Shown one piece after another: positions 1 through 64,000 of a stretch of DNA of 64,000 nt. This stretch comes from Polytrichum commune (Eukaryota; Streptophyta; Polytrichopsida; Polytrichales; Polytrichaceae): assembly GCA_950295325.1 (NCBI GenBank), contig OX485806.1, positions 40,114,001-40,178,000 on the forward strand. The letters run 5' to 3'. A program made the translations under genes and the position numbers. Positions within the stretch are counted from its first letter, which is position 1, and each line of letters begins with the position of its first letter. The notes under the pieces were generated by a model that saw only the letters and a program-made list of their open reading frames with translations, was not told the DNA's origin and did no database searches.

Positions 1-2342
1 CAATACATGTACATATGTTATTGGAGATGGATAGACATATTTTAGCTCTGAGTCCTTCAACGGAGTTTTGTTTCTTCTATGTATGTTGTGGGACCAAAGG
101 AATTTCAGTTCATGAGAAATCTACATGGTGTCCTACATGGTAGCAAGCGGATAACATTTTATGGTCTACCGGGTATTGCATTAGGCTTATCAAAAAGAGG
201 TGGGTTTGACGCATAATTAGGGGACATGGCAAGTAGTTAAATTACCATTGGCTTCTAGATTGTTGTATTTCCATGGTGGGGTTTGTAGTACCCACTTTTT
301 TGGACTATCCATAAAATAAGTTGCAGTCTCAACATGGCCTAATTTCACTTTACACTAACCTTAAGGGCCCATATGTTGTAAGATTGGATTTCTATTTCCC
401 ACTGTACAACATTTCGGTGATTTCCAAAGACCCTTGGTTTGTCATGGTCACAACTCTTGGTCTGTGTGTAAAACAGCCCAAGTACTTTATTACTTTTGGC
501 ATAACATTATCATTCTCTTGAGTGAGGATGCCACATGTCATGTAGTGGCCGGTTGGAACATGTGAGGAAACTAATGTGACATGAAATATGAAAATTGTGC
601 AAGCAAAATGCTTAATCAACTTGAAAGGCACTAGACGTGTCATATCATTCAACCCAATGGGGTTCTCCTTATAAAGCCACCTTTTTTTGGGGGGGGGGGT
701 GAGGGTATTGGCGTTCCATTAGGAAACGTAACGCAATAAATAAAGCTTCCTATTTAATGTTCAAAGTAAACTATAAGGCAATTCACTTTGAGAATATACT
801 AAGTTTAATTCAATAAATATTCATCAAATATGTGAAATATCCCATGAACGTGCACATTACTCCATAGAAAGCTCTAGAAAAATATCCCTTTTATCTTAGG
901 TGGTTCATGTCTTTGCAAGGGAGTGGCTGGAGGTGGAGAAGGTTGTCGAAGTTGTCAAAAATCTCCTTGTTGCTATGTGAGTCTTCTTCTACATACAAGG
1001 AGGGTGACCAATCGCTAGTTATAAATGAGCCAATTGAGTTTGAGAAATAATCGGTTGGAGTTCAAGACTTCGGGAAATTAGTGATCGTTTTAGAGGAATT
1101 TAGAGAATATACCTCACATTAACAAAGAAAAACTGAAAGATATCAACACGTAACCGGTTGGACTTGGAAACACTAGGATCTTGACCAATTATGCCCAAAA
1201 ATCTCCCCAGACACTGACTAGAACCCTCATCCCACAAATTAGCCCATTTGAGTTAAAAGCTAGGAATATGCATGCCATGCAATTCATCAAAGATTGCATT
1301 ACGTGGAATCAAATACAAAATTGGATGCATTGTTTTTGATGATGGGTAAGAGCATGATCACGTGTTATAAACCAAATGTTAACACAAAGGGGTGATACAT
1401 TAGGTAACATAAGCTTAGAGGGGAGTAGTAATGTCCCACACGTTCACTCTACATGAGCTTCATAAACCGTGGATCCGTGACCAAATCTAATATCTTACAA
1501 TACACAGGGTTGTACATAGAAATAGTTGAAGTTAAGATTCTACATAACATTAATCAGTTGACTTTGTACGTTGGGTGGGGCCGGAAATAAGCCAAATTCT
1601 ATTAAAAATAACAGCCTTGTACTAGAATATTGTGATCGGAAGAAAAACCATTTAGTAAGTGACAATAATTGCAACCTTGTAAATCTATGATGCCCAATGT
1701 TTTTTTACAAGGAATGACAAATGATGTTAGGTTTACATGTAGTGTTGGTGACGGTACATGGACAATCTACAATTATTATTGAGCAAGACAAAATAGAATT
1801 GGTGAAACTAAATACACTATTTTGTGTAGCACGATCTCTTTTGTAAAACTCCAAGTTGACATTTGGTATCAAAAACCTACAATAGACCCATCTATGCATT
1901 TGCCTCCACAACTGAACAATACCGGTCATTTTGTAAAAGACCCCACGTAAATGAAACATGATGCTCCCCTAATTCCCAGTTCTAGGGTGCAACACCCTAG
2001 TGTTGGGTTATGTTACACTAGTACAACTACACTAAATATCATATTTAATGTCACTTACTACTTGAATTTATGCAATGCTATAACCCACATACTCTATATC
2101 TCATTTTTACCAACACAGGTCAAATCGGTTGTTTGGACAACATAGAACATTAACATCTTTACTTGGTGATAACAATAAAATAAGAAACACATGAATAGGA
2201 AAAAATATATAGCATGGTGAAGCTCCAACTAGTGAGTCGGCTCGGGAAGATTCAAATTCCGCTCGACATCCACTTTGAGACCGCATCATAAATGAGTAAC
2301 TAACTCACCCGTTTCTATGATACCGTCCGGGGGGGGATATGG
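1..2342. other. Intergenic, no gene recognised
   Basis: I see no convincing coding region here. About 1,625-1,835 there is a fragment of the MITE family that recurs at 15.8-16.2 and 29.0-29.4 kb; it shares phrases such as acaaggaatgacaaatga and gagcaagaca and ends near tgtgtagcac. A second short fragment with ctacactaaatatcatat lies near 2,027. A run of about 11 G follows a T run near 680-700. Short ORFs are what unconstrained AT-rich DNA would give. Confidence 0.6.
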
Positions 2343-2346
2343 TTAA

Positions 2347-2579
2347 CCCTTAAAGGACAATGCTGCCCCACGGGCTTGGTATTATTTTGGGAGAATCTTG
2401 TTCAAAACTTCTACTCCATTGTACCAAATGGAGTTTTTAGAATGCCAAATCGAGCACCTTAGCAAGATCTATACTTCTTTAGAATAGAGCCTATGTAAAT
2501 TAATTGGTTAATCATGCTTAAAATGAATTTTAAAAGATATTTTGGGTGTGGTATCGGGAAAGCATATGTCCTTTAAGGG
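2347..2579. mobile_element. piggyBac-like MITE with TTAA ends
   Basis: A 233-bp non-coding element bounded by a perfect 13-bp inverted repeat, CCCTTAAAGGACA at the left and its complement at the right. Both ends are flanked directly by TTAA (2343-2346 and 2580-2583). TTAA target duplication and an inverted repeat starting with CCC are hallmarks of the piggyBac superfamily. The element is far too short to encode a transposase, so it would be a non-autonomous copy. The superfamily call rests only on the ends. Confidence 0.7.
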
Positions 2580-2583
2580 TTAA

Positions 2584-5500
2584 AAACGAACGGCAATAGA
2601 GGGGCCGTTTAAGTTACTTATGAGTCTTGTAACACTTGATGTGGTGGGCATGCACGACCATGGCATTATGATGGCCTCCTTGCCGTTCGTCAGGTGTAGC
2701 GATGCACGTGTGTGGGAAGCCTGCAACTTGGATTCAGAGGCCCAAGTGGGAAGGGAAGGGAAGGGAAAGGGATATTTTATTTATTTAATAAATAAAATAA
2801 AATAAAATAAATAAATAAAGGAACGTCGAAGGAGTCGTGCATTGATGCAAATATGAGAGTCCGTTTTCCTTCAGCGAATCATGGTGGTTCATCATGCAAG
2901 TCAAGGCATATGGCCTTCCTTGTGGAAGGTGGGGTTCTTATGTACGTGGGAAACAAATAATAAAAACAAATAATAAAAATAATAGGTTTCAGACATATGA
3001 AACGTTTTATTTCATAGGCCAAAAGTATACAAGGTCGCCAAGACTCGTGTGAGAGAGAGAGGTGAGCAACTCTTAGGGTTTTTTTTTAAAAAATAAAAAT
3101 AAAAATTGGGAGCGTTATTGGACTTTGTATTAGCTACATGGGGTAAGTTAATAACAATATGAGCTAAGTTATTCTTAGTCACAACTGATGTATATTGTAT
3201 ATTTTAATTGGACAATGTATAGAGGTTAGGAGACTAAGTGTAGGGTTTTTGTTAGAGAGATAGAGAGAGAGATGTGGTTAGCAAAAAAGAATCACGGAGA
3301 TTTGCATTCCAAGTTTCATAATTGGAATTGAGACACAAATTCAAGGGGGGAAGGGGTCACCTTAGCTTTGAAATTGGGATATACTTTGTGATCAAAGGTT
3401 ATGTTATTTTCAAAATTTTAAAAAAAAAATTGGGGGGGGGGGGGGAGGGGGGTTATTGAACCCTAGTCTTATGAAGATCATGTTCTTTGGCAATGCATAA
3501 GGTATTCATATAAAGTTTAAAAGCTTAAGGAAAATGACTATGGACACATGGATCTACTTGCCATCGCCAAATCGGATTATTGTTTACAAAATTGTCCCCA
3601 TTAAACGAACCATATGCTTAAGTACGTCTAATAACTACATACTTGGGCTATTTTCATGGAACCCTATAGTATTTATACAAGTTTTTCCACCGCCGTGGGC
3701 CATGATCGGCCCACGTTATTTGTTTCTCGGTTACTATAGTGTCCATCCTCGAAAGAGGAGAGTAGTTTTGTCCCAGCTTCCCCATGTCCTGTGGGCATCA
3801 GGTTGTTGGCATTACGAACGGACACTCTATTCACGCCGGCCCCTAAAAGGGACTGGAGTTTCTATCTATCTATCTATCTATCTATCTATACGAGTTTTTC
3901 CCCCCCATGATTCCATATTGCAATCTTCAGCCCCCATGAAATAGACCTATAACTAATAGTGATCTCACATGCTTTCCTATGCCCACCTTAGTAACTGCCC
4001 AAGTCAAATCATAAGATTTCAAAGTGAAGATGCTCTTACTTTTCAAGTGATCACATAAGCCTTTATTTTTATACAGAGAACACACTCCAATCTCATTGTA
4101 ACATATGGTCTTTTCATTGTCTTTTTTGATATACAAATAACCATGCCATGTACCACTTAGAATATAGGTGTCTAGCTAAGAATAGTGAGAACATGTATGA
4201 CATGTGTAGCTTATCAAAATTTGGCTCCTTCTCAAAGCCATTACACTTTGGACCATTTGGAGCAAACACTGGATGACCTTACCTTCAACAACAACTGGTG
4301 AGATGGTACAAAGGTCCAACAAACCATTTGGTGATGCATTCTTGACTAAGCTAGGTGGGGTGGGCTACACGTAATTGATATTTAAAATTATATCAAACTA
4401 GACTAAAGCCAATCCAAACTTAAAACATGTCGAGTTGTGGTGTAGGATCCTCTGGTACAATGGTATCACGGGTAGATCACTTAGTGCATTTTAAAAACGA
4501 CGTGCGGCATAATATAGAGAGGATTAAAATCATTTGAAATAAAAATTATAAAGGAATTCCAAATAATGAAGGGGCCATTAAATGTAGACAATCCCATTAT
4601 AAGTAAGTTAGATGGACATAAAATGTGGGCCATTATTTTTTTGTAAAATTAATATAGGGGCTGAAGATAAGGATCCTAGAAGGTATGTTCAGTATGGTAT
4701 GTAAATGGGTCAACATTCTGTAAACCGCATGTTGTGCTTGTGAACACACGGACACTTTTCCTCTGTTTCCACCCTTACCCTATTTGTGATGTACTTGGGG
4801 TTATTTTGTACGCGCTGTAACATTGTGGCTCCACCCTAAATTGTAAATTCTAAACCCGCTTTAATATGCTCTGTGTTTTTTGTCACTTGCATTGCAATGA
4901 CCGCTTTGATATTTGTGTTGGCATCTCCTATGTGTTTTCATCATAACAATGTTTGCAATGGTATTACTTTGCTATGGTCTCCTATGTGTTTTCTTCATAA
5001 CTCTGTTTGCAATGGTATTACTGTTTGCACCCTTCTTTGTTTCCATGCTTTCCCTCAACACTCGTCAATTGCGTTAGGAAGTAGATTAGCTTTTATTACT
5101 TAAAAGGAATATAGAGTACAAAAAATTGCAGTGACTTGGACGGTGTAAGTAATGGAAGGGTGCAAACAATTGGGCCATTTTTGAAATTTAAGTAATTATA
5201 GGGAGGCTTAAATTCAGCCCTTGAAGGTAAATAGCCCCAAAACAAATAACCCCCAGCCGCACGTGGTGCACAAAAATGCCTTAGAGTGATCTACCCGTGA
5301 ATGGTATAGTGAAATTGTCTGATACAATATGCATAGATGACTATGTTGATATTCAAGGATATTTAATTTTATCTTCATTAAATAATAATATAAATGAAAC
5401 ATCTAAAATGAAATTTTTATTATTAATCTAAATGCATTTCAATATCATAAAATCCCCCAAATCATTGAGGATTCACATATCTCCCATGTGAATCCTTCAT

Positions 5501-6326
5501 TGAAATGTTCAATTTAGATATAATGAAAAAAATTCCACTCGTAAAAATGAGGCAATTAAAATGTTTAGATTTTGAAATTATGCTTGATTTTACTTAAATA
5601 CGAGTTACGGTGAAGATCGTCAAAGATGAAGTGTTACAATGAAAGAATCTTAGACATAAATGATGCTAGACAAATTTGATGTGGTTATTATTGCTAATAA
5701 CTTTATACTATACTTCTGCTTGATTTTCAAAAATCTCTTCAAATATCCATGCACCTAATACCAACTTGGTTGATCTTGTTCATGTATCTTGGTACCCTTG
5801 TTGGGGTTGTTTCCATTTCATGCACCCTAAAGAGTTGCCCCTATCTCTTTTCCAGGTGTTGGTAACCTTGTATAGTTTTTTGGTGATGAACTTGTATGTT
5901 CACATATCCAAAAAGGAAAAGAAATGAAGACATGCATGCCTCATGGTTGGTTTACATTATGGTGTATGTGCAAGATAACTTGGGGTCCAAAACACCCTTT
6001 AATGGACCTTACTACTTTTGGATTGAAGATTGGTTTCTCAAACTAAGAGGAGTATTTTTCAAAGTGGAGACTACCTATATTGATAGAAATGTAATGGCAC
6101 ATTAGTGCTACTTGAAATTTTGATACCTTGGACCAAGATCCAAGTGTAAACTCTCTGGGTCTAGAAAATTCCTCTCAATTTTTGGGGTTTAGTGTAAATT
6201 TAACGTATAAAACCCACCCTTAAAATAATTGGACCTACTTTAGTTACTTATTTATAGGAGAGATCTACACTTGATTGGTGGACGGTTAGGTCAAAATCTC
6301 AGAGCAAACATCATAAATACATCTAT
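2584..6326. other. Intergenic with simple repeats
   Basis: No gene recognised. It holds an AATAA/ATAAA-type microsatellite (about 2,776-2,819), a long G tract after A-rich DNA (about 3,434-3,452), a CTAT tetranucleotide microsatellite (about 3,857-3,889), and a tandem duplication of about 54 bp (4,923-4,976 and 4,977-5,030) that creates a repetitive 76-codon open frame I do not consider a gene. Confidence 0.55.
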
Positions 6327-6334
6327 AAGAGTTT

Positions 6335-7258
6335 CAGACCTTGGACAACTGCCAAAATAACTAAAGTTAACTAGATTTTTTTCAAGGCATTTTAGGGAAC
6401 AACTATAGTTAACTAAAAAAATTTCAAACCCATTTGAAAAACAACTAAAGTTAACTAGAAAAAATCTATAGTTAACTAAATAAAAACTTCAATAAAAACT
6501 TTAGTCAATTGTAGTTATGAAATGTAAACATCAAGCCTCATATTCTTCATCTGCCTCAATGTTGTCCTTATCTTCATCGTTGGTGTCGTATTCCGACATA
6601 ACTAGTCGCTTAGGAATAAAATTCTCCCATTGCGAGTCAAGCTTTACTACCTCAGATACGTCAGAACAAAGTAAATGCTTGTTCATCTTTAGGAACATGT
6701 TGACTTCAATTAAACCTGCTCGCAAAGAAGATCGCTTTGCTTAAGGCGATTTCTACAAGTCAAGATACTGATCTCACTGTGTTGAGTTCCTCCAAGCTTG
6801 AGCATTCAAGTAAAGATCTATTGCACTTTAACTAGTAACAAAAGATCCTAACAGTGCACATTATGCAAACACAAGAGTTTGAAGCCTAATCCACCACCAC
6901 ATCGATGACTTAAGTTAGTTGACACAATGAAGCATAGATACCTTGCTTGCTCCAGATTGTCGAGTGTGCTCTCAAGAGGCTCCAGACCAAAAGGAGGAGA
7001 AGCTTCAAGATATAATAATTATTTTGAAAACCATTAGCCTTTAGCCCCTCATTCCTCGTCATCCTACCATAATTTCAGGCTGCACTTAATGTTAGTTAAC
7101 TAGATATAACTATAGTTAACTAGATTTTTTGGTAGTTTGAATTCAAAACAACTATAGTTAACTAGATTTTTTGACCGGTCAAATCATGAACAACTGTAGT
7201 TACGAAGGGCAACTAGTTAACTACTAGTTGATTTAGTTGGTTAGTTGTCCAAGGTTTG
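6335..7258. mobile_element. hAT-like non-autonomous DNA transposon
   Basis: A 924-bp element. The left end reads CAGACCTTGGACAACT and the right end is the inverted complement of CAAACCTTGGACAACT, so the terminal repeats match at 15 of 16 bases. Both ends are flanked by the same 8 bp, AAGAGTTT (6327-6334 and 7259-7266). An 8-bp target duplication with CA-starting ends is the hAT signature. Next to both ends are clustered copies of an actatagttaactaga-like motif, resembling subterminal repeats that hAT transposases bind. No transposase ORF is visible, so it would depend on a partner elsewhere. Confidence 0.75.
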
Positions 7259-7266
7259 AAGAGTTT

Positions 7267-9930
7267 GGACTACGTGTTCATACTACAAACATATGAGACT
7301 TGGACAACACAACCTATGTCAGTGAAAGAATTTACAAAAGTGAATAGCTTTACAAATGTCCAACAAGGTATGGCAATCTTCATTGACATGGACTTGTTGC
7401 CCAAGTCTATTTATGACACTATTGTTTCAAAATGTATAAAGCATTCTAGGCTAAATAGCCAACATACTTTTTTTTGGGGGGGGGTGAGCTATGTGGACTT
7501 CTTAAGGCTTACTAGCAATGAAGTTTGATGATACATAACAATTCGAGATTAGCTCTGAAACATTATGGGATTGATCTTGGCTTCTGTACTATGTTTATAC
7601 GTGGATACATTTGCATATGCATATAAATTTCAACCTCGCAAATCCAAGTAGTATAATGTAGAGAAAAATAATAAGTAACCAAGAAGACCCACCTACCTTA
7701 GAGGTGAAAGTGAGTTGAGAGGGAGTGAGCATCTCAGGGGAGGGGGGGGGTAGTCATTGGTTGGAGTAGCAATATACGTGCGAACAAATGATAGGGTATT
7801 TTAAAAACACGGGGGCAAATAATTATAAATGGACTTAAGAGTAATATAGGGTATCAAAAATGGCATTGGACATTTTTAAAGTACTATAGGGTATGGAATA
7901 ATAGGTAATTATAAGTAATGCAAGCCATTTTTCTATTAACCCAAAGTAGAAAATTAGATAATGATAGCATGTGAAAAAAAGAAGAGAATTAAAAGTAATA
8001 CCCCCCTATAAAATAGTGGTTGTTCGCACCTATATCCTTAACTTTTTAACACACTGCCCCCCCCCCCCCCCCGAGGTGAGCTTGTTAGAGATTGTAGTAC
8101 CACTGATATGGAATTCTCCATAGTTGCCATTGATGACCACATGACAAACTATGAAAAACTTAAATTGTATTCATGCTATGGTCCAAGACCAAAGAAACTC
8201 CAAATCAAGCGATCCTATCGGTTGAGAACATAATTTGGACCCTAGAAAATTTACACTAGGGTATGGGTTCAAGATATGAGAAAGTGAAGACTTGGTGTTA
8301 ATCGTTAACGTGGCATCACTAACCCGCTACATCTTGTTGGTCCCCTCTCAAGAAAAAAATCCATGTGATTTCAGAAACCAAATTTCAAGCACCCTTCAAG
8401 GGTGGGACCTGCAATCTCAAGTCTGAAAGTAAGGTCCACGAAGGGGTGTTTTGGACTCCAAGTTTCTTGAACCCAATCGCTAAACTACTATGAAATTGTA
8501 AACCCATCTGAGAGCAAGTTGAGGTAGATGAGTCTTACTTCTTTCGACCAAGTTAGTTCACTTCTTCTTGGATAGGAAACATGTGAATAGTACAAGATGG
8601 TTCACAAATCCAAATCGAGTCCCTAGTCAAATTTCTCATAATTTTGGAGCCATTATGAATATCTGATTTATTATTGAAGAAAAGGTTCTTGTGCTCACAT
8701 CAAATTGATCATATAGGTGTCTCCAATTATGTTTAGTATTGAGCCTAGAAATGGTTATCATGTTTTGAGCATGAAATCCGCCTTGGTTCAATGTTACGGG
8801 GTTTTCAAGGGGGGGGGGGGGGGGGATAATGATAGGCCGAAATAGTATCATGAAACAACATGTTCCCGCTCATCTTTGTTTTCCTCAAAGATTATCATAG
8901 GATATCTTGCCAAGGTCCAAGGGCCGACCATGTAGGGGAATGGTCACTGGAAGGATACTTCCGCTTTGTAATTTGCCCCCCTTCATGAATACAAATAATA
9001 GATTATGCCACTTTGCTCTTACAACGCAATTGAAAGTGAGGCACACTTTGTGTTGAAGTGTCTCTTATATAACTCCACTAGAGATAAGTTTCCATCACTA
9101 TTGAGAATGTAGTATTAGGGCACCTCAAATCTTTCTATCAATTGGACCGTCAAGTTGACATTAGCCTTTATCTCACAAAGGCTTCCGCACTCCACCACTC
9201 TAGGAAATCAACTAGTTTGAAGCGAGTCTGATGTACTTTCAGTCCCATTAGCCTTTTGGCTCAATTCCTAAGGTAGAAATACCATAACCCGTGAAAATAA
9301 GGAGGTTCGCATTGAAGATTTGGTCTGACAATCATGAGACAATTTTCCAAGATAGATGAGGAGGATTCATGAAGAATGCAGGTTGTTTCATATTTTTCTA
9401 CCTTATAAAAAAAATGCTATAATTTTTCAAAGTGGAAAGTTGTCCAACCCTCTACTTGTTCACCAGATTCTCCCTACATTGAACACGGTAATCCGCATTT
9501 CCATACAGACCATCGCCTAAAATCGGTTACCTCATGGGTACATTAACACTTGACTCTCAGTGGCTACACTAAGTGTACACGCATTGAAGTTGCCGCTGAG
9601 CCATGATCGGTTTTAGAAATGACACTTCACCATTATGTTGGCAGTCTAGTGCACGGCTAGAGGGTGGTAAATGGGTTATGGTATTTCTACCTTAGACTAA
9701 CATTTCACTTCATTCTTCTATACGTAATCCAATCTCTTCTAAGTTCACATGTGTTTTTGGTATGTGTTCTCGGAGTCGCGCCTACACACACACCACTCAA
9801 TTGCAGGTGTCCGATTAAGATCAGCGACTTAACCGAATTAGGCACGTCTACCGTTGAGAGGAGATTGCAATGCCAAGTCTGATCTGGCTCATGCTCCATA
9901 GCCGCCATTGATGGCCACCTGACAGACTCC
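7267..9930. other. Intergenic, no gene recognised
   Basis: AT-rich DNA without a supported gene. It has long G or C homopolymers near 7,482-7,490, 7,739-7,749, 8,057-8,072 and 8,811-8,826. Near 9,825-9,870 there is a reversed fragment (ttaaccgaattaggcacgtc) of the intronic MITE family found at 11.5 and 18.3 kb. The region just after 9,930 may be the promoter side of the Patched-like gene. Confidence 0.5.
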
Positions 9931-10115
9931 TCAACAGCCCGCCTGCCTGCTCCCTCCCTCCCTCCCTCACTCACTCACTCACTCCCACCGCTTCTCTCCT
10001 CTTCTCATCCTCTCAATCCTCCCAAGCTCCTCCTCCTCTTCTCTCAACTTACTTCATCCTGCACTGCCTCATGCTGTACTTTACACTCATAGGAATTGGC
10101 TCATGCAAACACGAG
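9931..10115 (+). other. Possible 5' untranslated exon of the Patched-like gene
   Basis: A strongly pyrimidine-rich stretch (runs of CTCC and CACT) is followed by ACGAG and a good donor, gtaagg, at 10116. Such leaders are common in plant transcripts. ATGs in it open only a very short frame or are out of phase with the first coding exon at 12105, so I read it as untranslated. Neither the transcription start nor its linkage to the downstream exon can be proven from sequence. Confidence 0.35.
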
Positions 10116-12104
10116 GTAAGGTCCAAAGCTTGTCAAGAGGCAGTTCAAATCTCTCTGCTGTTCTGCTCCTCCATATATATCTGCACGGGGAATTGGGTAC
10201 TAGCTAGTCTTCGGTGGCGGTGTCTTGGCTTTGTGTTATAAGGTAATGCAAGCATGCGTTGTGTCTATGTATTTGTGTAGTCATGGAATGGACAGAATGA
10301 TGGAAGCCTTCACAATTACCCCTTATATACCAATTCATTGCAGTATTTTGTTGTTGATGTTGTTGTTGTGCAACACTCCAAAATGACTTTCGTACAGTCC
10401 CTACAACTTGTGTTTTTTTTTTTTTTTTTTGTTTTGGTTTTTTTGGCAAAGAGCTAAGTCCTTTACTGGCAGCTCTGTAATAATGTTGCTATCATGGCAG
10501 GGCGATGAGCTTAGCTTCCCGTGAACATTTCTCCGTGTGTAGCTGTCCACCCAGGATTATAGATAGCTGTGGCAAAATCGCTCTCAGGGTATCAGGACGA
10601 GCTTTGTAGTACTAACACCATCGCCGGTGACCACATTCACAGTTTTAGTTTTAGTTTTTATGGCAACATCCTGTGAGAGCTTCAAAAATGCTCAGAGTGC
10701 ACATAGACTATGTGCTTAACTCTTCACAAGTTTGTGGTTGGGAGAGAGAACTTCAAACCACACCATGTCTTCAGATAGTACCGAGCGTTCGACTTACAGG
10801 AGCAAATAAGGGTATGTCACCTTTAGAGCTAGACCAACACATTTTCTGTGTAGAGTGGAAGGAGTCCCAAGAAGACTTTTACAGGCAAAAATTTAACTCA
10901 CAAAATGTTTCCAAGGGGTTGTGGTACTATAGCAGCATCAGCAGTAATTTAGAGCTGGTGGGCATGGGTAATGTATGTCCTTGTGGGTTATCGATGAATC
11001 TCTTAAACCCGTTAACTTGACCCACAGAGGGAATGACAAAATATAATAGCCGATGTACTACTTTCCCAGTTTCTTGAAACGGCCGTAATACTTTTTGGAA
11101 GAAGGATTTCGCGGCACTATTAAATGTTCGGAGGACAAGATTAATAGTACTGACTTTGTAAGCTTTGGCATTGCGTGTGCAGGGCAGCAAGCAGTAGGAC
11201 GAGTGTGGAAGCAACTTTGAAACATGGAAATTGTATGCTAAGAACCACATGATTTTGGAGTAAACTCTTGGCAGCAAAGATGGGGGTAGGCTCTACTTCC
11301 CTTTTCCATTCTTGATGTTTTTAGGCTGTCACTTCCCAGTACAACCCCATTTTTAACTACTTCTTGTACATAGTTACTGTTTGTTGCTGTGGATGTTTCT
11401 GTCTATGGCGAAATAAATGTGGAACCTACCAGTTTTGAAGGAATTCGGGCCTAGATCTATCCTTTTTGTTTCTGTACATGCTTCTGTATTGGCCTTCACA
11501 CATGCAAGAATTATGTGTAATAAGGTAGACGTGCCTAATTCGGTTACTTATCATAATTGGACATCTATATTTGAGTGGTAAGTGGTTAGGTGTGGCTATA
11601 AGGACGGATACCAGAAAGACATGTATTTCATAAGAGATTGGACTATGTGCTCAAAATATTGATACCATTTTATGCTCAATAGTCAACAGAATTGGGGGGA
11701 TCCTATATGACCATGTAACGAGCTTGAGAATCCTCACTTTGCTACTGAATAAGATATTCATATTAGCTCCAGAGATTATGAGGAAAGAGGCCTCGGCCTC
11801 GATTTGGATTTGCTAACCATCTCATCCAATCTCGAGTTTCATATTCTAGGAATAGAGGGCTAGTCTGGAAAATTAACCGTCTAAGACCCATCTGCCTTAT
11901 GTGTGATCTACCAGTACTGGAGCAATTCGAAAGAGGGTGTAAATATTTTCTGAAACTTTCAACTGGAAACTTGCATGCTAGAGCTCCAGGCCTGATCAAC
12001 TGGAAACTGGAAACTCCTGAGCTCCACCAGGCCTGATCATCCAATGCTGTTTCATGCTAACCAGACTGAAGAGTTTTTGTTGTGGTTTTTGTTGTGACTT
12101 GCAG
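10116..12104 (+). other. Probable leader intron or promoter of the Patched-like gene
   Basis: Nearly 2 kb between the possible leader exon and the first coding exon. Besides the MITE copy at 11521-11900 I see no coding signal. ORFs such as 10673-11020 and 10927-11277 overlap on opposite strands without domain features. Confidence 0.35.
11521..11900. mobile_element. Dispersed MITE family copy, TAAGGTAGACGTGCC ends
   Basis: One of many copies of a 350-550 bp non-coding repeat. It starts TAAGGTAGACGTGCCTAATT and ends with a partly inverted counterpart (ctaagacccatctgccttat). Inside are family phrases such as gattggactatgtgctcaaa, a 'ttggggggatcctatatga' block and 'cctcgatttggatttgctaa'. Related copies lie at 13.6, 14.2, 17.4, 18.3, 21.4, 21.8, 26.1, 51.8 and 60.1 kb. 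Confidence 0.6.
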
Positions 12105-12125
12105 CTCGTTGGTGCGTACCGGCGA

Positions 12126-15100
12126 ATGCTGGGACGATATCACCTGGCTATGAATGAAGTGTTCTCAAACTATGGCTCATTTGTTGCACGAAAACCTTGG
12201 ATACCCTTAATGTAAGCCATTAAACAAACTCATTTTTCAGTGTCAATGTCAAGAGACTTGTGCTATTAATATGCGATGACATGATTTTTCCATGTATTAC
12301 AGAATTGAGTGCGGCTGCTAAACCTGAAGAGGTTTATAAATTTGCATCTCCTGGTATATCTGGAACATTACGAATGCGATACCGTATAGAGGCACTGTTT
12401 GTTTCTAGTCCAAATTTCTTAATTCCCCAATTCTGGCTATAGCTCACTTGTGGCACAAAAACCTTGGTTTCCCTTAGGGACACTTTACACTAGAGCTTGA
12501 GGGCCCAAAATCAATAAAATCTAAAATCTCTCATTGGTGGGAAATGCCAAGACCGTCCTTCTTCCACTTTACATTGGAGTTTGAGGGCCTAAGGGACCAA
12601 GGAAATTTGAATGGATGAATAACCTACATGGAGTCCTCCATGACATGCAATGGATAATATTTCATCTACGGGAAATTTCGTGAAGTCTACCTTAAAGAGG
12701 TGGTTTAACACAAAACCAGGAGACCATGACACATCAGTAACTCACAACACTTGATAAATCATAATTTCTTGTGTAGAGAGGCCTACATAATTTACAATGG
12801 TAGTGAAATAGCATTTGGTGTGGAGCCTGCTTGCATACGTCGTTACACTACACTTTAAGGCCAGTGAGCACACAAAAATCAATTTCAATTTTCCTTGGTA
12901 TGGCCTTCACAATTTCATGGTCATGTTCCTTGGCCATAAGTGTATAGTGGACCTTAATGTTAACTTTTTAAGTAATTAGCTTGTTCCTCAATTCAATTGT
13001 GCAGAATTGGGATCCTACTACTAGGAGGACTGACTGCAGGACTGGTGAAGCGCACAACAGTGACAGATTTAGAGAAGCTCTGGGTGGAGCACAATTCAAG
13101 AGTGGTGGACGAACGTATTTTTTTCAATGAGAGGTTGGTCCCTTCTGGTTTTTTAATTTTAATTTTTTTGGATGTAAACTGATTCGTTGAATTGTGGATG
13201 TCAACAGACTTGGTGGTTCCTTCGCATGAGTCCTTTGGAATTACCTTCTTTGATTCAAAATAATAAAATACTCTAGTGATGCTAATGAGTTTGATTTACA
13301 GTAGTGTCTAAAATATTGAGGGTTCATGAGATCATGGATTTTTGGCATGACAGATTTGGGGGTATTCCACGCAAGGAAGCTGTCACCATTACATCCCGAG
13401 CTTCTCCGGATGCTCAAATTGATCTGAAGCGATCGATGGATGCATTAACTGCTGCAGTCTCACCACTTTATGACAACCTTACTATGGAAAATTCTGTTGG
13501 AAATGCAAAGATGACATTGGGAAATGTAAGCATTTCATAACTCCCCCTTACTAATTTTTTTGAACGGAACAGGAATTGGAATGGAATCTTTTGCTTTTGG
13601 AAGCTCTGATGGCTAAGGTTTGCAGTCCTAATTTGGATACTTGTCTTAATTGGACATCTATATTTGAATAGTGTGAGAATAGACCTGGATCTAATAATAA
13701 ACACCATAAAGGCATCATGTGTTGAAAAGAGATTGGATTATGTGCTCATATTTGTTGAGCACTCTAGGTTCAATAGTCAACGAAGTTAGGGGGACCTGTA
13801 TGATGTTCTAAGGAAAATGGGAATCATCACATTTATAATGAATAAGAAATCCATACGAGCTGCAAAAATTATGAGGAATATGACTACAGCCTCGATTTGG
13901 ATCTAATAATTATCTTGTACTGATCGCTTGCTCAGATTCCTGGGCTGAGAAGCAGCACCCATATAACCTTTCAAGAAGAATTCATTTTGATAATGAATAA
14001 AATGATATTCAAATGAGCTATGAAAAGCATGAGGAAAATGGCTACAGCCTCGATGATTTGGATTTGCTAGTCATCTTGTACTAATTGCTTGTTTAATATC
14101 CTAGGCTGAGAAGTGGGTGCAGAGCTAAAAGTGTCCGTTTTAGGCGCACTTACCTTAGATGTCTTGCTCTTGGACTCGTCTAGCTCTTGGAGATTGGACT
14201 ACGTGCTCAAATTTTGTTAACCATTTTAGGTGAAATAGTGAACATAATTGGGGGGACCTATGTGAGCATTCAAGAAGAAAGAGAATCTTCACTTTGATAA
14301 TGAGTGAGATAATCATATGAGCTCCAGAAATTACAAGGAAAATGGCTACGGCCTCAATGATTTGGATTTGCAATTCAGCTTATACTAATCGTGTGTATGA
14401 TATCCCAAGAAATTCAATTGGGTGCAGAGCTTAAAGTGTTGGTTGATTTTGGCAGGTTGATTTTTGTGAGAGGCCAATTGTGCCGACCTCGCTTAAGCCA
14501 GGAAACAATCCAATCCGAGACAACAATTGGGGGGCATGGGGACTGCAATATCTCTCTACCTGTTCAATTTTCTGGGCATACACAGGGAAAGTGCCCTCAT
14601 CGCACGCCCTTCCGGTCGGCTGGGGAATAACAAAATTCCCATGCACAAAGCTAACCCCTATGGACTGTTTCAAGGAGGGGGGTGATTTTGATTACCCCGC
14701 AGAAATGAAGCTTCTTGAAACACCCGTGCCTGATGTTGGAGCTCAAACAAACCTTACCCTGATTGATCTCATGCTTGGTTTGTATCAGATGACAAGCGCT
14801 CCTATTAAATGTGTAAATTTGCTTCAAGCAAACATCACAAGCCAGTTCAAGGCCAACAACCGGCCGACAAGTGAAGTCGCCGCCGTATGTGCCCCCCCTA
14901 TCCCAGCCTTGCCTTAGAACCATAAAATGCATCACTTCTACTAGTGTGGTCATGGACTTCAACACACGAATTGTATACTGTGTCACCAAAGTATTTGTAA
15001 GCGTCTTTCGTTTTTATGCCAATTGTGGGTAAAATATTGAGTGTGTCCTTCACAGATTGTCGAGGAAATAATTGCAACAATGAAGTTCTCATTCACCTGG

Positions 15101-18100
15101 GGTTATCGGTGGAGGAAGCCATACTCCCAAATGGCTTCCAATCAAGAGGTAAGTGGTATGATGAAGATGACTCTAGTTCTTTTGTATACAGGAAAGTTTT
15201 AAAGTTATCTTTAACTTTAAGTATATAACAAGAGACCTTCATGGTAGCATATGATTAAAGGACCATGCAAATGACAGTCCTGTTGGAGTTTGTATTCAGT
15301 TTGCAGAAGTATGTGCAGTTGTGGAAGTTTGTGTGTGAATTGTATTTTGTGGGACTGCAGATTCTTGATCACATAAACACGGCTGTAGAGGTTGGACGCC
15401 ACCGAAGTCCCGATCCTGGTGTTCCCCAGGTAAGGATGTGATATTTGTTAGTATTAAACCTTTTGGAATGCATGGCAGAGGGGTTTTATCAAACAGCATG
15501 TAATGTAAGGACTCAGGAAGCACTTCGTCTGGCATATTAGGGGCAGTTTACACTGAGCTTGAGGGCCCATTACCAATTGAAATGTAGAATCTGTCATTGG
15601 TGGAAGATGCCGAGACCGTCCCACTTCACTTGTCACTAGTGCTTGAGGGACTAAGGGACTAGGGAAGTTTGTATGGATGAAGAGCCTACGTGGAGCACTA
15701 CATGGCATGCCTCGCCACTAGGGTCGGACACAGGAGGGCCTGCGCCTCTCCTGCCCGCCCGGCTTCCTGCCCGCCTGAGCCCGGACCCGGCCTCCTGTGT
15801 CCCGCCGCTAACCAGCTGCTACACTAAGTATAATATTTAGTGTCACCAATTCTAATTGTCTTGCTCCATATAATTGTAAACCACGGTATAGTGTCACCAA
15901 CACTAAATGTTAACCCAACATTACTTATCATTCCTTGTAAATTTTTTGGGGGGTTATAGATATACGTGTTGCAATTACTGTCTCTTACCAAGTGATTTTA
16001 TAACACTAAGTGATTTGCTGACAAGAGAAGGTAGCGACACAAAATTCCCATAGTGACATAAAATCACTTGGTAAATGACAGTAATTGCAACACATATATC
16101 TATAACCCCCCAAAAACTTTACAAGGAATGTCAAATAACGTTGGGTTAACATTTAGTGTTGGTGACACTATACTGCGGTTTACAATTATATGGAGCAAGA
16201 CAATTAGAATTGGTGACACTAAATATTATACTTAGTGTAGCAGCCGGTTAGCGGCGGGACACAGGAGGCCGGGTCCGGGCTCAGGCAGGCAGGAGACCGG
16301 GCGGGCACGAGAGGCGCAGGCCCTCCTGCGTCCCGCCCTTAGTGGCGAGGGCATGGCAAACAGTGGGTAATGTTTCATGGTCTACTGGGTTTTGTATCAA
16401 GCCCACCTCAAAGAGGTGCGTCTAACATAAAAGAAGGAATCCATGACACTTCAAAACCTCAGAATGATTAAATATTAGACACCTTAACCTTTGTAATATC
16501 TTCCTCCTTAATGTCACTCCTTCTCTTATATCCCGAAACCCTAGGGGACAGATGTTCTCAGTTTGAATTTCCCTCCTTGTTGTCACGTGTCCCTCACATT
16601 TATCACAGGTTTTGAAACTAAAGTACTCCACGAAAGAATCGAAACCACATGCTTGCATGCATCATGATGCCAATCATTGTAATTATTGTCATTATTGCAA
16701 TGTTGACTTTGCATTATTCCATATTGTCACATGTTACGCTAATTCTCTATTATTATGCACCCATGTTATAAAGCATACCTCTGTAATACCACGCGCACTT
16801 TGGTTGCCACGGGCTGGATGTTAGGGAGGTTAGAGTGTAACTAGTAGGGCCCACAAGAGTAGGATGGTAATAAAATAGCATTTACTAAGAGACTGGCTGC
16901 GTATGTCTTGAAAGCCCGTGACCACACAAACTGCAAATATATTTACACAGATGTATGCCCTTTGGATGAGTTTCGTGGGCCCTCATGACCACTTCATGGT
17001 CACGGGCCTTGGCCATGTTGTAGAGTGGCCTTTACTTTCGAAACATCTTGAATTGAAGTAAGAAATACAAATGACAAAATAATAATTGCTTGCTTATGTT
17101 CCTCTTACTCAGGAGGATTTATTCCTAACAATGTAGTGAATTTGAATGCAGGTTGTAGACTGTATTTTGAATAGGAAGGCGTGTTGCCTCACGTGGTTTG
17201 GAGCACATATACCACTTATGACTTCTCTTGGGAGTGTCGAGTTTGACTCCTCAGGGAAAAATATTACCAAGGTTCGCTTTCTTTTGTCAAAATTTATTTT
17301 TAAATTTAGCACAATGGAACCAGGGCATGTGAGGACAAGCAATTAGTGCAGGGTTGAATTTCAATGGATTTGGATGCAGTTAGTGATGTTTTACGTTGTG
17401 AAGTTAAAGTTTATTTTTGTTTCAACATGAAGGTAAATGGGCTGAATTCGGTTACTCATCTCAAGTGGATACCCCATAATTGTGTGGTATGTGGTTAGGT
17501 GTGTGATTAGGTGTGAATCCAAGAATGGACACCAAAAAAACATGTGTTTAAAAGAAATTGGACTACGTGCTCAAAAATATTAACCATTCAAGGGTCAATA
17601 GGCAACACAATTGAGGGGGCCTAAATTACCACTTAATAAGAAGAAAATCTTCACTTTGATAATCATTAAGATGGTCATATGAATTCTGAAAATGATGAGG
17701 AATATGGCTACGGGCACTATTTGTAATTGAATCATCTTGCACTAATTGCTTGTTTCATATCCTACAATAAGTGGGGTGAAGAGTTATAAGTGTCTGTTTA
17801 AGGCTAGCTTCCCTTTACGTGAAATGGTGTATAAAATCATGATGGAAGAACGCTTTCATGCAGATAGGAGGTGTGCGCTGGGGCTCCAACAACTACCATC
17901 AAGACCATCCTCTCTTTGAAGAGTACTTGAATGGCAAGCTGGGAACAAATGTAGGTGGTCCTGAAAGGGAGTTTCTGGTAAAGAAATGGGAGGATGTCAT
18001 GATCCATCACTTAAACCCCCTTAGGCAACACGCCAAGAACACTTCTTTTGCGGATGGAGAGAAGTTTGGAGACCTTCAAGTGGAGTTCAATATGTGGGTA

Positions 18101-21100
18101 AGTTTTCATAAAGTCATCATATTCAGTCTTTTAAAAACTTCACCTGAGCTTGACATTTTATTATCGAATACAATATTGCATGAACTTCTTTGAGATTCAT
18201 CAAACAATTGTTAAGAATTTTTAATTTTACTGTACCACCTTAATACCCGTTCTTAAGGGTTCTCAGCCCTTGATATTGAGGTAAATGTGCCTAATTCGGT
18301 TACCTGGACACCTGTATTTGAGTGGATTGTGGTTACGTGTGGATTTAAGATAGGGCACCAAAAAGATACGTTTTTAAAAGAGAAAGGACTAATATTCGCT
18401 CAAATTTTGTTAACCAATCTAGGCTCATTAGCCAACATAATTGGGGAGGGGGGTACATGGTCGTTTTATGGCTCTTGCACTTTTGACTTTGAAATATCAT
18501 AGCAACCACAGGGGAGATCAGCAAATTCCATAGATTGTTGCGATAATCTCATATCCCATCAGAATCCTAAGTCTGAATCCCAAGTTGAGAATCATGGCAA
18601 AGGAAAAAATCTAACCATTTAAGACACATCTACCTTACGCACCCTGTTGGTTGGGGTTGGACTGCAGAAATCAACTCAAGATATTATTGCAGATGCAAGC
18701 AAAGCCCCTCTGTGGCAGCTAGTTCTCGGCATTGTCCTCGTCTCCTTGTATGGCTTTATAGCATTTTTGGATGTTCGGAACCCTGTGCATTCACATACAA
18801 CCTTAGCACTTGTGGTAAGTTTTCAATCTAATGGAACATAGCTGTCATAAGCTTAGTCAGACTGACATTTTGTGATGTTTTAATGTCTGATTCCTGGTTC
18901 TTAATTAGATTCATAACTTCTGTGCCATAACGCACTCCCAACTTTAAATACAATGTCACAGGAAAACAAAATGGTGAAACATCAGATGATAACAGCCCTG
19001 GAGAATGTTCATGCAGGGAATGGCGGTGGTGGGATTTGCTGTTATAGCTGGGTTTGGTCTCACTGGTCTGTGTGGCATTGCATTCTCTCCATTGGCAGGA
19101 TCAGTTGTGCCATTTCTTGCCCTTGGCTTAGGTAAGATTACTTGTCGAAGGGTGCACTATATATATTTTGTTCATACCACGTGTGGCACATTGGTCTTTT
19201 CAGGGGGCCTACAAGTAATAAATTTATCCCTAGAATATTCAACAGAAGTATTTTCTACGTATGTTCTACATATCTTCTCTGAATGAATTTGCTTCTAATT
19301 ATATTATGAATTTTAGGTCCAAAGGTTAAATTTTTGGAACTCATGTTTTGTCCTCTGTGTTTTTCAAATACCTCCCGAGTATTTAGATTTTTCCTAATAT
19401 TTTGACCACCCCAGGATACTTCCTTCTTAGGTTCTCTTAAGAATTTGGCTTAAAGATGCTTATATCTTCAAACCGTTCTCTTCTCAAGTATGAAGTGATG
19501 AGGAATGACTTGGAGCAGGTTGTAAGCCCAGTCAATTACCTGCAGCAAATATTATTGTAGAGCTGTTTTATTAACCACATGTGGTGCAGGTATTGATGAC
19601 ATATTTGTGCTGGTTAACATCCTGCGCAACTTTCTGGAGGATCCAAAATTGAGATCATTGAGTACTCCTGGCGAATTGGTCCCTGAGCGTGAGATGAGGC
19701 TTGCATTAGCTCTTGCCGGCCCCTCAGTTGTGCTTACCACCTTCTCTGTCCTAGCAGCATTTTTCATTTCTTCATTGGTGAGCCTCCATGCACATCAAAC
19801 CCAAATGTTCTACTATTAAGTGACTATGTACAAAAACTTGCTAAAAAATAGTATTGCAAAACTAAGTGTTTGATAGATCTTGCATACTAGAAAAATGGAA
19901 TCGAAGCCTTAATTATACTTTGAGAAGCATTGTGGTTGAAACACCATTAAGATGTGTATTTTTTTAAAATAATACAATGTACATACAACTAAACGTATGT
20001 ACAACAAGATATGCAATCCACATCTAAGGCTAGCTTCTGTCATTTCTAACATAAGGCCTGCCAATAGAGGTGCATGTATACAATCTCATTATGTGGAGAA
20101 ATCATGCATAAGTCTATATTTACATTATACCTAGTTAAAAGTCAAAAGTAGCTGTTCATGTCATTTGCATTCCTTTGTTCTGAATTTCCTAGAATCAGAA
20201 GAATCTCAAGGGTTAACTAGTAAGAAGAGGTAAGTTCGAAGATTTTGTGAGCTACTTGAAGGTCTGAGAACACAGGTGCTGGAAAGGCTACACCTATCTA
20301 TCTATAGTCTAGAATCCCAAGGGGATGGTTGTTTGATATGACGTTGCAGTAAAAGCTATAGCCTATTACACATGTCCTATTTAACAAGGCTTGATGATCT
20401 GAAATTCTAACTTCTATTTCTTTTTCTTTTTTTTCACTTATTGTTGTTCAACAGAACCCAATGCCAGTGGCACAATGGTTTTGCTGGCAAATGGGTTTGA
20501 CAGCCACGGTCCACACGCTTGGCCTACTTCTAATTTTCATGCCCCTCATGGCCCTTGATGCCCGTAGAGTGAAGGTACTCTCTTGTTTTTGTCTCAATGC
20601 ACAGTTGGCCACATCATTGAATTTCTTTGCCTTTATTGATCACTTTACCATATTGAAACTATTGACTCCACTGCTGCCTGGTGCTCATTACTAAATTGTT
20701 ATGTGCAGTGATTTGAAAATATTTTTGTATTTTAAAAAATAAATAAATTCTAGAGACAAGTGAAATGAGTTTTTCTAGCTGCCAAAAAAATATGAGACCA
20801 CCGGGATCCGAAAAAGAGAGCAAGGGGATTTGAATATACTTGATGCATATCTAATTGTAGCTTCCATTATTTGTTGCTTTACTGCAGGCACGATACAATG
20901 ACCCTAACCTATGGCTATTCTGTGGCATACGGAATAAGTCAACCGCAGATGGTAAGTGTTCTTGAAGAATGTAAAATGATCCAGATACTTGCTTTATAAT
21001 CATTCGATATATCTTCCCTTATCTGCAGATCGTAGTTCAAAGTTATTCTCCCAAGCAAAACCAATTTGATCATTTATGTTTATCGAACCCCTCTGTTTGA

Positions 21101-24100
21101 GTGGTCTGTGGTTCGGGGCAAGAGGGAATTTTCTCATACGAGCGTACCTCTCATCCATCCAACAAAAACCTGACCCCCTTATAGGTATTTGATTTATTCG
21201 TCTCAAATAGCTTCTACTAGGCTAATGCAGGGTCTTTGTAACTAATTTCAGTGTCAGACCAAGAAAGTAGAATAACCTCCGGACTGCATACTATTTCAGG
21301 GCTTTTAAGTTGGATGAATGAGAGGCACGCTTGTATGTGATAATTCCCTCTCAGTGTGGTTGGGTGAGAATCTAAGAACGGATACCAAAAACTTATGTGT
21401 TTATTTAACGAGGTTGGACTACACGCTCAAATATGCTCGCTAACAGGGTTAACCATATGATCATTCAGAAGAAAGAGAAGTTTGATCATGGCTAAGATAT
21501 TCACATGAGCTCTAAAAACTGTGAGGCAAATGGCTATGGCCTCGATTTGGATGTGCTAATCATCCTGTAATAATTGCGTGTTTGATATCCAATATCAATT
21601 TACCCTAAAGTGGAGAGCAAACTTCTCGTGTGCAGGAAGCTCATATGCTAAGGAGTCAGCATTCAATGGAGAAAGCTTTGACGTTTCCGACCCCTCCTTT
21701 CAGGAAAGCACTGGGAGGTCCCCAATTTCACGCTGGGTGGCCAAATATTATGCACCACTGTTTGACAGCAATGTCTTCAAAATCTGTGTGGTGAGCCCCG
21801 TTGCAAAGAATTATAAGATTGACTAACTGTTAGGTCAACCGGTGTTAATCCAAAATGTGGACAAGTATATTTTAGTGGTGCGTGGTTAGGTGTCGATCTA
21901 AGAATGGACACTAAAAAGACTTTTTTTTTTTTAAAGAGATTGGACTACGGGCTTCAAACATGTTTACTATTCTAGGTTCAATAGTCAACATAATCTGGGG
22001 GGAGCATGAGAGTCTTCACTTTGATAATGCATAAGAGTTCACATAAGCTCCGAATAATTATGAGGACAATGGCTATGGGCACGATTTGAATTTGGTAATC
22101 ATCTCACACTAGTTGCGTGTTTCATGTCTTACGTGAACTGGGGGCAGAGCTAAAAGTCTCCATTTTAGGTCCACTCACCTTGTGTACTCAGATGGTAGAT
22201 GCTAATATTTTCACTGTAAGGTCGAGGCATCCATAGTTGACTAGGTCCATTTAACCGCTCACTAGGGTCATGTAATGCCAACATGGATGAGATCTATATT
22301 TTTTAGGCGAATGGAGTTAAGGTTTATGTGGTGGCAGCTTATAATTGATTACTCTCGTAAGAGTTTTGACAACTGTTGTAGCCAAGAATTACCATTTAGA
22401 TTAGTGGTTTTCAGTTAACCTAAGGATTGACTATGTGTTTGCCTAACTTTACCGCTTCAAAAATTTGTAGCAGTTTCCATATTCGTGATTTTTTTTATTT
22501 TTATTTTTTTGCATTCTCCATAAACTTTGTTTCCCTTTGCAACAAAAATAATTCCCCGCTATTACTCCTCCAAAATAAAATCAAACTCTCTTATTTTATA
22601 GGTTGTAGATGCCTCAACCATAATCCAATTCCATCAATGACTGACTATTCTGTGCAGTCTGACAAGTGTTATTGGTGCAAACTTGCCAGGTTATTGTGTT
22701 TGCGGGGCTACTTGTGTCAATGACATACTTGGGTTTTGAGAAGGTTGAGCATGGCCTCAGACTTTCAGACGTGACACTGACTGGTATTTACAACACTTGA
22801 TAAATAATCCCGATATTGTTTTGTGATAAATTGTCTCAGTGACATGCAAAGTCATATCCATGAAGAAGCTGAGTATATTATTCTGATGATTTTTTGATGT
22901 TTTTGATGTGATAATGCAGGTTCTTACCAAAACACCTTTGCCAGAGTCACTGAGGATAGGTTTGTTAGTTACGATGTGGTAAGTACTTGGGATCCATTGT
23001 CACTTGTGTTCTCGATGTTCATCAACATCTATGTCAATTTTTTGTCTTTTTTAATAAGAACTTTAGAATCTCTCTCTCTACTGTCCTTGTTTTTCTTTCC
23101 ATTAATGTCTTAATACATTTGCCATATGAAGGATGTTTTCTACATGAGCATTTTATATTTGGGTAAGTTAAAAAGTTGGAAGTGACTGATGTGTGCATAA
23201 TGGATATTGCAGTGGATTGTTACACGGGACATTGACTTGCCCAAAAATCAAAACAACCTGATGAAAATCTATGGAGCCCTTGAGAACACAACCTGGGCGC
23301 CAACACAACCCGGGGTAAAGTCAAGACCAATCTATAAGACTTTTTTTCCATAATGATGTCTCAGATTATATTGAAATCTTTCCTCATTTGATGTTATTAA
23401 AACCGTTGCCAAAGAGTTAGACATGGATTGGTCTAGAATGACAGAAGCTGGGCTATTGTCATCTCATGAGCCTTTGTTGTCCTCTCTACCTTCAATATTC
23501 TAGTGTTTCTAGGGTAATGTGAGGGTGTTAGAGCTCCACTGAAAGTTGACTTTGATCCTTGTTAGATATTGGAATCGTCACCTCTTGGCAACTTATATCT
23601 GTGGAATAAAATAGCATATGATGTGAATTGGCCTCTTCCACCAAATCAAACATTCTACGACTACATTAGGACCTGGACTTCATCACCCCTTGGTACGTCA
23701 AACTTGCACTCACTACCATAGAGGTGATTCTTTCTTTGTTTTGAATGACAAATGTTTCCTGAATTGTGCCACGTGGCGATCTTACATTGGTTGGACTCTC
23801 CTAAATAACACGTGGAAACAGGGTTCTTGGAATTATACTCACTTTGCACTTATATAACACGGAAATTAACACCACACCATGGCGGCTTTACATTTTGCAC
23901 AGGTATTGCGTCTTTGCAAGATATATATTGTGAGGATGCGGTGACGAGAAAGAGGTTGAGCTGTTTCCAGGATATTCATGCTGCAGGCTTCAAAGCAAAC
24001 CCCAATTTCCGGATTGCATCCAGCAAAGCTGCTGTAACGTTTACTCATCCATTTCTTCACTCGAAAATTTTATCTCCACTATATGAATGTAAAAGTTTTG

Positions 24101-27100
24101 AGACATAACGTCACTGACATTTGGGCCTTAATGCATCCCAATCTTAAATCTCAATGGGGTTTGGCCATGTCTTCAAGTGGTCAGTAGTTTGAATCAATTT
24201 TCTAATAATGAGGTATTTTTCTTTGCTTAGATCCCTCACTATCAAGTTGAAAAATTATTAACGGGTTTCTGAGCACTTGAATTGTAGACACTTTCAGACC
24301 TTAAAGGACCTGAGGTGTTTTTATATGAGATACGCGAAGATTTGTACAAACCCCCAACAAGTATTGAAATAATATTTCATTTGGACTATGATATTCAACT
24401 CATGTGTTAAGTAAATTGTTTTTAAAAAAAAAAAAATCGGACCATGGAAGTTGGACCATCAAGTCGGACCATGGAAAGGGCCATCTTCCATGGTCCAACT
24501 TCATGGTCCATGGTGTAAACCGGCCCTTATATGAGCTCACATCTCCCCATAATTCAACTTACATAAAGAAAGTATTTTCTGATTGGAATAATACATATGA
24601 TCAATGTCCTAATTTTAGATAGGAACCATTTTCACCATTAACCAATAATATTAAAAATTCTTATATTCCTCCATATGACAACTTCAGGCCCAAAGTGGGC
24701 CTCTTGGACTATTTTGCATATAATATGTTATAATTCATATAATTCTCATTTTTTATGTGGTCTTTTGAAACAGATGTTTGCAGAACACTTGGGTGCCAAC
24801 ACAGGTCCCAATCTTGCAATGATCACACAGACTAGAACTATAGTGGATGCGCATAATGCTGAGTTTGGTGAGGATGTTGCCTACATGTATGGGTTTCCGT
24901 TCCTCTTCTTCGAGCAATATCTTCACAGCAACCGCGATCTTTACCTCGTTGTTGGCTTAGCTTTGGGTAACTATTACACTGTAAATCTTTTGAAATTCTG
25001 TTTGATTCTGAACTGGTATGTGTGTGGTTTGAATGCAATGACAACTTCTCGGAAGTGCTTATTTCTTGAATTTCTAGGCATTAAGTTTGTCAACATTTGT
25101 GTTGAAGATATGAAGTTGTAAGATAATAATTTGTGATATACCTAGTTTGTACAGTTGCTTTCTTTCTAGCACCAGATAGAATGTCTTTAAGAAAGCGCCT
25201 CTTTAGATGAACTCTAGTGATGAGGTGGCTTAAATCCAAGACCTTAAGCTGGATCCCATGGCTAGGGGAGTTAACCAGCGTTCCAGTAGAAAACAGAGTG
25301 CGATATAAGAGTATTGGAAAATTTAGGGTATTGGAAATTCATTTTGATAATCTACTAGGTACTCTCTTAAATCATTCATGAAATGTGCGGAATATGTCAT
25401 GAATATGTGCATTACTACATAGCCCCCTCCATTACTCCAAAGAGACTTGAATACGATCTTTTTTTGCAATGTGATGATGTTTCCTGATACTTGAGTTGCT
25501 GGTTTGTTCTTTCAACAGTTGGTGTCTTTGTTGCGGTCGCCATCTTCCAGTTCAGTATCACAATGTCATTCATCATCGTTATCGTGTTGCTCATGGTCGA
25601 TCTTGAGGTTTATGGATTCATCTACATCATTGGTGCTAAACTCAACTGTAAGTACTTTTCCTAATATTATTCCTTCATGCAATTTATCTTGTTAGAGTCC
25701 TTGGCAATTTGTAGCATACATTATGTGTGAGAAATCTCACTTATCATTGACAGTTTGTTTACCACCTCCATAGCACATAATTATCAATTTCTCGTAACTA
25801 TCTTGATGACAAGGTACACAAAACTTCTGTAATGCAATACCGATCAGAAAGTATCCAATTTTTTATCAAGTATTGACCAAATATATTTTATATCCAAATG
25901 ACATTTATTGTCTTTTCCCTTCTAAATTGAGATGGGAAGTGGTTCTGTTCCTGACCGATTTTGTTGTATTATGCAGCGCTTTCACTAGTCAACCTAGGCA
26001 TTGTTGTAAGTTTCATTCCATCTGCCTTGTGATTCTACATGTCCATGAAAACCTGTGATCAATATAAACTGTAGAGTTGCTAAGAGAATCTTAAATTTTG
26101 ACAATGAATAGGATATCCACACAAGCTCCAAAAGTTACAGGCAGAATTTGTATTTATTTTGTTATTCATCTCGCATTAATCACATGTATCATATCCTAAG
26201 AGAAGTGGGTGCAGAGAGACAAATGTCCGTTTAAGGCCCGCTTACCTTGTATGTAAAGATCTCCAAAGACAGTGTGTCCTTCAAGTATTTCAACCATTGA
26301 TACAAGTATATTGCCATATTGAAAATTCTAATCTTGGTTTTCTTTCAACATATATATTTTTATATAAACTTGCACTTAGAGGGAGGACTTCATGAAAGTT
26401 GGATAGGTGGTGCAGCCCTTTGGGATAATGAACTTATAGATATTGAAATTGATTGAAATCGGGTTCTGGTTCTCCGTCCTTTGACAATGTGTCCACCTTT
26501 CAGATCGGAATGGCATCTGAATTCACCTACTTGGCAAGGTCATTTTTGGTGGTTGATGGCACACGGAATTATCGAGTGAAAAAAGCCTTGGAATGGACGT
26601 TTGAGCCCCTTTTACATGGTTTTGGCACCCAAATAGCAGCTACAATTCCCCTTATCTTTGTCAAGTAAGTCTCTCTATCTCTCCTTACCTTTCATTGTTC
26701 TGAACCACTATCAGATTTTGCAAAATCTTCTGTGAAATTCCTTCCTGGTTATTGGCCACCTGGATTCAGAGGGTGTATGTTTGCACTTTTGGGTGACCAC
26801 TATGGATATTAGGCTAATCATGCAAGGATGGCTTTAACACAGATCCCATGGGAACTCTGAGGGGGATTCCATATAGTGTTAGACCAACTTGAGGATGAAG
26901 CAACACCATAAATCTTCAGGCCGATGGGAACACTGGACTCATCTCTTTTGTGTGTTTTTAGACTGACCCAAGATTGAAACTTTCGTGCAGATACCATGCA
27001 TTCAGGCTTTACTACTTTGCCATGTTTACGATCATGGGCGTCCTGGGATTCTTAAATGGGTTTGTGCTCCTCCCAGTAATTCTCTCCTGGATTGGGCCCC

Positions 27101-27225
27101 CACCCCTTCCGCATGTGAAGAAGGTGAGCCAGAAGGCAATTGCCCATGACAAAGGCTTCCGATCAAGCCCCCACCATGGTGGCGACACACCTATGATGAC
27201 CCATAATGGGAGCACTGTTATGTAG
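12126..27225 (+). CDS. Patched/NPC1-family RND protein with sterol-sensing domain
   Basis: Splicing GT-AG introns gives one open frame of 1,126 residues from 24 coding exons: 12126-12211, 13005-13133, 13354-13525, 14456-14884, 15056-15148, 15361-15429, 17152-17271, 17864-18097, 18668-18814, 19017-19131, 19590-19777, 20455-20574, 20888-20951, 21636-21790, 22690-22783, 22920-22978, 23213-23314, 23566-23692, 23903-24033, 24774-24966, 25519-25647, 25977-26005, 26504-26664, 26991-27225. Every junction keeps phase. Exon 1 is open from its acceptor at 12105, so the start at 12126 is the first in-frame ATG there and could move upstream. Membrane segment 1 is about residues 26-46, then a Cys-containing ectodomain. 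Exons 9-12 (about 445-634) form a sterol-sensing-domain-like bundle with GIDDIF at 532-537. A second ectodomain (about 715-880) is followed by a C-terminal membrane bundle with GMASE near 997-1001, the acidic RND position. Family members move or sense sterols and lipids in membranes. The NPC1 N-terminal sterol-binding domain is absent, so Patched-like fits better than NPC1. Substrate unknown. Confidence 0.85.
13613..14157. mobile_element. MITE family copy in Patched intron 3, internally duplicated
   Basis: Starts taaggtttgcagtcctaattt and ends gcgcacttacctta, which resembles the inverse of the family start. The '...aattatgaggaat...gcctcgatttggat...' block occurs twice, so this copy is longer than its relatives. 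It lies within the intron between the exons ending at 13525 and starting at 14456. Confidence 0.55.
14180..14435. repeat. Truncated MITE family copy reaching the exon 4 acceptor
   Basis: A second, 5'-truncated family copy (from 'gagattggactacgtgctcaaat') follows the one ending at 14157. Its terminal phrase 'ggtgcagagcttaaagtgt' ends about 20 bases before the cag acceptor used by exon 4 at 14456, so the polypyrimidine and branch region of that splice site borders mobile DNA. Confidence 0.5.
15710..16350. mobile_element. Foldback element with ~300-bp arms in Patched intron 6
   Basis: The left arm starting CCTCGCCACTA is mirrored by a right arm ending TAGTGGCGAGG. Read on the opposite strand, the right arm repeats the left nearly base for base for about 300 bp, leaving a small loop around 16,010-16,050. 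The outer ~110 bp of each arm is GC-rich (ggcctgcgcc, cccggacccggcctcctgtg); the inner part is AT-rich and belongs to the tacactaa...tttagtgtcacc MITE family seen at 29.0 kb. A 5-bp direct repeat GCATG (15705-15709, 16351-16355) flanks it as a likely target duplication. The transcript could form a very long hairpin. Confidence 0.75.
17430..17817. mobile_element. MITE family copy in Patched intron 7
   Basis: Starts aaggtaaatgggctgaattcgg, carries the 'gtggttaggtgtg...gattaggtgtgaatccaag' and 'attggactacgtgctcaaaa' blocks, and ends 'gtctgtttaaggctagcttccctt'. It occupies most of the intron between the exons ending at 17271 and starting at 17864. Confidence 0.55.
18278..18637. mobile_element. 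MITE family copy in Patched intron 8
   Basis: Starts gaggtaaatgtgcctaattc and ends 'aagacacatctacctta', giving inverted ends that agree with TAAGGTAGA.GTGCCT. It sits between the exons ending at 18097 and starting at 18668, ending about 30 bases before the acceptor. Confidence 0.6.
21340..21600. repeat. MITE family fragment in Patched intron 13
   Basis: Contains 'gagaatctaagaacggatacc', 'ggttggactacacgctcaaa' and 'ggctatggcctcgatttgga', in the order seen in the complete copies, without a clear left end. It ends close to the acceptor of the exon at 21636. Confidence 0.5.
21840..22182. mobile_element. MITE family copy in Patched intron 14
   Basis: Contains 'gtggttaggtgtcgatctaag', 'attggactacgggcttcaaa', 'tctggggggagcat' and the terminal 'ctccattttaggtccactcacctt'. 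The left end is eroded. Confidence 0.5.
24437..24511. repeat. Short imperfect hairpin in Patched intron 19
   Basis: 'accatggaagttggaccat' is followed within about 50 bases by 'atggtccaacttcatggtcc', its near complement, so the intron can form a small stem. No gene function is implied. Confidence 0.5.
26070..26250. repeat. MITE family right-half fragment in Patched intron 22
   Basis: Begins around 'gagaatcttaaattttgacaatgaata' and ends 'gtccgtttaaggcccgcttacctt', matching the right half of the complete copies. The left half is missing. Confidence 0.5.
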
Positions 27226-28038
27226 GCTGTGAAATGTCATCACTGTCACTTTGTGGAAAAGATCAAATTAGTCGTGTCAAGAATATGGATATTGCAGAGT
27301 TTATTAGATCTCCAAGTTCTGTTGTGAAATGTTAGAATCCACCAACAATGCAATGTAAGTTGGAAATTCAAAGGGTTAGTAGATGACCTGCCTCTATAAT
27401 ATAATTATTCCATGATGAGTAGTAGCAGGGGGGTAGTCAACTTTGTTAGCAGTTACTTTCATTTTAATCTCCCATTTCTTTATGCACAGGATTAGCCAGC
27501 GCCATAGATAGGTGTTTTTTATCATTTGGTAAATGTGTACAATGCACGGTGTACATTATTAAGCTTTTAACTCGACCAGTGGCAATTATGCACAGCCCTT
27601 TTGTTGACATCATTGTTTCGTGCGACAGTTGTGTAAGGTGGAATATTGCACGCTGAACTATTTATGTTCCCATGCTTCTGATTTATTGCAATACAAATGT
27701 ATAGTTATTGCAAGTGAATTCTGAGGCTGATTCCAGCTTGATTAACCAGTATCTTTCACTGGCACTTTTTCTATTGTACCTTTGCCATGAGCCTGCTTTT
27801 TATTCAATTTTTATTCAAAGCAGCATTGAAGCCCAAGAAGCCATACACACACTAGAATAATCTGCTCACCTGCAATGGAGCATATCCTCTAACTTCACAA
27901 ATTGGTGGAAATTTTGTACACTACACTGAGTCACTTAACTCATAAAAAGACTTTCTTCATAAAACTTGTTCCAGAGCCCTCATTTATGTCACTGCCTGAT
28001 ACTGAATGCACTTGGAATTTCTTTCTCAATATTCTGGG
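27226..28038. other. Convergent intergenic and 3' regions
   Basis: About 810 bp between the stop of the Patched-like gene and the stop of the convergent peroxidase gene. It should hold both 3' untranslated regions. I see no further ORF or repeat. Confidence 0.6.
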
Positions 28039-31000
28039 CTAATTGATGGCACTGCAAATCCTACGAATCTCGCCATTCGTGCCTTGCAACACACCCACAT
28101 TGCCCAGCTTGATCATGGACACCACAAAGTCGCTCGTAAAAGGTGACGTGGACCCAGCTAGGAATTTGACTCGCACTTTGGTGGCTGAGTCAATATTCAG
28201 TGCTTGGTCGATTTGCAAAATGCCCTTCTTTCCCAGCAACTGCGAGTAGTAGCTCTTGTCAAAAGTGGCGGGTGTGCCTTGGTCTAGAGCAACCGGAGCC
28301 CCAAGCCCCCCTCCGAATCGTGGGCAAACGCTCTTTAACCTGATCACCAGACCAACGTCCATGGTTGGGTCGGGTAAGCCAGTGCCTTGGAAGTTCCACA
28401 ACCGGTCGCTGAAGAAGCTGCAGTGCGCAACACCCACGGTATGTGCCCCTGCACCACAAAAGTTCTCCAAAGTTAAAGAAAATTATCATTTAATTATTCA
28501 ATCATTAGTATTTGTTTCATTTTGTTTTAGGTGACACATACAGCCTGTGGAATTGCACACTACCATCGCATGTTACTCCAAGGTTGACAAAGTTAACTTA
28601 CATTTCTTTTAACAAAAATCATAATCCCTGAGCTCCCATAAATGAAATGGAACTTCGACATGAATAACAAACCCTCTACTTAGGAAGTGGAGAGAAAAAG
28701 AAACCACATGGTTCATAACAAAGTGAAAAAGAAACTGTAAAGTTCATTTAAGCATGTAAACAATAGGTAGGGTAGTGGCATTTTAACTGATATGTGGATA
28801 TCCGTCTACATTGAGTAGGAAAATTGAAGTCCAAATAGGTTAGTCACCTCAATATTTAGATGCTTGAAAACCAGAACTCCTTCAAAATGACTTCTCATTT
28901 GCACTAGTGCATGTACTGTCTGCTGGAGAATGCTTTACATTTGTCACAATGTGGTCCCTGATTCTTGTTTTGAAGCTTTCGCTAAATTATTCAACCCTTA
29001 TTTGCATGGAAAAGGGGCACTACACTAAAAATGATATTTAGTGTTACATGGTAATTTATGTCACTATGGTAACTTTTCGGATGACACTTCTTATGAATAA
29101 GTGAACAAATATGGTTATGAATGATGGATGAGTTCATCCATTGGTCAAAAACCCTACCTTCACTTTTCAACAACTTAAAATGAAATATTGTCATGGATGA
29201 TAAAAACTTGGATGAAAACCCACTTGGTAAGTGACAGTAATTACAACACTGTTATTCTATTATCCCCCAAATTTTTTACAAGGAATGACAAATAACACTG
29301 GGTTAACATTTAGTGTTGGTGACACTGCAGCACGGTTTACAATTAGTATTGAGCAAGACAAGTAGAATTGGTGACACTGAATATCATATTTAGTGTAGTA
29401 CTAATTATTGAATTATATGTGATCCAACAACTAGTAACTAGGATAAGTAGAGGCGAGGTGAACATGTAAAACAAAGATTGGGGCACTGCAACAGCTTCTG
29501 AGAAAACAAAATAACAGCTGTGAAGCATCTGCTGCCGGAATTGATCACGAATTCTACTTTCCGGCAGAGAGGGTGACATTATCTCATATTTTGTTTTGTT
29601 TGCAAGATGATCTAACAATTCCGCCAAAGCTGCTTCTTTTACATGATAACTTTTAAAAGTTAGTACGTGACCAGGTTAAAACCATAAGGTACGTGGGTGT
29701 TATTCAGTTTGTTTTTCTATCTTCTCCAACTTCTACCATTTCTACTTACAGAACCAAAGCTGTGTTGTATTAGCAAATCTACAATGAAACATAAACAAAA
29801 TTTGGATTGGAAGTTGGCCCTCTCACAATTTAGTTATGGTTATCAGAAGTGCATGTTTATTGATTTCTTAACTAGAATACATGGGTCCTCCCAATTGTGT
29901 TCACTATTGAGTGATGAGTACTTAATTTAATAAAATGTGAAGACTTAGTCCCATCTATTTCAAATAGGTGTCTTTATGGTGTTTGTTCTTTATCCTCACC
30001 TAACCACACACCAATCAAATATAAGTGTCTGACTAAAGAAAGGAGCTGAATAACAGTCTGTTGAGTGAATTCTGCATTGTGAATAACATAGCTGCTGGAC
30101 CTCCTATTTCGTGAATTGAGTATATTTGTGGCATATATCTGGATTGAATTGTGCATTCAATATATAGTTGGGCAGTAATGCATGTTTGCAAAGGAAAAGC
30201 AGCAGATGCAAGAGAGAGGAATTGCTACCCACCTGGAAGGGTGATCATTATTATATTCTTTTGATCCCACTATTATTAACTGCTGTTTCATTTTCATGAG
30301 TTTAGTACATGTGTGGCTACATAGATTCAATTTTTTGGGGCATATGGCACATGTTTGCAAAACGCAATCAAGCAGTGGATGAGAGAGAGAGAGAGATTCC
30401 AAGTCCAACCGGTTACATGTTCATGATCTGATACTATATCTTTTTATACTTAATGTGACTTTGTAACCAAGTAGAGATATTAATGTTCTATAATGCCCAA
30501 ACATCCAATTTGACCTTTATTGACAAAAAATTAGGTGTACAGTAAATAGCTATAGCATTGCGTAATTTCTAATGGTTAGTGACACTACATACATTATTTG
30601 GTGTATCGGTTGGTTCTCCCCATTCATGGGGCCAAGCCACCCTTGCATGGTTCAATCTGAGATTTAGAATGGCGGGTAACTTAGACAAACCCTATTGTAG
30701 ATCCTGGAGTTTTCTCAAAGTTTTTGGGACGACAACAGAAGGTGAAGGTCTAAGGAGATCCACCCAACTGTCAAAATTCAGCTCCGGCATACAATAATTT
30801 AACGATCTAGATGTTCATAGAAAGTTGTCTCAAGATGGATCGAACCCACGGTTTCGTCCCATTTTGAAGGACTTTACGCATAACTGTACTGTACTTGCTA
30901 GTTCTCTTTCACGAATTTAGTATATGTTTGGCTACCAACATGTCTGGATTGAATTTTACATACTGTGATATTTTTGTTGGGAAGAAGGGACATGTGTGCA

Positions 31001-33581
31001 AAAACATATTAACCACCAGCTAGACAGACAGACAGACAGAGATGCCCGCCCAGAAGGGTGGCCTTGGATACATATATATATATATATATATCAGAAATAT
31101 TTAGAAAAAAATTCATTTGTCTCTTAAAAAAATTAATTTAAAAAAGAAAAGAGAGTGAGAATCCAATGAATGCCCACCTAGAAGAGTGACCATGTCCTTT
31201 TCATTCAGGCCCTTGGCAGCGAAAGCAGATCTCGCGGCAGCCACGCTGATAGTGGGACCTGGGAGGTTCACTTCAGAGGCCCGAGAGATACGCCCATCTC
31301 TGCGGCCGCATGGCACTTGGTAGAATGGACCCCCAGCCTACAGCCAGCCACAACTCTAACAAGATTAGTTCACAATAACGCTTCACAACCTCAGACTGAC
31401 GACTTCCAATCAGTTCATGTCTTGATCACACTTCACCAGCTACAAAGAAAAATTATCGGTGGGCACTCATCTACTCTGCAAAATCCTACACACACTGCTC
31501 AACCACGTAGCAAGATTTATAAGCTATCACTACAGGAGGACTGGGACTGGCCCATGATTATTTGTTCTAGGATGTAGAGGAAATCAAGAGATTACCTTTT
31601 GATCAGCAGCAAAGACGACTTACAGGTCGACACTACTAAACTTTGGTCAATAATTCTCATGCGACCATCAACACACACTGCTCAACCTGATCTAAGCAAA
31701 TATTTAGAAGCTAATATCTTTGAAGAAGGGCTGGCAGGAGCGTTGAATGTTCAATGGTGTATCTAAGAGAATGAAGAAATTTTACAGGAAGTTGTGGTAG
31801 TGTACCAGACCAACAACGTCCCGGGTAGACAAGGCTATGATATCTGCACATGAAACTTTTCCAGGGCACAGCTTCTCCACAGCAGCTTTGGCAGAATCAA
31901 TGACGTCAAAACCATGGACTGTCAAGTTAGCCCCTGCATCCTTCTCGGCTTGGTTCCCTGGCTTGCTCTTTATCAACAAGGAAGCATCACAACCCTGCCA
32001 GACACACATAATTTATCACAGCAACACAAACTGATCACTAAATATTGTAAATCTCTCAGGCTGATGAGTACCCGGGATGACAACTCTTCCTTTTAGATCT
32101 TCTGTTTCTGAATGACTTCTAATACTTCTAATGCATCAGTGATTTTTTCTTTCACAAAGAGGATACACAGGCTTGAGAAGAAGGGCATTGAGAGGAATCC
32201 GATGATACGATTTGTCTCTGAATTAGAAAATGTTTGCACTTTCAAATGTCATTTTTAGAACTAATTAGAAGCATATTTCTAAAACCTGGGTCAACAACCA
32301 AATCCCCGAGGACCTGTTTAATTTCACTTATAAAAAAATTCATGAAATTTCTTTGAAGTTTTAAAATAGTCTTAGAAAAGCTTTTAATGCGAAAGTAGCT
32401 CCTAAATAATGCTTGTGCTTAGGATTGGTTTAGCATGTCCAAACCAAGGTCTAAAGACGGTGGCCCTGCGAGTATCACAGATTAATGCCACCCGGGGATG
32501 AGTGCAAGAGGGTGACTCATTTCCAAGAGCACAAATCTGCAAACCACGGAACTGTAGGGCCAGCTTACAGTTTGAGATGGCGTTATATCAATCATCCGCT
32601 AGTATAAGCAAATTGATCTCAGCTCTCAATGGGTACTCTTCAAAGTATGATGTCGGATCGTATGATGATGTGCTTCTTCAGAGACTATACTTATTTAGAA
32701 CTTGGGTTGGAGCTGCTTTGGTATTACAAGCAATTTTAAGACTGAATTTTTAAGGCACCATCTAATCTACATCTGTAAGCTGCAAATTATAGTCTCAGCT
32801 CTCTATATGTAAACATCAGAGTATGGTCCATATGATGATTCTATCCTCGTAAGCGATGATAGAAGTTTGAGAAATCCCTGCAGGAAAGTGAATCGGTATG
32901 ATTTGCAGTGTAAGCAACAAAATTCTCATTCATTACTTAGCCCAAAAATTAATCTTCGCAGTTTTCATAAACTAAGATGGGACTAAGATTCAAACAATAT
33001 GATAATATTAAGCAGACACACCCACTGTAAGAAGATTCACAGCTCCCAAAGGAAAATTTACCAAGACTGCTTCCACCTGAGCTATCAAATCTCTGAAGAA
33101 ATCCCAAGAAACGTAATATTGCAGTTAGACTTAGCAATCAGACTCTCATTACTTACTTTTCCGATTACAAATACTCACAAATTTCATAAATTCAGGTTAA
33201 TCACACGATAAATACCTCGAAATGATCATACTTCCTGGGTCATTGAAAAACAAGTTCTTTGAAAATTAGTCACAACACCATAACATGAAAAGTAGGCTCA
33301 TGCTTGTAGTCAATGCACTAATCTCATGCTGTGTATATGAGATGATTACTTACCCGAACGAAGCAGTCATGGAAATACATTCGAAGAATGCCGGGGACAA
33401 CGGACTTATCAGTGTTGAACTTGGATTTCACTGCGTTCGTGATGGCGGCTTCTGCACCCGGGCAAATTTTGTTGTAAAATCCTACTGTCAAACCTTCGGT
33501 GCTGCCAACCTGCAACAATGTGATGCAGACCAACAGTAGTAATAGTGCTACATCTCCTGAAGATGGCTTCACCCCTGCCAT
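28039..33581 (-). CDS. Secreted class III heme peroxidase
   Basis: Four exons on the minus strand: 33581-33354, 31994-31806, 31337-31178 and 28448-28039, giving 328 residues, normal for the family. It uses H2O2 to oxidise phenolics and other donors, typically in the cell wall or vacuole. The N-terminus is a signal peptide ([13 protein letters not shown], about residues 11-23), then mature protein from about [14 protein letters not shown]. Visible motifs are distal RMYFHDCFV with catalytic Arg and His, [23 protein letters not shown], proximal-His GAHTVG, and the calcium-site region FDKSYY. The eight conserved cysteines appear present, plus an extra one in VPCGRRDG. The three introns fall at the classical positions (after HDCFVR, after STRDVVGL, and within the LLG of LLGAHT), phases 0, 0 and 1. 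The gene appears intact; which paralogue and substrate cannot be told. Confidence 0.93.
29019..29400. mobile_element. MITE with CTACACTAAA ends in peroxidase intron 3
   Basis: Left end ctacactaaaaatgatattt and right end aatatcatatttagtgtag form an inverted repeat of about 24 bp with few mismatches. Internal phrases (acaaggaatgacaaataac, gggttaacatttagtgttggtgacac, gagcaagaca) are shared with the inner arms of the 15.7-16.35 kb foldback element and with fragments at 1.6 and 53.0 kb. No clear target duplication could be assigned. Confidence 0.65.
30360..31110. repeat. Simple repeats and MITE end in peroxidase intron 3
   Basis: A GA-rich run (about 30,380-30,394), a solitary MITE right end 'gtgacactacatacattatttggtgta' (about 30,578-30,605), a GACA repeat (about 31,022-31,040) and a TA repeat (about 31,072-31,092). 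No exon was found in this 2.7-kb intron. Confidence 0.5.
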
Positions 33582-33632
33582 TTTGATCAGCTCAACAGCC
33601 TAAACTCGAAGCTTTTTGATAGAAGCGCCACC

Positions 33633-34056
33633 TTCAGAATTAGGCTCAACTTGACATTATATGCGTTACTACACACTACCTATAACTTGAAGCAGGGTAC
33701 AATCTACAGTCACTGGACAAGTGTGCAGAAGTTGACAGATTCTTCAATAGCTAGGCTCAAGTCTGCAGACCTATTTCCAACCAACAATCCACCAACCACT
33801 AGCCCTATGTAACAGGCCGACGCAAATGGCTGCAACACTGAATCTTCAAAATTAGGCTCAACTTGAGATTATCGGGTACACAGGACCACCAAGTATAACT
33901 TCAAGCAGGTCATAATCTGCAGTTTAGATAAGTTGTAGAAGTTGACAGATTCTTCAGTAACTCAAGGCTCAAGTTTGCAGACCTATAAATCAACAATCCA
34001 CCAACCAGTTTAGAACTTAGCCCTCTGTAACAAGAGAATGTTGATGGCTGCGAGAC
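33633..34056. repeat. Tandem duplication of ~210 bp upstream of the peroxidase start
   Basis: Two head-to-tail copies, about 33,633-33,840 and 33,845-34,056, offset by about 212 bp. Shared phrases include ttaggctcaacttga, agaagttgacagattcttca, caacaatccaccaacca and atggctgc. The copies have diverged moderately. The block begins about 50 bp upstream of the peroxidase ATG (33581, minus strand), so it lies in the likely 5' untranslated or promoter region. Confidence 0.75.
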
Positions 34057-34059
34057 TTC

Positions 34060-35083
34060 TGCTTTAGATAATGGTGTTGGTGATGGTGTGTAATGGGGTT
34101 CCGAGGAAATCTGGAGAGGTAGGTTCTGGACAATCAGATCATGGCATGAGCAGATTAATACTGTGTATTCCAGTACTAATTATATGCCAGTGAGCTATCC
34201 TGGGTGTGAGTTATTATATGCTCTTCTGGAACCAGCAGGGCTGTGGTTGCGGAAAGGGAGCTTTTTCCCCTCATTACTAGCTTTTCCCTTACCTACTTTA
34301 TTTCAGAGACACCCAGGTTCAGGGGGTTGCCTCTTCACACAAGTTACAAACTTGAGCTCTAGCTCAAAGTGGAGGCCACACATGCCCAAACTCGGAGGTT
34401 TTCATAGAAAGCCGTCTTGGACTGGAGAGGTGAAATCGGATGCTCAGAAATTCGCGGTCACATTACATGTTGCAAATGAGCCAAAGTTTTCGTTAGTTTA
34501 ATGACATGTAACTTATGGGGCTATATAAGACTTCTTTAAAATGAGGATAACATAAAAGAAACTTAGTTGCCGGCACCGACTTCGCCTCCAAGTTGATTAC
34601 CTAACAAATACATCAGCATATTAGTTCTTATTTTTGTACAACCCAATGTTGCGTTCTTATTAGCTCTCAAAATGGTGGGTTGTGGTTTTTTCCCCATCAT
34701 CTTAGCTACTAGTCTAACAAGGAATCAACTTTTAAAATAATGACCAGATTTCAAAGACGGTGGTGTCGGTTGGGATAATTGCCAGTTTCCCATCATGTGT
34801 GTCCCCCCCCCCCCTTCTTCAACCTTGCAAGTTTGGTGGGCCGAGGTGTGAGACTTTAGGCCACTATGTATTTTTGACAAAGCTTTTGCAAGTTTTTGAC
34901 ATTTGACACGCAAAAACTTGCACCCCAAAAAAATGCACGTCATTTGACATGCACAATTTAAGAATTTGACATGTAGTGTGACCCCGGTTACGCAACTCCC
35001 ATATTATACGCATGGGGCATCGTACTTAAAACGGCTTAGAGGACGGCTTTTGTAAAAATTATATCAAATTATATCAAAAACAC
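34060..35083. other. Intergenic, no gene recognised
   Basis: Holds an open frame at 34163-34501 without domain features and a C homopolymer near 34,804-34,815. It separates the peroxidase promoter side from the mobile island. Confidence 0.5.
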
Positions 35084-35107
35084 TATATTCGGTATTTGGA
35101 GACTTTT
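35084..35107 (+). repeat. Left terminal-repeat-like sequence of element 1
   Basis: TATATTCG followed by GTATTTGGAGACTTT matches the inward-read ends of the 44.46-50.67 kb element (TATATTCGTTAATCG, GAGACTTT) at about 20 of 23 positions. The second half of the repeat (GGAAAGTCTC) is not preserved here. Confidence 0.5.
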
Positions 35108-35480
35108 TGTTGATTATGAGACTATATAAGGATGCACATTTCAAAATTGGACCAGTAATGACGACTAAAAATCCCATATGTATAATGGTATGCTACTATT
35201 ATTATACATAAAGGCATGGAAGTGAAAAAAAATGTGAGGCATACATGAAAATAGTTGCATATGAAATGACAACTCGTTATGAATGGAAGGGAAGATGCGA
35301 AGAATGAATGGAAGTTGAATGAATTAATTGGGATAGAAATACAATTATAATGGAAATACCATCAATGTCTTGAGTAACTTGGAATAGCATAGAAAGTAAG
35401 CACTTAAATATGTTCTACACCTTAGCCCATTTAGGGAGTCCGTCCCACTAGTACGCTTCTAGTCACACTAGTCCGACCCA

Positions 35481-36371
35481 CTATTTTTTTTTTGCGGCTA
35501 AGTCCTTTTTTTGGGCGGCCTCCATGGCTCTAAAAATCTCAGGCCCACGACTGTATCCTTGTGTGTTGCCTGGAAAGGAATATGTGTCGTTCTTGCATGT
35601 TTCAGGACGCGCTCCCGAATTGTACGAGGTGGTATTATAAGTAGAATACGAGGGCGTTTGCGAAAGGGAACGTCTTGCGCTTCTCCGGAGGGCCAGACAA
35701 CGATCGGACTCGGAAGATGCGGCCTTGAGGGCGTGCCTTGGCACTGACGAAGTCGAGGAGGGTTGGCCACCAAGCGAGCGGGGAGCCACCTGCCAAAAAA
35801 CGCCATAGGAAGATAATAATAAGAACGGAGTGGGGAAATGAGGAAGGGCGGTTTGGGATGGGCGCTCGTAAACCTCTTGGCACGCGCAGACAAAGAGGAA
35901 AGCAACGGTGAATATGGGTTTAGGGACAAAGAAGGGCACCTTGGATTTGGTGACATCGATCCCGGGGACGATGGGGGCGTCGAGGAGAGCATACGAATCC
36001 GGTTGAATTGCGGCACTGTTCAGTAATGTGGGGGAAACATGGCAAGGAGGGCCAACGACCGGGGATGGGTTTGCAGGAGGAGGAACGGGGACGACGGGGG
36101 AGGGGTCGCACCGGGTTGCTTCCAGGTGGAGACGTCGGCTCGGCCCACGACGAGCGACGGCGTCGTCCCTCGAGGGCGACACATGCCCCAAACGAACGAG
36201 CGTCCGCTTCTCCTTGGAGAGGGGGGAGGGCGACGGGGCGAATGCCCGGGGGACAACCCTGGGGGGCGGGCTGTTGACAACACCGTCGTCGACGTCCCGG
36301 GAGTAGTCCACGGCCGAGGCTGCATCCACCGCCGAGAAGTGGTAGAGTGAGGGGATCACGGAATACGTCAC
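35481..36371 (-). other. GC-rich block with open reading frames, coding status unclear
   Basis: A compact, GC-rich segment open in several frames on both strands, the longest being 296 codons on the minus strand. That product is rich in Pro, Ser and Arg and I recognise no domain. It lies 3' of the FCP1-like exon in the same orientation and might be a further exon, a separate small gene or non-coding GC-rich DNA. Multiple simultaneous open frames are expected in GC-rich sequence, so I do not call a gene. Confidence 0.3.
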
Positions 36372-36562
36372 GCCGCGGGAAGGGGAGCCTGGGGACGAGG
36401 GGGGACGGGAAAGGCCGTGGAGGACGGGGGCGTCACATATGGGGGCAAACTATGGGGAACAACAACAATAACAACAACAACACAGACAACAAAGACATCC
36501 AAAAACGGATGAAGCGTTAGATATGTGAACCAAATGATAACACGCACATACATGAAGATATT

Positions 36563-39500
36563 TCAAATGAGTTTATTAAATTTCGCGAGCCTCATGATGC
36601 TCTTGTATACATTATCGCGGGGGCTTAGTCCCGCATTGCCGATGGGGTTGGACCTAACAAAAAAGGGGATGCTACCGGCGTGGAGCACAAGCCTTCTAAG
36701 GTACGGCGCTAGCGTATCGACCAAAAATGCGTCCTTCCTATCTCCGGTCCACGTGTCGGGAAAGATGACGTTGCCCGGGGGGTTCAAAACGCTCTTGGCG
36801 GGGCTGTCGTCGACCAGGAGGGTGTTCTCCGGAGTAGGCCACCACCCGTGGGGGGTCCCCTGAAGCCGGGGGACGCCGCGCCAAAGTCTGGACCTTAGGA
36901 CCTTGAGGAACTGTTGCCCTCGGCCTCGGCCGCCGAACTTGGGAACCGGTAGACCCTTTTCGTCGAGTAGTTCATCGCAGTCCTCTTGCCCGAGGACAAG
37001 GCAAGGGCTCGGGAGATCACGGAATAGGAAGTCGACGATGGGTTCCGTGTTCTCCATGACCATTGAGCTCCACACAATGACGTGGGCGAACTCGACAACC
37101 TCGCGAAGGAAGTCCCGCAAGCCGGGACGGGCGCGGACAGCCTTGCGGTTTATTAGGGTGTCGAGCTCGCCGTCATAGTCCCTTTCGTCGGGGTGACGGA
37201 AGGGACGCGTGGGGACCCTCGGGATGTGTTCGGTGTGACACAACACCCCGTTGAGGTCAAACACGATGAACGGCTTGTTTCGGGTCTGAGGTCCACTCGT
37301 GGAGGGGTTGCGACCTATCTCCGGGGGGTCCTGTGATTAACAATTCGACTAGTTTAATGCTATGATCCAATAAAGAATTTAGCAAACATGAAGATGCAGT
37401 ATGGAAAAAGACGAAGGGCGAGAACAAGGGTACATTTGCGAACGATCGTTCGTGAAAGGCCAGCAGTGACCATGCGCACCATTCACGAACGTTCATTTGT
37501 GAATGAACCCTATAGTGCATTTACGAACGGGCGTTCGTGAAGGAGATGGTCGCGGGGTGGCATCCTTTTACGAGCGTCCGTTCGCGAACGAGGCAGAAAT
37601 GCACAACAGATTTGAACCCGCATGAACATACACAAAACAACCAATGCGAGACGACGCGATTCGATGCAAAAAAATGTTTCATTTATATGAATTCCGTGAA
37701 ATTTACAGTTTGTCTCAGATGATAATCTATCGTACAGGTTCCTAGGGCAACAAGATGCCGTGTCCTACAAAACTGGTCGACCTGAGGAAGCACGCAAAAA
37801 TGGGCTATCGGAGGTTTCGGATGCCGATGTATACAACGCGCCAAAACACAACGCATGTGGTTAGAGATGTTACGAACGCGCGTTCGTAAATGCATGCGGT
37901 AGTCTCAAAGATGAGTTACCTCGTCATCGGAGGGAGGGGCAGCGGCGCTGGATTGAGCGGCAGCTCCCTCCTCAGCGATTAACGAACGCGCGTTCGTCAC
38001 ATCCGCCGCCGCAGGTGCCTCAGTCTCCATTACGTCGTCAGCACGCGCCGCCTGAGACGTCTGGGTCTGCTGTATGTCGTCCTCCTCGCCACCCAGGTCG
38101 AGAGTCTCCATGTGCACGTCCCCAATGCATGCGGGGGGATGTCGGTCTTCCGCAGGGCTGTCCTCGACGTCCATCCTCTGGACGCCTGCGGTGTCACTCG
38201 GGCTCCCCTGCGTGTCCTCCACAATGACCAAGTCAGTGTGTCGCGCAGTATCATCGCCCCTTGTCCTATCTAGTAAACTGGGGACGACGGTGAAAGGTGC
38301 CGTGTCCGTCTGTGAAGGCAGTCCTACCCTTGGTGGGGGTGGGGTGAGGACTGTTGGACCTGAAGATTCACGAACGTGCGTTCGTAAATCCTCGTCCTCA
38401 CGGATAGCCGCCGAGATTGCGTCGTGTATGTTGGCGGTGTCCGTGGGCATTGTAGGGGGTGGAGGAGTCCCCACCGGCGTTGGGTGGGGCGCTGGCTGGT
38501 AGGAATGCCCTCCCGGGAAAGGACCGTGCATGGGGTATCCCGCAGGGAATGGGAATGCTGCCTGAGGGGCCACTGCAAAGTTCTGCAGCCTGGTCAGCAT
38601 CGCCAGTATGGCGTCCGTCTTCTCGTTGGAGGACTTCAGCTCCTCCTCAATTTTTCTCATTTTCCGGGCATTCTCCTCTGCAGCCGCAGCCATGTCTTCC
38701 TTCATCTTCTGCTCGAGCTTTGCGTTAAGCTCGGCGACGGAAAGGGCCTCCTCCTTGACCCTCTTGTTCTTGTCGAACTCCACCCCAAGCTCGACCATAA
38801 TGTCAATGTCCCCCTCGTCCTCGTCGGAGACCTCAATGATCGCCCCCTCGGGCAACTCCACGTACGGGGTCTTCTTCATCCTCCGTCGCGTGTTGCGGAA
38901 CAGGTCCAACGTGGGACGGGAGCGTTGGTCGAGGACATCGAGGGTCTCCATTTTCGGGACCGCCAGCCTTTGCTTGGGGGACACTGACGTCGAACAACCT
39001 CCTGGCGTGCCGAAGGGCTCCGCGCCTGAGGTAAGCGCGGGGAGGACATCCTGGGTGGCACCCGCCGAGGATCCAGTACATCCAGCCGGGGTCCCTTGGT
39101 ATTCTGAAGGCTCCCCCGATGGGGCCAACAACCGGAGAGGAGTGACATCCAAAGCCTGGAGGATGGCATCGACGTTGACGGAGGGGCCAGGCTCGTCGTC
39201 GTCTGTTTCCATGGGCGGCATGCCTTCCTCGGCCGGCATGTTGAAGTCCGTTCTGGGCACGGACATGTCAGCTAGGTCCATCGTCGACGCTTTTGTCCTG
39301 TGGAACTTGTAATCCTCCTCGTCGACGGCGTCAATATATGTGTTCACGCACAGCCCCAGCATCTGAGATAAGAAGGCAAAGATTCAGTCATTTACGAACG
39401 CGCGTTCGTAAACATGAAGGCTTTGAGCGAGGAAATAATAAAAAACAATTCACAAAACAATCATAAGTATCGGCTGCCCATGGTAAATTGTTTGGAGCAT

Positions 39501-42294
39501 GCAGTGTTTACGAACGAGCGTTCGTAAAAAGTGGTGTGAGATGGCTTACCATGGCCGCGTACATAAATTTGCTGCCTCCAAATACGTTGTAGACAGTCTC
39601 GCCAATCATTGCCAAACCCTGCAATATGGAGACGTAGAACTCCATCCTCAGCTCCAGCGCCGGGAAGACAGTGTACAGAGTCTCCTGGAAGAGATCCTTT
39701 GGAGGTGGGTGAGGGATGCTGTATATCTTCTTGAATGTGTTGATCGCCTTTATGGGTGCTCGCCCATTCCTAAGCGCATTGTACGTCAAGAAGATGAGGC
39801 TCACCGCTCCCACCTGCCTGTTGCCTCTGGCCTCGTTTACGGCAACAATTCCCTCCGTCTTCGCTGGCACGTATGTTCTGTGGAAGATGTTGTACTCGAA
39901 CTTGATCTTGTTCTCATACAAATCGATGACGACGGATTGCTTCTCCTGCTCCACAATCCACAGCCATACGTGCGGCTCCCTCATGGTCGGAGATTTGTGC
40001 TCCATGAATCTCGCCATGAAAGGGTTGTAAAAAGGCTCCCCCTTCGCGCCCTGTCGCGAGGCACCGGGTATCCCTCTGAAGTCGATGACCGCGAAGGGAC
40101 AACCCCTTCGATCCTCCCTGACCTCGGACCTGCTGAAGGTGCCATCCCACTTGGAAAACGTGGTCCTCTCCAGCCCCGTGGTCACCACACAAAATCTTGC
40201 CACGCCCTCGAAGGTGGCGTTCCTCTTCCTCTCCAAGAAGGAGATGTACCGTTGAAGCTCTTCAGGTTCCGTTTCTGTTTTTTTTGCTCTTTTGTTTCCC
40301 TTGAGCTTCAGGACGGCGACGTGCTCCTTCACCAGGCTGCGCATTGAGGCACCGTTGATATTGTACAGCGCCTTGAACTCCTTCCATTTCGCCCAGTTGA
40401 TATCTTCGTCGGCCTGGAAAAGGTGCATCTCAGGCAATAGGCCGCTAATCTCCCGCATCGCAGCGGTCTTCAGCTTCCTGTGGTCGCACCACTCTTTGAT
40501 CGAGTACGTGCCGGGCTTGTGCTTTGGTCTCTTCAAAAATATCTTGGGATAAGGGATGGTCCTTCCGACGGTGTTCCCAAGAACGTGAACCGCACATCGC
40601 TGCAACTCTGATTCAGTCAGTCCTTGCAGGGCCCTAAAAAATTCCCGCAGTAGAGGCGGAGCCTCTCCGCTCTTCTCTTGAGCGTACTTCTCTTCTGTGT
40701 CTGGGTTCACCAGATCGCCCGAGCTGTGAGCGTCGAAGAACTGGGTCCACAACTCCCAGGTGTCTCTGTTGCAGCAAATCAGACGGAGCTCACCTTTGAG
40801 CTCCAGAACTGATTTGGTGCTTGTGGACTTCATGTCGATGGAGGAGAATTTGTCCACCATCGCATCACAGAACGCCTGCAACATACATACGAGGACGTCA
40901 GTGTTCAATACTAAATACGAACGCGCGTTCGTAAGTTGGAAAATTTAGAAATTGTTTAATGCAACATATGCTTTACGAACGCTCGTTCGTAAACTCACCT
41001 TCCACTGTGGAGATTGCGTCTTGGCGTTCTCCCTCTCTTTTGGCGGGCATCCGTGCGCGACCCACACGTCTCTGGCCGCCACTATATTCGCCGCCCAGGA
41101 GGCCTCGAATGCCTTGATCTTGTTTCCGGAATTCAAAAATGTCGATATTTTGCGGAGCTTGTCCCAGTCGTCAGACCAAACCAAAAACGCCTTCCAGTAG
41201 CGCAGGTCCGCCTTGAGCTCGTGCTGGAAGTTATCATCCTTTAGGATGATCTGTGACGCCTCTAGACTGTGTTGTCCATCGATTATCCAAAACTCTCCAT
41301 TCTGGATTCTTGGCCAATCCTTCTCAGTGGGGCGTGACAAAAAACCCTTGGGCATCACGCAGACGGTCTGCCTATCCCACTTCACGTTGTTCATGAGGTT
41401 ATTAATCTGCCACTTCACCCCTCCGCTTTCACGAGACCTCACCACCCACTTGTTAGGAGATTTCTCGCACTTGAAACAATCCACGTTGAAAGTGAAGTGG
41501 CGTCCCATAGGCCAGCAATCCTTGGAGTAGTTGTTGAAGTCTCGAAGGATTTTTGTCGCTTTGGCAGCGTCTGGGTTTTCTCCCTTCTTCAAAGGGGTTG
41601 GCATCACTGGAGGAGAACTAACCTCAGCGCCTTCCGTCAATCCGGACTTCTCCATCTCGTCCCTCGACCTCTTGGATGGAGTGGATTGTCTGCTGGGCCC
41701 TTCTGTCAACCTGCTCCCCGAAGGCACAGGCCGCGGAGCACTTCTCGATCCTCCTGCCCCCGAAGCAGCTGGTTTTTTCGGACTTTTCTTTTTTTTATTT
41801 GCCTCCGCGGCAACACTGTTGTACTTCGAAACATTCAAGGTCAGGGCAGTCAACTTCCTCGCCGTCCAGTGTTGACTCAGGGCATATTTGGTGAAGAGAG
41901 CATCCAGATTGAAATGTTTCGCATCGGATGCGACATTATTGCATGCATAAGCATAAGAGAATGGGTGCAATAGGTAGTTTAAGAGGAGGTTCACATGGTC
42001 TTTTTTATTTTTCATATCCAGAATAACAAAGTCTCCTTGTGCCTCTGCGGATTCTATCTCCCAATTCTTTGTCTGCACCCATTGGTCTGGTTGGTCAGCC
42101 CTTGTCTGCAGCTCATAAGTGAATCGCAATGCAAACAACCCTTCCTCGGTCTTCGTGGGGATGGCCGTCCACTCAGCCATGAATTCTTCTTTTGGGACAT
42201 AGTTGTCGTTCCCATTGGTATCCGAGACGCCCTCTGGAAGGCGCTCCACTGGCACTGCGAACAAGTCGATGGCGTTTCTGTTAGCTTTAGCCAT
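36563..42294 (-). CDS. Large mobile-island protein: ParB/DGQHR-like domain plus FCP1-like HAD domain
   Basis: Four minus-strand exons, 42294-40999, 40875-39550, 39362-37920 and 37330-36563, join through GT-AG introns all in phase 0 to about 1,610 residues. Exon 1 starts with ATG directly after a cag acceptor, so an upstream leader exon is likely. Exon 1 (432 aa) has a basic KKKKSPKKP stretch near 167-175 and a ParB/DGQHR-like core with FWIIDGQHSLEAS at about 335-347, followed by a LRKISTFLNSGNK segment that recalls DGQHR proteins. Exon 2 (442 aa) is not recognised. Exon 3 (481 aa) is largely disordered with one Lys/Glu/Ala-rich coiled coil. Exon 4 (255 aa) resembles FCP1/NIF HAD phosphatases: FDLNGVL at about 1378-1384, VIVWSSM, then LLVDDS. 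The second catalytic-motif acid is Asn, so activity is uncertain. Joining exons 3 and 4 rests on matching phase; exon 4 could be a separate gene. Confidence 0.6.
37434..37585. repeat. Degenerate palindrome cluster near the FCP1-like exon acceptor
   Basis: Four relatives of the island palindrome lie in intron 3: cores near 37439-37452 (centre AT), 37482-37508 (broken), 37521-37541 (good, centre GG) and 37571-37584 (broken). They are more decayed than the copies elsewhere in the island. Confidence 0.6.
37870..37891. repeat. Island palindrome, intron 3 donor side
   Basis: Arm ttacgaacg, centre CG and arm cgttcgtaaa, 28 nt inside the donor of the intron that follows exon 3 (exon end 37920). Confidence 0.85.
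37979..38000. repeat. Island palindrome inside coding exon 3
   Basis: The core acgaacg, CG, cgttcgt lies in the open frame and is translated on the minus strand as VTNARSLI. It is one of only two copies seen in coding sequence. Confidence 0.8.
38367..38388. repeat. Second island palindrome inside coding exon 3
   Basis: Arm ttcacgaacg, centre TG, arm cgttcgtaaa, translated on the minus strand as DLRTHVRES without interrupting the frame. Confidence 0.8.
39391..39528. repeat. Palindrome pair bracketing intron 2
   Basis: Two full copies, 39391-39412 (centre CG) and 39507-39528 (centre AG), lie in the 187-nt intron 39363-39549. One is 28 nt from the acceptor, the other 21 nt from the donor. Confidence 0.9.
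40914..40993. repeat. Palindrome pair bracketing intron 1
   Basis: Copies at 40914-40935 (centre CG) and 40972-40993 (centre CT) lie in the 123-nt intron 40876-40998. The donor-side copy begins 5 nt after the exon end; the acceptor-side copy is 38 nt from the acceptor. Confidence 0.9.
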
Positions 42295-42325
42295 CTGCAT
42301 CACACAAGAGCAAATCAGAATTGCT

Positions 42326-42347
42326 TTTACGAACGTTCGTTCGTAAA
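42326..42347. repeat. Island palindrome upstream of exon 1
   Basis: Centre TT, both arms perfect. It is 31 nt upstream of the cag acceptor that precedes the exon 1 ATG, the same relation to a splice site as the copies in introns 1 and 2. Confidence 0.9.
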
Positions 42348-42458
42348 CAACACCGTGCCATGCATATTATTTTCATAGTGTGGTTTTTGGAAATACGAAG
42401 TTTTGAATGTTTTATGCATTTCAGGGTGTTTCTAATGCATTCACATTGGTTCACATCT

Positions 42459-42665
42459 TTCACGAACGCGCGTTCGTAATATGAGATTCCTGTTTATTAG
42501 TATTTTGTACATAACTATACGAACGCGCGTTCGTAAAGTCATGTGATATTGTGGAAACTATTGAGTTAAATTTAGTGTTGTGATTGGATTTAAGTACTTA
42601 TATGAATTACAGCATGGATATATCCCTCCATTTTGGATTTAGAGTTTCGAACGCACGTTCGTAAA
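42459..42665. repeat. Three island palindromes in the upstream region
   Basis: Copies at 42459-42480 (centre CG), 42516-42537 (centre CG) and 42645-42665 (centre CA, left arm with a small deletion). They lie in the region upstream of the minus-strand gene. Confidence 0.85.
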
Positions 42666-42690
42666 CGTAGTCCTTGGGTTCCAAAGAATC

Positions 42691-42812
42691 TTTACGAACG
42701 CGCGTTCGTGAAATGGTATATATTTTGCGCGGCCTATGCATTTACGAACGCGCGTTCGTAAATGGGTGTATATTGTGCGCGGTAGAGGTATTTACGAACG
42801 CTCGTTCGTAAA
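42691..42812. repeat. 50-bp-period palindrome array
   Basis: Palindromes at 42691, 42741 and 42791 are spaced at exactly 50 bp. The spacers resemble each other (atatattttgcgcggcctatgca, gtatattgtgcgcggtagagg), so this is a short tandem array with one palindrome per unit. Centres are CG, CG and CT. Confidence 0.85.
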
Positions 42813-43954
42813 TGAGCCTGTTGTTTGTTTTTATATATATAATTCATAATAACAATATAGTGTCCGTACATATACGGATTTGTATATATACGAATTCGTA
42901 TACATACGTATGGCAAGGTCTTGCTTGCTGTGTCTCAACAAAGCTTGCACTTGTGCCTGCAAGTGTTCGTCAGAAAGGTGAGATTGAAGAAAAACAATAC
43001 AATCAAAACATATAGACTTGGAATGTGACAGAGAATTCAGAACGAGGATCCGAACTTGACTTCCAAAACACATGCCATTCAATAATGAACAAATATAGAC
43101 TGTGAAGGATTTGAGAAGGGAAGGAATATTGTGCTTACTCTGAAATTTTACACACCCAAAAGCTGCTTGCTCCCTTGTTGAAAACCCCAGGAAACCCCAC
43201 AAAAGCAAGGTGATTTGAAAGTCAAATGCACCACTGCACCACTGAAATTGCCTTCACACTAGTTGTTGCATGCTATGTACAAACCCTAACTAAGACTCTG
43301 ATGTATATGCAACTTCAAATGCAGTATCTCTCAAGCTGCTACTCTAAAACTTGCAATTATCAAGCTTATAGCTTGAGTATCCTAATCTTAGCCTTCCAAC
43401 TCTCAAGCTTTAAACTCTATAAACTTTCAACTCTCCAACTTTCAACTCTTCTAACTCGAGTTCTCTATTCTTGAGCTGCAACTCTCAAGGGACTGTCAAT
43501 AACTCTCAACACTTGCGCCTACAAAAGAAGTGCACCACACAAAACTAAAAAATGCAAGAGCTTCGCCTCTAAACTCTAAACCAACGCGGCGCTCCTCCTC
43601 TCTCTGCTCCAAATGAGAATGAGGAAGGAGAGGAGGGGGCGCGGGGAGGTAGCCCGCGCCTCTAGGGTTTTCCCTCGGGCTGCCACATGGCCGCTTCCCA
43701 TTGGGGAGGGAAGGGATGGGTCGGGCTAGGAAGATGAGGGGATGGGATGGGGAGATAGCATGGGGTGTGGGATGGGTGGATGGGGGGGATGGGTTGGAAT
43801 TCATTGGGGTTTAGTAATTCAATGTAATCAAAGCACATAAATATATTCAATGTGACTTAATAAAGTGATTTGCATGGGGGGCACTAACCGATTTGACATA
43901 AATCTATGTCATCACAATAAGAAATGCAACTATATATTACACCATTTGCACTTA
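42813..43954. other. Upstream part of element 1, no gene recognised
   Basis: AT-rich DNA with an imperfect inverted stretch around 42,865-42,910 (atacggatttgtatatatacgaattcg) and a compact purine/pyrimidine-skewed block 43,560-43,800. Minus-strand ORFs here have no domain features. A leader exon and promoter of the minus-strand gene should lie here. Confidence 0.35.
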
Positions 43955-43991
43955 GTTTGAGACTTTCCCAACTCTCTAATTAACGAAAATA
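43955..43991 (-). repeat. Right terminal-repeat-like sequence of element 1
   Basis: TTTGAGACTTTCCC...AATTAACGAAAATA resembles the right end of the transposase element (TTTGAGACTTTCCA...GATTAACGAATATA) at about 30 of 37 positions, in the same orientation. Confidence 0.55.
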
Positions 43992-44460
43992 ATCTAAGTT
44001 GGATGTATAAGCAATAAAGGCACGTTAATTTCAAGCTTTTTAATATGTATATGCCTCCATCACATAAACATAAGGAGTCCAGTACAAAACATGCATTTTA
44101 AATGCTACATCCCCTTCATCTACTTTGGATTCATTGTAAACATCTTCTAGATAAGGAGTATGAATTCAATTTCCACATTGCACATCATGTACTAGGGATT
44201 CGATGAAAACCCTACCCCCAACGATGTGTATTAATATGGTGTTTTCAAATATATAGTGTTCTCATAATTGAAATATCTTTCAAGTTTTTAAATGGTTCCT
44301 CAAATAATTTAATATAAGATCCATAAAGGTCCCGATTTAAGATTGGTGGGAACGGTTTAGGATTTTCTTACAAGAGGTGCGGGAAAATTCAATTTCAAAT
44401 ACTAGGCTTTCAATTCAGTTTATTATGTGTGAACTTGAACTACTGCATTAAATTTATTAT
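43992..44460. other. 470-bp spacer between the two candidate elements
   Basis: AT-rich DNA between a right-type end at 43991 and a left-type end at 44461. No ORF and no palindrome was seen. Confidence 0.5.
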
Positions 44461-44500
44461 TATATTTGTTAATCCGAGACTTTGGAAAGTCTCAAAATAA
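44461..44500 (+). repeat. Left terminal inverted repeat
   Basis: Reads inward TATATTTGTTAATCC, then GAGACTTTGGAAAGTCTC, then AAAATAA. The central 18 bases are a palindrome with arms GAGACTTT and AAAGTCTC. The mate at 50631-50670 differs at only two positions. Confidence 0.85.
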
Positions 44501-44834
44501 ATGCAAATGATTTAATATGTGGTTCAAATTCTTATTCGGATGAGATGTATTTGTGCCAAATTGGTTAGTGTTGCCCATGCAAATCGCTTTATTGTGTCAC
44601 ATTGAATGTATTCTTGTGTTTTACTTGTTCTTTATTTGAATACCATGTTCTGAAATAGTATCCAAAATCATGAAAATGTCCCCAATTACAGAATATGGTG
44701 ATCGTTGAAAGTTTGGCTCGCATCAAATGTAAGCTACAAATAAATTAAGTTAGTGCAATATGGATTTATGAGTAGTGAATATAGTTTGTATGTAAACCCT
44801 GTTATATGAACTACTGGACATGCACATCCCTCAC

Positions 44835-44863
44835 AAACCCTAAACCCTAAACCCTAAACCCCT
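44835..44863. repeat. Interstitial plant-type telomeric repeat
   Basis: About four consecutive CCCTAAA units, the plant telomere repeat on its C-rich strand, lie about 375 bp inside the left terminal repeat. Confidence 0.85.
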
Positions 44864-45189
44864 AGTTTTTTTTACCATCCGCACTATATGGGGGAATGTT
44901 GTGATCCAACCTAATAGTGTTGAGTGCATTTTAATTACACAATGCATAAGTGGGACTCCATATAGGTATGGTTTCAATTCATATCATTACACTATCTTAT
45001 GCACCATTCCAAATTAATTCAACATTTCCACACAATGTTGAATCAATTCACTATTTGCAAACCTGGAGTTGCATTTGAATTAAGATATAAAGTATATCTA
45101 GGCATGGTTTGAATTCATCTCCTTAATCTACCTTAGTAGCTTGCATGAATTCACCAGATTTTTTATTGGTGTTCATGCACTTGGTGAGT

Positions 45190-45540
45190 ATTTGCCGCAA
45201 TAATGTACATAAATGTAATGTAGATACATGTAATGTATATATATGTAAAGTATAGATATGTAAAGTATAGATATATGTAAGAAACATATATATAGATATA
45301 TAGATATATATTCACACATATATATAGGTATATAGATATATATTCACACATATATATAGGTATATAGATATATATTCACATATATATATAGGTATATATA
45401 TAGGTATATAGATATATATTCACATATATAGATATATATAGATATATATTTACATATATACAAAGATATATATATATATATGTAAATATAAGTAAATATA
45501 TACATCGATATGTATATAGGAATATACATTTTATTTTTTG
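45190..45540. repeat. TA-rich minisatellite block
   Basis: Successive related units such as 'taggtatatagatatatattcacacatata' repeat with periods of roughly 20-45 bp, preceded by 'atgtaaagtatagat' units. This low-complexity DNA produces spurious Tyr/Ile-rich ORFs on the minus strand. Confidence 0.8.
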
Positions 45541-45889
45541 GTTCGGGAAACCTTGGTAACACCTAAGGTGTGGAACGGATGAACATATTATCAATGCGTG
45601 CATGCGATACATATTCAATACAGAAAGTTATTTATGTCCCGCATGAATAGAATGGCATATTGTTAGGTTAAAGTAGGCGGCGGGAATCCGCTTTTCAAAG
45701 AGAATCCAAGGGATTTTGAACCACGGTAGAGGAGTACTTAAAGCTCTCCCCCCCATTGCAGAGCTCTTTTTTGCGGGAGACACCAAGTGTGCGCTCCAGA
45801 CACCCGACGGAGGGCGCTCGAGCCAGTTTCCTGTGCGTGAACCGTACACTCATAGGTGGCAGACAACCTTATCCCGCAAATACCGGGGG

Positions 45890-46398
45890 TTTACGAACGC
45901 GCGTTCGTAAACCTGCAGTGCGCGCATGTGTTTGTGGATGAGATATATCGAGGTTGGTTGGATGTTTACGAACGTGCGTTCGTAAATACCGCCTTGGCAT
46001 ATATGTACATCCATGAATGTATAGACCCATATACGATTATGCATAGGCACAGACAATATGAAAGTCATATACGAACGAACGTTCGTAAATGTAGATTTTG
46101 GGCATCCGCCGAACATTGGGAATGTGCAAGAGTTTACGAACGCGCGTTCGTAAACCTTCAGTGCGCGCATGTGTTTGTGGATGAGATATATCGAGGTTGG
46201 TTGGATGTTTACGAACGTGCGTTCGTAAATACCGCCTTGGCGTATATTTTACATCCATAAATGTATAGACTCAGATACGATTATGCATAGGCACAAACAA
46301 TATGAAAGTCATATACGAACGAGCGTTCGTAAATGTACATTTTGAGCATCCGAAGAACATTGGGAATGTGCAAGAGTTTACGAACGCGCGTTCGTAAA
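45890..46398. repeat. Tandem ~243-bp units each carrying three island palindromes
   Basis: Unit A runs 45890-46132, unit B 46133-46376, and a third unit starts with a palindrome at 46377. Each full unit has palindromes with centres CG, then TG, then AA (unit A) or AG (unit B), at 45890, 45965, 46068 and 46133, 46208, 46312. Shared spacer phrases include gatgagatatatcgaggttg and gaaagtcatat. The frames that read YERAFVN are translations of the palindrome, not genes. Confidence 0.9.
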
Positions 46399-46448
46399 TA
46401 TTGAATGCGCGTAAACGGTGTATGGTACATACTGAAATGACATTAGAG

Positions 46449-47031
46449 TTTACGAACGTGCGTTCGTAAGTGACACCGCTTATTTTCAGAATCCACATAC
46501 TCATGGATATAAGGGATATGAAGATGTAAATACAATACGATAGTAATTTGCAAACAGAAGGTCGAAAATATCAATGATTTCAGCAGATATACATAAGATG
46601 AGCGAGAGTTTACGAACGTGCGTTCGTGATTTCCACCTGGGAGTATGTCGATGCATACATCACGCCTCCCTGGGCACGCACACAAATATATATGTATTTA
46701 CAACAAAATATTAGACATAAATACGAACGTGCGTTCGAATTCATTCAGGGAATGTATCTGGACATTGACTGCGAGATGTGGGAAAATGCTCCATTTGCTC
46801 CACATACACATAGTATGGGCGAGGGATGTGTATTTGGGGCACATGGAATAATACATTCATATGCGTCAATGACTCTCAGAAGTTATGTGTAGGCATATAA
46901 CAGGTATCCCTGCACAATTGAAACGGTCCATGTTTTAGTTGACATACAGAATGACGGGGAACATTCGAACGCCCGTTCGTATATATGCCCAACTCAAACA
47001 GAAGCGTGTTTGCATGCAGACGATCGTTCTG
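46449..47031. promoter_or_regulatory. Palindromes in the region leading to the transposase gene
   Basis: Copies at 46449-46470 (TG), 46609-46630 (TG), 46720-46741 (TG, right arm decayed) and 46962-46983 (CC, left arm decayed), plus a weak relative at about 47018-47031. They become less perfect toward the gene. Their position between the tandem units and the start codon suggests a promoter or leader function, which is inference. Confidence 0.6.
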
Positions 47032-47147
47032 TTATTCCCACTGTGACTTGTGCTCTATTGTGACTTAGGTTTACTAAAATCTTGTTGTATTTGTGATTGA
47101 CTTATATATGTTGTGATTCCATGTTCGCGTCATTAGGTGGGTTTGCG

Positions 47148-50100
47148 ATGGATATGGGAGATAGTGCATTTGAGTTGTCGACGAATGCATCATCGTCGGA
47201 TACGGAATGTCGCCTCTCTTCGCCTTCGGAGGATTATATTCGAGGGGCTAACGTCCTGGGTGTGTCTGGGGATACATCCTCCCATGAATCTTTGGAAGGG
47301 CAGGAACATTCCCAACATTATGGGGATGATAACGACCACATTCCATTGTGTGCCGGTTTCGGGAGGGAGCAGTGGGTGGGCCTTGATGTTGTTCTTCTGA
47401 ACGAGCATGGTGTCCCTGTGGCAAATGGCATTTGTAGAAACTCCGATCCCCTTGAATGTATTGATGCCAACCCCCTTGGATTGGATGATGTTGGCGTTTG
47501 CATCTTGAATTCTTTACTTCCGTTGGAAGTCCCGTTGACTTGGAGATTTTCCTTGCGGCGATGGCCCCTGCGTCGAGTTCTCCATGAAGAAGTAAGCTTG
47601 TGGGATCATGGGCGACGGCACAAGCAAACGCAGTCAGCTTTGTTGGCCGCAAGCCGTCCTCGCAAAGGTCTGCGCAAATACGATTCTAGTCGTGTGTCTG
47701 GCATACAAAAAGAACGTAGACGGGATTCCATACTTGGAGAGGACTCTATCCGTCAAGTATCCACAAAGGACTGTTGTGCGAAGAAATGTTGTCAATTCTT
47801 TCCGCGTGAAAAAATTAGGTCCCTTCGGCAAGAGATGTGGCTTGCGGATTTTCGTATGAGGTCGGCAAAAAAACTCGAGGTCCACAGAAATTTTCATGTT
47901 GACAGCCATGGCAATAAGGTGGTTACCCTTGAGAATGTGGAAGTGTGTTGCACAGCATGGTATTCCATCCATGCAGTCTCCAAGGCTGATTTTTATAGGT
48001 TTAGGAAGTATTCTTTGTTGGGACGCCGTTCTCGATTTCATGGCAACTCGGGCACCAAGAAACCTAGAGAGGCTACACTCCAAGCCTCCGCGACACTCTC
48101 CACCATCATAGTCCCGTTGGCCGATGCAATGCCCCACAAGACGAGGACATTGTCCTCCGGGGAGAAAGTTGTCCAAATGGTGTTGCCCACGGGCACAAAA
48201 TGGAAGAACATCTTAACGGATATAAACGAAGTGGGTCGCAAAGCTGGGTGTGGGCCCATTTCTTTGTCCAAGTTGAGTGTAATTAAAAACCAACAGTTTG
48301 CGGAGTACATTTTGAAGAGACCCGGGGACAAGTTTGCCAGGTGTACGACGTGTGAAAAGTACAAAGGTCTTCGAGACGCCCATCCTATAGGCACCGAGTC
48401 CCATACAAGACACCAAAGAAAATACATTGAGCATGTCAACAACCAGGAGGCACACCGTCAAGATTACTACAAGAATCGTGCACTATCCATAATGAGGCCT
48501 GCGGAGGTCCTAACTGTCATCCATGATAAAATGGACCATGCCAAAACCGCATGCCCTTGTTATGCACGCAAAATTAAAGCCACGGATGGTCTCTTCAAGT
48601 TGCCCGTAGCTGTCACAGGTTCGTATGGAATCACAAATGTGTTTGAAAGGATTTCCAATATTTTTGGGTTTGTTTGTCATATGTCAAACTTCATCCGTCT
48701 GTTTAGTGGTTATACCATATTTTTGTTGTTCATCCATCGTTTTTTTTTCTCAGGTATGATCGCCCACGGCCATGGGGACGTTAAATATGCCCATTATGGT
48801 TTGGATTTTTACCCTGGCGATGCCAACCACACGGTTGGTTCATTTGCAAAACTCTTGCGCGATCTTGAGAAGCCGCCGATTCACTCTTCCCGTGCGCTTT
48901 TTGATGGTTGTGGAACGACACCCCTTTACGAGGCAGTGCTTCAGGGGAAGGAGGTTTGTATGTCGGCATTGCCGGAACCACGTGGAGAACCCATTTGTGC
49001 AAAACCATTGCCTCCAACTCTCCATGTTCAACTTGATAATTGTGCTAAAGACAATAAATGTCGATATGTGTTTTGTTTTTGGTCATTGCTTGTGGCAAAA
49101 GGCATATTCAAAGAGGTGTTTGTGTCTTTCTTGATGGTGGGGCACACACACGATGACATTGATGCGTCATTTGGACGTTGGAGCATGAAGTTGCATGAAG
49201 AGGATTTTCCCACCATACCGCTTCTTATGAAATCATACATGGATTTGGACAATGTGCCCGTAATCCCGCACATGATTGAGGAAGTACCAAATTTCAAGGC
49301 CTTCATCAAGCCATACATGCTGAAGGGAGACGACCGTTTGGTGGGACACACGAAAGCACAACAATTCCGCTTCTATATGAGGGATGATGGTGTCCCTGCT
49401 ATGCAGTTTAAGCTTTTGTGCACATCTCCTAATTGGTGTCCGGAGGATGGGATACTCGTGTGGCGTCAGAACAAGGATGGAAAATGTTTGCTCCCGGATG
49501 GGGATCCAAAGCCTTGTAAACCCGATCCCATGAAGAATGGGCCGGAAATCATCAAAGGTATATCCGGATTCATTGAATATTGGAAAGAGTTGTGTGAGGA
49601 AGACATCACCAAACGTGTTAGGAATACTTATGAACCGTTGATCGCGTATTGGGATCGCATTCGCTCGGCCTTGATGACACTTGGTGGTGACACACGTATA
49701 ACTTTGACACAAGGATTTTGGCCACAAAGTCGTTTGACGGTTGTGGAGTCCGACACCATGTTCTTTGACAATGGAGAGGTCCGTGAAGAGTTCGAAATGG
49801 ACGAGCATTACGTTGGTCCTGCGCGCAATCGGCCGGCACCGTCGTTTCGTGTGGGTGTTGATTGCCATGAAGGGTATATGGTCCTCGTACGAGCAGGAGA
49901 TGAGGAGCACCCCAAGCCAATTTGGTTGGTGAAAGCATTGTCTTCACCCAATTTTATCCGAACTAGCCCCAACTTTCATCAAATTGAAGTGGAATATTGC
50001 CGTCCTAGCACCAAAGACCAGAACGTTCTCCGGACCTATTTAGGTTGGGACACCAAAAAGAATTTCAAGTGGACAGTGGACTCAGCATATGGACCGGTTT

Positions 50101-50279
50101 GGATAAACACGGATACCATACTTTGTGCTTGGAAACCGCGTAAGGGCTCTAAATCGGAAACAATGACCATCCCCCAAAAACATATAGATTTTGCCAAAGA
50201 CAACCTGGCACGTATTGCAGCTGTGGAAAATGAAGCCGAGAATGGATATGAAGCGGAATATGGAGACGGGGAAACATAA
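47148..50279 (+). CDS. DUF7869-type putative transposase (RNase H-like)
   Basis: The open frame runs from 47097, but I prefer the ATG at 47148 (MDMGDSAFELS) because a possible acceptor (cattag) lies at 47131-47136. A 135-nt GT-AG intron, 48619-48753, is likely: it is in frame but encodes a hydrophobic, T-rich stretch, and its removal joins VAVTG to MIAHGHGD, giving about 998 aa. Features are a Cys cluster (CCAKKCCQFF), a CxxC (CTTC) and CPC, then a probable DDE-type core: IHDKMDHAK, LDNCAKDNKCRYVF and GHTHDDIDASFGR, which are the conserved blocks of the DUF7869 family, often found in transposon-like genes. The C-terminal third may be a DNA- or chromatin-binding part. It lies within the terminal repeats and is divergent from the ParB-like gene. 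The frame is uninterrupted, so it may be recent or active. The transposase role is inferred. Confidence 0.75.
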   Translation: MDMGDSAFELSTNASSSDTECRLSSPSEDYIRGANVLGVSGDTSSHESLEGQEHSQHYGDDNDHIPLCAGFGREQWVGLDVVLLNEHGVPVANGICRNSDPLECIDANPLGLDDVGVCILNSLLPLEVPLTWRFSLRRWPLRRVLHEEVSLWDHGRRHKQTQSALLAASRPRKGLRKYDSSRVSGIQKERRRDSILGEDSIRQVSTKDCCAKKCCQFFPREKIRSLRQEMWLADFRMRSAKKLEVHRNFHVDSHGNKVVTLENVEVCCTAWYSIHAVSKADFYRFRKYSLLGRRSRFHGNSGTKKPREATLQASATLSTIIVPLADAMPHKTRTLSSGEKVVQMVLPTGTKWKNILTDINEVGRKAGCGPISLSKLSVIKNQQFAEYILKRPGDKFARCTTCEKYKGLRDAHPIGTESHTRHQRKYIEHVNNQEAHRQDYYKNRALSIMRPAEVLTVIHDKMDHAKTACPCYARKIKATDGLFKLPVAVTGSYGITNVFERISNIFGFVCHMSNFIRLFSGYTIFLLFIHRFFFSGMIAHGHGDVKYAHYGLDFYPGDANHTVGSFAKLLRDLEKPPIHSSRALFDGCGTTPLYEAVLQGKEVCMSALPEPRGEPICAKPLPPTLHVQLDNCAKDNKCRYVFCFWSLLVAKGIFKEVFVSFLMVGHTHDDIDASFGRWSMKLHEEDFPTIPLLMKSYMDLDNVPVIPHMIEEVPNFKAFIKPYMLKGDDRLVGHTKAQQFRFYMRDDGVPAMQFKLLCTSPNWCPEDGILVWRQNKDGKCLLPDGDPKPCKPDPMKNGPEIIKGISGFIEYWKELCEEDITKRVRNTYEPLIAYWDRIRSALMTLGGDTRITLTQGFWPQSRLTVVESDTMFFDNGEVREEFEMDEHYVGPARNRPAPSFRVGVDCHEGYMVLVRAGDEEHPKPIWLVKALSSPNFIRTSPNFHQIEVEYCRPSTKDQNVLRTYLGWDTKKNFKWTVDSAYGPVWINTDTILCAWKPRKGSKSETMTIPQKHIDFAKDNLARIAAVENEAENGYEAEYGDGET

Positions 50280-50630
50280 CATAAGTTGGATTTAATGGCT
50301 CAATGTAGGGGGACTTTATAGACTTGGTATTATTGCAATTATTATATAATAAATTTATAATATTCAAATTTATAAATACGTTTGGGATGTGCCATACAAT
50401 CCCATAAGACCCTTATATATGGGATGCACACCTTAAACTTTATAATGACATAATACTATTTGATTTTGGGATTGGATTGTTTTTTCCACGTGTAGTTCAT
50501 GTTTATGTTATGATATGAAGACTTACTATTTTTAGTAATGTGAATATTCTTCGCAGGCGAATTTGTAAACCGTCATGTTCCCAAAGTTCCATATGTTCAC
50601 AATATTGGCATCCCAAACTATGGGCGTATT

Positions 50631-50670
50631 TTATTTTGAGACTTTCCAAAGTCTCCGATTAACGAATATA
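50631..50670 (-). repeat. Right terminal inverted repeat
   Basis: TTATTTT, GAGACTTTCCAAAGTCTC, CGATTAACGAATATA; the inverse of 44461-44500 with two mismatches. It lies about 350 bp after the transposase stop codon. Confidence 0.85.
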
Positions 50671-50691
50671 GTGTTCAAATCAAAATGACCA

Positions 50692-50790
50692 AAAAGTTGG
50701 GTGAAGACCAAATTAAATAAAATGAGATGAAAAAAAAGTTGGGTAAAGACCAAATTAAATAAAATGAGATGAAAAAAAGTTGGGTTGCAT
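50692..50790. repeat. Tandem ~49-bp duplication outside the right terminal repeat
   Basis: The phrase 'agttgggtgaagaccaaatt' and the following 'aaataaaatgagatgaaaaa' occur twice in direct succession just beyond the element end, so they belong to flanking DNA or a post-insertion duplication. Confidence 0.75.
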
Positions 50791-51770
50791 ATTTATTAAG
50801 CCTCCCATTAAAATTATAATTCATTCACAATGTTAAAATTTTATTAAAAAGTCCAAAAAGTTGGGTAGTTTGACCTATGGTACCTGTATTAAAAAAATCA
50901 TATAATTAGGTTTTTAATGCAATTATATGCTTCAAAATATATTCATTTCCTATATATAATTACATTTTTGGATTCCTTGTTAGAAGGGCTACAAGTGTTT
51001 CCTACATTAAAACAAATTGTATCACTCAATATTGGACTAAAACGCATTATAAGTGATTATAATCAGGACCATATAATACGGGAGTTGCATACCCGGGAGT
51101 GTGACTTGTGAACCACACATCAATTGTCATGTTGAAAATTGAATGATATGTAGTACTAGACATGTAAAATTGAGGTGACATTTTAGAATAGAATGTATTT
51201 GTCAATTGACATTCAATTTTGTTTTTGAAAACGTCACGTGACACTTTGGATTTGAAGTTGATTGTCAGATGAAATTTGTCAAACATACACCCTAGGGGGT
51301 CCTTTTGTAAACCGCGTGTGGTTTGGGGTTGATTAAAGATGGGCTATTTATCTAATTCTCTTGAATAGTTGGCACTCGTTTATTAGATAAAATGATCCTC
51401 TGTGATATTTTTGAAGACCCTATAGGTAAATATAATTTACACCATGAATTTATTTTATAACCTCGATTGTGTTTGTAAACTATACCATTCATCAAAATAT
51501 TAAAATTTTGACTTAAATTAACATTAATTTATTTAAAAAATGATAACAACACATTAACGGTACATGCAAATATAGTAAAATGGTACCTGATTGCAACACT
51601 ATCTTGAAACTCTTAGTGACCACCCCAAGCTTGCCAACATCTAATTTGATGACTTCTAGTCTACTGAGGCGACTTCTCCATCAAGTCCAATGACATTCTT
51701 TGTTCCTCACATAAATTCTTCATTCCTCCAAATGTAATAGACCCTACTTCATTAATAAAAAGGTAAATAC
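50791..51770. other. Intergenic, no gene recognised
   Basis: AT-rich DNA with no supported gene or repeat boundary. A 79-codon minus-strand ORF at 51047-51286 has no recognisable features. Confidence 0.5.
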
Positions 51771-52370
51771 TACCTATACTTTTAATCTACTCTAGTTTAG
51801 AATGTGTATCAAAAAGACTTAGATTTAAAAGAGATTAGAACACATGCTCAATATATAGTAATCATTCTAGGTTTAGCATTCAACATAATTGGGGGGACCA
51901 ATATGACTATTTGCTGAACACACAAAAATCATCTCTTTGATAATGAATGAAATGTCCATATAAGCTCCAAAAATTAAGAGAAAAGTGGCTACAAATAAAT
52001 GTTTTTTCATTTTGTTGTAGGAGCTAGAGTGGCAATCACCATCACATGATGATTCTTTTTGTAAAGAATGACTTGAATGTAATATAACATTCTTCCTGAA
52101 AATTACTGAAAATATTACTTTAAGGACGATTTTATTCCCCAAATTTCTAAAAACTGGAAAACTTGGCCCCAAAAAAAAACAACAACCAATTTTTCGACAA
52201 AACATTCCGTTTTTTCTAGTTTTAAGGTCAATTTGTTTTTGCAAAATTTCACCAAAAAGTTTTCACTGGTGGATGTGGCCTTGATTTGGATTTGCTAACC
52301 ATCTCATACTAATTGAGTGTTTCATATTATATGAGAAAGTGGGCTGGTCAGAAAAAGTGCCACTTAAAAC
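51771..52370. repeat. Dispersed MITE family copy, possibly interrupted
   Basis: Carries 'acactaaaaa'-type and 'aattggggggaccaatatgac' phrases, 'tttgataatgaatgaaat' and, after about 250 bp of unrelated sequence, 'gccttgatttggatttgctaa' and 'gagaaagtgggctggtcag'. The order matches the intronic copies of the Patched-like gene, but the ends are eroded and the middle seems to contain an insertion. Confidence 0.45.
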
Positions 52371-52377
52371 CCATATA

Positions 52378-52792
52378 CAGTCTACCCTCTATAAATGTTA
52401 ACCCTCGGGAGTGGATCAAAGTTAACATTTATAGAGGTGTCAACAGTTAACAATTATAAAATTACTTTTTTGAGCAATATACAAATCTTAACATTTATAA
52501 ATATAAGCAATCGTGAAGAGTCCTTGTGAGAGAATACCATTCATAAAATTGCAAACCCAATCAAAACTTTATTCAATATCAAGTTTACAAATCACGGGTG
52601 AAGTATGAATCAATGGTTCTTATCCATTGATTTTTTTCATCTATATTATGGTTGTATTTCATTCGTTAACATTTATAGAGTCAAATTTACAAAGAAGGGA
52701 GTACCATTTTGTTAACAGTTAACACGTTTAACATTTATAGTGTGCAATATGTGGGGAGTAGAAGAAAGTTAACATTTAGAGAGGGTGGACTA
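52378..52792. mobile_element. Emigrant/pogo-like MITE with TA target
   Basis: A 415-bp element. Its ends, CAGTCTACCCTCTATAAATG at the left and the inverse of TAGTCCACCCTCTCTAAATG at the right, match at about 17 of 20 positions and are flanked by TA on both sides. The CAGT...CCTCTATAAAT pattern is that of plant pogo-type (Emigrant/Lemi) elements in the Tc1/mariner superfamily. 'gttaacatttatagag' is repeated inside. Non-coding. Confidence 0.65.
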
Positions 52793-52985
52793 TAACTTGC
52801 AATGAATATGAGAGTGCATGCAACATCTTACATGAAGTCCTGAGAGTTAATAGTAAAGAGTGAATTAGTGTGAGCTTATTAACTTCAAGACGGATGCTGC
52901 TGAGCTGGCAGTGCATGCATCATGTGCCAGATGGTCGCAAATCATTGGCCATTCCTTGATCCACCTGCCCCAATTCATTACAACG

Positions 52986-53806
52986 CTACATGTATATTGT
53001 AATTTAGTGTCACCAATTGTATTTGTCTTGCTCAATGCAGTACTAATTATAAACCGCTCATGTAGTGTCCCCAACACTAATTGTAAATCTAGCATAAGTT
53101 GTCATTCCTTGTCATAACATTAGTCAGCCACGTGGGTCAGTTGGTTCCATGACCTTGGAATATGTCAACTCAATTCTATGGGGGCCCCAAGCAAGTTAAG
53201 AATATTTGTTTACTCTTCATATATTCAAGCTGGCACTAGGAAATTTGGGTGAATACTCCTGGCGCTATTCACACGAATCATTGTTCCTCCCAGTACTATT
53301 CACATGAAACATTGTTCATTCGCTATTATTCATTGAAAATATTGTTCACAGTAGCACTACTGTATCACTAAAAATACTAACACTATTCACAATATTCATA
53401 CTAGTATCAATTTCTTCATATTCTTGAAGTTTCTTCCCATGAATGTAAGATAATGGAGGCTCGTGTTACATGCTAAATATAGAATGGAAACATAACCATG
53501 CAGTTAAATAATGTTACATATGGTAAAACATTTGGACATTATAATATGTTGTATTACAATGTTGCAATTACTATCAGTTATTAAGAGATTTTCTATCTAA
53601 AGTCGAACCCTTCATGACAACATTTCATTAATACATAATTGTTCAGAAGTAGAATATACCAGACTAAAAGTGGATGAATTAAAAAAAGGTTGGAATGACA
53701 ATACTTGTAAAACTTATTCATAAGAATGACCATGTCATGAGAAATATTACCACGGTGACATGAAATATCATGTGACACTAAATACACTATTAAGTGTAGG
53801 TTACAG
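52986..53806. mobile_element. Larger relative of the CTACACTAAA MITE family
   Basis: The left end 'ctacatgtatattgtaatttagtgtcacc' with 'gtcttgctcaat' matches the family's left half; the right end 'gtgacactaaatacactattaagtgtag' is its inverse. About 800 bp lies between, without a coding frame. The pairing of these two ends is probable, not certain. Confidence 0.45.
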
Positions 53807-55500
53807 TATATACCCAAGTTATCACTTTCATGATCGGACATAATTCAATTTAACTTTTGATAGGCCTCTTTAAAAGGCGGGGGGGGGGGGGGGTAAGTCA
53901 GTGTTCAATATTGAAGTCTTCAACACCTGTCAAATGCCATTTTGGCCGTCAAAAAAGTTTATTTTTATTTTTTTGGGCACTTCACAAAAATGTGCTATGC
54001 AAAGTTTCCATCCTTCACAATGAAGGCCTCTCCAAAAGCTGCATGTCACAAACTACAGTGGCTGCAAATTGGACTCCAATCTTGGCATTCTAGCATACAC
54101 TTCCAAATTTCAGTAGCTCTTACAATTTTGACTCTGCAACTTCAACTCGGCATTGACTGCACCTTCGGCTTGACAAGCACATCTATATGTGAACGTGGAT
54201 TTTCCAAACATAATTGGCTGAAGAGTGATCACAAAAGTTGATTGAAAACTTGAAACATTGGGTGCATTGATGCGAGTGTCATTATGCAGTCTCCCAATGG
54301 AAAATATGGATTGAGCTAGAATGTTTGACACTTGGAATTGACCAAAAACCAGAGGGCTTTGCCTTTGGAGTTGGATGATGATTAAGTGCATTATGTAGGG
54401 ACTCTACATAATTTTAGTGCATCATCTTATTATATATACTTCTTCAATACAGTGAGACATCATATTATTTTCATATTCAATACAAAACAGCCAATATCAA
54501 GTAAGTTTCCTTTTGTGAAAGTGTTGCAAAAAAGTTTGAGTGAGTATGATTATTTTGAAGCCCCTTCACATTGAAATGCATGTGCACACTTCAAACTTGA
54601 ACATTGGGCTAATTTCATCACCTGGTTCCCATCATCTCCAACAGGGGTAGATGTACTACTTTCAGTTCCATCTACATATGGTGTAGATACTAGAGTCTAG
54701 ACAAGGGTGATGAACTTGAGGACCTCAGTGTCTGAGTAAACTATATTCCCGGTGCAAGTCGGGCCAGAGTGGTTGACTGGGCACCAAAGCGCATCCTTTA
54801 CCAGCCAATGGCATATTGACACGTATATATATCAGCTTTTAAGGATCAGGTGTTTTGAGCTGCTTCTTGGGTTCAGGCAGTTGACTTGAGGGCGTCGGTG
54901 CCCTTTCCATCAGGGGTGATGACGTCATCGGTGAGTTGCTTCGAAAACACAGTAGCTGCCGTCACACTGTTTAACTTATTATATAAAATCCTCTAAGGAC
55001 CACTTCAAGTTCACACACGAGCCAAGAGCCGTGACCATGTAATTGTGAGAGCCCAAAAGAATGTGTCTCAAGGCCATCCCAAGACACCTCCAAAATCATG
55101 TAGTGTGGTCACGGACTCTCAAGTGTAGTGTGAAGTCATATGTGACTGGGCCCTCAATTGAATGTTATTTCAAGCAATTTATATTCACGGGGGTTCTCAT
55201 GCATGATAAAATAGAATAATTTAGCGGTTGTGAGCGTTTGGAGTGTTGTAGTCTCCCGGTTTTGTGTTAGGGCAACCTCCAAGGAGCGGTTTTTGAAAAC
55301 AATCCAAGTGACCATGGAACATGATCCATTTGATGCCATGTAGGAATCCATGTAGACTTTACATCCATCTTGCATTCACATACTCCGTTGGTCCCTCAAG
55401 CGTAGTGTGAAGCAAACTTGGACCGGCTCCACCTTTTCCACCAATGCGAGTGCTTGAACTGTAATGGTCCCGGGCTCTCAGTCTCGTGTGTGAAGTGGCC
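53807..55500. other. Intergenic, no gene recognised
   Basis: Contains a G homopolymer at about 53,879-53,893 and several small ORFs without features. No repeat boundary could be assigned. Confidence 0.5.
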
Positions 55501-57626
55501 CTAAGGTAGAGAGGGTGCTAAGGGGGAGTTTCCATGTAGGCCGCCCGCCCACCAGATTCTAGTGTGAATTAGGACAACCCCATCCAAATGTGGAGAGTCT
55601 AGTGGGCTAGGGTTCGTATGTGCCATCTAGCTATTTCCATCTTCTCAAATCCGGGCTCACCTACTAACCTCCTCCTCCTTCTAAAACCGGTTTTAAAAAC
55701 CTTAGTGGATGCATGAAAGTCTAGCGGCTATGACCACGGCCCTCCACATTCTAACGGGCTGCCAGAATGTGGTTGGATAGCGGCTTGCACTTAAGTACAT
55801 GTGAACACCATTATTTTCTAGAATCTAGTGGGCAAGCACGCTACATGGAAACTCGCCCTAAAGGTTACTTTCCATGTAGGTAGCTCGCCCACCAAATTCT
55901 AGTGGGAATGTAGATTTTATCTCGTGGAATCTACATTTCAAGTATAATTTGGTGGGCAAGCGGACTAGATGGAAACTAACCCTAAGGGTGATTTTCCATG
56001 TAGGCCACTTGCCCACTAGATTTTAGATACTAGTGGGTCAAAGGTGTTCACATGTAGTTAAGCCTAAGTCGCCATTCAACAACATTTTGACGGTCCACTA
56101 GAATGTGAAGGGTCATGGACACGGACCTCTAGACTTCCATGCGCCCACTAAAGAGACTTTAACCTACAAGTGTTGGTCACTGAAGGATTAACATCGGTTG
56201 AAGACTCAAAAGAACCAATGTTGGTCTAGAACTCCATCCTTGGTAACTGGGAGGAGGAGGTTAGTAGGTGGGCTTGGATTTGAGAAGATAGGAAGTAGCT
56301 AGTTGGAACATACGAAGCCCACCCCACCATATTCCCTCTACATTTGGGCGTGTTTGTTCTTATTCACACTAGAATATGATGGACAATTGGCCTACATGGA
56401 AACTCACCCTAAAACCAACACCCCACCAAAAGCAACACCTATAAAGGAGAGGCGCCCATAACTGATCACTATAAGATTTTGTGCCCAAGTTTGGAGAAGT
56501 ATAAGGCGGTGCAAAGTTTTTCCATGTGGGAAGATAGAGATCAAGAGGACTACATTATTGGGTAATTTTGTTCCTTGAATTGAAATTACTATGAATTTTT
56601 GAAGCCAAAAGTTGGCCCAAACATATTACCAATGTTTAGAGTCTACCATAACTACTCATTAAAACTGCTCATTCCTCCTCACTGTAGCACTCAAAACAAG
56701 GACATATGTGAGGGCACTATTGGATTCTGGCCTCATCAAAATTGAGTCCTAACCTAATTGAAATTGAGTCCCAACCTTATCAAAATTGAGTCCTAGCTTT
56801 ATGGAAATTGACTCCCAACTTAATCGAAATTATGATACCCTATAGATTGCGGATGGGTCCTTGATCGAGATTAGGTGCCTGTACTATAAATGCCTCCCAA
56901 TCACCAACACTCTACTACATTGAACCGTTCCCCATGGAAAAGGAGCGTCTGGGCCCATGGAGTGACGGGTTAGGTGCCGTTAGTGGCGCCACCACATACC
57001 GGCCTTCACTACCTCTATGTAGGGTAGGTAACAAGCTCCACTCTATCTCGGGTCAGTTCAAGGTGACTTTAGGGTGGCTTGTCAATGCCTATTCTAGCCA
57101 TTCTATTCATGGGGGAACGGTTCAATCCCACAAAATCAAGGAGGTAGGCCCACAAAGCCAAGGGGGTTGGTTCCGGGCAACAAGAGGGTTGGTTATGAGC
57201 AACAATGGGGCTGGTTCTAGGCAACAACGGGGTTGGTCCCCGGGATGCAAGGGGGTGGTTATATATCTGAACCTGGTGGGATCATGAAGGTGGCCATGTT
57301 GGGCTTTGATGTACTAGTTTGGGTCTAGTACCCAACTATGTTATGTTGGTCCTAGGCAATCTTGTGTTAGTTCTAGGCAATGAAGATGGGGGTCCTCATC
57401 ATATGCAAGGTCATCATACACAAGACCTGGGGATCAATTTAAGGAAGCTAGTGATTTTGACTTTGAATATTCATCAAATATGTAATTGAGGCTTAAAATA
57501 TTTTTCTTTCTTTATACCTGTGTTCAAAAGGCTAACATGAATATACAGTATATATATTTTATATGAACCACATAGCCATAGGTCTGTGGAAGAGCTCAAA
57601 GTGTTGGTTAAGCACCCTCTACATAG
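55501..57626. mobile_element. TIR element copy interrupted by a nested foldback element
   Basis: The left end 'taaggtagagagggtgcta' (55502-55520) continues after the insertion as 'aaaccaacacc' (56411 on), together matching the unbroken left end of the second copy at 59.36 kb. The right end 'gtgttggttaagcaccctctac' lies near 57,602-57,623. The shared body includes 'atcaccaacactctactac', 'cccatggagtgacg', 'atgtagggtaggtaac' and 'cattctattcatgg'. A 117-codon frame at 56934-57287 lies in this repeated DNA and is not considered a gene. Confidence 0.55.
55521..56410. mobile_element. Foldback element built of three TIR-bounded units
   Basis: Outer ends 'agggggagtttccatgtaggc' and the inverse of 'agggtgagtttccatgtaggc' are complementary, and the similarity continues inward for over 150 bp, for example through 'gaatgtag' and the 'cacctactaacctcctcctcc' block. 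Internal junctions near 55,860 and 55,980 repeat the same terminal motif head-to-head (gctacatggaaactcgcccta, actagatggaaactaacccta), dividing it into three units. Non-coding. Confidence 0.6.
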
Positions 57627-58725
57627 TTTCATGTAGAGTGAGAACTGATACTTTCCCCAGTAACTTATATGCTTCTACTGCAGGAAGTTTCTAAAAAGTA
57701 TAAGTTAAGTTATGTGGGTGTTATTCGGCTTGGGTTTCATGTTCTCCAACTTCTACAGAGAAACGTCCAATCCTACTATGATACATGTGCACAGTTTCAG
57801 GTATAAAGAGTGAGAAACAATCCTGTCACCAAGTAACATATATGCTTTTAACTGCAGGAAGTTTTGAAAAAGTGCAACTTGGTCTGTGTGTGTTATTTGG
57901 TTCGGTTTTTATGTTCGTCGACTTCTACAGATATTATCCATAAAACAAATCTTGTGTTGCATTCGTAAATCTACAATGAAGCATTAGCAAAGTCGGATTG
58001 AATTTCAGACCTCTCCTATTTTACTTATGGTTGTTGGAAGTATATGTTTGTTGTCTTCTGACTTGAATATATATATATAGGTTCTCCCAATTATGTTCAT
58101 TATTGAGTTGGAGAAGTTAATAAATTTTGAAGATGTAGTGTAATCTCTATTAAACATGTGTTTTTATGGTGGTTGTTCTTTGATGATGCTCACCTATCCA
58201 CACACCAATCAAATATAGGCGAATTACACCCACATACCATATATGTCATGCAAGAAAGTTGCAGAAATTCTACATAGTGAAGCAAAACATGTCAGTCATT
58301 TTCGAAATTAAAAGCAGATTGAGACTTGGATTTTAATGAGTTGATCCACAAATTATGATTGGATCCATAGTGACTAAACTATCCAATATACATTTTGGGT
58401 TTTTGGAATGGCGGGAAATAGCAAAGGTGCATGGGCAGTGACACAATCGGTGTTCTAAAGTTTAATTGGTGGGCCGTGGACACTCAGGGGGTGCACCTTT
58501 CATTAAAATCTAGAATAACGTGTGTTCACTACATACTCTAAAAACCCCCTATATACAAGTTATTTTTTGTGAAATGAAGTAATACACATACAATTGCAAC
58601 AATAAATATACAAGTGACAATATGTATACACAAAAAAACATCCATTCATATATAGTCATTAACATAAGTATACAAATATACTTTTGAACAATAATCAACC
58701 CCTATAATATGTATAACAAAATATC
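57627..58725. repeat. Repeat fragments, no gene
   Basis: Two related blocks of about 130 bp (57,640-57,770 and 57,815-57,945), both with 'atgctt(c/t)tactgcaggaagtt' and 'gtgttatt(c/t)gg(c/t)t(t/c)gg', resemble a block near 29,630-29,760 inside the peroxidase intron. The rest has no recognised feature. Confidence 0.45.
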
Positions 58726-58989
58726 CTAGCTTTCATCAACAAAGTCATTGAAAAAAATTTCATCTCCCGGATGTAACTCATAAACATTTGATTCACCAAT
58801 ATATGTCATTGTAGCCAATGCAATTATTGTCTCTAAGTCTACCATCAAATGATCAGTAAGATCATATGTCCACTTGTTGTTAGCCCCTTTTTGATACCAA
58901 CATAAACCAATCTCCATGTTTGATGGACAGTCCATCAAGTCAATTGGATCCCTATACTCCACCCAACGATTACAAAACTTCCTCCGCAT
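58726..58989 (-). CDS. Possible exon or small protein, unknown function
   Basis: An 87-codon frame reads plausibly as protein: it has conserved-looking Trp and Cys spacing (RWVEY, MEIGLCWYQKGANNKWTY) and an acidic, Phe-rich end (GDEIFFNDF). The W..YQKG...W..Y spacing is faintly like a WWE-type domain, but I would not assign it. It sits between repeats and no partner exon was found. It could be an exon captured or left behind. Confidence 0.25.
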   Translation of the reverse strand: MRRKFCNRWVEYRDPIDLMDCPSNMEIGLCWYQKGANNKWTYDLTDHLMVDLETIIALATMTYIGESNVYELHPGDEIFFNDFVDES

Positions 58990-59354
58990 CCAATATGAAA
59001 ACTTATGATATGTAGTATAATAACAATACCATACAAGTACAATTATTGTATACTTTTTAAAGGCCTTCCATATATGTACGTAACTATAAATTATAACATG
59101 TATACCATATGTATACGTAATACGGCAAGGTCCAAATCAATACCCCTCCTGTGCACTCACGTATACTCGTACATGTTTAGTATAGTGCACCCCCCGAGCG
59201 TGGACAACAACATGGTGGATAGACGGTGGGGTTGATATAAGACTCGGGACATGAATTCATATCCATGAGTGCAAAGTCTAATTGGGATGGCAAGGGCCGA
59301 ACATAGTAAACCTACAAAGTTTGCATTGTTGGACTTGCAAATCAACATTCCTCA

Positions 59355-60066
59355 AGTAAGGTAGAGGGTGCTAAAACCAACACCTGTGAACACCTCCTAA
59401 TCACCAACACTTTACTACCTTGAAGTGCTCCCCATGGTGTAGGAGTGTATGGGCCCACGGAGTGACGTTTTTAGGTGCCATATGTGGCGCCACCTCATAG
59501 CAACCTCCATGTAGGGTAGGTAACGGGCTTCACTTTATTTTGGGTTGGTTCAAGGTGGGTTTAGGGTGGCTTGTCAATGCTTATTCTAGCCATTCTATAC
59601 ATTGTAGGGGGAGGGGTTATAGCCATTCTATTCATAAGGCAACAGAGGTAGGCCCACAAAGCACAAGGGGGCTGGTACCCATGATGCAAGGTGATGGTTT
59701 TGCAAGTGAGCTTGGTGGGATCATGGAGGTGGCCATGTGGCTTTGCATAATGTTACTAGTTGGTCTTTGATCTAGCTTGGGTCTAGTACCCAACTATGTT
59801 GTGTTGGTTCTAGGCAATGAAAGTGAGGGTCTTCATCATATCCAAGGTCGTCATACACGGGGCCTATATATTGGTTTAAGGAATCTAGTGGTTTTGACTT
59901 TGAATATTCATCAAATATCTAATTGAAGCTAAAAATATTGTTCCTTTCTTTATACATGTGTTTAGAACAAAGGCTAATATGAATATATATATATTTTTTA
60001 TATCAACCATGTAGCCATGTGTATGTGCAATAGCTTCAAGTGTTGGTTTAAGCACCCTCTACCTTA
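59355..60066. mobile_element. Uninterrupted TIR element, second copy
   Basis: Ends 'taaggtagagggtgctaaaa' and, inverted, 'taaggtagagggtgcttaaa' match over about 26 bp. The body is a diverged direct copy of 55501-57626 without the nested foldback. Its first bases (TAAGGTAGA) also resemble the ends of the intronic MITE family, so the two families may share a transposase. Confidence 0.65.
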
Positions 60067-60415
60067 GATATATCTAATTCGAACACAATAATGATCTGGA
60101 CACCTATATTTGAGTGGTATGTGGTTAGATGTGGATCTAAGAGCTGGCATCAAAAGACATGTTATTTTAAAAGAGATTGGATTACGTGCTCAAAATATGC
60201 TAACCATTCTAGGTGCAATAGTCAACATGATTGGGGGGACCTACATGACTAGTTAACAAACATGAGCATCTTCACTTTGATAATGGATAAAAATACATAT
60301 GATCTCCAAAAACTCTGAGGCAAATGTCTGTGGGCACAATTTAGATTTGCATGTTTCATATCCTAGGAGAATTGGGAGCAGAGAGAGAAGCATTCATTTA
60401 AGGAATGTCTACTTT
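60067..60415. mobile_element. Dispersed MITE family copy abutting the TIR element
   Basis: Carries 'tctaattcgaacac', 'cacctatatttgagtggtatg', 'agagattggattacgtgctc', 'gattggggggacctacatgac' and ends 'catttaaggaatgtctactt'. It begins where the preceding element ends, without a gap. Confidence 0.55.
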
Positions 60416-63400
60416 AGAGCATGATCATTGTCCAATCGCTTGACAATGTAGAATTGAGAGGTTGGAGAATGGTCAAGCTCTCAATAGTTTGAGCATTGGA
60501 TAAAAGATTGTCAGTTTTCAAAGAGTCCTTTTCAAACTCCTGAAATTATGAGTAAACTGTTTTATCTCTCAAACAAGATGCTACATTATGCTATTTGATG
60601 TTGTTTCCAACTAACAATCTTCTCAACCTAGCTTCTCAATTCCACAAACTTACCTCTTGAAGACCGACTAGAATTTGCACCGATCTCTCAACCGAGTCTT
60701 ACATACTACATGGTATATTGCATCTCCTTTTTTTTGCCCTGTTATTCCTCTCTTCTACCTCTTCATTCATCCTCTCATCCTTTATTCGACGTGTAGTCAT
60801 CGCTTCTAGTGGAAGTGTTATTGCTCAAAATCTGTTTTATTCCCCCTCTTCGTCTCTCTTCCTCTGCTTGGCCTACGTTCATAATTTACTCACAATATGC
60901 TATCAACCAAAGTAAGCAACTATAATGGTTATCATGTATCACTCACTGCGACTTAAACGTATCATCAATCAATTTCTCCATTGTATTTACAAATTTGGTG
61001 ATGGTATTTTTTGCACCAAGACACCCAAATTCATGCCCTTCCCCATTTTTTATGCACACCATTACACGTTTGTAAGTTGCTTCCACAATTATGGTGGTCT
61101 CTTGTTCTTCGTCATCCTCATGTGCTTCCAAAACTTTTCCATAACTCCTACTTGCAGCTCACATATGTTTTGTGAACCCACTACAAGCATATGAGACCTA
61201 TGTCATTGGAAACTTGTCCTATGTAACTAAAATATTTGCAAATCTAGCATTGTGATAGATTCGCGTTGTTCTGTCATTGACGTGGGTTGATTGCGTAGGA
61301 CTTGTATGCTAGTACTGACTCTTATATAATTTGCATCATCTTTAACACATGTTTGCCACAACCCATACTTATGGACATTGCACATATCATTGACAGATTA
61401 TGACGCTTGGGCCAAACATTATAATGCTCCAATTCTAGTGTGTGATTGTTCATTGTGAAATTTTGCATAGAGAGAGATACAGTATATGGAGCAAAAACCA
61501 TGCTTACCTCCATAATGAAGCCATATTGCTGTAATAGTTGTGAATTCAAAAAGTGGATTTGTTGCCTTGTATGTGTAGCGTACCTCTTTTGAAAGTTAGA
61601 GTAAAGTAGGGTAATCATGGCTAAATTGTTTCTTTCTAGTATTTAAGTCTTGCCATCAGGTTCAATGAGTACATATTACCAACTGCTCGACTTAAGGGGA
61701 AAAAATCTGCTAAGGGCTCTCTTTTATTGGGTCCCGGTGACCTTGTTTGTTTTTTGGCAACTAAGTGTCTCTCTCTCTATATAAAAAAAAATCCCAAATG
61801 TGAGATCATGCCTGGTTAAACTTATACTCACTCGTAATGAAGAAATAAAAGAAAAAACATTGTTTGATGGTTATTAACATGTCCAAACATTACTTTTGGT
61901 TCAATGGATAAATGAAAGGTAAGGTATGTAGGTTTTATGGGGTCACACTTCTTAAATGAAACACCTATAATATAGTGGTATATGGCAATGTTTGTAGAAT
62001 GCACACTACAAAGAAGGGTGTCACATGATGAGACATGTCAAACTAACTTTAAATTTTCTATGGACAAATCACTTGTCTAGAAATAATAAGATATGTGCAC
62101 TTATGGCACAACAAAATTATCAAATGACAATAGTAAAAATAACAACACAACAACCACAACTCTTAATGTTTGTATTCCATGTTCTCCAACCATCATATTT
62201 GTATAGTTTTGTGATCTAGTGTACGTCATGATGGCACTTAGAATTGTCCAAAATTCATGCATAAATCCAAATATACCCAAATCCTAATTGTCATCATATC
62301 ACCAAAAGGACCCGGGGGTTAAAAACTATGACAGTTGTGACCAAAAAACACATGTGTTATGACACAATTTGACTATATGCTCAGAACATAAGCATCAATT
62401 TTACGTTTAATAGTTGACAAAACTAGGAGGGCCTAACTAATCACTTTGAGAGATCAAGGATCTTCACTTTGACCTCTTAAATTCTTCACACCTCAACTCC
62501 AATCCTAGAAGTTGAAATGACAATCTTCATGATTCACATTTGCTAACCGGATGAGATGATGACCAAGCCAATCCGATGGCCAAAATTGTATTTGGAGGTG
62601 GAAGTACCCCTAATATCACCACATTATTACATCAAGACAGAGCGTGCACAAATCAATGTGACCCCCATCCAACTTAAACCTACACCCTAAAATCTTGCAC
62701 TATAAATACATGTCGACTTTTAAAATGTCCACCACCTTCACATCAATCCCATGTGTTGGTTTTGAATCATTTACCGATAAAATTTGCAACCCTTATAATT
62801 TTGACGTATGGAACTCAAATAAGATATGTAATGATGCGTTAATGACAAACATCTAACATGTTAAGAATCTAATAATAGGAGATACACTAACCTCGCTTAA
62901 AGTGATGGTTTGAGCACCATCCTCGCACTATCTGCCAAGTTGGTAATGTTTGAGTGCCGAAAGTTTCTCTTGACGGACAATTGCATGGGAAAAAGGGACA
63001 AGTGAGGATGAGAAAAAGGGGCCTGGAGGGGACTAATAAGTTGCAAGTCACTAGGCCTCCTCAGCTGGCCCAGTCAAGTAGACAAATGTTGTCCAGCTTT
63101 CCATCAACTACTAGCCGCAGATTGTCATTGCAGGACAATGAGTCTCTGATCATTGTCCTGGGACCTAGAGGCTAAGGTTATGCAGGTTCTTTGCTTGGAC
63201 GAAAGGGAAGTTTCAATGGTAAACTGATGGCTCTTCAAAGATGTGGAGAGGGATAAATCTAACTTTATTTTTAAGACAAAATTTGTCAGTGGACATCCCA
63301 GATTAATAGTGGACGATGTAGTCAAAAGTACACTCAAGCGAGTCAATAGGTGTTCCTGAAAGATCTCAATCGTTTTGGCAAAACCTCTTAAATTAGAATG

Positions 63401-64000
63401 TAACATTGTAATGGTTCTAGACAGTGCCTACACGGCTCGTAGGCAAACTCGACAGACAGAACACATGATAATTTGGCTAAAAACCAAACTTCCTTTTTAA
63501 ATGTTCAGTAATGTGTGTCAGTTTATTTGACCAAAGAGTCATATAGGTTGGAAAAAGGTCAAGCGTATAATCAACTTGCGAGTTGACTGCGTTTGTTCCG
63601 GAATCTGCAAAGTAGGTTCCTGTGTGGTACCTACACCTATAATCCTCCTTTTAAGCATTTTATGGCCCCTCCCCACTTGACCTTACAGTCTAAGAGCAAG
63701 CCCAGTCAATGCCTGCATCTGCATCCGCATCCGGAATGGGAAAGTGGCCTCTGTCTGGTTTGCATATGCAAATGCAGGAGAGACTGCCACTCATGCCGAA
63801 CTTTCTGGGCCTTCTGGAACTCAGTAGCAAGCGGAGAATTACGAAACCCTATCTACCCTGTAGCTACGAAAGGCTTGCAGCCTACCCTGACACCTTGTCT
63901 TATCTCGCCACTCAGCATAATGATTGTTAACTTATATAGATAACAACCTCCCTGCATAAGTTGATGTTATGTAGGGAGGACGTCCCACCCTGCTTCATTT
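60416..64000. other. No confident gene
   Basis: Mostly AT-rich intergenic DNA with another partial family fragment near 62,340-62,470. Between 62,950 and 63,930 the composition is less AT-rich and short frames (62954-63175; 63593-63943; 63709-63930) overlap. A gene running off the right edge is possible, but no frame shows a domain or a clean splice solution. Confidence 0.4.

Follow-up and report, generated by a model that had tools for sequence, protein, structure and literature searches.

The window analysed here, a stretch of 64,000 nucleotides from Polytrichum commune, contains a DNA transposon of 15.6 kb (35079 to 50675) whose extent was established by alignment with copies located elsewhere in the genome, and both of its ends are sharp. 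The left terminal inverted repeat (35079 to 35108, + strand) starts with AACACTATATTCG, and other copies align to this same base. Its counterpart on the right (50646 to 50675, - strand) ends with CGAATATAGTGTT and was defined by the same alignment; the inverted repeats and their flanks were read by eye in six copies. These ends are common to five near-identical copies, namely the window copy (W) and copies B, C, D and E, which reside elsewhere in the genome together with a sixth copy, F, that represents a subfamily. The window copy is bordered by a 4-bp target duplication, CAAA, at 35075-35078 on its left and 50676-50679 on its right. Judged by eye, five of the six copies have such a duplication and each is different (CAAA, AAAT, AATG, AAGT and AGGA for W, B, C, D and E, respectively); none was evident in the flanks of copy F. 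Copies B to E share 96.5-99.5% identity with W across long aligned stretches, and so the family has probably moved recently.

The genes of the element are arranged divergently. On the + strand, an open frame of 1060 amino acids (47097 to 50279) encodes the presumed transposase, whose sole Pfam match is DUF7869 (PF25273, 1e-39), and this gene likely includes an intron near 48.63-48.76 kb. On the - strand is a three-exon gene (hereafter the left gene), comprising exon 1 (40999 to 42297), exon 2 (39550 to 40875) and exon 3 (37905 to 39362). Exon 3 was recognised as an ORF with relatives, and the boundaries of exons 1 and 2 were inferred from splice signals of the ordinary GT-AG type, with relatives of exon 2 being 25-83% identical. 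The product of the left gene, called here the GQH protein after a conserved motif, is the proposed reader of the palindromes described below. Also on the - strand are an ORF for a NIF-type phosphatase (36563 to 37264; PF03031, 1.5e-14), to which tblastn finds related ORFs in the F, Z and Y elements, and an ORF of 296 amino acids (35481 to 36371) that is without a Pfam family and has relatives in copies F and Z.

The conspicuous feature of this transposon is a 22-bp palindrome, TTTACGAACG-NN-CGTTCGTAAA, in which two 10-bp arms surround a 2-bp centre (10-2-10). A search of both strands of the whole window yields 26 matches with three or fewer mismatches, all between 37435 and 46630, and zero in the rest of the window; the mean over 100 shuffled controls is 0. 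Allowing four mismatches between 34001 and 52000 brings the number of sites to 28 by adding those at 37482 and 46962. A preliminary description of this DNA had reported about 26 good and 4 degenerate copies on a mobile island, with none elsewhere in the window. These counts bear it out, and 'about 30' is fair because one further degenerate copy is visible by eye near 46720. The island is the transposon defined above, and the palindrome is confined to it within the window.

Non-coding DNA, or what we take as such, holds 26 of the 28 sites. Five are located 3' of the left gene, four of them between 37435 and 37588 (starting at 37435, 37482, 37520 and 37567) and one just downstream of exon 3 (37869 to 37890). 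Two are present in intron 2 (39391 to 39528; starts 39391 and 39507) and another two in intron 1 (40914 to 40993; starts 40914 and 40972), where the second adjoins the 5' splice site. Seven reside upstream of the left gene (42326 to 42812; starts 42326, 42459, 42516, 42644, 42691, 42741 and 42791), and ten are upstream of the DUF7869 gene (45890 to 46983; starts 45890, 45965, 46068, 46133, 46208, 46312, 46377, 46449, 46609 and 46962) in a cluster that is partly a 244-bp tandem duplication. The remaining two sites occur inside exon 3 (37979 and 38367), and the DUF7869 open frame of the window copy has no palindrome. At the left end of the element, 2.36 kb separate the terminus from the nearest site, and at the right end this distance is 3.69 kb.

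Throughout the genome (408 Mb, 64 contigs), the 18-bp core TACGAACG-NN-CGTTCGTA occurs in 4,680 exact copies, and a reversed control sequence in 0. The placement of these cores was assessed on samples rather than by a census. By eye, the first 100 of the 4,680 sites form eight clusters on a single contig, and all eight are within element sequence, as judged from fetched loci for five of them (L011-L015), from left-gene matches for two and from a 601-bp stretch for one (L060). A second sample comprised the 35 sites with AC or GT as their centre, which by eye make up 23 groups. Fifteen of these were examined directly, and every one matches element sequence even with the palindromes masked, the weakest match (L048) being 52 bp with an E value of 2e-10; the other eight groups lie inside L012 or within ~7 kb of listed gene copies. 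When the part of the window outside the element was used as a control, it was matched by 1 of 16 loci (L051, 81 bp). The preliminary description had asked whether the palindrome clusters genome-wide, and it does so strongly, in places that, where sampled, are copies of this element and not a free-standing satellite. The eight clusters and the 15 further places speak against a satellite in the sense of a tandem array independent of the element.

Comparison of related copies indicates which parts of the sites are retained. Between W and F, the arms are identical at 360 of 379 positions (95%), the centres at 20 of 38 (53%) and the flanks within 40 bp at 751 of 1141 (66%), sums from which 9 of the 28 sites are excluded as unalignable. 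The corresponding values between W and H, an element with the same motif, are 249 of 257 (97%), 15 of 26 (58%) and 451 of 746 (60%), with 15 of the 28 sites excluded. Alignments anchored on the palindromes can inflate arm identity, and the homology of the four intron sites is fixed instead by the neighbouring exons. At these four sites, 78 of 80 arm bases are kept between W and F and 75 of 80 between W and H. Taken one by one for W and F, the intron sites keep 18, 20, 20 and 20 of 20 arm bases, with flanks that are 55-79% identical. Among 104 distinct W-class instances (from W, F, H, I, J, K and L031), the two centre positions carry 0.3 and 0.5 bits of information, compared with 1.0-2.0 bits for arm columns and 0.0-0.5 for the flanks, and so the conserved arms and free centre noted earlier hold for this class. 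Within a set of 89 distinct W-class sequences, there are 126 one-sided arm changes, together with 13 two-sided changes that keep the symmetry and 4 that break it.

A total of 150 DUF7869 genes were scored among 1,491 candidates in the genome, and palindromes were surveyed in long stretches around four such genes and in 4.5-kb stretches around 12 more that were picked for diversity. Five motif classes were found (W, V, Z, Y and X), which share the 10-2-10 build, although X is less perfect. Their half-sites are TTTACGGACG for V, GTTTGGGTCG for Z, CCCACGGGTG for Y and GGGTGRGGCA for X. Of the 12 further copies, ten carry a known class: L031 has W; L025, L026, L027, L028 and L032 have V; L029 and L030 have Z; L024 has Y; and L033 has X. 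The other two, L034 and L035, are the members of this set in which no repeated palindrome was found, and our guess is that they are old copies. Foreign motifs were sought at four or fewer mismatches in 15 sequences, and none was found save one Y-like match in copy E. V loci match the W pattern at four mismatches because the two motifs differ by two bases, and true W-type cores are present within the V class at two places in V and one in L027.

Each class has its own copy number and arrangement. The Z element includes 39 copies of GTTTGGGTCG-NN-CGACCCAAAC at two or fewer mismatches and no W site, and these are distributed as in W, being located upstream of both genes, in both introns and around exon 3; one more row on the Z list, at position 40, is a chance-like match with four mismatches. 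The Z left gene is 35-37% identical to that of W and its DUF7869 gene 58-66%. Seven copies of CCCACGGGTG-NN-CACCCGTGGG occur in the first Y element, which is without an intact left gene, and a fuller second Y element (L037) has a left gene, the NIF-type phosphatase and five sites. Elements X1 and X2 have 29 and 26 copies, respectively, of sites resembling GGGTGRGGCA-NN-TGCCTCACCY in two clusters between divergent genes, and the centre of these sites is nearly always TG or TA, with some arms imperfect. The presumed intron of DUF7869 genes holds one Y site and one V site. Genome-wide, the 18-bp cores of Z, V and Y number 10,011, 1,382 and 953, with 0 for each reversed control. When W, Z, Y, X1, X2, V and F were shuffled in 2-base blocks 50 times each, none of the 7-2-7 palindrome words arose more than once, compared with 4 to 37 occurrences observed.

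The centre is not equally free in all classes. Its information content is 0.5 and 0.3 bits in Z, resembling that in W, but reaches 1.3 bits in V, where CG is present in 33 of 44 sites, and 1.0 bits in Y, where all 12 sites have AA, TT or AT; some of these sites are tandem copies. Given these biases, a free centre is clear in W and Z alone. The V motif differs from that of W by one base per arm, with A replaced by G in one arm and T by C in the opposite arm. Both new bases, in an otherwise clean core, are present in 39 of 61 V-class sites; the old base is retained in both arms at 3 sites, 4 sites are mixed, and the rest carry other changes. Such a symmetric change is the trace that would be expected if the preference of a symmetric reader had shifted.

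Two proteins of the element are candidates for this reader. The G-Q-H motif of the left-gene product is invariant in the five rows aligned (W, H, V, Z and Y), and a profile built from these rows matches, at the corresponding place, an open frame of X2 (2.8e-7 in a small set), which carries DGQH, and one of X1 (1.4e-4). A related left gene therefore accompanies all five motif classes, weakly in X. Between W and V, exons 1, 2 and 3 of the left gene are 46, 54 and 39% identical versus 80% for DUF7869; between W and Z, these values are 37, 38 and 35% versus 63%. For pairs with the same motif, they are 84, 82 and 75% versus 88% (W and F) and 83, 83 and 72% versus 79% (W and H). Thus the left gene diverges faster than DUF7869 between motif classes, and not clearly so within the W class. 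The DUF7869 rows of H and V are partial, and since identity to W over the shared N-terminal part is 87% for H and 80% for V, the contrast rests mainly on the drop in the left gene from 83% to 46%. The pattern favours the GQH protein as the reader on the basis of few independent comparisons, and relaxed constraint, instead of co-evolution, could explain why the left gene diverges faster. On a tree of 18 DUF7869 rows (shared N-terminal part), the labels W, V, Z and Y require three changes, which is the minimum; the W, V and Y groups are well supported, and Z has support of 75/83.

Searches of Pfam, NCBIfam, PADLOC, PHROGs and PDB sequences gave no accepted match and no recognised DNA-binding domain for the left gene. 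At the GQH site there are two profile matches, both non-significant, to PHROG 1033 'ParB-like partition protein' (E 0.12) and to Pfam DUF6551 (E 0.2), a family that is itself listed as of unknown function. To us the motif is reminiscent of the DGQHR/ParB-like superfamily, and any 'ParB-like' label for this protein is founded on the motif and these two matches, and on nothing more. We dismissed a profile hit between exon 2 and a cytochrome trimer (E 0.00058), since it is a local similarity of ~6 bits that one chain repeats three times. Exon 1 and the second half of the DUF7869 protein were also modelled from single sequences, but with a mean pLDDT of 33 these structures were set aside. Viral contigs gave no confirmed relative of exon 1 or of this DUF7869 half, and a tblastn search of phages gave no match for exon 1 and weak partial matches for exon 2.

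The preliminary description had proposed that the palindromes are recognition sites for a symmetric DNA-binding protein encoded by the element, and this proposal gains support from their clustering in the element, from the same-build palindromes of other families and from the symmetric V change. We consider it somewhat more probable than otherwise that the palindrome serves as a family-private address, which a dimer encoded by the element, likeliest the GQH protein, would read to keep its own family expressed, likeliest through anti-silencing. What we infer in this scheme is that the sites are bound, which protein reads them and that silencing is thereby countered. The left-gene product would most likely bind the two 10-bp half-sites as a dimer and thereby mark the regulatory DNA of its own family, a role suggested by the presence of sites upstream of both divergent genes, in the introns of the left gene and around its 3' end. 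DNA marked in this manner would stay expressed, most likely by holding off host silencing, and site and reader would have changed together in each related family such that relatives are not switched on. Protection from methylation might leave a trace as CpG retention near the sites. This retention is present in W, F and H, barely present in V, absent in X1 and reversed in Z and X2, and because the families are mixed in this respect, it is of no help for an anti-silencing reading.

Other roles for the sites can be envisaged. The palindromes might instead be read by the DUF7869 protein, for control of its own promoter or for assembly of a transposition complex, and we regard this as a lesser but realistic prospect: all five classes include DUF7869, its tree sorts the W, V, Z and Y labels cleanly, and one site cluster is directly upstream of its gene. 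However, the introns of the left gene are filled with sites, and the DUF7869 proteins of W and V are 80% identical despite the changed motif. Moreover, the distances of 2.36 and 3.69 kb from the ends are unlike those of subterminal transposase sites, and therefore the palindromes are poor candidates for transposase assembly. We give a comparably low probability to autorepression, in which a protein of the element would use the sites as operators and reduce expression of the two genes with increasing copy number. The dense sites upstream of both genes accord with such a role, and a family-private operator would likewise diverge between families. Even so, promoter repression has no need for sites in the introns and 3' of the left gene, and the families are high in copy, with 1,082 and 1,869 first-look candidates, 93 and 85 of which were scored.

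Structures formed in RNA, or no function at all, are much more difficult to reconcile with the data. A palindrome in an intron or leader could act in splicing or stability as an RNA hairpin, with a 9-bp stem and a 4-nt loop, and several sites are close to splice sites. The two-sided changes noted above preserve pairing in 13 cases and break it in 4, a ratio that fits a symmetric binder equally, and they are accompanied by 126 one-sided changes. If the transcript strand is assumed from gene orientation, single changes leave 29 G-U pairs, compared with 41 A-C and 47 other mismatches, and thus there is no excess of wobble pairs. Arm sequences are also wholly different between families, with the 2-bp spacing kept, and we consider RNA hairpins very improbable. 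That the palindromes are a functionless passive satellite or a product of tandem duplication seems scarcely credible. Some copies do occur in tandem arrays, such as the 46 sites in L011, but the near-complete retention of intron-site arms between W and F, set against the identity of their flanks, and the single build common to five different arm sequences argue against a passive origin.

The closest worked-out system to the family-private address that we favour is, in our analysis, VANC/VANDAL anti-silencing. VANC, the second protein of Arabidopsis VANDAL elements, binds short and often tandem motifs in non-coding DNA, where it also removes methylation; motifs differ between related families, and conservation is higher for VANA than for VANC (Hosaka 2017, PMC5735166; Sasaki 2023, PMC10398659). 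Here too, many copies of a short motif, partly tandem, are present in the non-coding DNA of the transposon that encodes the putative reader (26 of 28), related families have different motifs (five classes), and conservation is lower for the second protein than for the presumed transposase (between motif classes, and not clearly within W). However, the VANC motif is a 9-base asymmetric word, whereas the palindrome described here spans 22 bp and has two-fold symmetry around a 2-bp centre. A Pfam scan of the left-gene exons of the window and of selected relatives gave no match to DUF1985 or DUF287. The present elements also differ in having a GQH second protein, a presumed transposase that matches DUF7869 and no Mutator-type family in Pfam, a 4-bp target duplication and a NIF-type phosphatase. 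Given that the formal features of VANC are found and that no VANC-type domain is, the system may work like VANC/VANDAL without being a member of it.

Two further systems offer partial parallels. The TnpA protein of En/Spm binds repeated short sites located subterminally in its own element. The elements described here resemble En/Spm in having repeated internal short sites together with a putative binder encoded by the element, but the window copy has no site within 2.3 kb of either end. The ParB-parS partition systems of bacteria have clusters of palindromic sites in cis, a ParB protein that forms a CTP-dependent clamp and spreads, and a ParA partner. Here, likewise, clustered palindromes lie in cis with the gene for a protein that has a GQH motif. 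In contrast to ParB-parS, the setting is a eukaryotic transposon, there is no significant match to a ParB profile, and a Pfam scan of six ORFs from the window gave no match to the ParA family. A bolder version of the private address, to which we attach a small probability, is that a ParB-like clamp has been domesticated by this superfamily of eukaryotic transposons. After loading at parS-like private palindromes, the GQH protein would spread along the element to exclude silencing or bring copies together, with each family having its own site and reader pair that does not cross-react with others.

In a literature search that was light on subscription papers and did not extend to preprints, we found no paper naming 'DUF7869' and none with the 16-bp core ACGAACGCGCGTTCGT. 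Within the same scope, none of the matches listed was a fitting report of family-specific transposon palindromes, palindromic transposons of mosses, NIF-bearing transposons or palindrome binders encoded by transposons. If the proposal is true, the sequence-specific self-recognition of transposons known from Arabidopsis VANDAL elements arose again with unrelated proteins and a symmetric site, and a testable function could be placed beside DUF7869. The five natural site classes, two of which differ by a single symmetric base, provide a panel for studying joint change in DNA addresses and the proteins that read them, and might also yield a set of orthogonal site-specific DNA binders. As a minor observation, seven viral contigs each have a single occurrence of the palindrome core, which we take as background.

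The transposon carries a gene for a NIF-type phosphatase (36563-37264, minus strand), and among the elements compared, the identity of this protein to the copy in the window is 94% for subfamily F, which shares the same palindrome motif, 47% for the related family Z and 36% for family Y. In the more distant X family, the inverted repeats begin AACACCGGTTTCGTTAA (L020+L021, C7:2062000-2078499; L022+L023, C6:41937500-41953499), and therefore AACAC...TTCGTTAA-like ends are common to the X elements and the element in the window. The two X elements are flanked by 4-bp duplications, CTTC and GGAA.

The middle of the element, which is free of palindromes, contains an inverted pair of sequences that are ~79% alike (43830-44622), and the matching region of the near-identical copy C has an extra CACTATATTCGTTAATC end. 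This arrangement suggests that smaller elements related to the transposon nest in its palindrome-free middle. Also located between the two palindrome clusters are a short telomere-like AAACCCT run (44835-44861) and a long TA-rich tandem array (45201-45526).

A related copy (L011, C1:638000-647999) carries 46 palindromes, many of them in blocks repeated in tandem. In the 10 kb fetched for this copy, the genes of the element are represented by short matches only. In the window, translation of the palindromes in an open frame at 45856-46260 (plus strand) gives repeated VYERAFVN. This frame does not look like a gene but seems to have arisen incidentally from the repeats.

Exon 2 of the left gene is closed by a conserved GETVYNVFGGSKFMYAAM stretch (39550-39700, minus strand), which by eye we take to resemble motif I of DNA methyltransferases; profile searches with exon 2 gave no support for this likeness. 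YEATS is a histone-reader fold, and a Pfam profile scan of exon 1 from the V-class locus (L036:4587-5645, plus strand) returned a below-threshold match to it (E 0.015).

Follow-up and report, generated by a model that had tools for sequence, protein, structure and literature searches.

A DNA transposon of Polytrichum commune carrying a fused DGQH/FCP1-like gene among 22-bp palindromes that differ between two families: a possible case of self-recognition

The window analyzed here, a stretch of 64,000 nucleotides from Polytrichum commune (contig OX485806.1, our contig C4, positions 40,114,001 to 40,178,000), contains a transposon with a four-exon gene on the minus strand and a divergent gene on the plus strand. 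The genome searched for further copies amounts to 407.8 Mb in 64 contigs. The features of the element, in window coordinates, are as follows.

35075..35078, left 4-bp target site duplication, CAAA
35079..35103, plus strand, left terminal inverted repeat AACACTATATTCGGTATTTGGAGAC, the element's left end
36563..37330, minus strand, exon 4, NIF/FCP1-like domain, 255 aa and stop
37241-37258, minus strand, DLNGVL, within exon 4
37331..37919, minus strand, intron 3, palindromes inside
37438..46980, stretch with all 27 window palindromes (16-bp core, at most one mismatch)
37920..39362, minus strand, exon 3, charged low-complexity linker (by eye), two exact palindromes
39363..39549, minus strand, intron 2, two exact palindromes
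39550..40875, minus strand, exon 2, conserved, no family match above cut-off
40876..40998, minus strand, intron 1, two exact palindromes
40999..42294, minus strand, exon 1, 432 aa, ATG start
41254..41292, minus strand, motif FWIIDGQHSLEAS, within exon 1
47121..50279, plus strand, divergent gene with PF25273 (DUF7869), candidate transposase
50651..50675, minus strand, right terminal inverted repeat AACACTATATTCGTTAATCGGAGAC (minus-strand reading), the element's right end
50676..50679, right 4-bp target site duplication, CAAA

The element occupies 35079-50675 (15,597 bp), and its 25-bp inverted repeats are equal at 22 of 25 positions. A second complete copy (loci L129 and L284) has the same inverted repeats with the duplication CACT, and an identical left end was found at 20 of 30 exon-4 loci, bordered by 19 distinct flanks (the remaining loci may fall short of the end). 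The mobile element that a preliminary description had proposed as the carrier of the gene is thus borne out by inverted repeats, 4-bp duplications and a second complete copy. Another candidate pair of ends, CCCGG inverted repeats with 8-bp AGTGTGAC duplications (34975/51098), was rejected because the second complete copy and many left ends agree on 35079/50675; the outer repeats mark a distinct element, roughly 514 bp long, into which the transposon inserted. An open reading frame at 35481-36449 was discarded as a gene, its reading frame being broken in many copies. Class III peroxidase-like open reading frames, recognized by eye, adjoin the element.

CACTA/EnSpm elements have CACTA termini and a 3-bp target duplication. 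Membership in this group was rejected, as the present element ends in AACACTA, both complete copies have 4-bp duplications and Pfam shows only DUF7869. Zisupton (KDZ) transposons are described with an 8-bp target duplication (PMC12730594), against 4 bp here; neither group fits the element. In the divergent plus-strand gene, PF25273 (DUF7869, 1e-39) is the only Pfam domain. This gene lies divergent from exon 1, 4.5-5.6 kb away where both were paired, and 9 of the 10 best DUF7869 genome matches have exon 1 or exon 4 in the divergent arrangement when compared against 21 of the 97 exon-1 and 6 of the 149 exon-4 places. Both complete copies have a CpG o/e of 0.88 (palindromes masked) vs. 0.37-0.44 outside, and the promoter regions have 0.67-0.70; the high ratio of the element may be the trace of weak long-term methylation, and young copies, coding constraint or higher GC could equally explain it.

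The four exons encode 1,610 aa plus stop. All exon borders are GT-AG, each exon length is divisible by 3 and all junctions are phase 0, in agreement with the three phase-0 introns and the protein of about 1,610 aa predicted before; the motifs named at that time, FWIIDGQHSLEAS in exon 1 and FDLNGVL, VIVWSSM and LLVDDS in exon 4, are likewise present. Since the exon-4 frame has no Met ahead of the FCP1 core, exon 4 requires an upstream exon. At the other end of the gene, an AG acceptor directly precedes the exon-1 ATG: TGCAG/ATG in 5/5 copies (the slash marks the splice border), and AG/ATGGC in 24 of the 25 loci with a script-found motif, 30 loci having been scanned. This abutting acceptor makes an additional 5′ exon likely, which is probably untranslated.

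The FCP1-like nature of the C-terminal domain was confirmed. Exon 4 matches Pfam PF03031 (NIF) at 8e-16 (58.6 bits vs. a gathering cut-off of 21.8), TIGR02251 at 2.1e-9, under its cut-off, and weakly some solved CTD small phosphatases. FCP1/SCP enzymes have a catalytic DxDx(T/V) in which the second Asp is essential. Here, although the domain match is clear, this second Asp is replaced by Asn: D-L-N-G occurs in 30/30 exon-4 loci and also in the second family described below (locus L365), while VWSSM is found in 30/30 and (V/I)DDS in 27/30 exon-4 loci. With D-x-N for D-x-D, full phosphatase activity is doubtful and exon 4 may be without it; the domain would be compatible with phospho-binding or with a changed activity. 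We also observed that the domain is under strong purifying selection despite D-x-N. In its domain match the protein resembles SCP/Dullard/FCP1-type phosphatases (PF03031, TIGR02251), from which it differs by the D-x-N and by fusion to a transposon gene. Neither an earlier use of an FCP1-like domain by a transposon nor a paper on DUF7869 was found among the papers listed from the open PMC literature.

Exon 1 is less readily assigned. Its residues 235-432 are nearly invariant across four copies and retain IIDGQHS, with Ser where DGQHR has Arg; DGQHS occurs in 25/30 exon-1 loci, and the script detected no motif in the other 5. The preliminary description had taken this region for a ParB or DGQHR fold, and DGQHR and GmrS domains have been predicted to adopt a ParB/sulfiredoxin fold (PMC4619093). 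The claim found no support here beyond the motif. Pfam gives no match for exon 1, PF14072 included, recognizes no DNA-binding domain, and shows for exons 2 and 3 weak matches that are all below cut-offs. NCBIfam TIGR03187 reaches 10 bits over 10 residues (E 0.5, cut-off 58.85). Profile-profile comparisons with 19, 2 and 21 phage DGQHR proteins and with 72 distinct DndB relatives cover 13-22 columns around the motif; the best (probability 77.5, E 1.9e-5, 19 columns) is at a level reached by 3, 8, 4 and 10 of 40 motif-kept shuffles in the four reference sets, and these motif-only matches do not establish ParB/DndB homology. The reference proteins themselves give a DndB, ParB or GmrSD match in Pfam in 4/8 cases (2 of those above cut-off) and a DGQHR or ParB match in NCBIfam in 5/5 (3 of those weak). 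A single-sequence AlphaFold model was unusable (pLDDT 36.8). What exon 1 shares with the DndB/DGQHR family (PF14072, TIGR03187) is the (I/V)IDGQH motif; it differs by DGQHS and by similarity not found outside the motif, and DndB serves as a regulator within bacterial phosphorothioation operons. No description of DGQHR on such an element was found among the papers listed from the open-access literature, judged mostly by titles and abstract openings.

Further copies show that the exons travel together. The exon-1 protein has at least 97 genome matches from 1,079 first-look candidates (identity 83-100%), and the exon-4 protein at least 149 from 1,270; by our count of the matches listed, 67 of the 97 and 141 of the 149 are free of internal stops. 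At least 66 of the 97 exon-1 matches listed have an exon-4 match on the same strand 3.8-6.8 kb downstream, the spacing among these pairs being mostly 4.4-5.0 kb. Codons for IDGQH number 592 in the genome (both strands) vs. 18 in a reversed control. On contig C1 they lie 3.6-8.2 kb upstream, on the same strand, of 26/39 NIF matches, which include host genes (chance about 0.5% each), indicating that the domain pair is stable. The search for the pair elsewhere that had been proposed earlier is therefore answered: it recurs genome-wide, a second, diverged family included. Copies with exon 4 and DUF7869 without a listed exon 1 suggested module swapping; we rejected this, as the exon 1 of one such copy (L283) is split but 99% identical, so that no swap took place there.

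That the four exons form a single fused gene, as had been supposed, is shown by splice borders that recur in three diverged subfamilies (L129, L130 and L131), the L130 exon-3 donor GAG/GTAACT lying at the expected place, and by exon 3 preceding exon 4 in 28/30 exon-4 loci. Relative to the window, exon 1 of these subfamilies is 84-86% identical and exon 3 66-72%; exon 4 is 92-94% identical in L129 and L130, and 91% over residues 1-202 in L131, with a frameshift after. Between subfamilies, dN/dS is 0.02-0.06 in exon 1 where computable (synonymous sites being otherwise saturated), 0.07-0.13 in exon 2, 0.23-0.27 in exon 3 and 0.07-0.11 in exon 4. Within the window's own subfamily (window vs. L132) the values for exons 1, 2 and 3 are 0.14, 0.25 and 0.81. 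Judged by these comparisons, the 1,610-aa gene is under purifying selection. Of the evidence here, splice-site and coding conservation comes closest to standing in for transcripts.

The gene had also been described as sitting among short palindromes, and this holds. The palindrome is TTTACGAACG-NN-CGTTCGTAAA (whole site TTTACGAACGNNCGTTCGTAAA), 22 bp made of 10-bp half-sites and a 2-bp spacer. Allowing at most one mismatch of the 16-bp core, there are 27 sites in the window vs. 0.00 expected, 23 of them exact. The divergent promoter region (42295-47096) has 18 of the 27, the introns have 7, with at least two in each of the three, and exon 3 has 2, in different reading phases. At the same stringency none occurs in the left 2.3 kb or the right 3.7 kb of the element, where there is one match with two mismatches at 36192. 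Genome-wide, the 16-bp core has 5,602 exact sites vs. 4 in the reversed control, often in tandem arrays at the places listed. On contig C1, 13/30 listed strict 22-mers have a listed exon-1 match no more than 10 kb away; counting listed matches to exon 1, exon 4 or DUF7869 up to 12 kb away gives 23/30 (chance 1.6%), the 12-kb cut having been chosen second, after the 10-kb cut with exon-1 matches alone. Pattern scans of IMG/VR showed no viral relatives of the gene products; 98 viral contigs contain the palindrome, at one site each.

Within introns, the palindromes are conserved above their surroundings. In introns 1 and 2 they are 94-100% identical vs. 50-82% outside in 11/12 copy pairs; in the twelfth pair (intron 2) the values are 62% and 51%, and intron 3 shows less contrast (78-86% vs. 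60-75%). The 2-bp centre varies freely. Among 110 distinct 22-mers, the core seven arm positions show 82 one-sided changes, 1 compensatory change and no other doubles, with 2.8 doubles expected. Core arm changes that are uncompensated speak, on the whole, for recognition of duplex DNA by a protein and against a hairpin in RNA.

A second family bears a palindrome of its own. It comprises at least 35 PF03031 matches with frames of 281 or 283 aa, as counted from those listed, and is represented here by two partly read copies, L365 and L366, one per frame length. In L365, exon 4 is 44.6% identical to the window over 231 aa and keeps LDLNGVL, VWSSM and VDDS, the beginning of exon 3 (MLGL) is 42% identical over 33 aa, and the exon 3/4 junction is phase 0 by eye (GAG/GTAATA ... 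CACAG/GGATCG). On contig C1, IDGQH codons lie 4.7-5.6 kb upstream of 4/6 matches with such frames, from which the second family also appears to carry a DGQH exon. Its palindrome is GTTTGGGTCG-NN-CGACCCAAAC (whole site GTTTGGGTCGNNCGACCCAAAC), of the same build as the first. Three of these sites occur in each of L365 and L366, of which a pair lies in exon 3 and the third some 20 nt into intron 3 (shuffle means 0.015 and 0.0); neither copy has a further inverted repeat of this length. The first family likewise has two exon-3 sites and another close to where intron 3 begins, though within exon 3 the residues that the sites occupy do not align between the families. L365 contains no exact match to the first palindrome, and the second is absent from the window. 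As a 20-mer, the second has 9,731 sites in the genome and 0 in the control, often in tandem arrays at the places listed.

This arrangement recalls VANDAL transposons and their VANC proteins. Arabidopsis VANDAL elements are described as multi-gene plant DNA transposons with a short motif that is dense in non-coding sequence such as intergenic stretches and introns and different between families; motifs in introns and elsewhere outside coding sequence are bound by VANC proteins, and motif and protein co-evolve while the motif spreads by tandem repeats (PMC5735166). Here too the motif is concentrated in non-coding parts (25/27 window sites) and conserved there, as the introns show, and it changes with the gene between the window family and L365 and L366. 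Motif and gene differing together, with sites in the same gene parts, is the VANDAL/VANC pattern. The likeness drawn here is one of motif pattern, and there are differences: the VANC21 motif is reported as nine-base, non-palindromic and of one orientation (PMC5735166), whereas the sites here are 22-bp two-fold palindromes, accompanied by DGQH and FCP1-like parts, a DUF7869 neighbour and a 4-bp duplication. The preliminary description had instead likened the sites to bacterial parS. The palindromes themselves stand, but the comparison is weaker than that with VANDAL/VANC because the sites are scattered across introns as well as the promoter region and are not the same in the two families. Some fungal DNA transposons (KDZ, hAT, IS3EU and others) carry TET/JBP genes as accessory genes thought to counter silencing; in the account available, these encode enzymes acting on methylcytosine and no palindromic address is mentioned (PMC12730594).

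We hypothesize that the 1,610-aa protein binds the palindromes and keeps its own element active, a reading we favor while considering it somewhat short of probable. The protein would bind two-fold symmetric sites of 10-bp half-sites and a free 2-bp spacer, probably as a dimer or in a complex, at positions in exon 3, in every intron and in the promoter region that the two genes share. Such binding would mark the element's own copies and sustain transcription against host silencing, and the FCP1-like domain would most likely act at RNA polymerase II or chromatin, through phospho-binding or a weakened phosphatase. The DUF7869 gene would be the transposase beside the divergent 1,610-aa gene. That the palindrome differs between the two families suggests that each marks and recognizes its own DNA. 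The binder could instead be the DUF7869 protein or a host factor.

Alternatively, the palindromes could be transposition sites at which a TnpA-like protein gathers the element for excision and not against silencing. In maize Spm a second protein binds reiterated 12-bp motifs, and here also a second gene lies beside the candidate transposase; however, the palindromes are internal and avoid the outer parts of the element as given above, and we consider this explanation unlikely. Slightly more doubtful is an autoregulator, in which the DGQH protein would bind palindromes in its own promoter and limit expression, in the manner of bacterial DndB. The DGQHR protein DndB of Salmonella is reported to bind 5′-TACGN10CGTA-3′ palindromes in its own promoter (PMC4507180), and 17/23 exact window palindromes have these arms and this spacing. 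Nevertheless, the site occurs in 0/27 phage DGQHR loci and is absent from the second family's palindrome, so we treat the half-site match (about 1 in 256 by estimate) as probable chance; the intron and exon-3 sites, moreover, would be superfluous for a simple promoter switch.

With about as little likelihood as the autoregulator, the palindromes might be sites of a host transcription factor or selfish satellite-like repeats, the gene having another role. The frequent tandem arrays would fit this, but two motifs, placed in the same gene parts of two families, would be unexpected for a single host factor common to both, and within introns the first motif is better conserved than the sequence around it. 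Least probable of all, and quite improbable in our estimation, is a role in RNA, as hairpins or intron pairing that aids splicing: every intron has its palindromes, each could fold into a stem of 9 bp and a GNNC loop, and the three outermost arm positions show 19 double changes vs. 14.1 expected, 9 of them complementary, but the core arm changes go uncompensated and 18/27 sites are intergenic.

Returning to self-recognition by the 1,610-aa protein, how transposons recognize themselves and escape silencing is an open question, for which VANC in Arabidopsis is the plant case that we found described. P. commune apparently offers an independent system, with near-perfect palindromes in the thousands, a pair of diverged families and a single candidate protein that is conserved. 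Because the families have different palindromes and the candidate protein is conserved, specificity is directly testable by swaps of proteins and sites. It is conceivable, more speculatively than the self-recognition just proposed, that this is a new class of plant transposon-encoded regulators of transcription or the epigenome, in which a DGQH palindrome reader brings an FCP1-like domain to RNA polymerase II or chromatin, each family having its own 22-bp address at thousands of sites per genome. If confirmed, such elements would be a source of new sequence-specific DNA-binding modules.

The 15.6-kb transposon is inserted in another, separate element, whose two parts lie on either side of it:

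34975-35078 and 50680-51105: outer element of about 514 bp, with 26-bp inverted repeats and an 8-bp duplication.

The inverted repeats of this target read CCCGG(T/G)TA(C/T)GCAACTCCC... and its duplication, AGTGTGAC, is exact. Two minus-strand ORFs near the transposon (28039-28482 and 33324-33599) resemble, by eye, exons of one class III peroxidase gene.

In L132, a copy of the window's own subfamily, positions 1-3762 hold a further element copy, with the terminal repeat AACACTATATTCG and a DUF7869 gene, inserted in exon 4 of a same-family copy. Within the window element, an inverted repeat of 164 nt (43830-44622; arms 80% complementary and 465 nt apart) includes, at 43952-43991, a relative of the right terminal repeat, and is perhaps a nested relative.

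Between the window copy of the four-exon gene and the diverged subfamily copies L129 and L130, synonymous divergence is 0.43-0.45 in exon 4 and higher, above 1 or saturated, in exons 1 and 2; since exon 4 is the less diverged, its end of the gene was perhaps exchanged or gene-converted between subfamilies. The DUF7869 gene carries 7 and 8 stops at C4:4663726 and C4:4934131 of the host genome, and the exon 1 paired with it is open in both. In L284, joined with L129 as a second complete copy, the DUF7869 gene (14315-17419 of the joined stretch) falls into three overlapping pieces in different frames, reflecting either introns or frameshifts.

The second palindrome, that of the second family, forms regular arrays at C1:616089-617338 of the same genome and in similar places, with periods of, e.g., 78, 64 and 32 bp. 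In the window element, a 244-bp tandem duplication (45889-46398) has palindromes in each unit; the palindrome motif may multiply through tandem repeats, as VANDAL motifs have been described to do.
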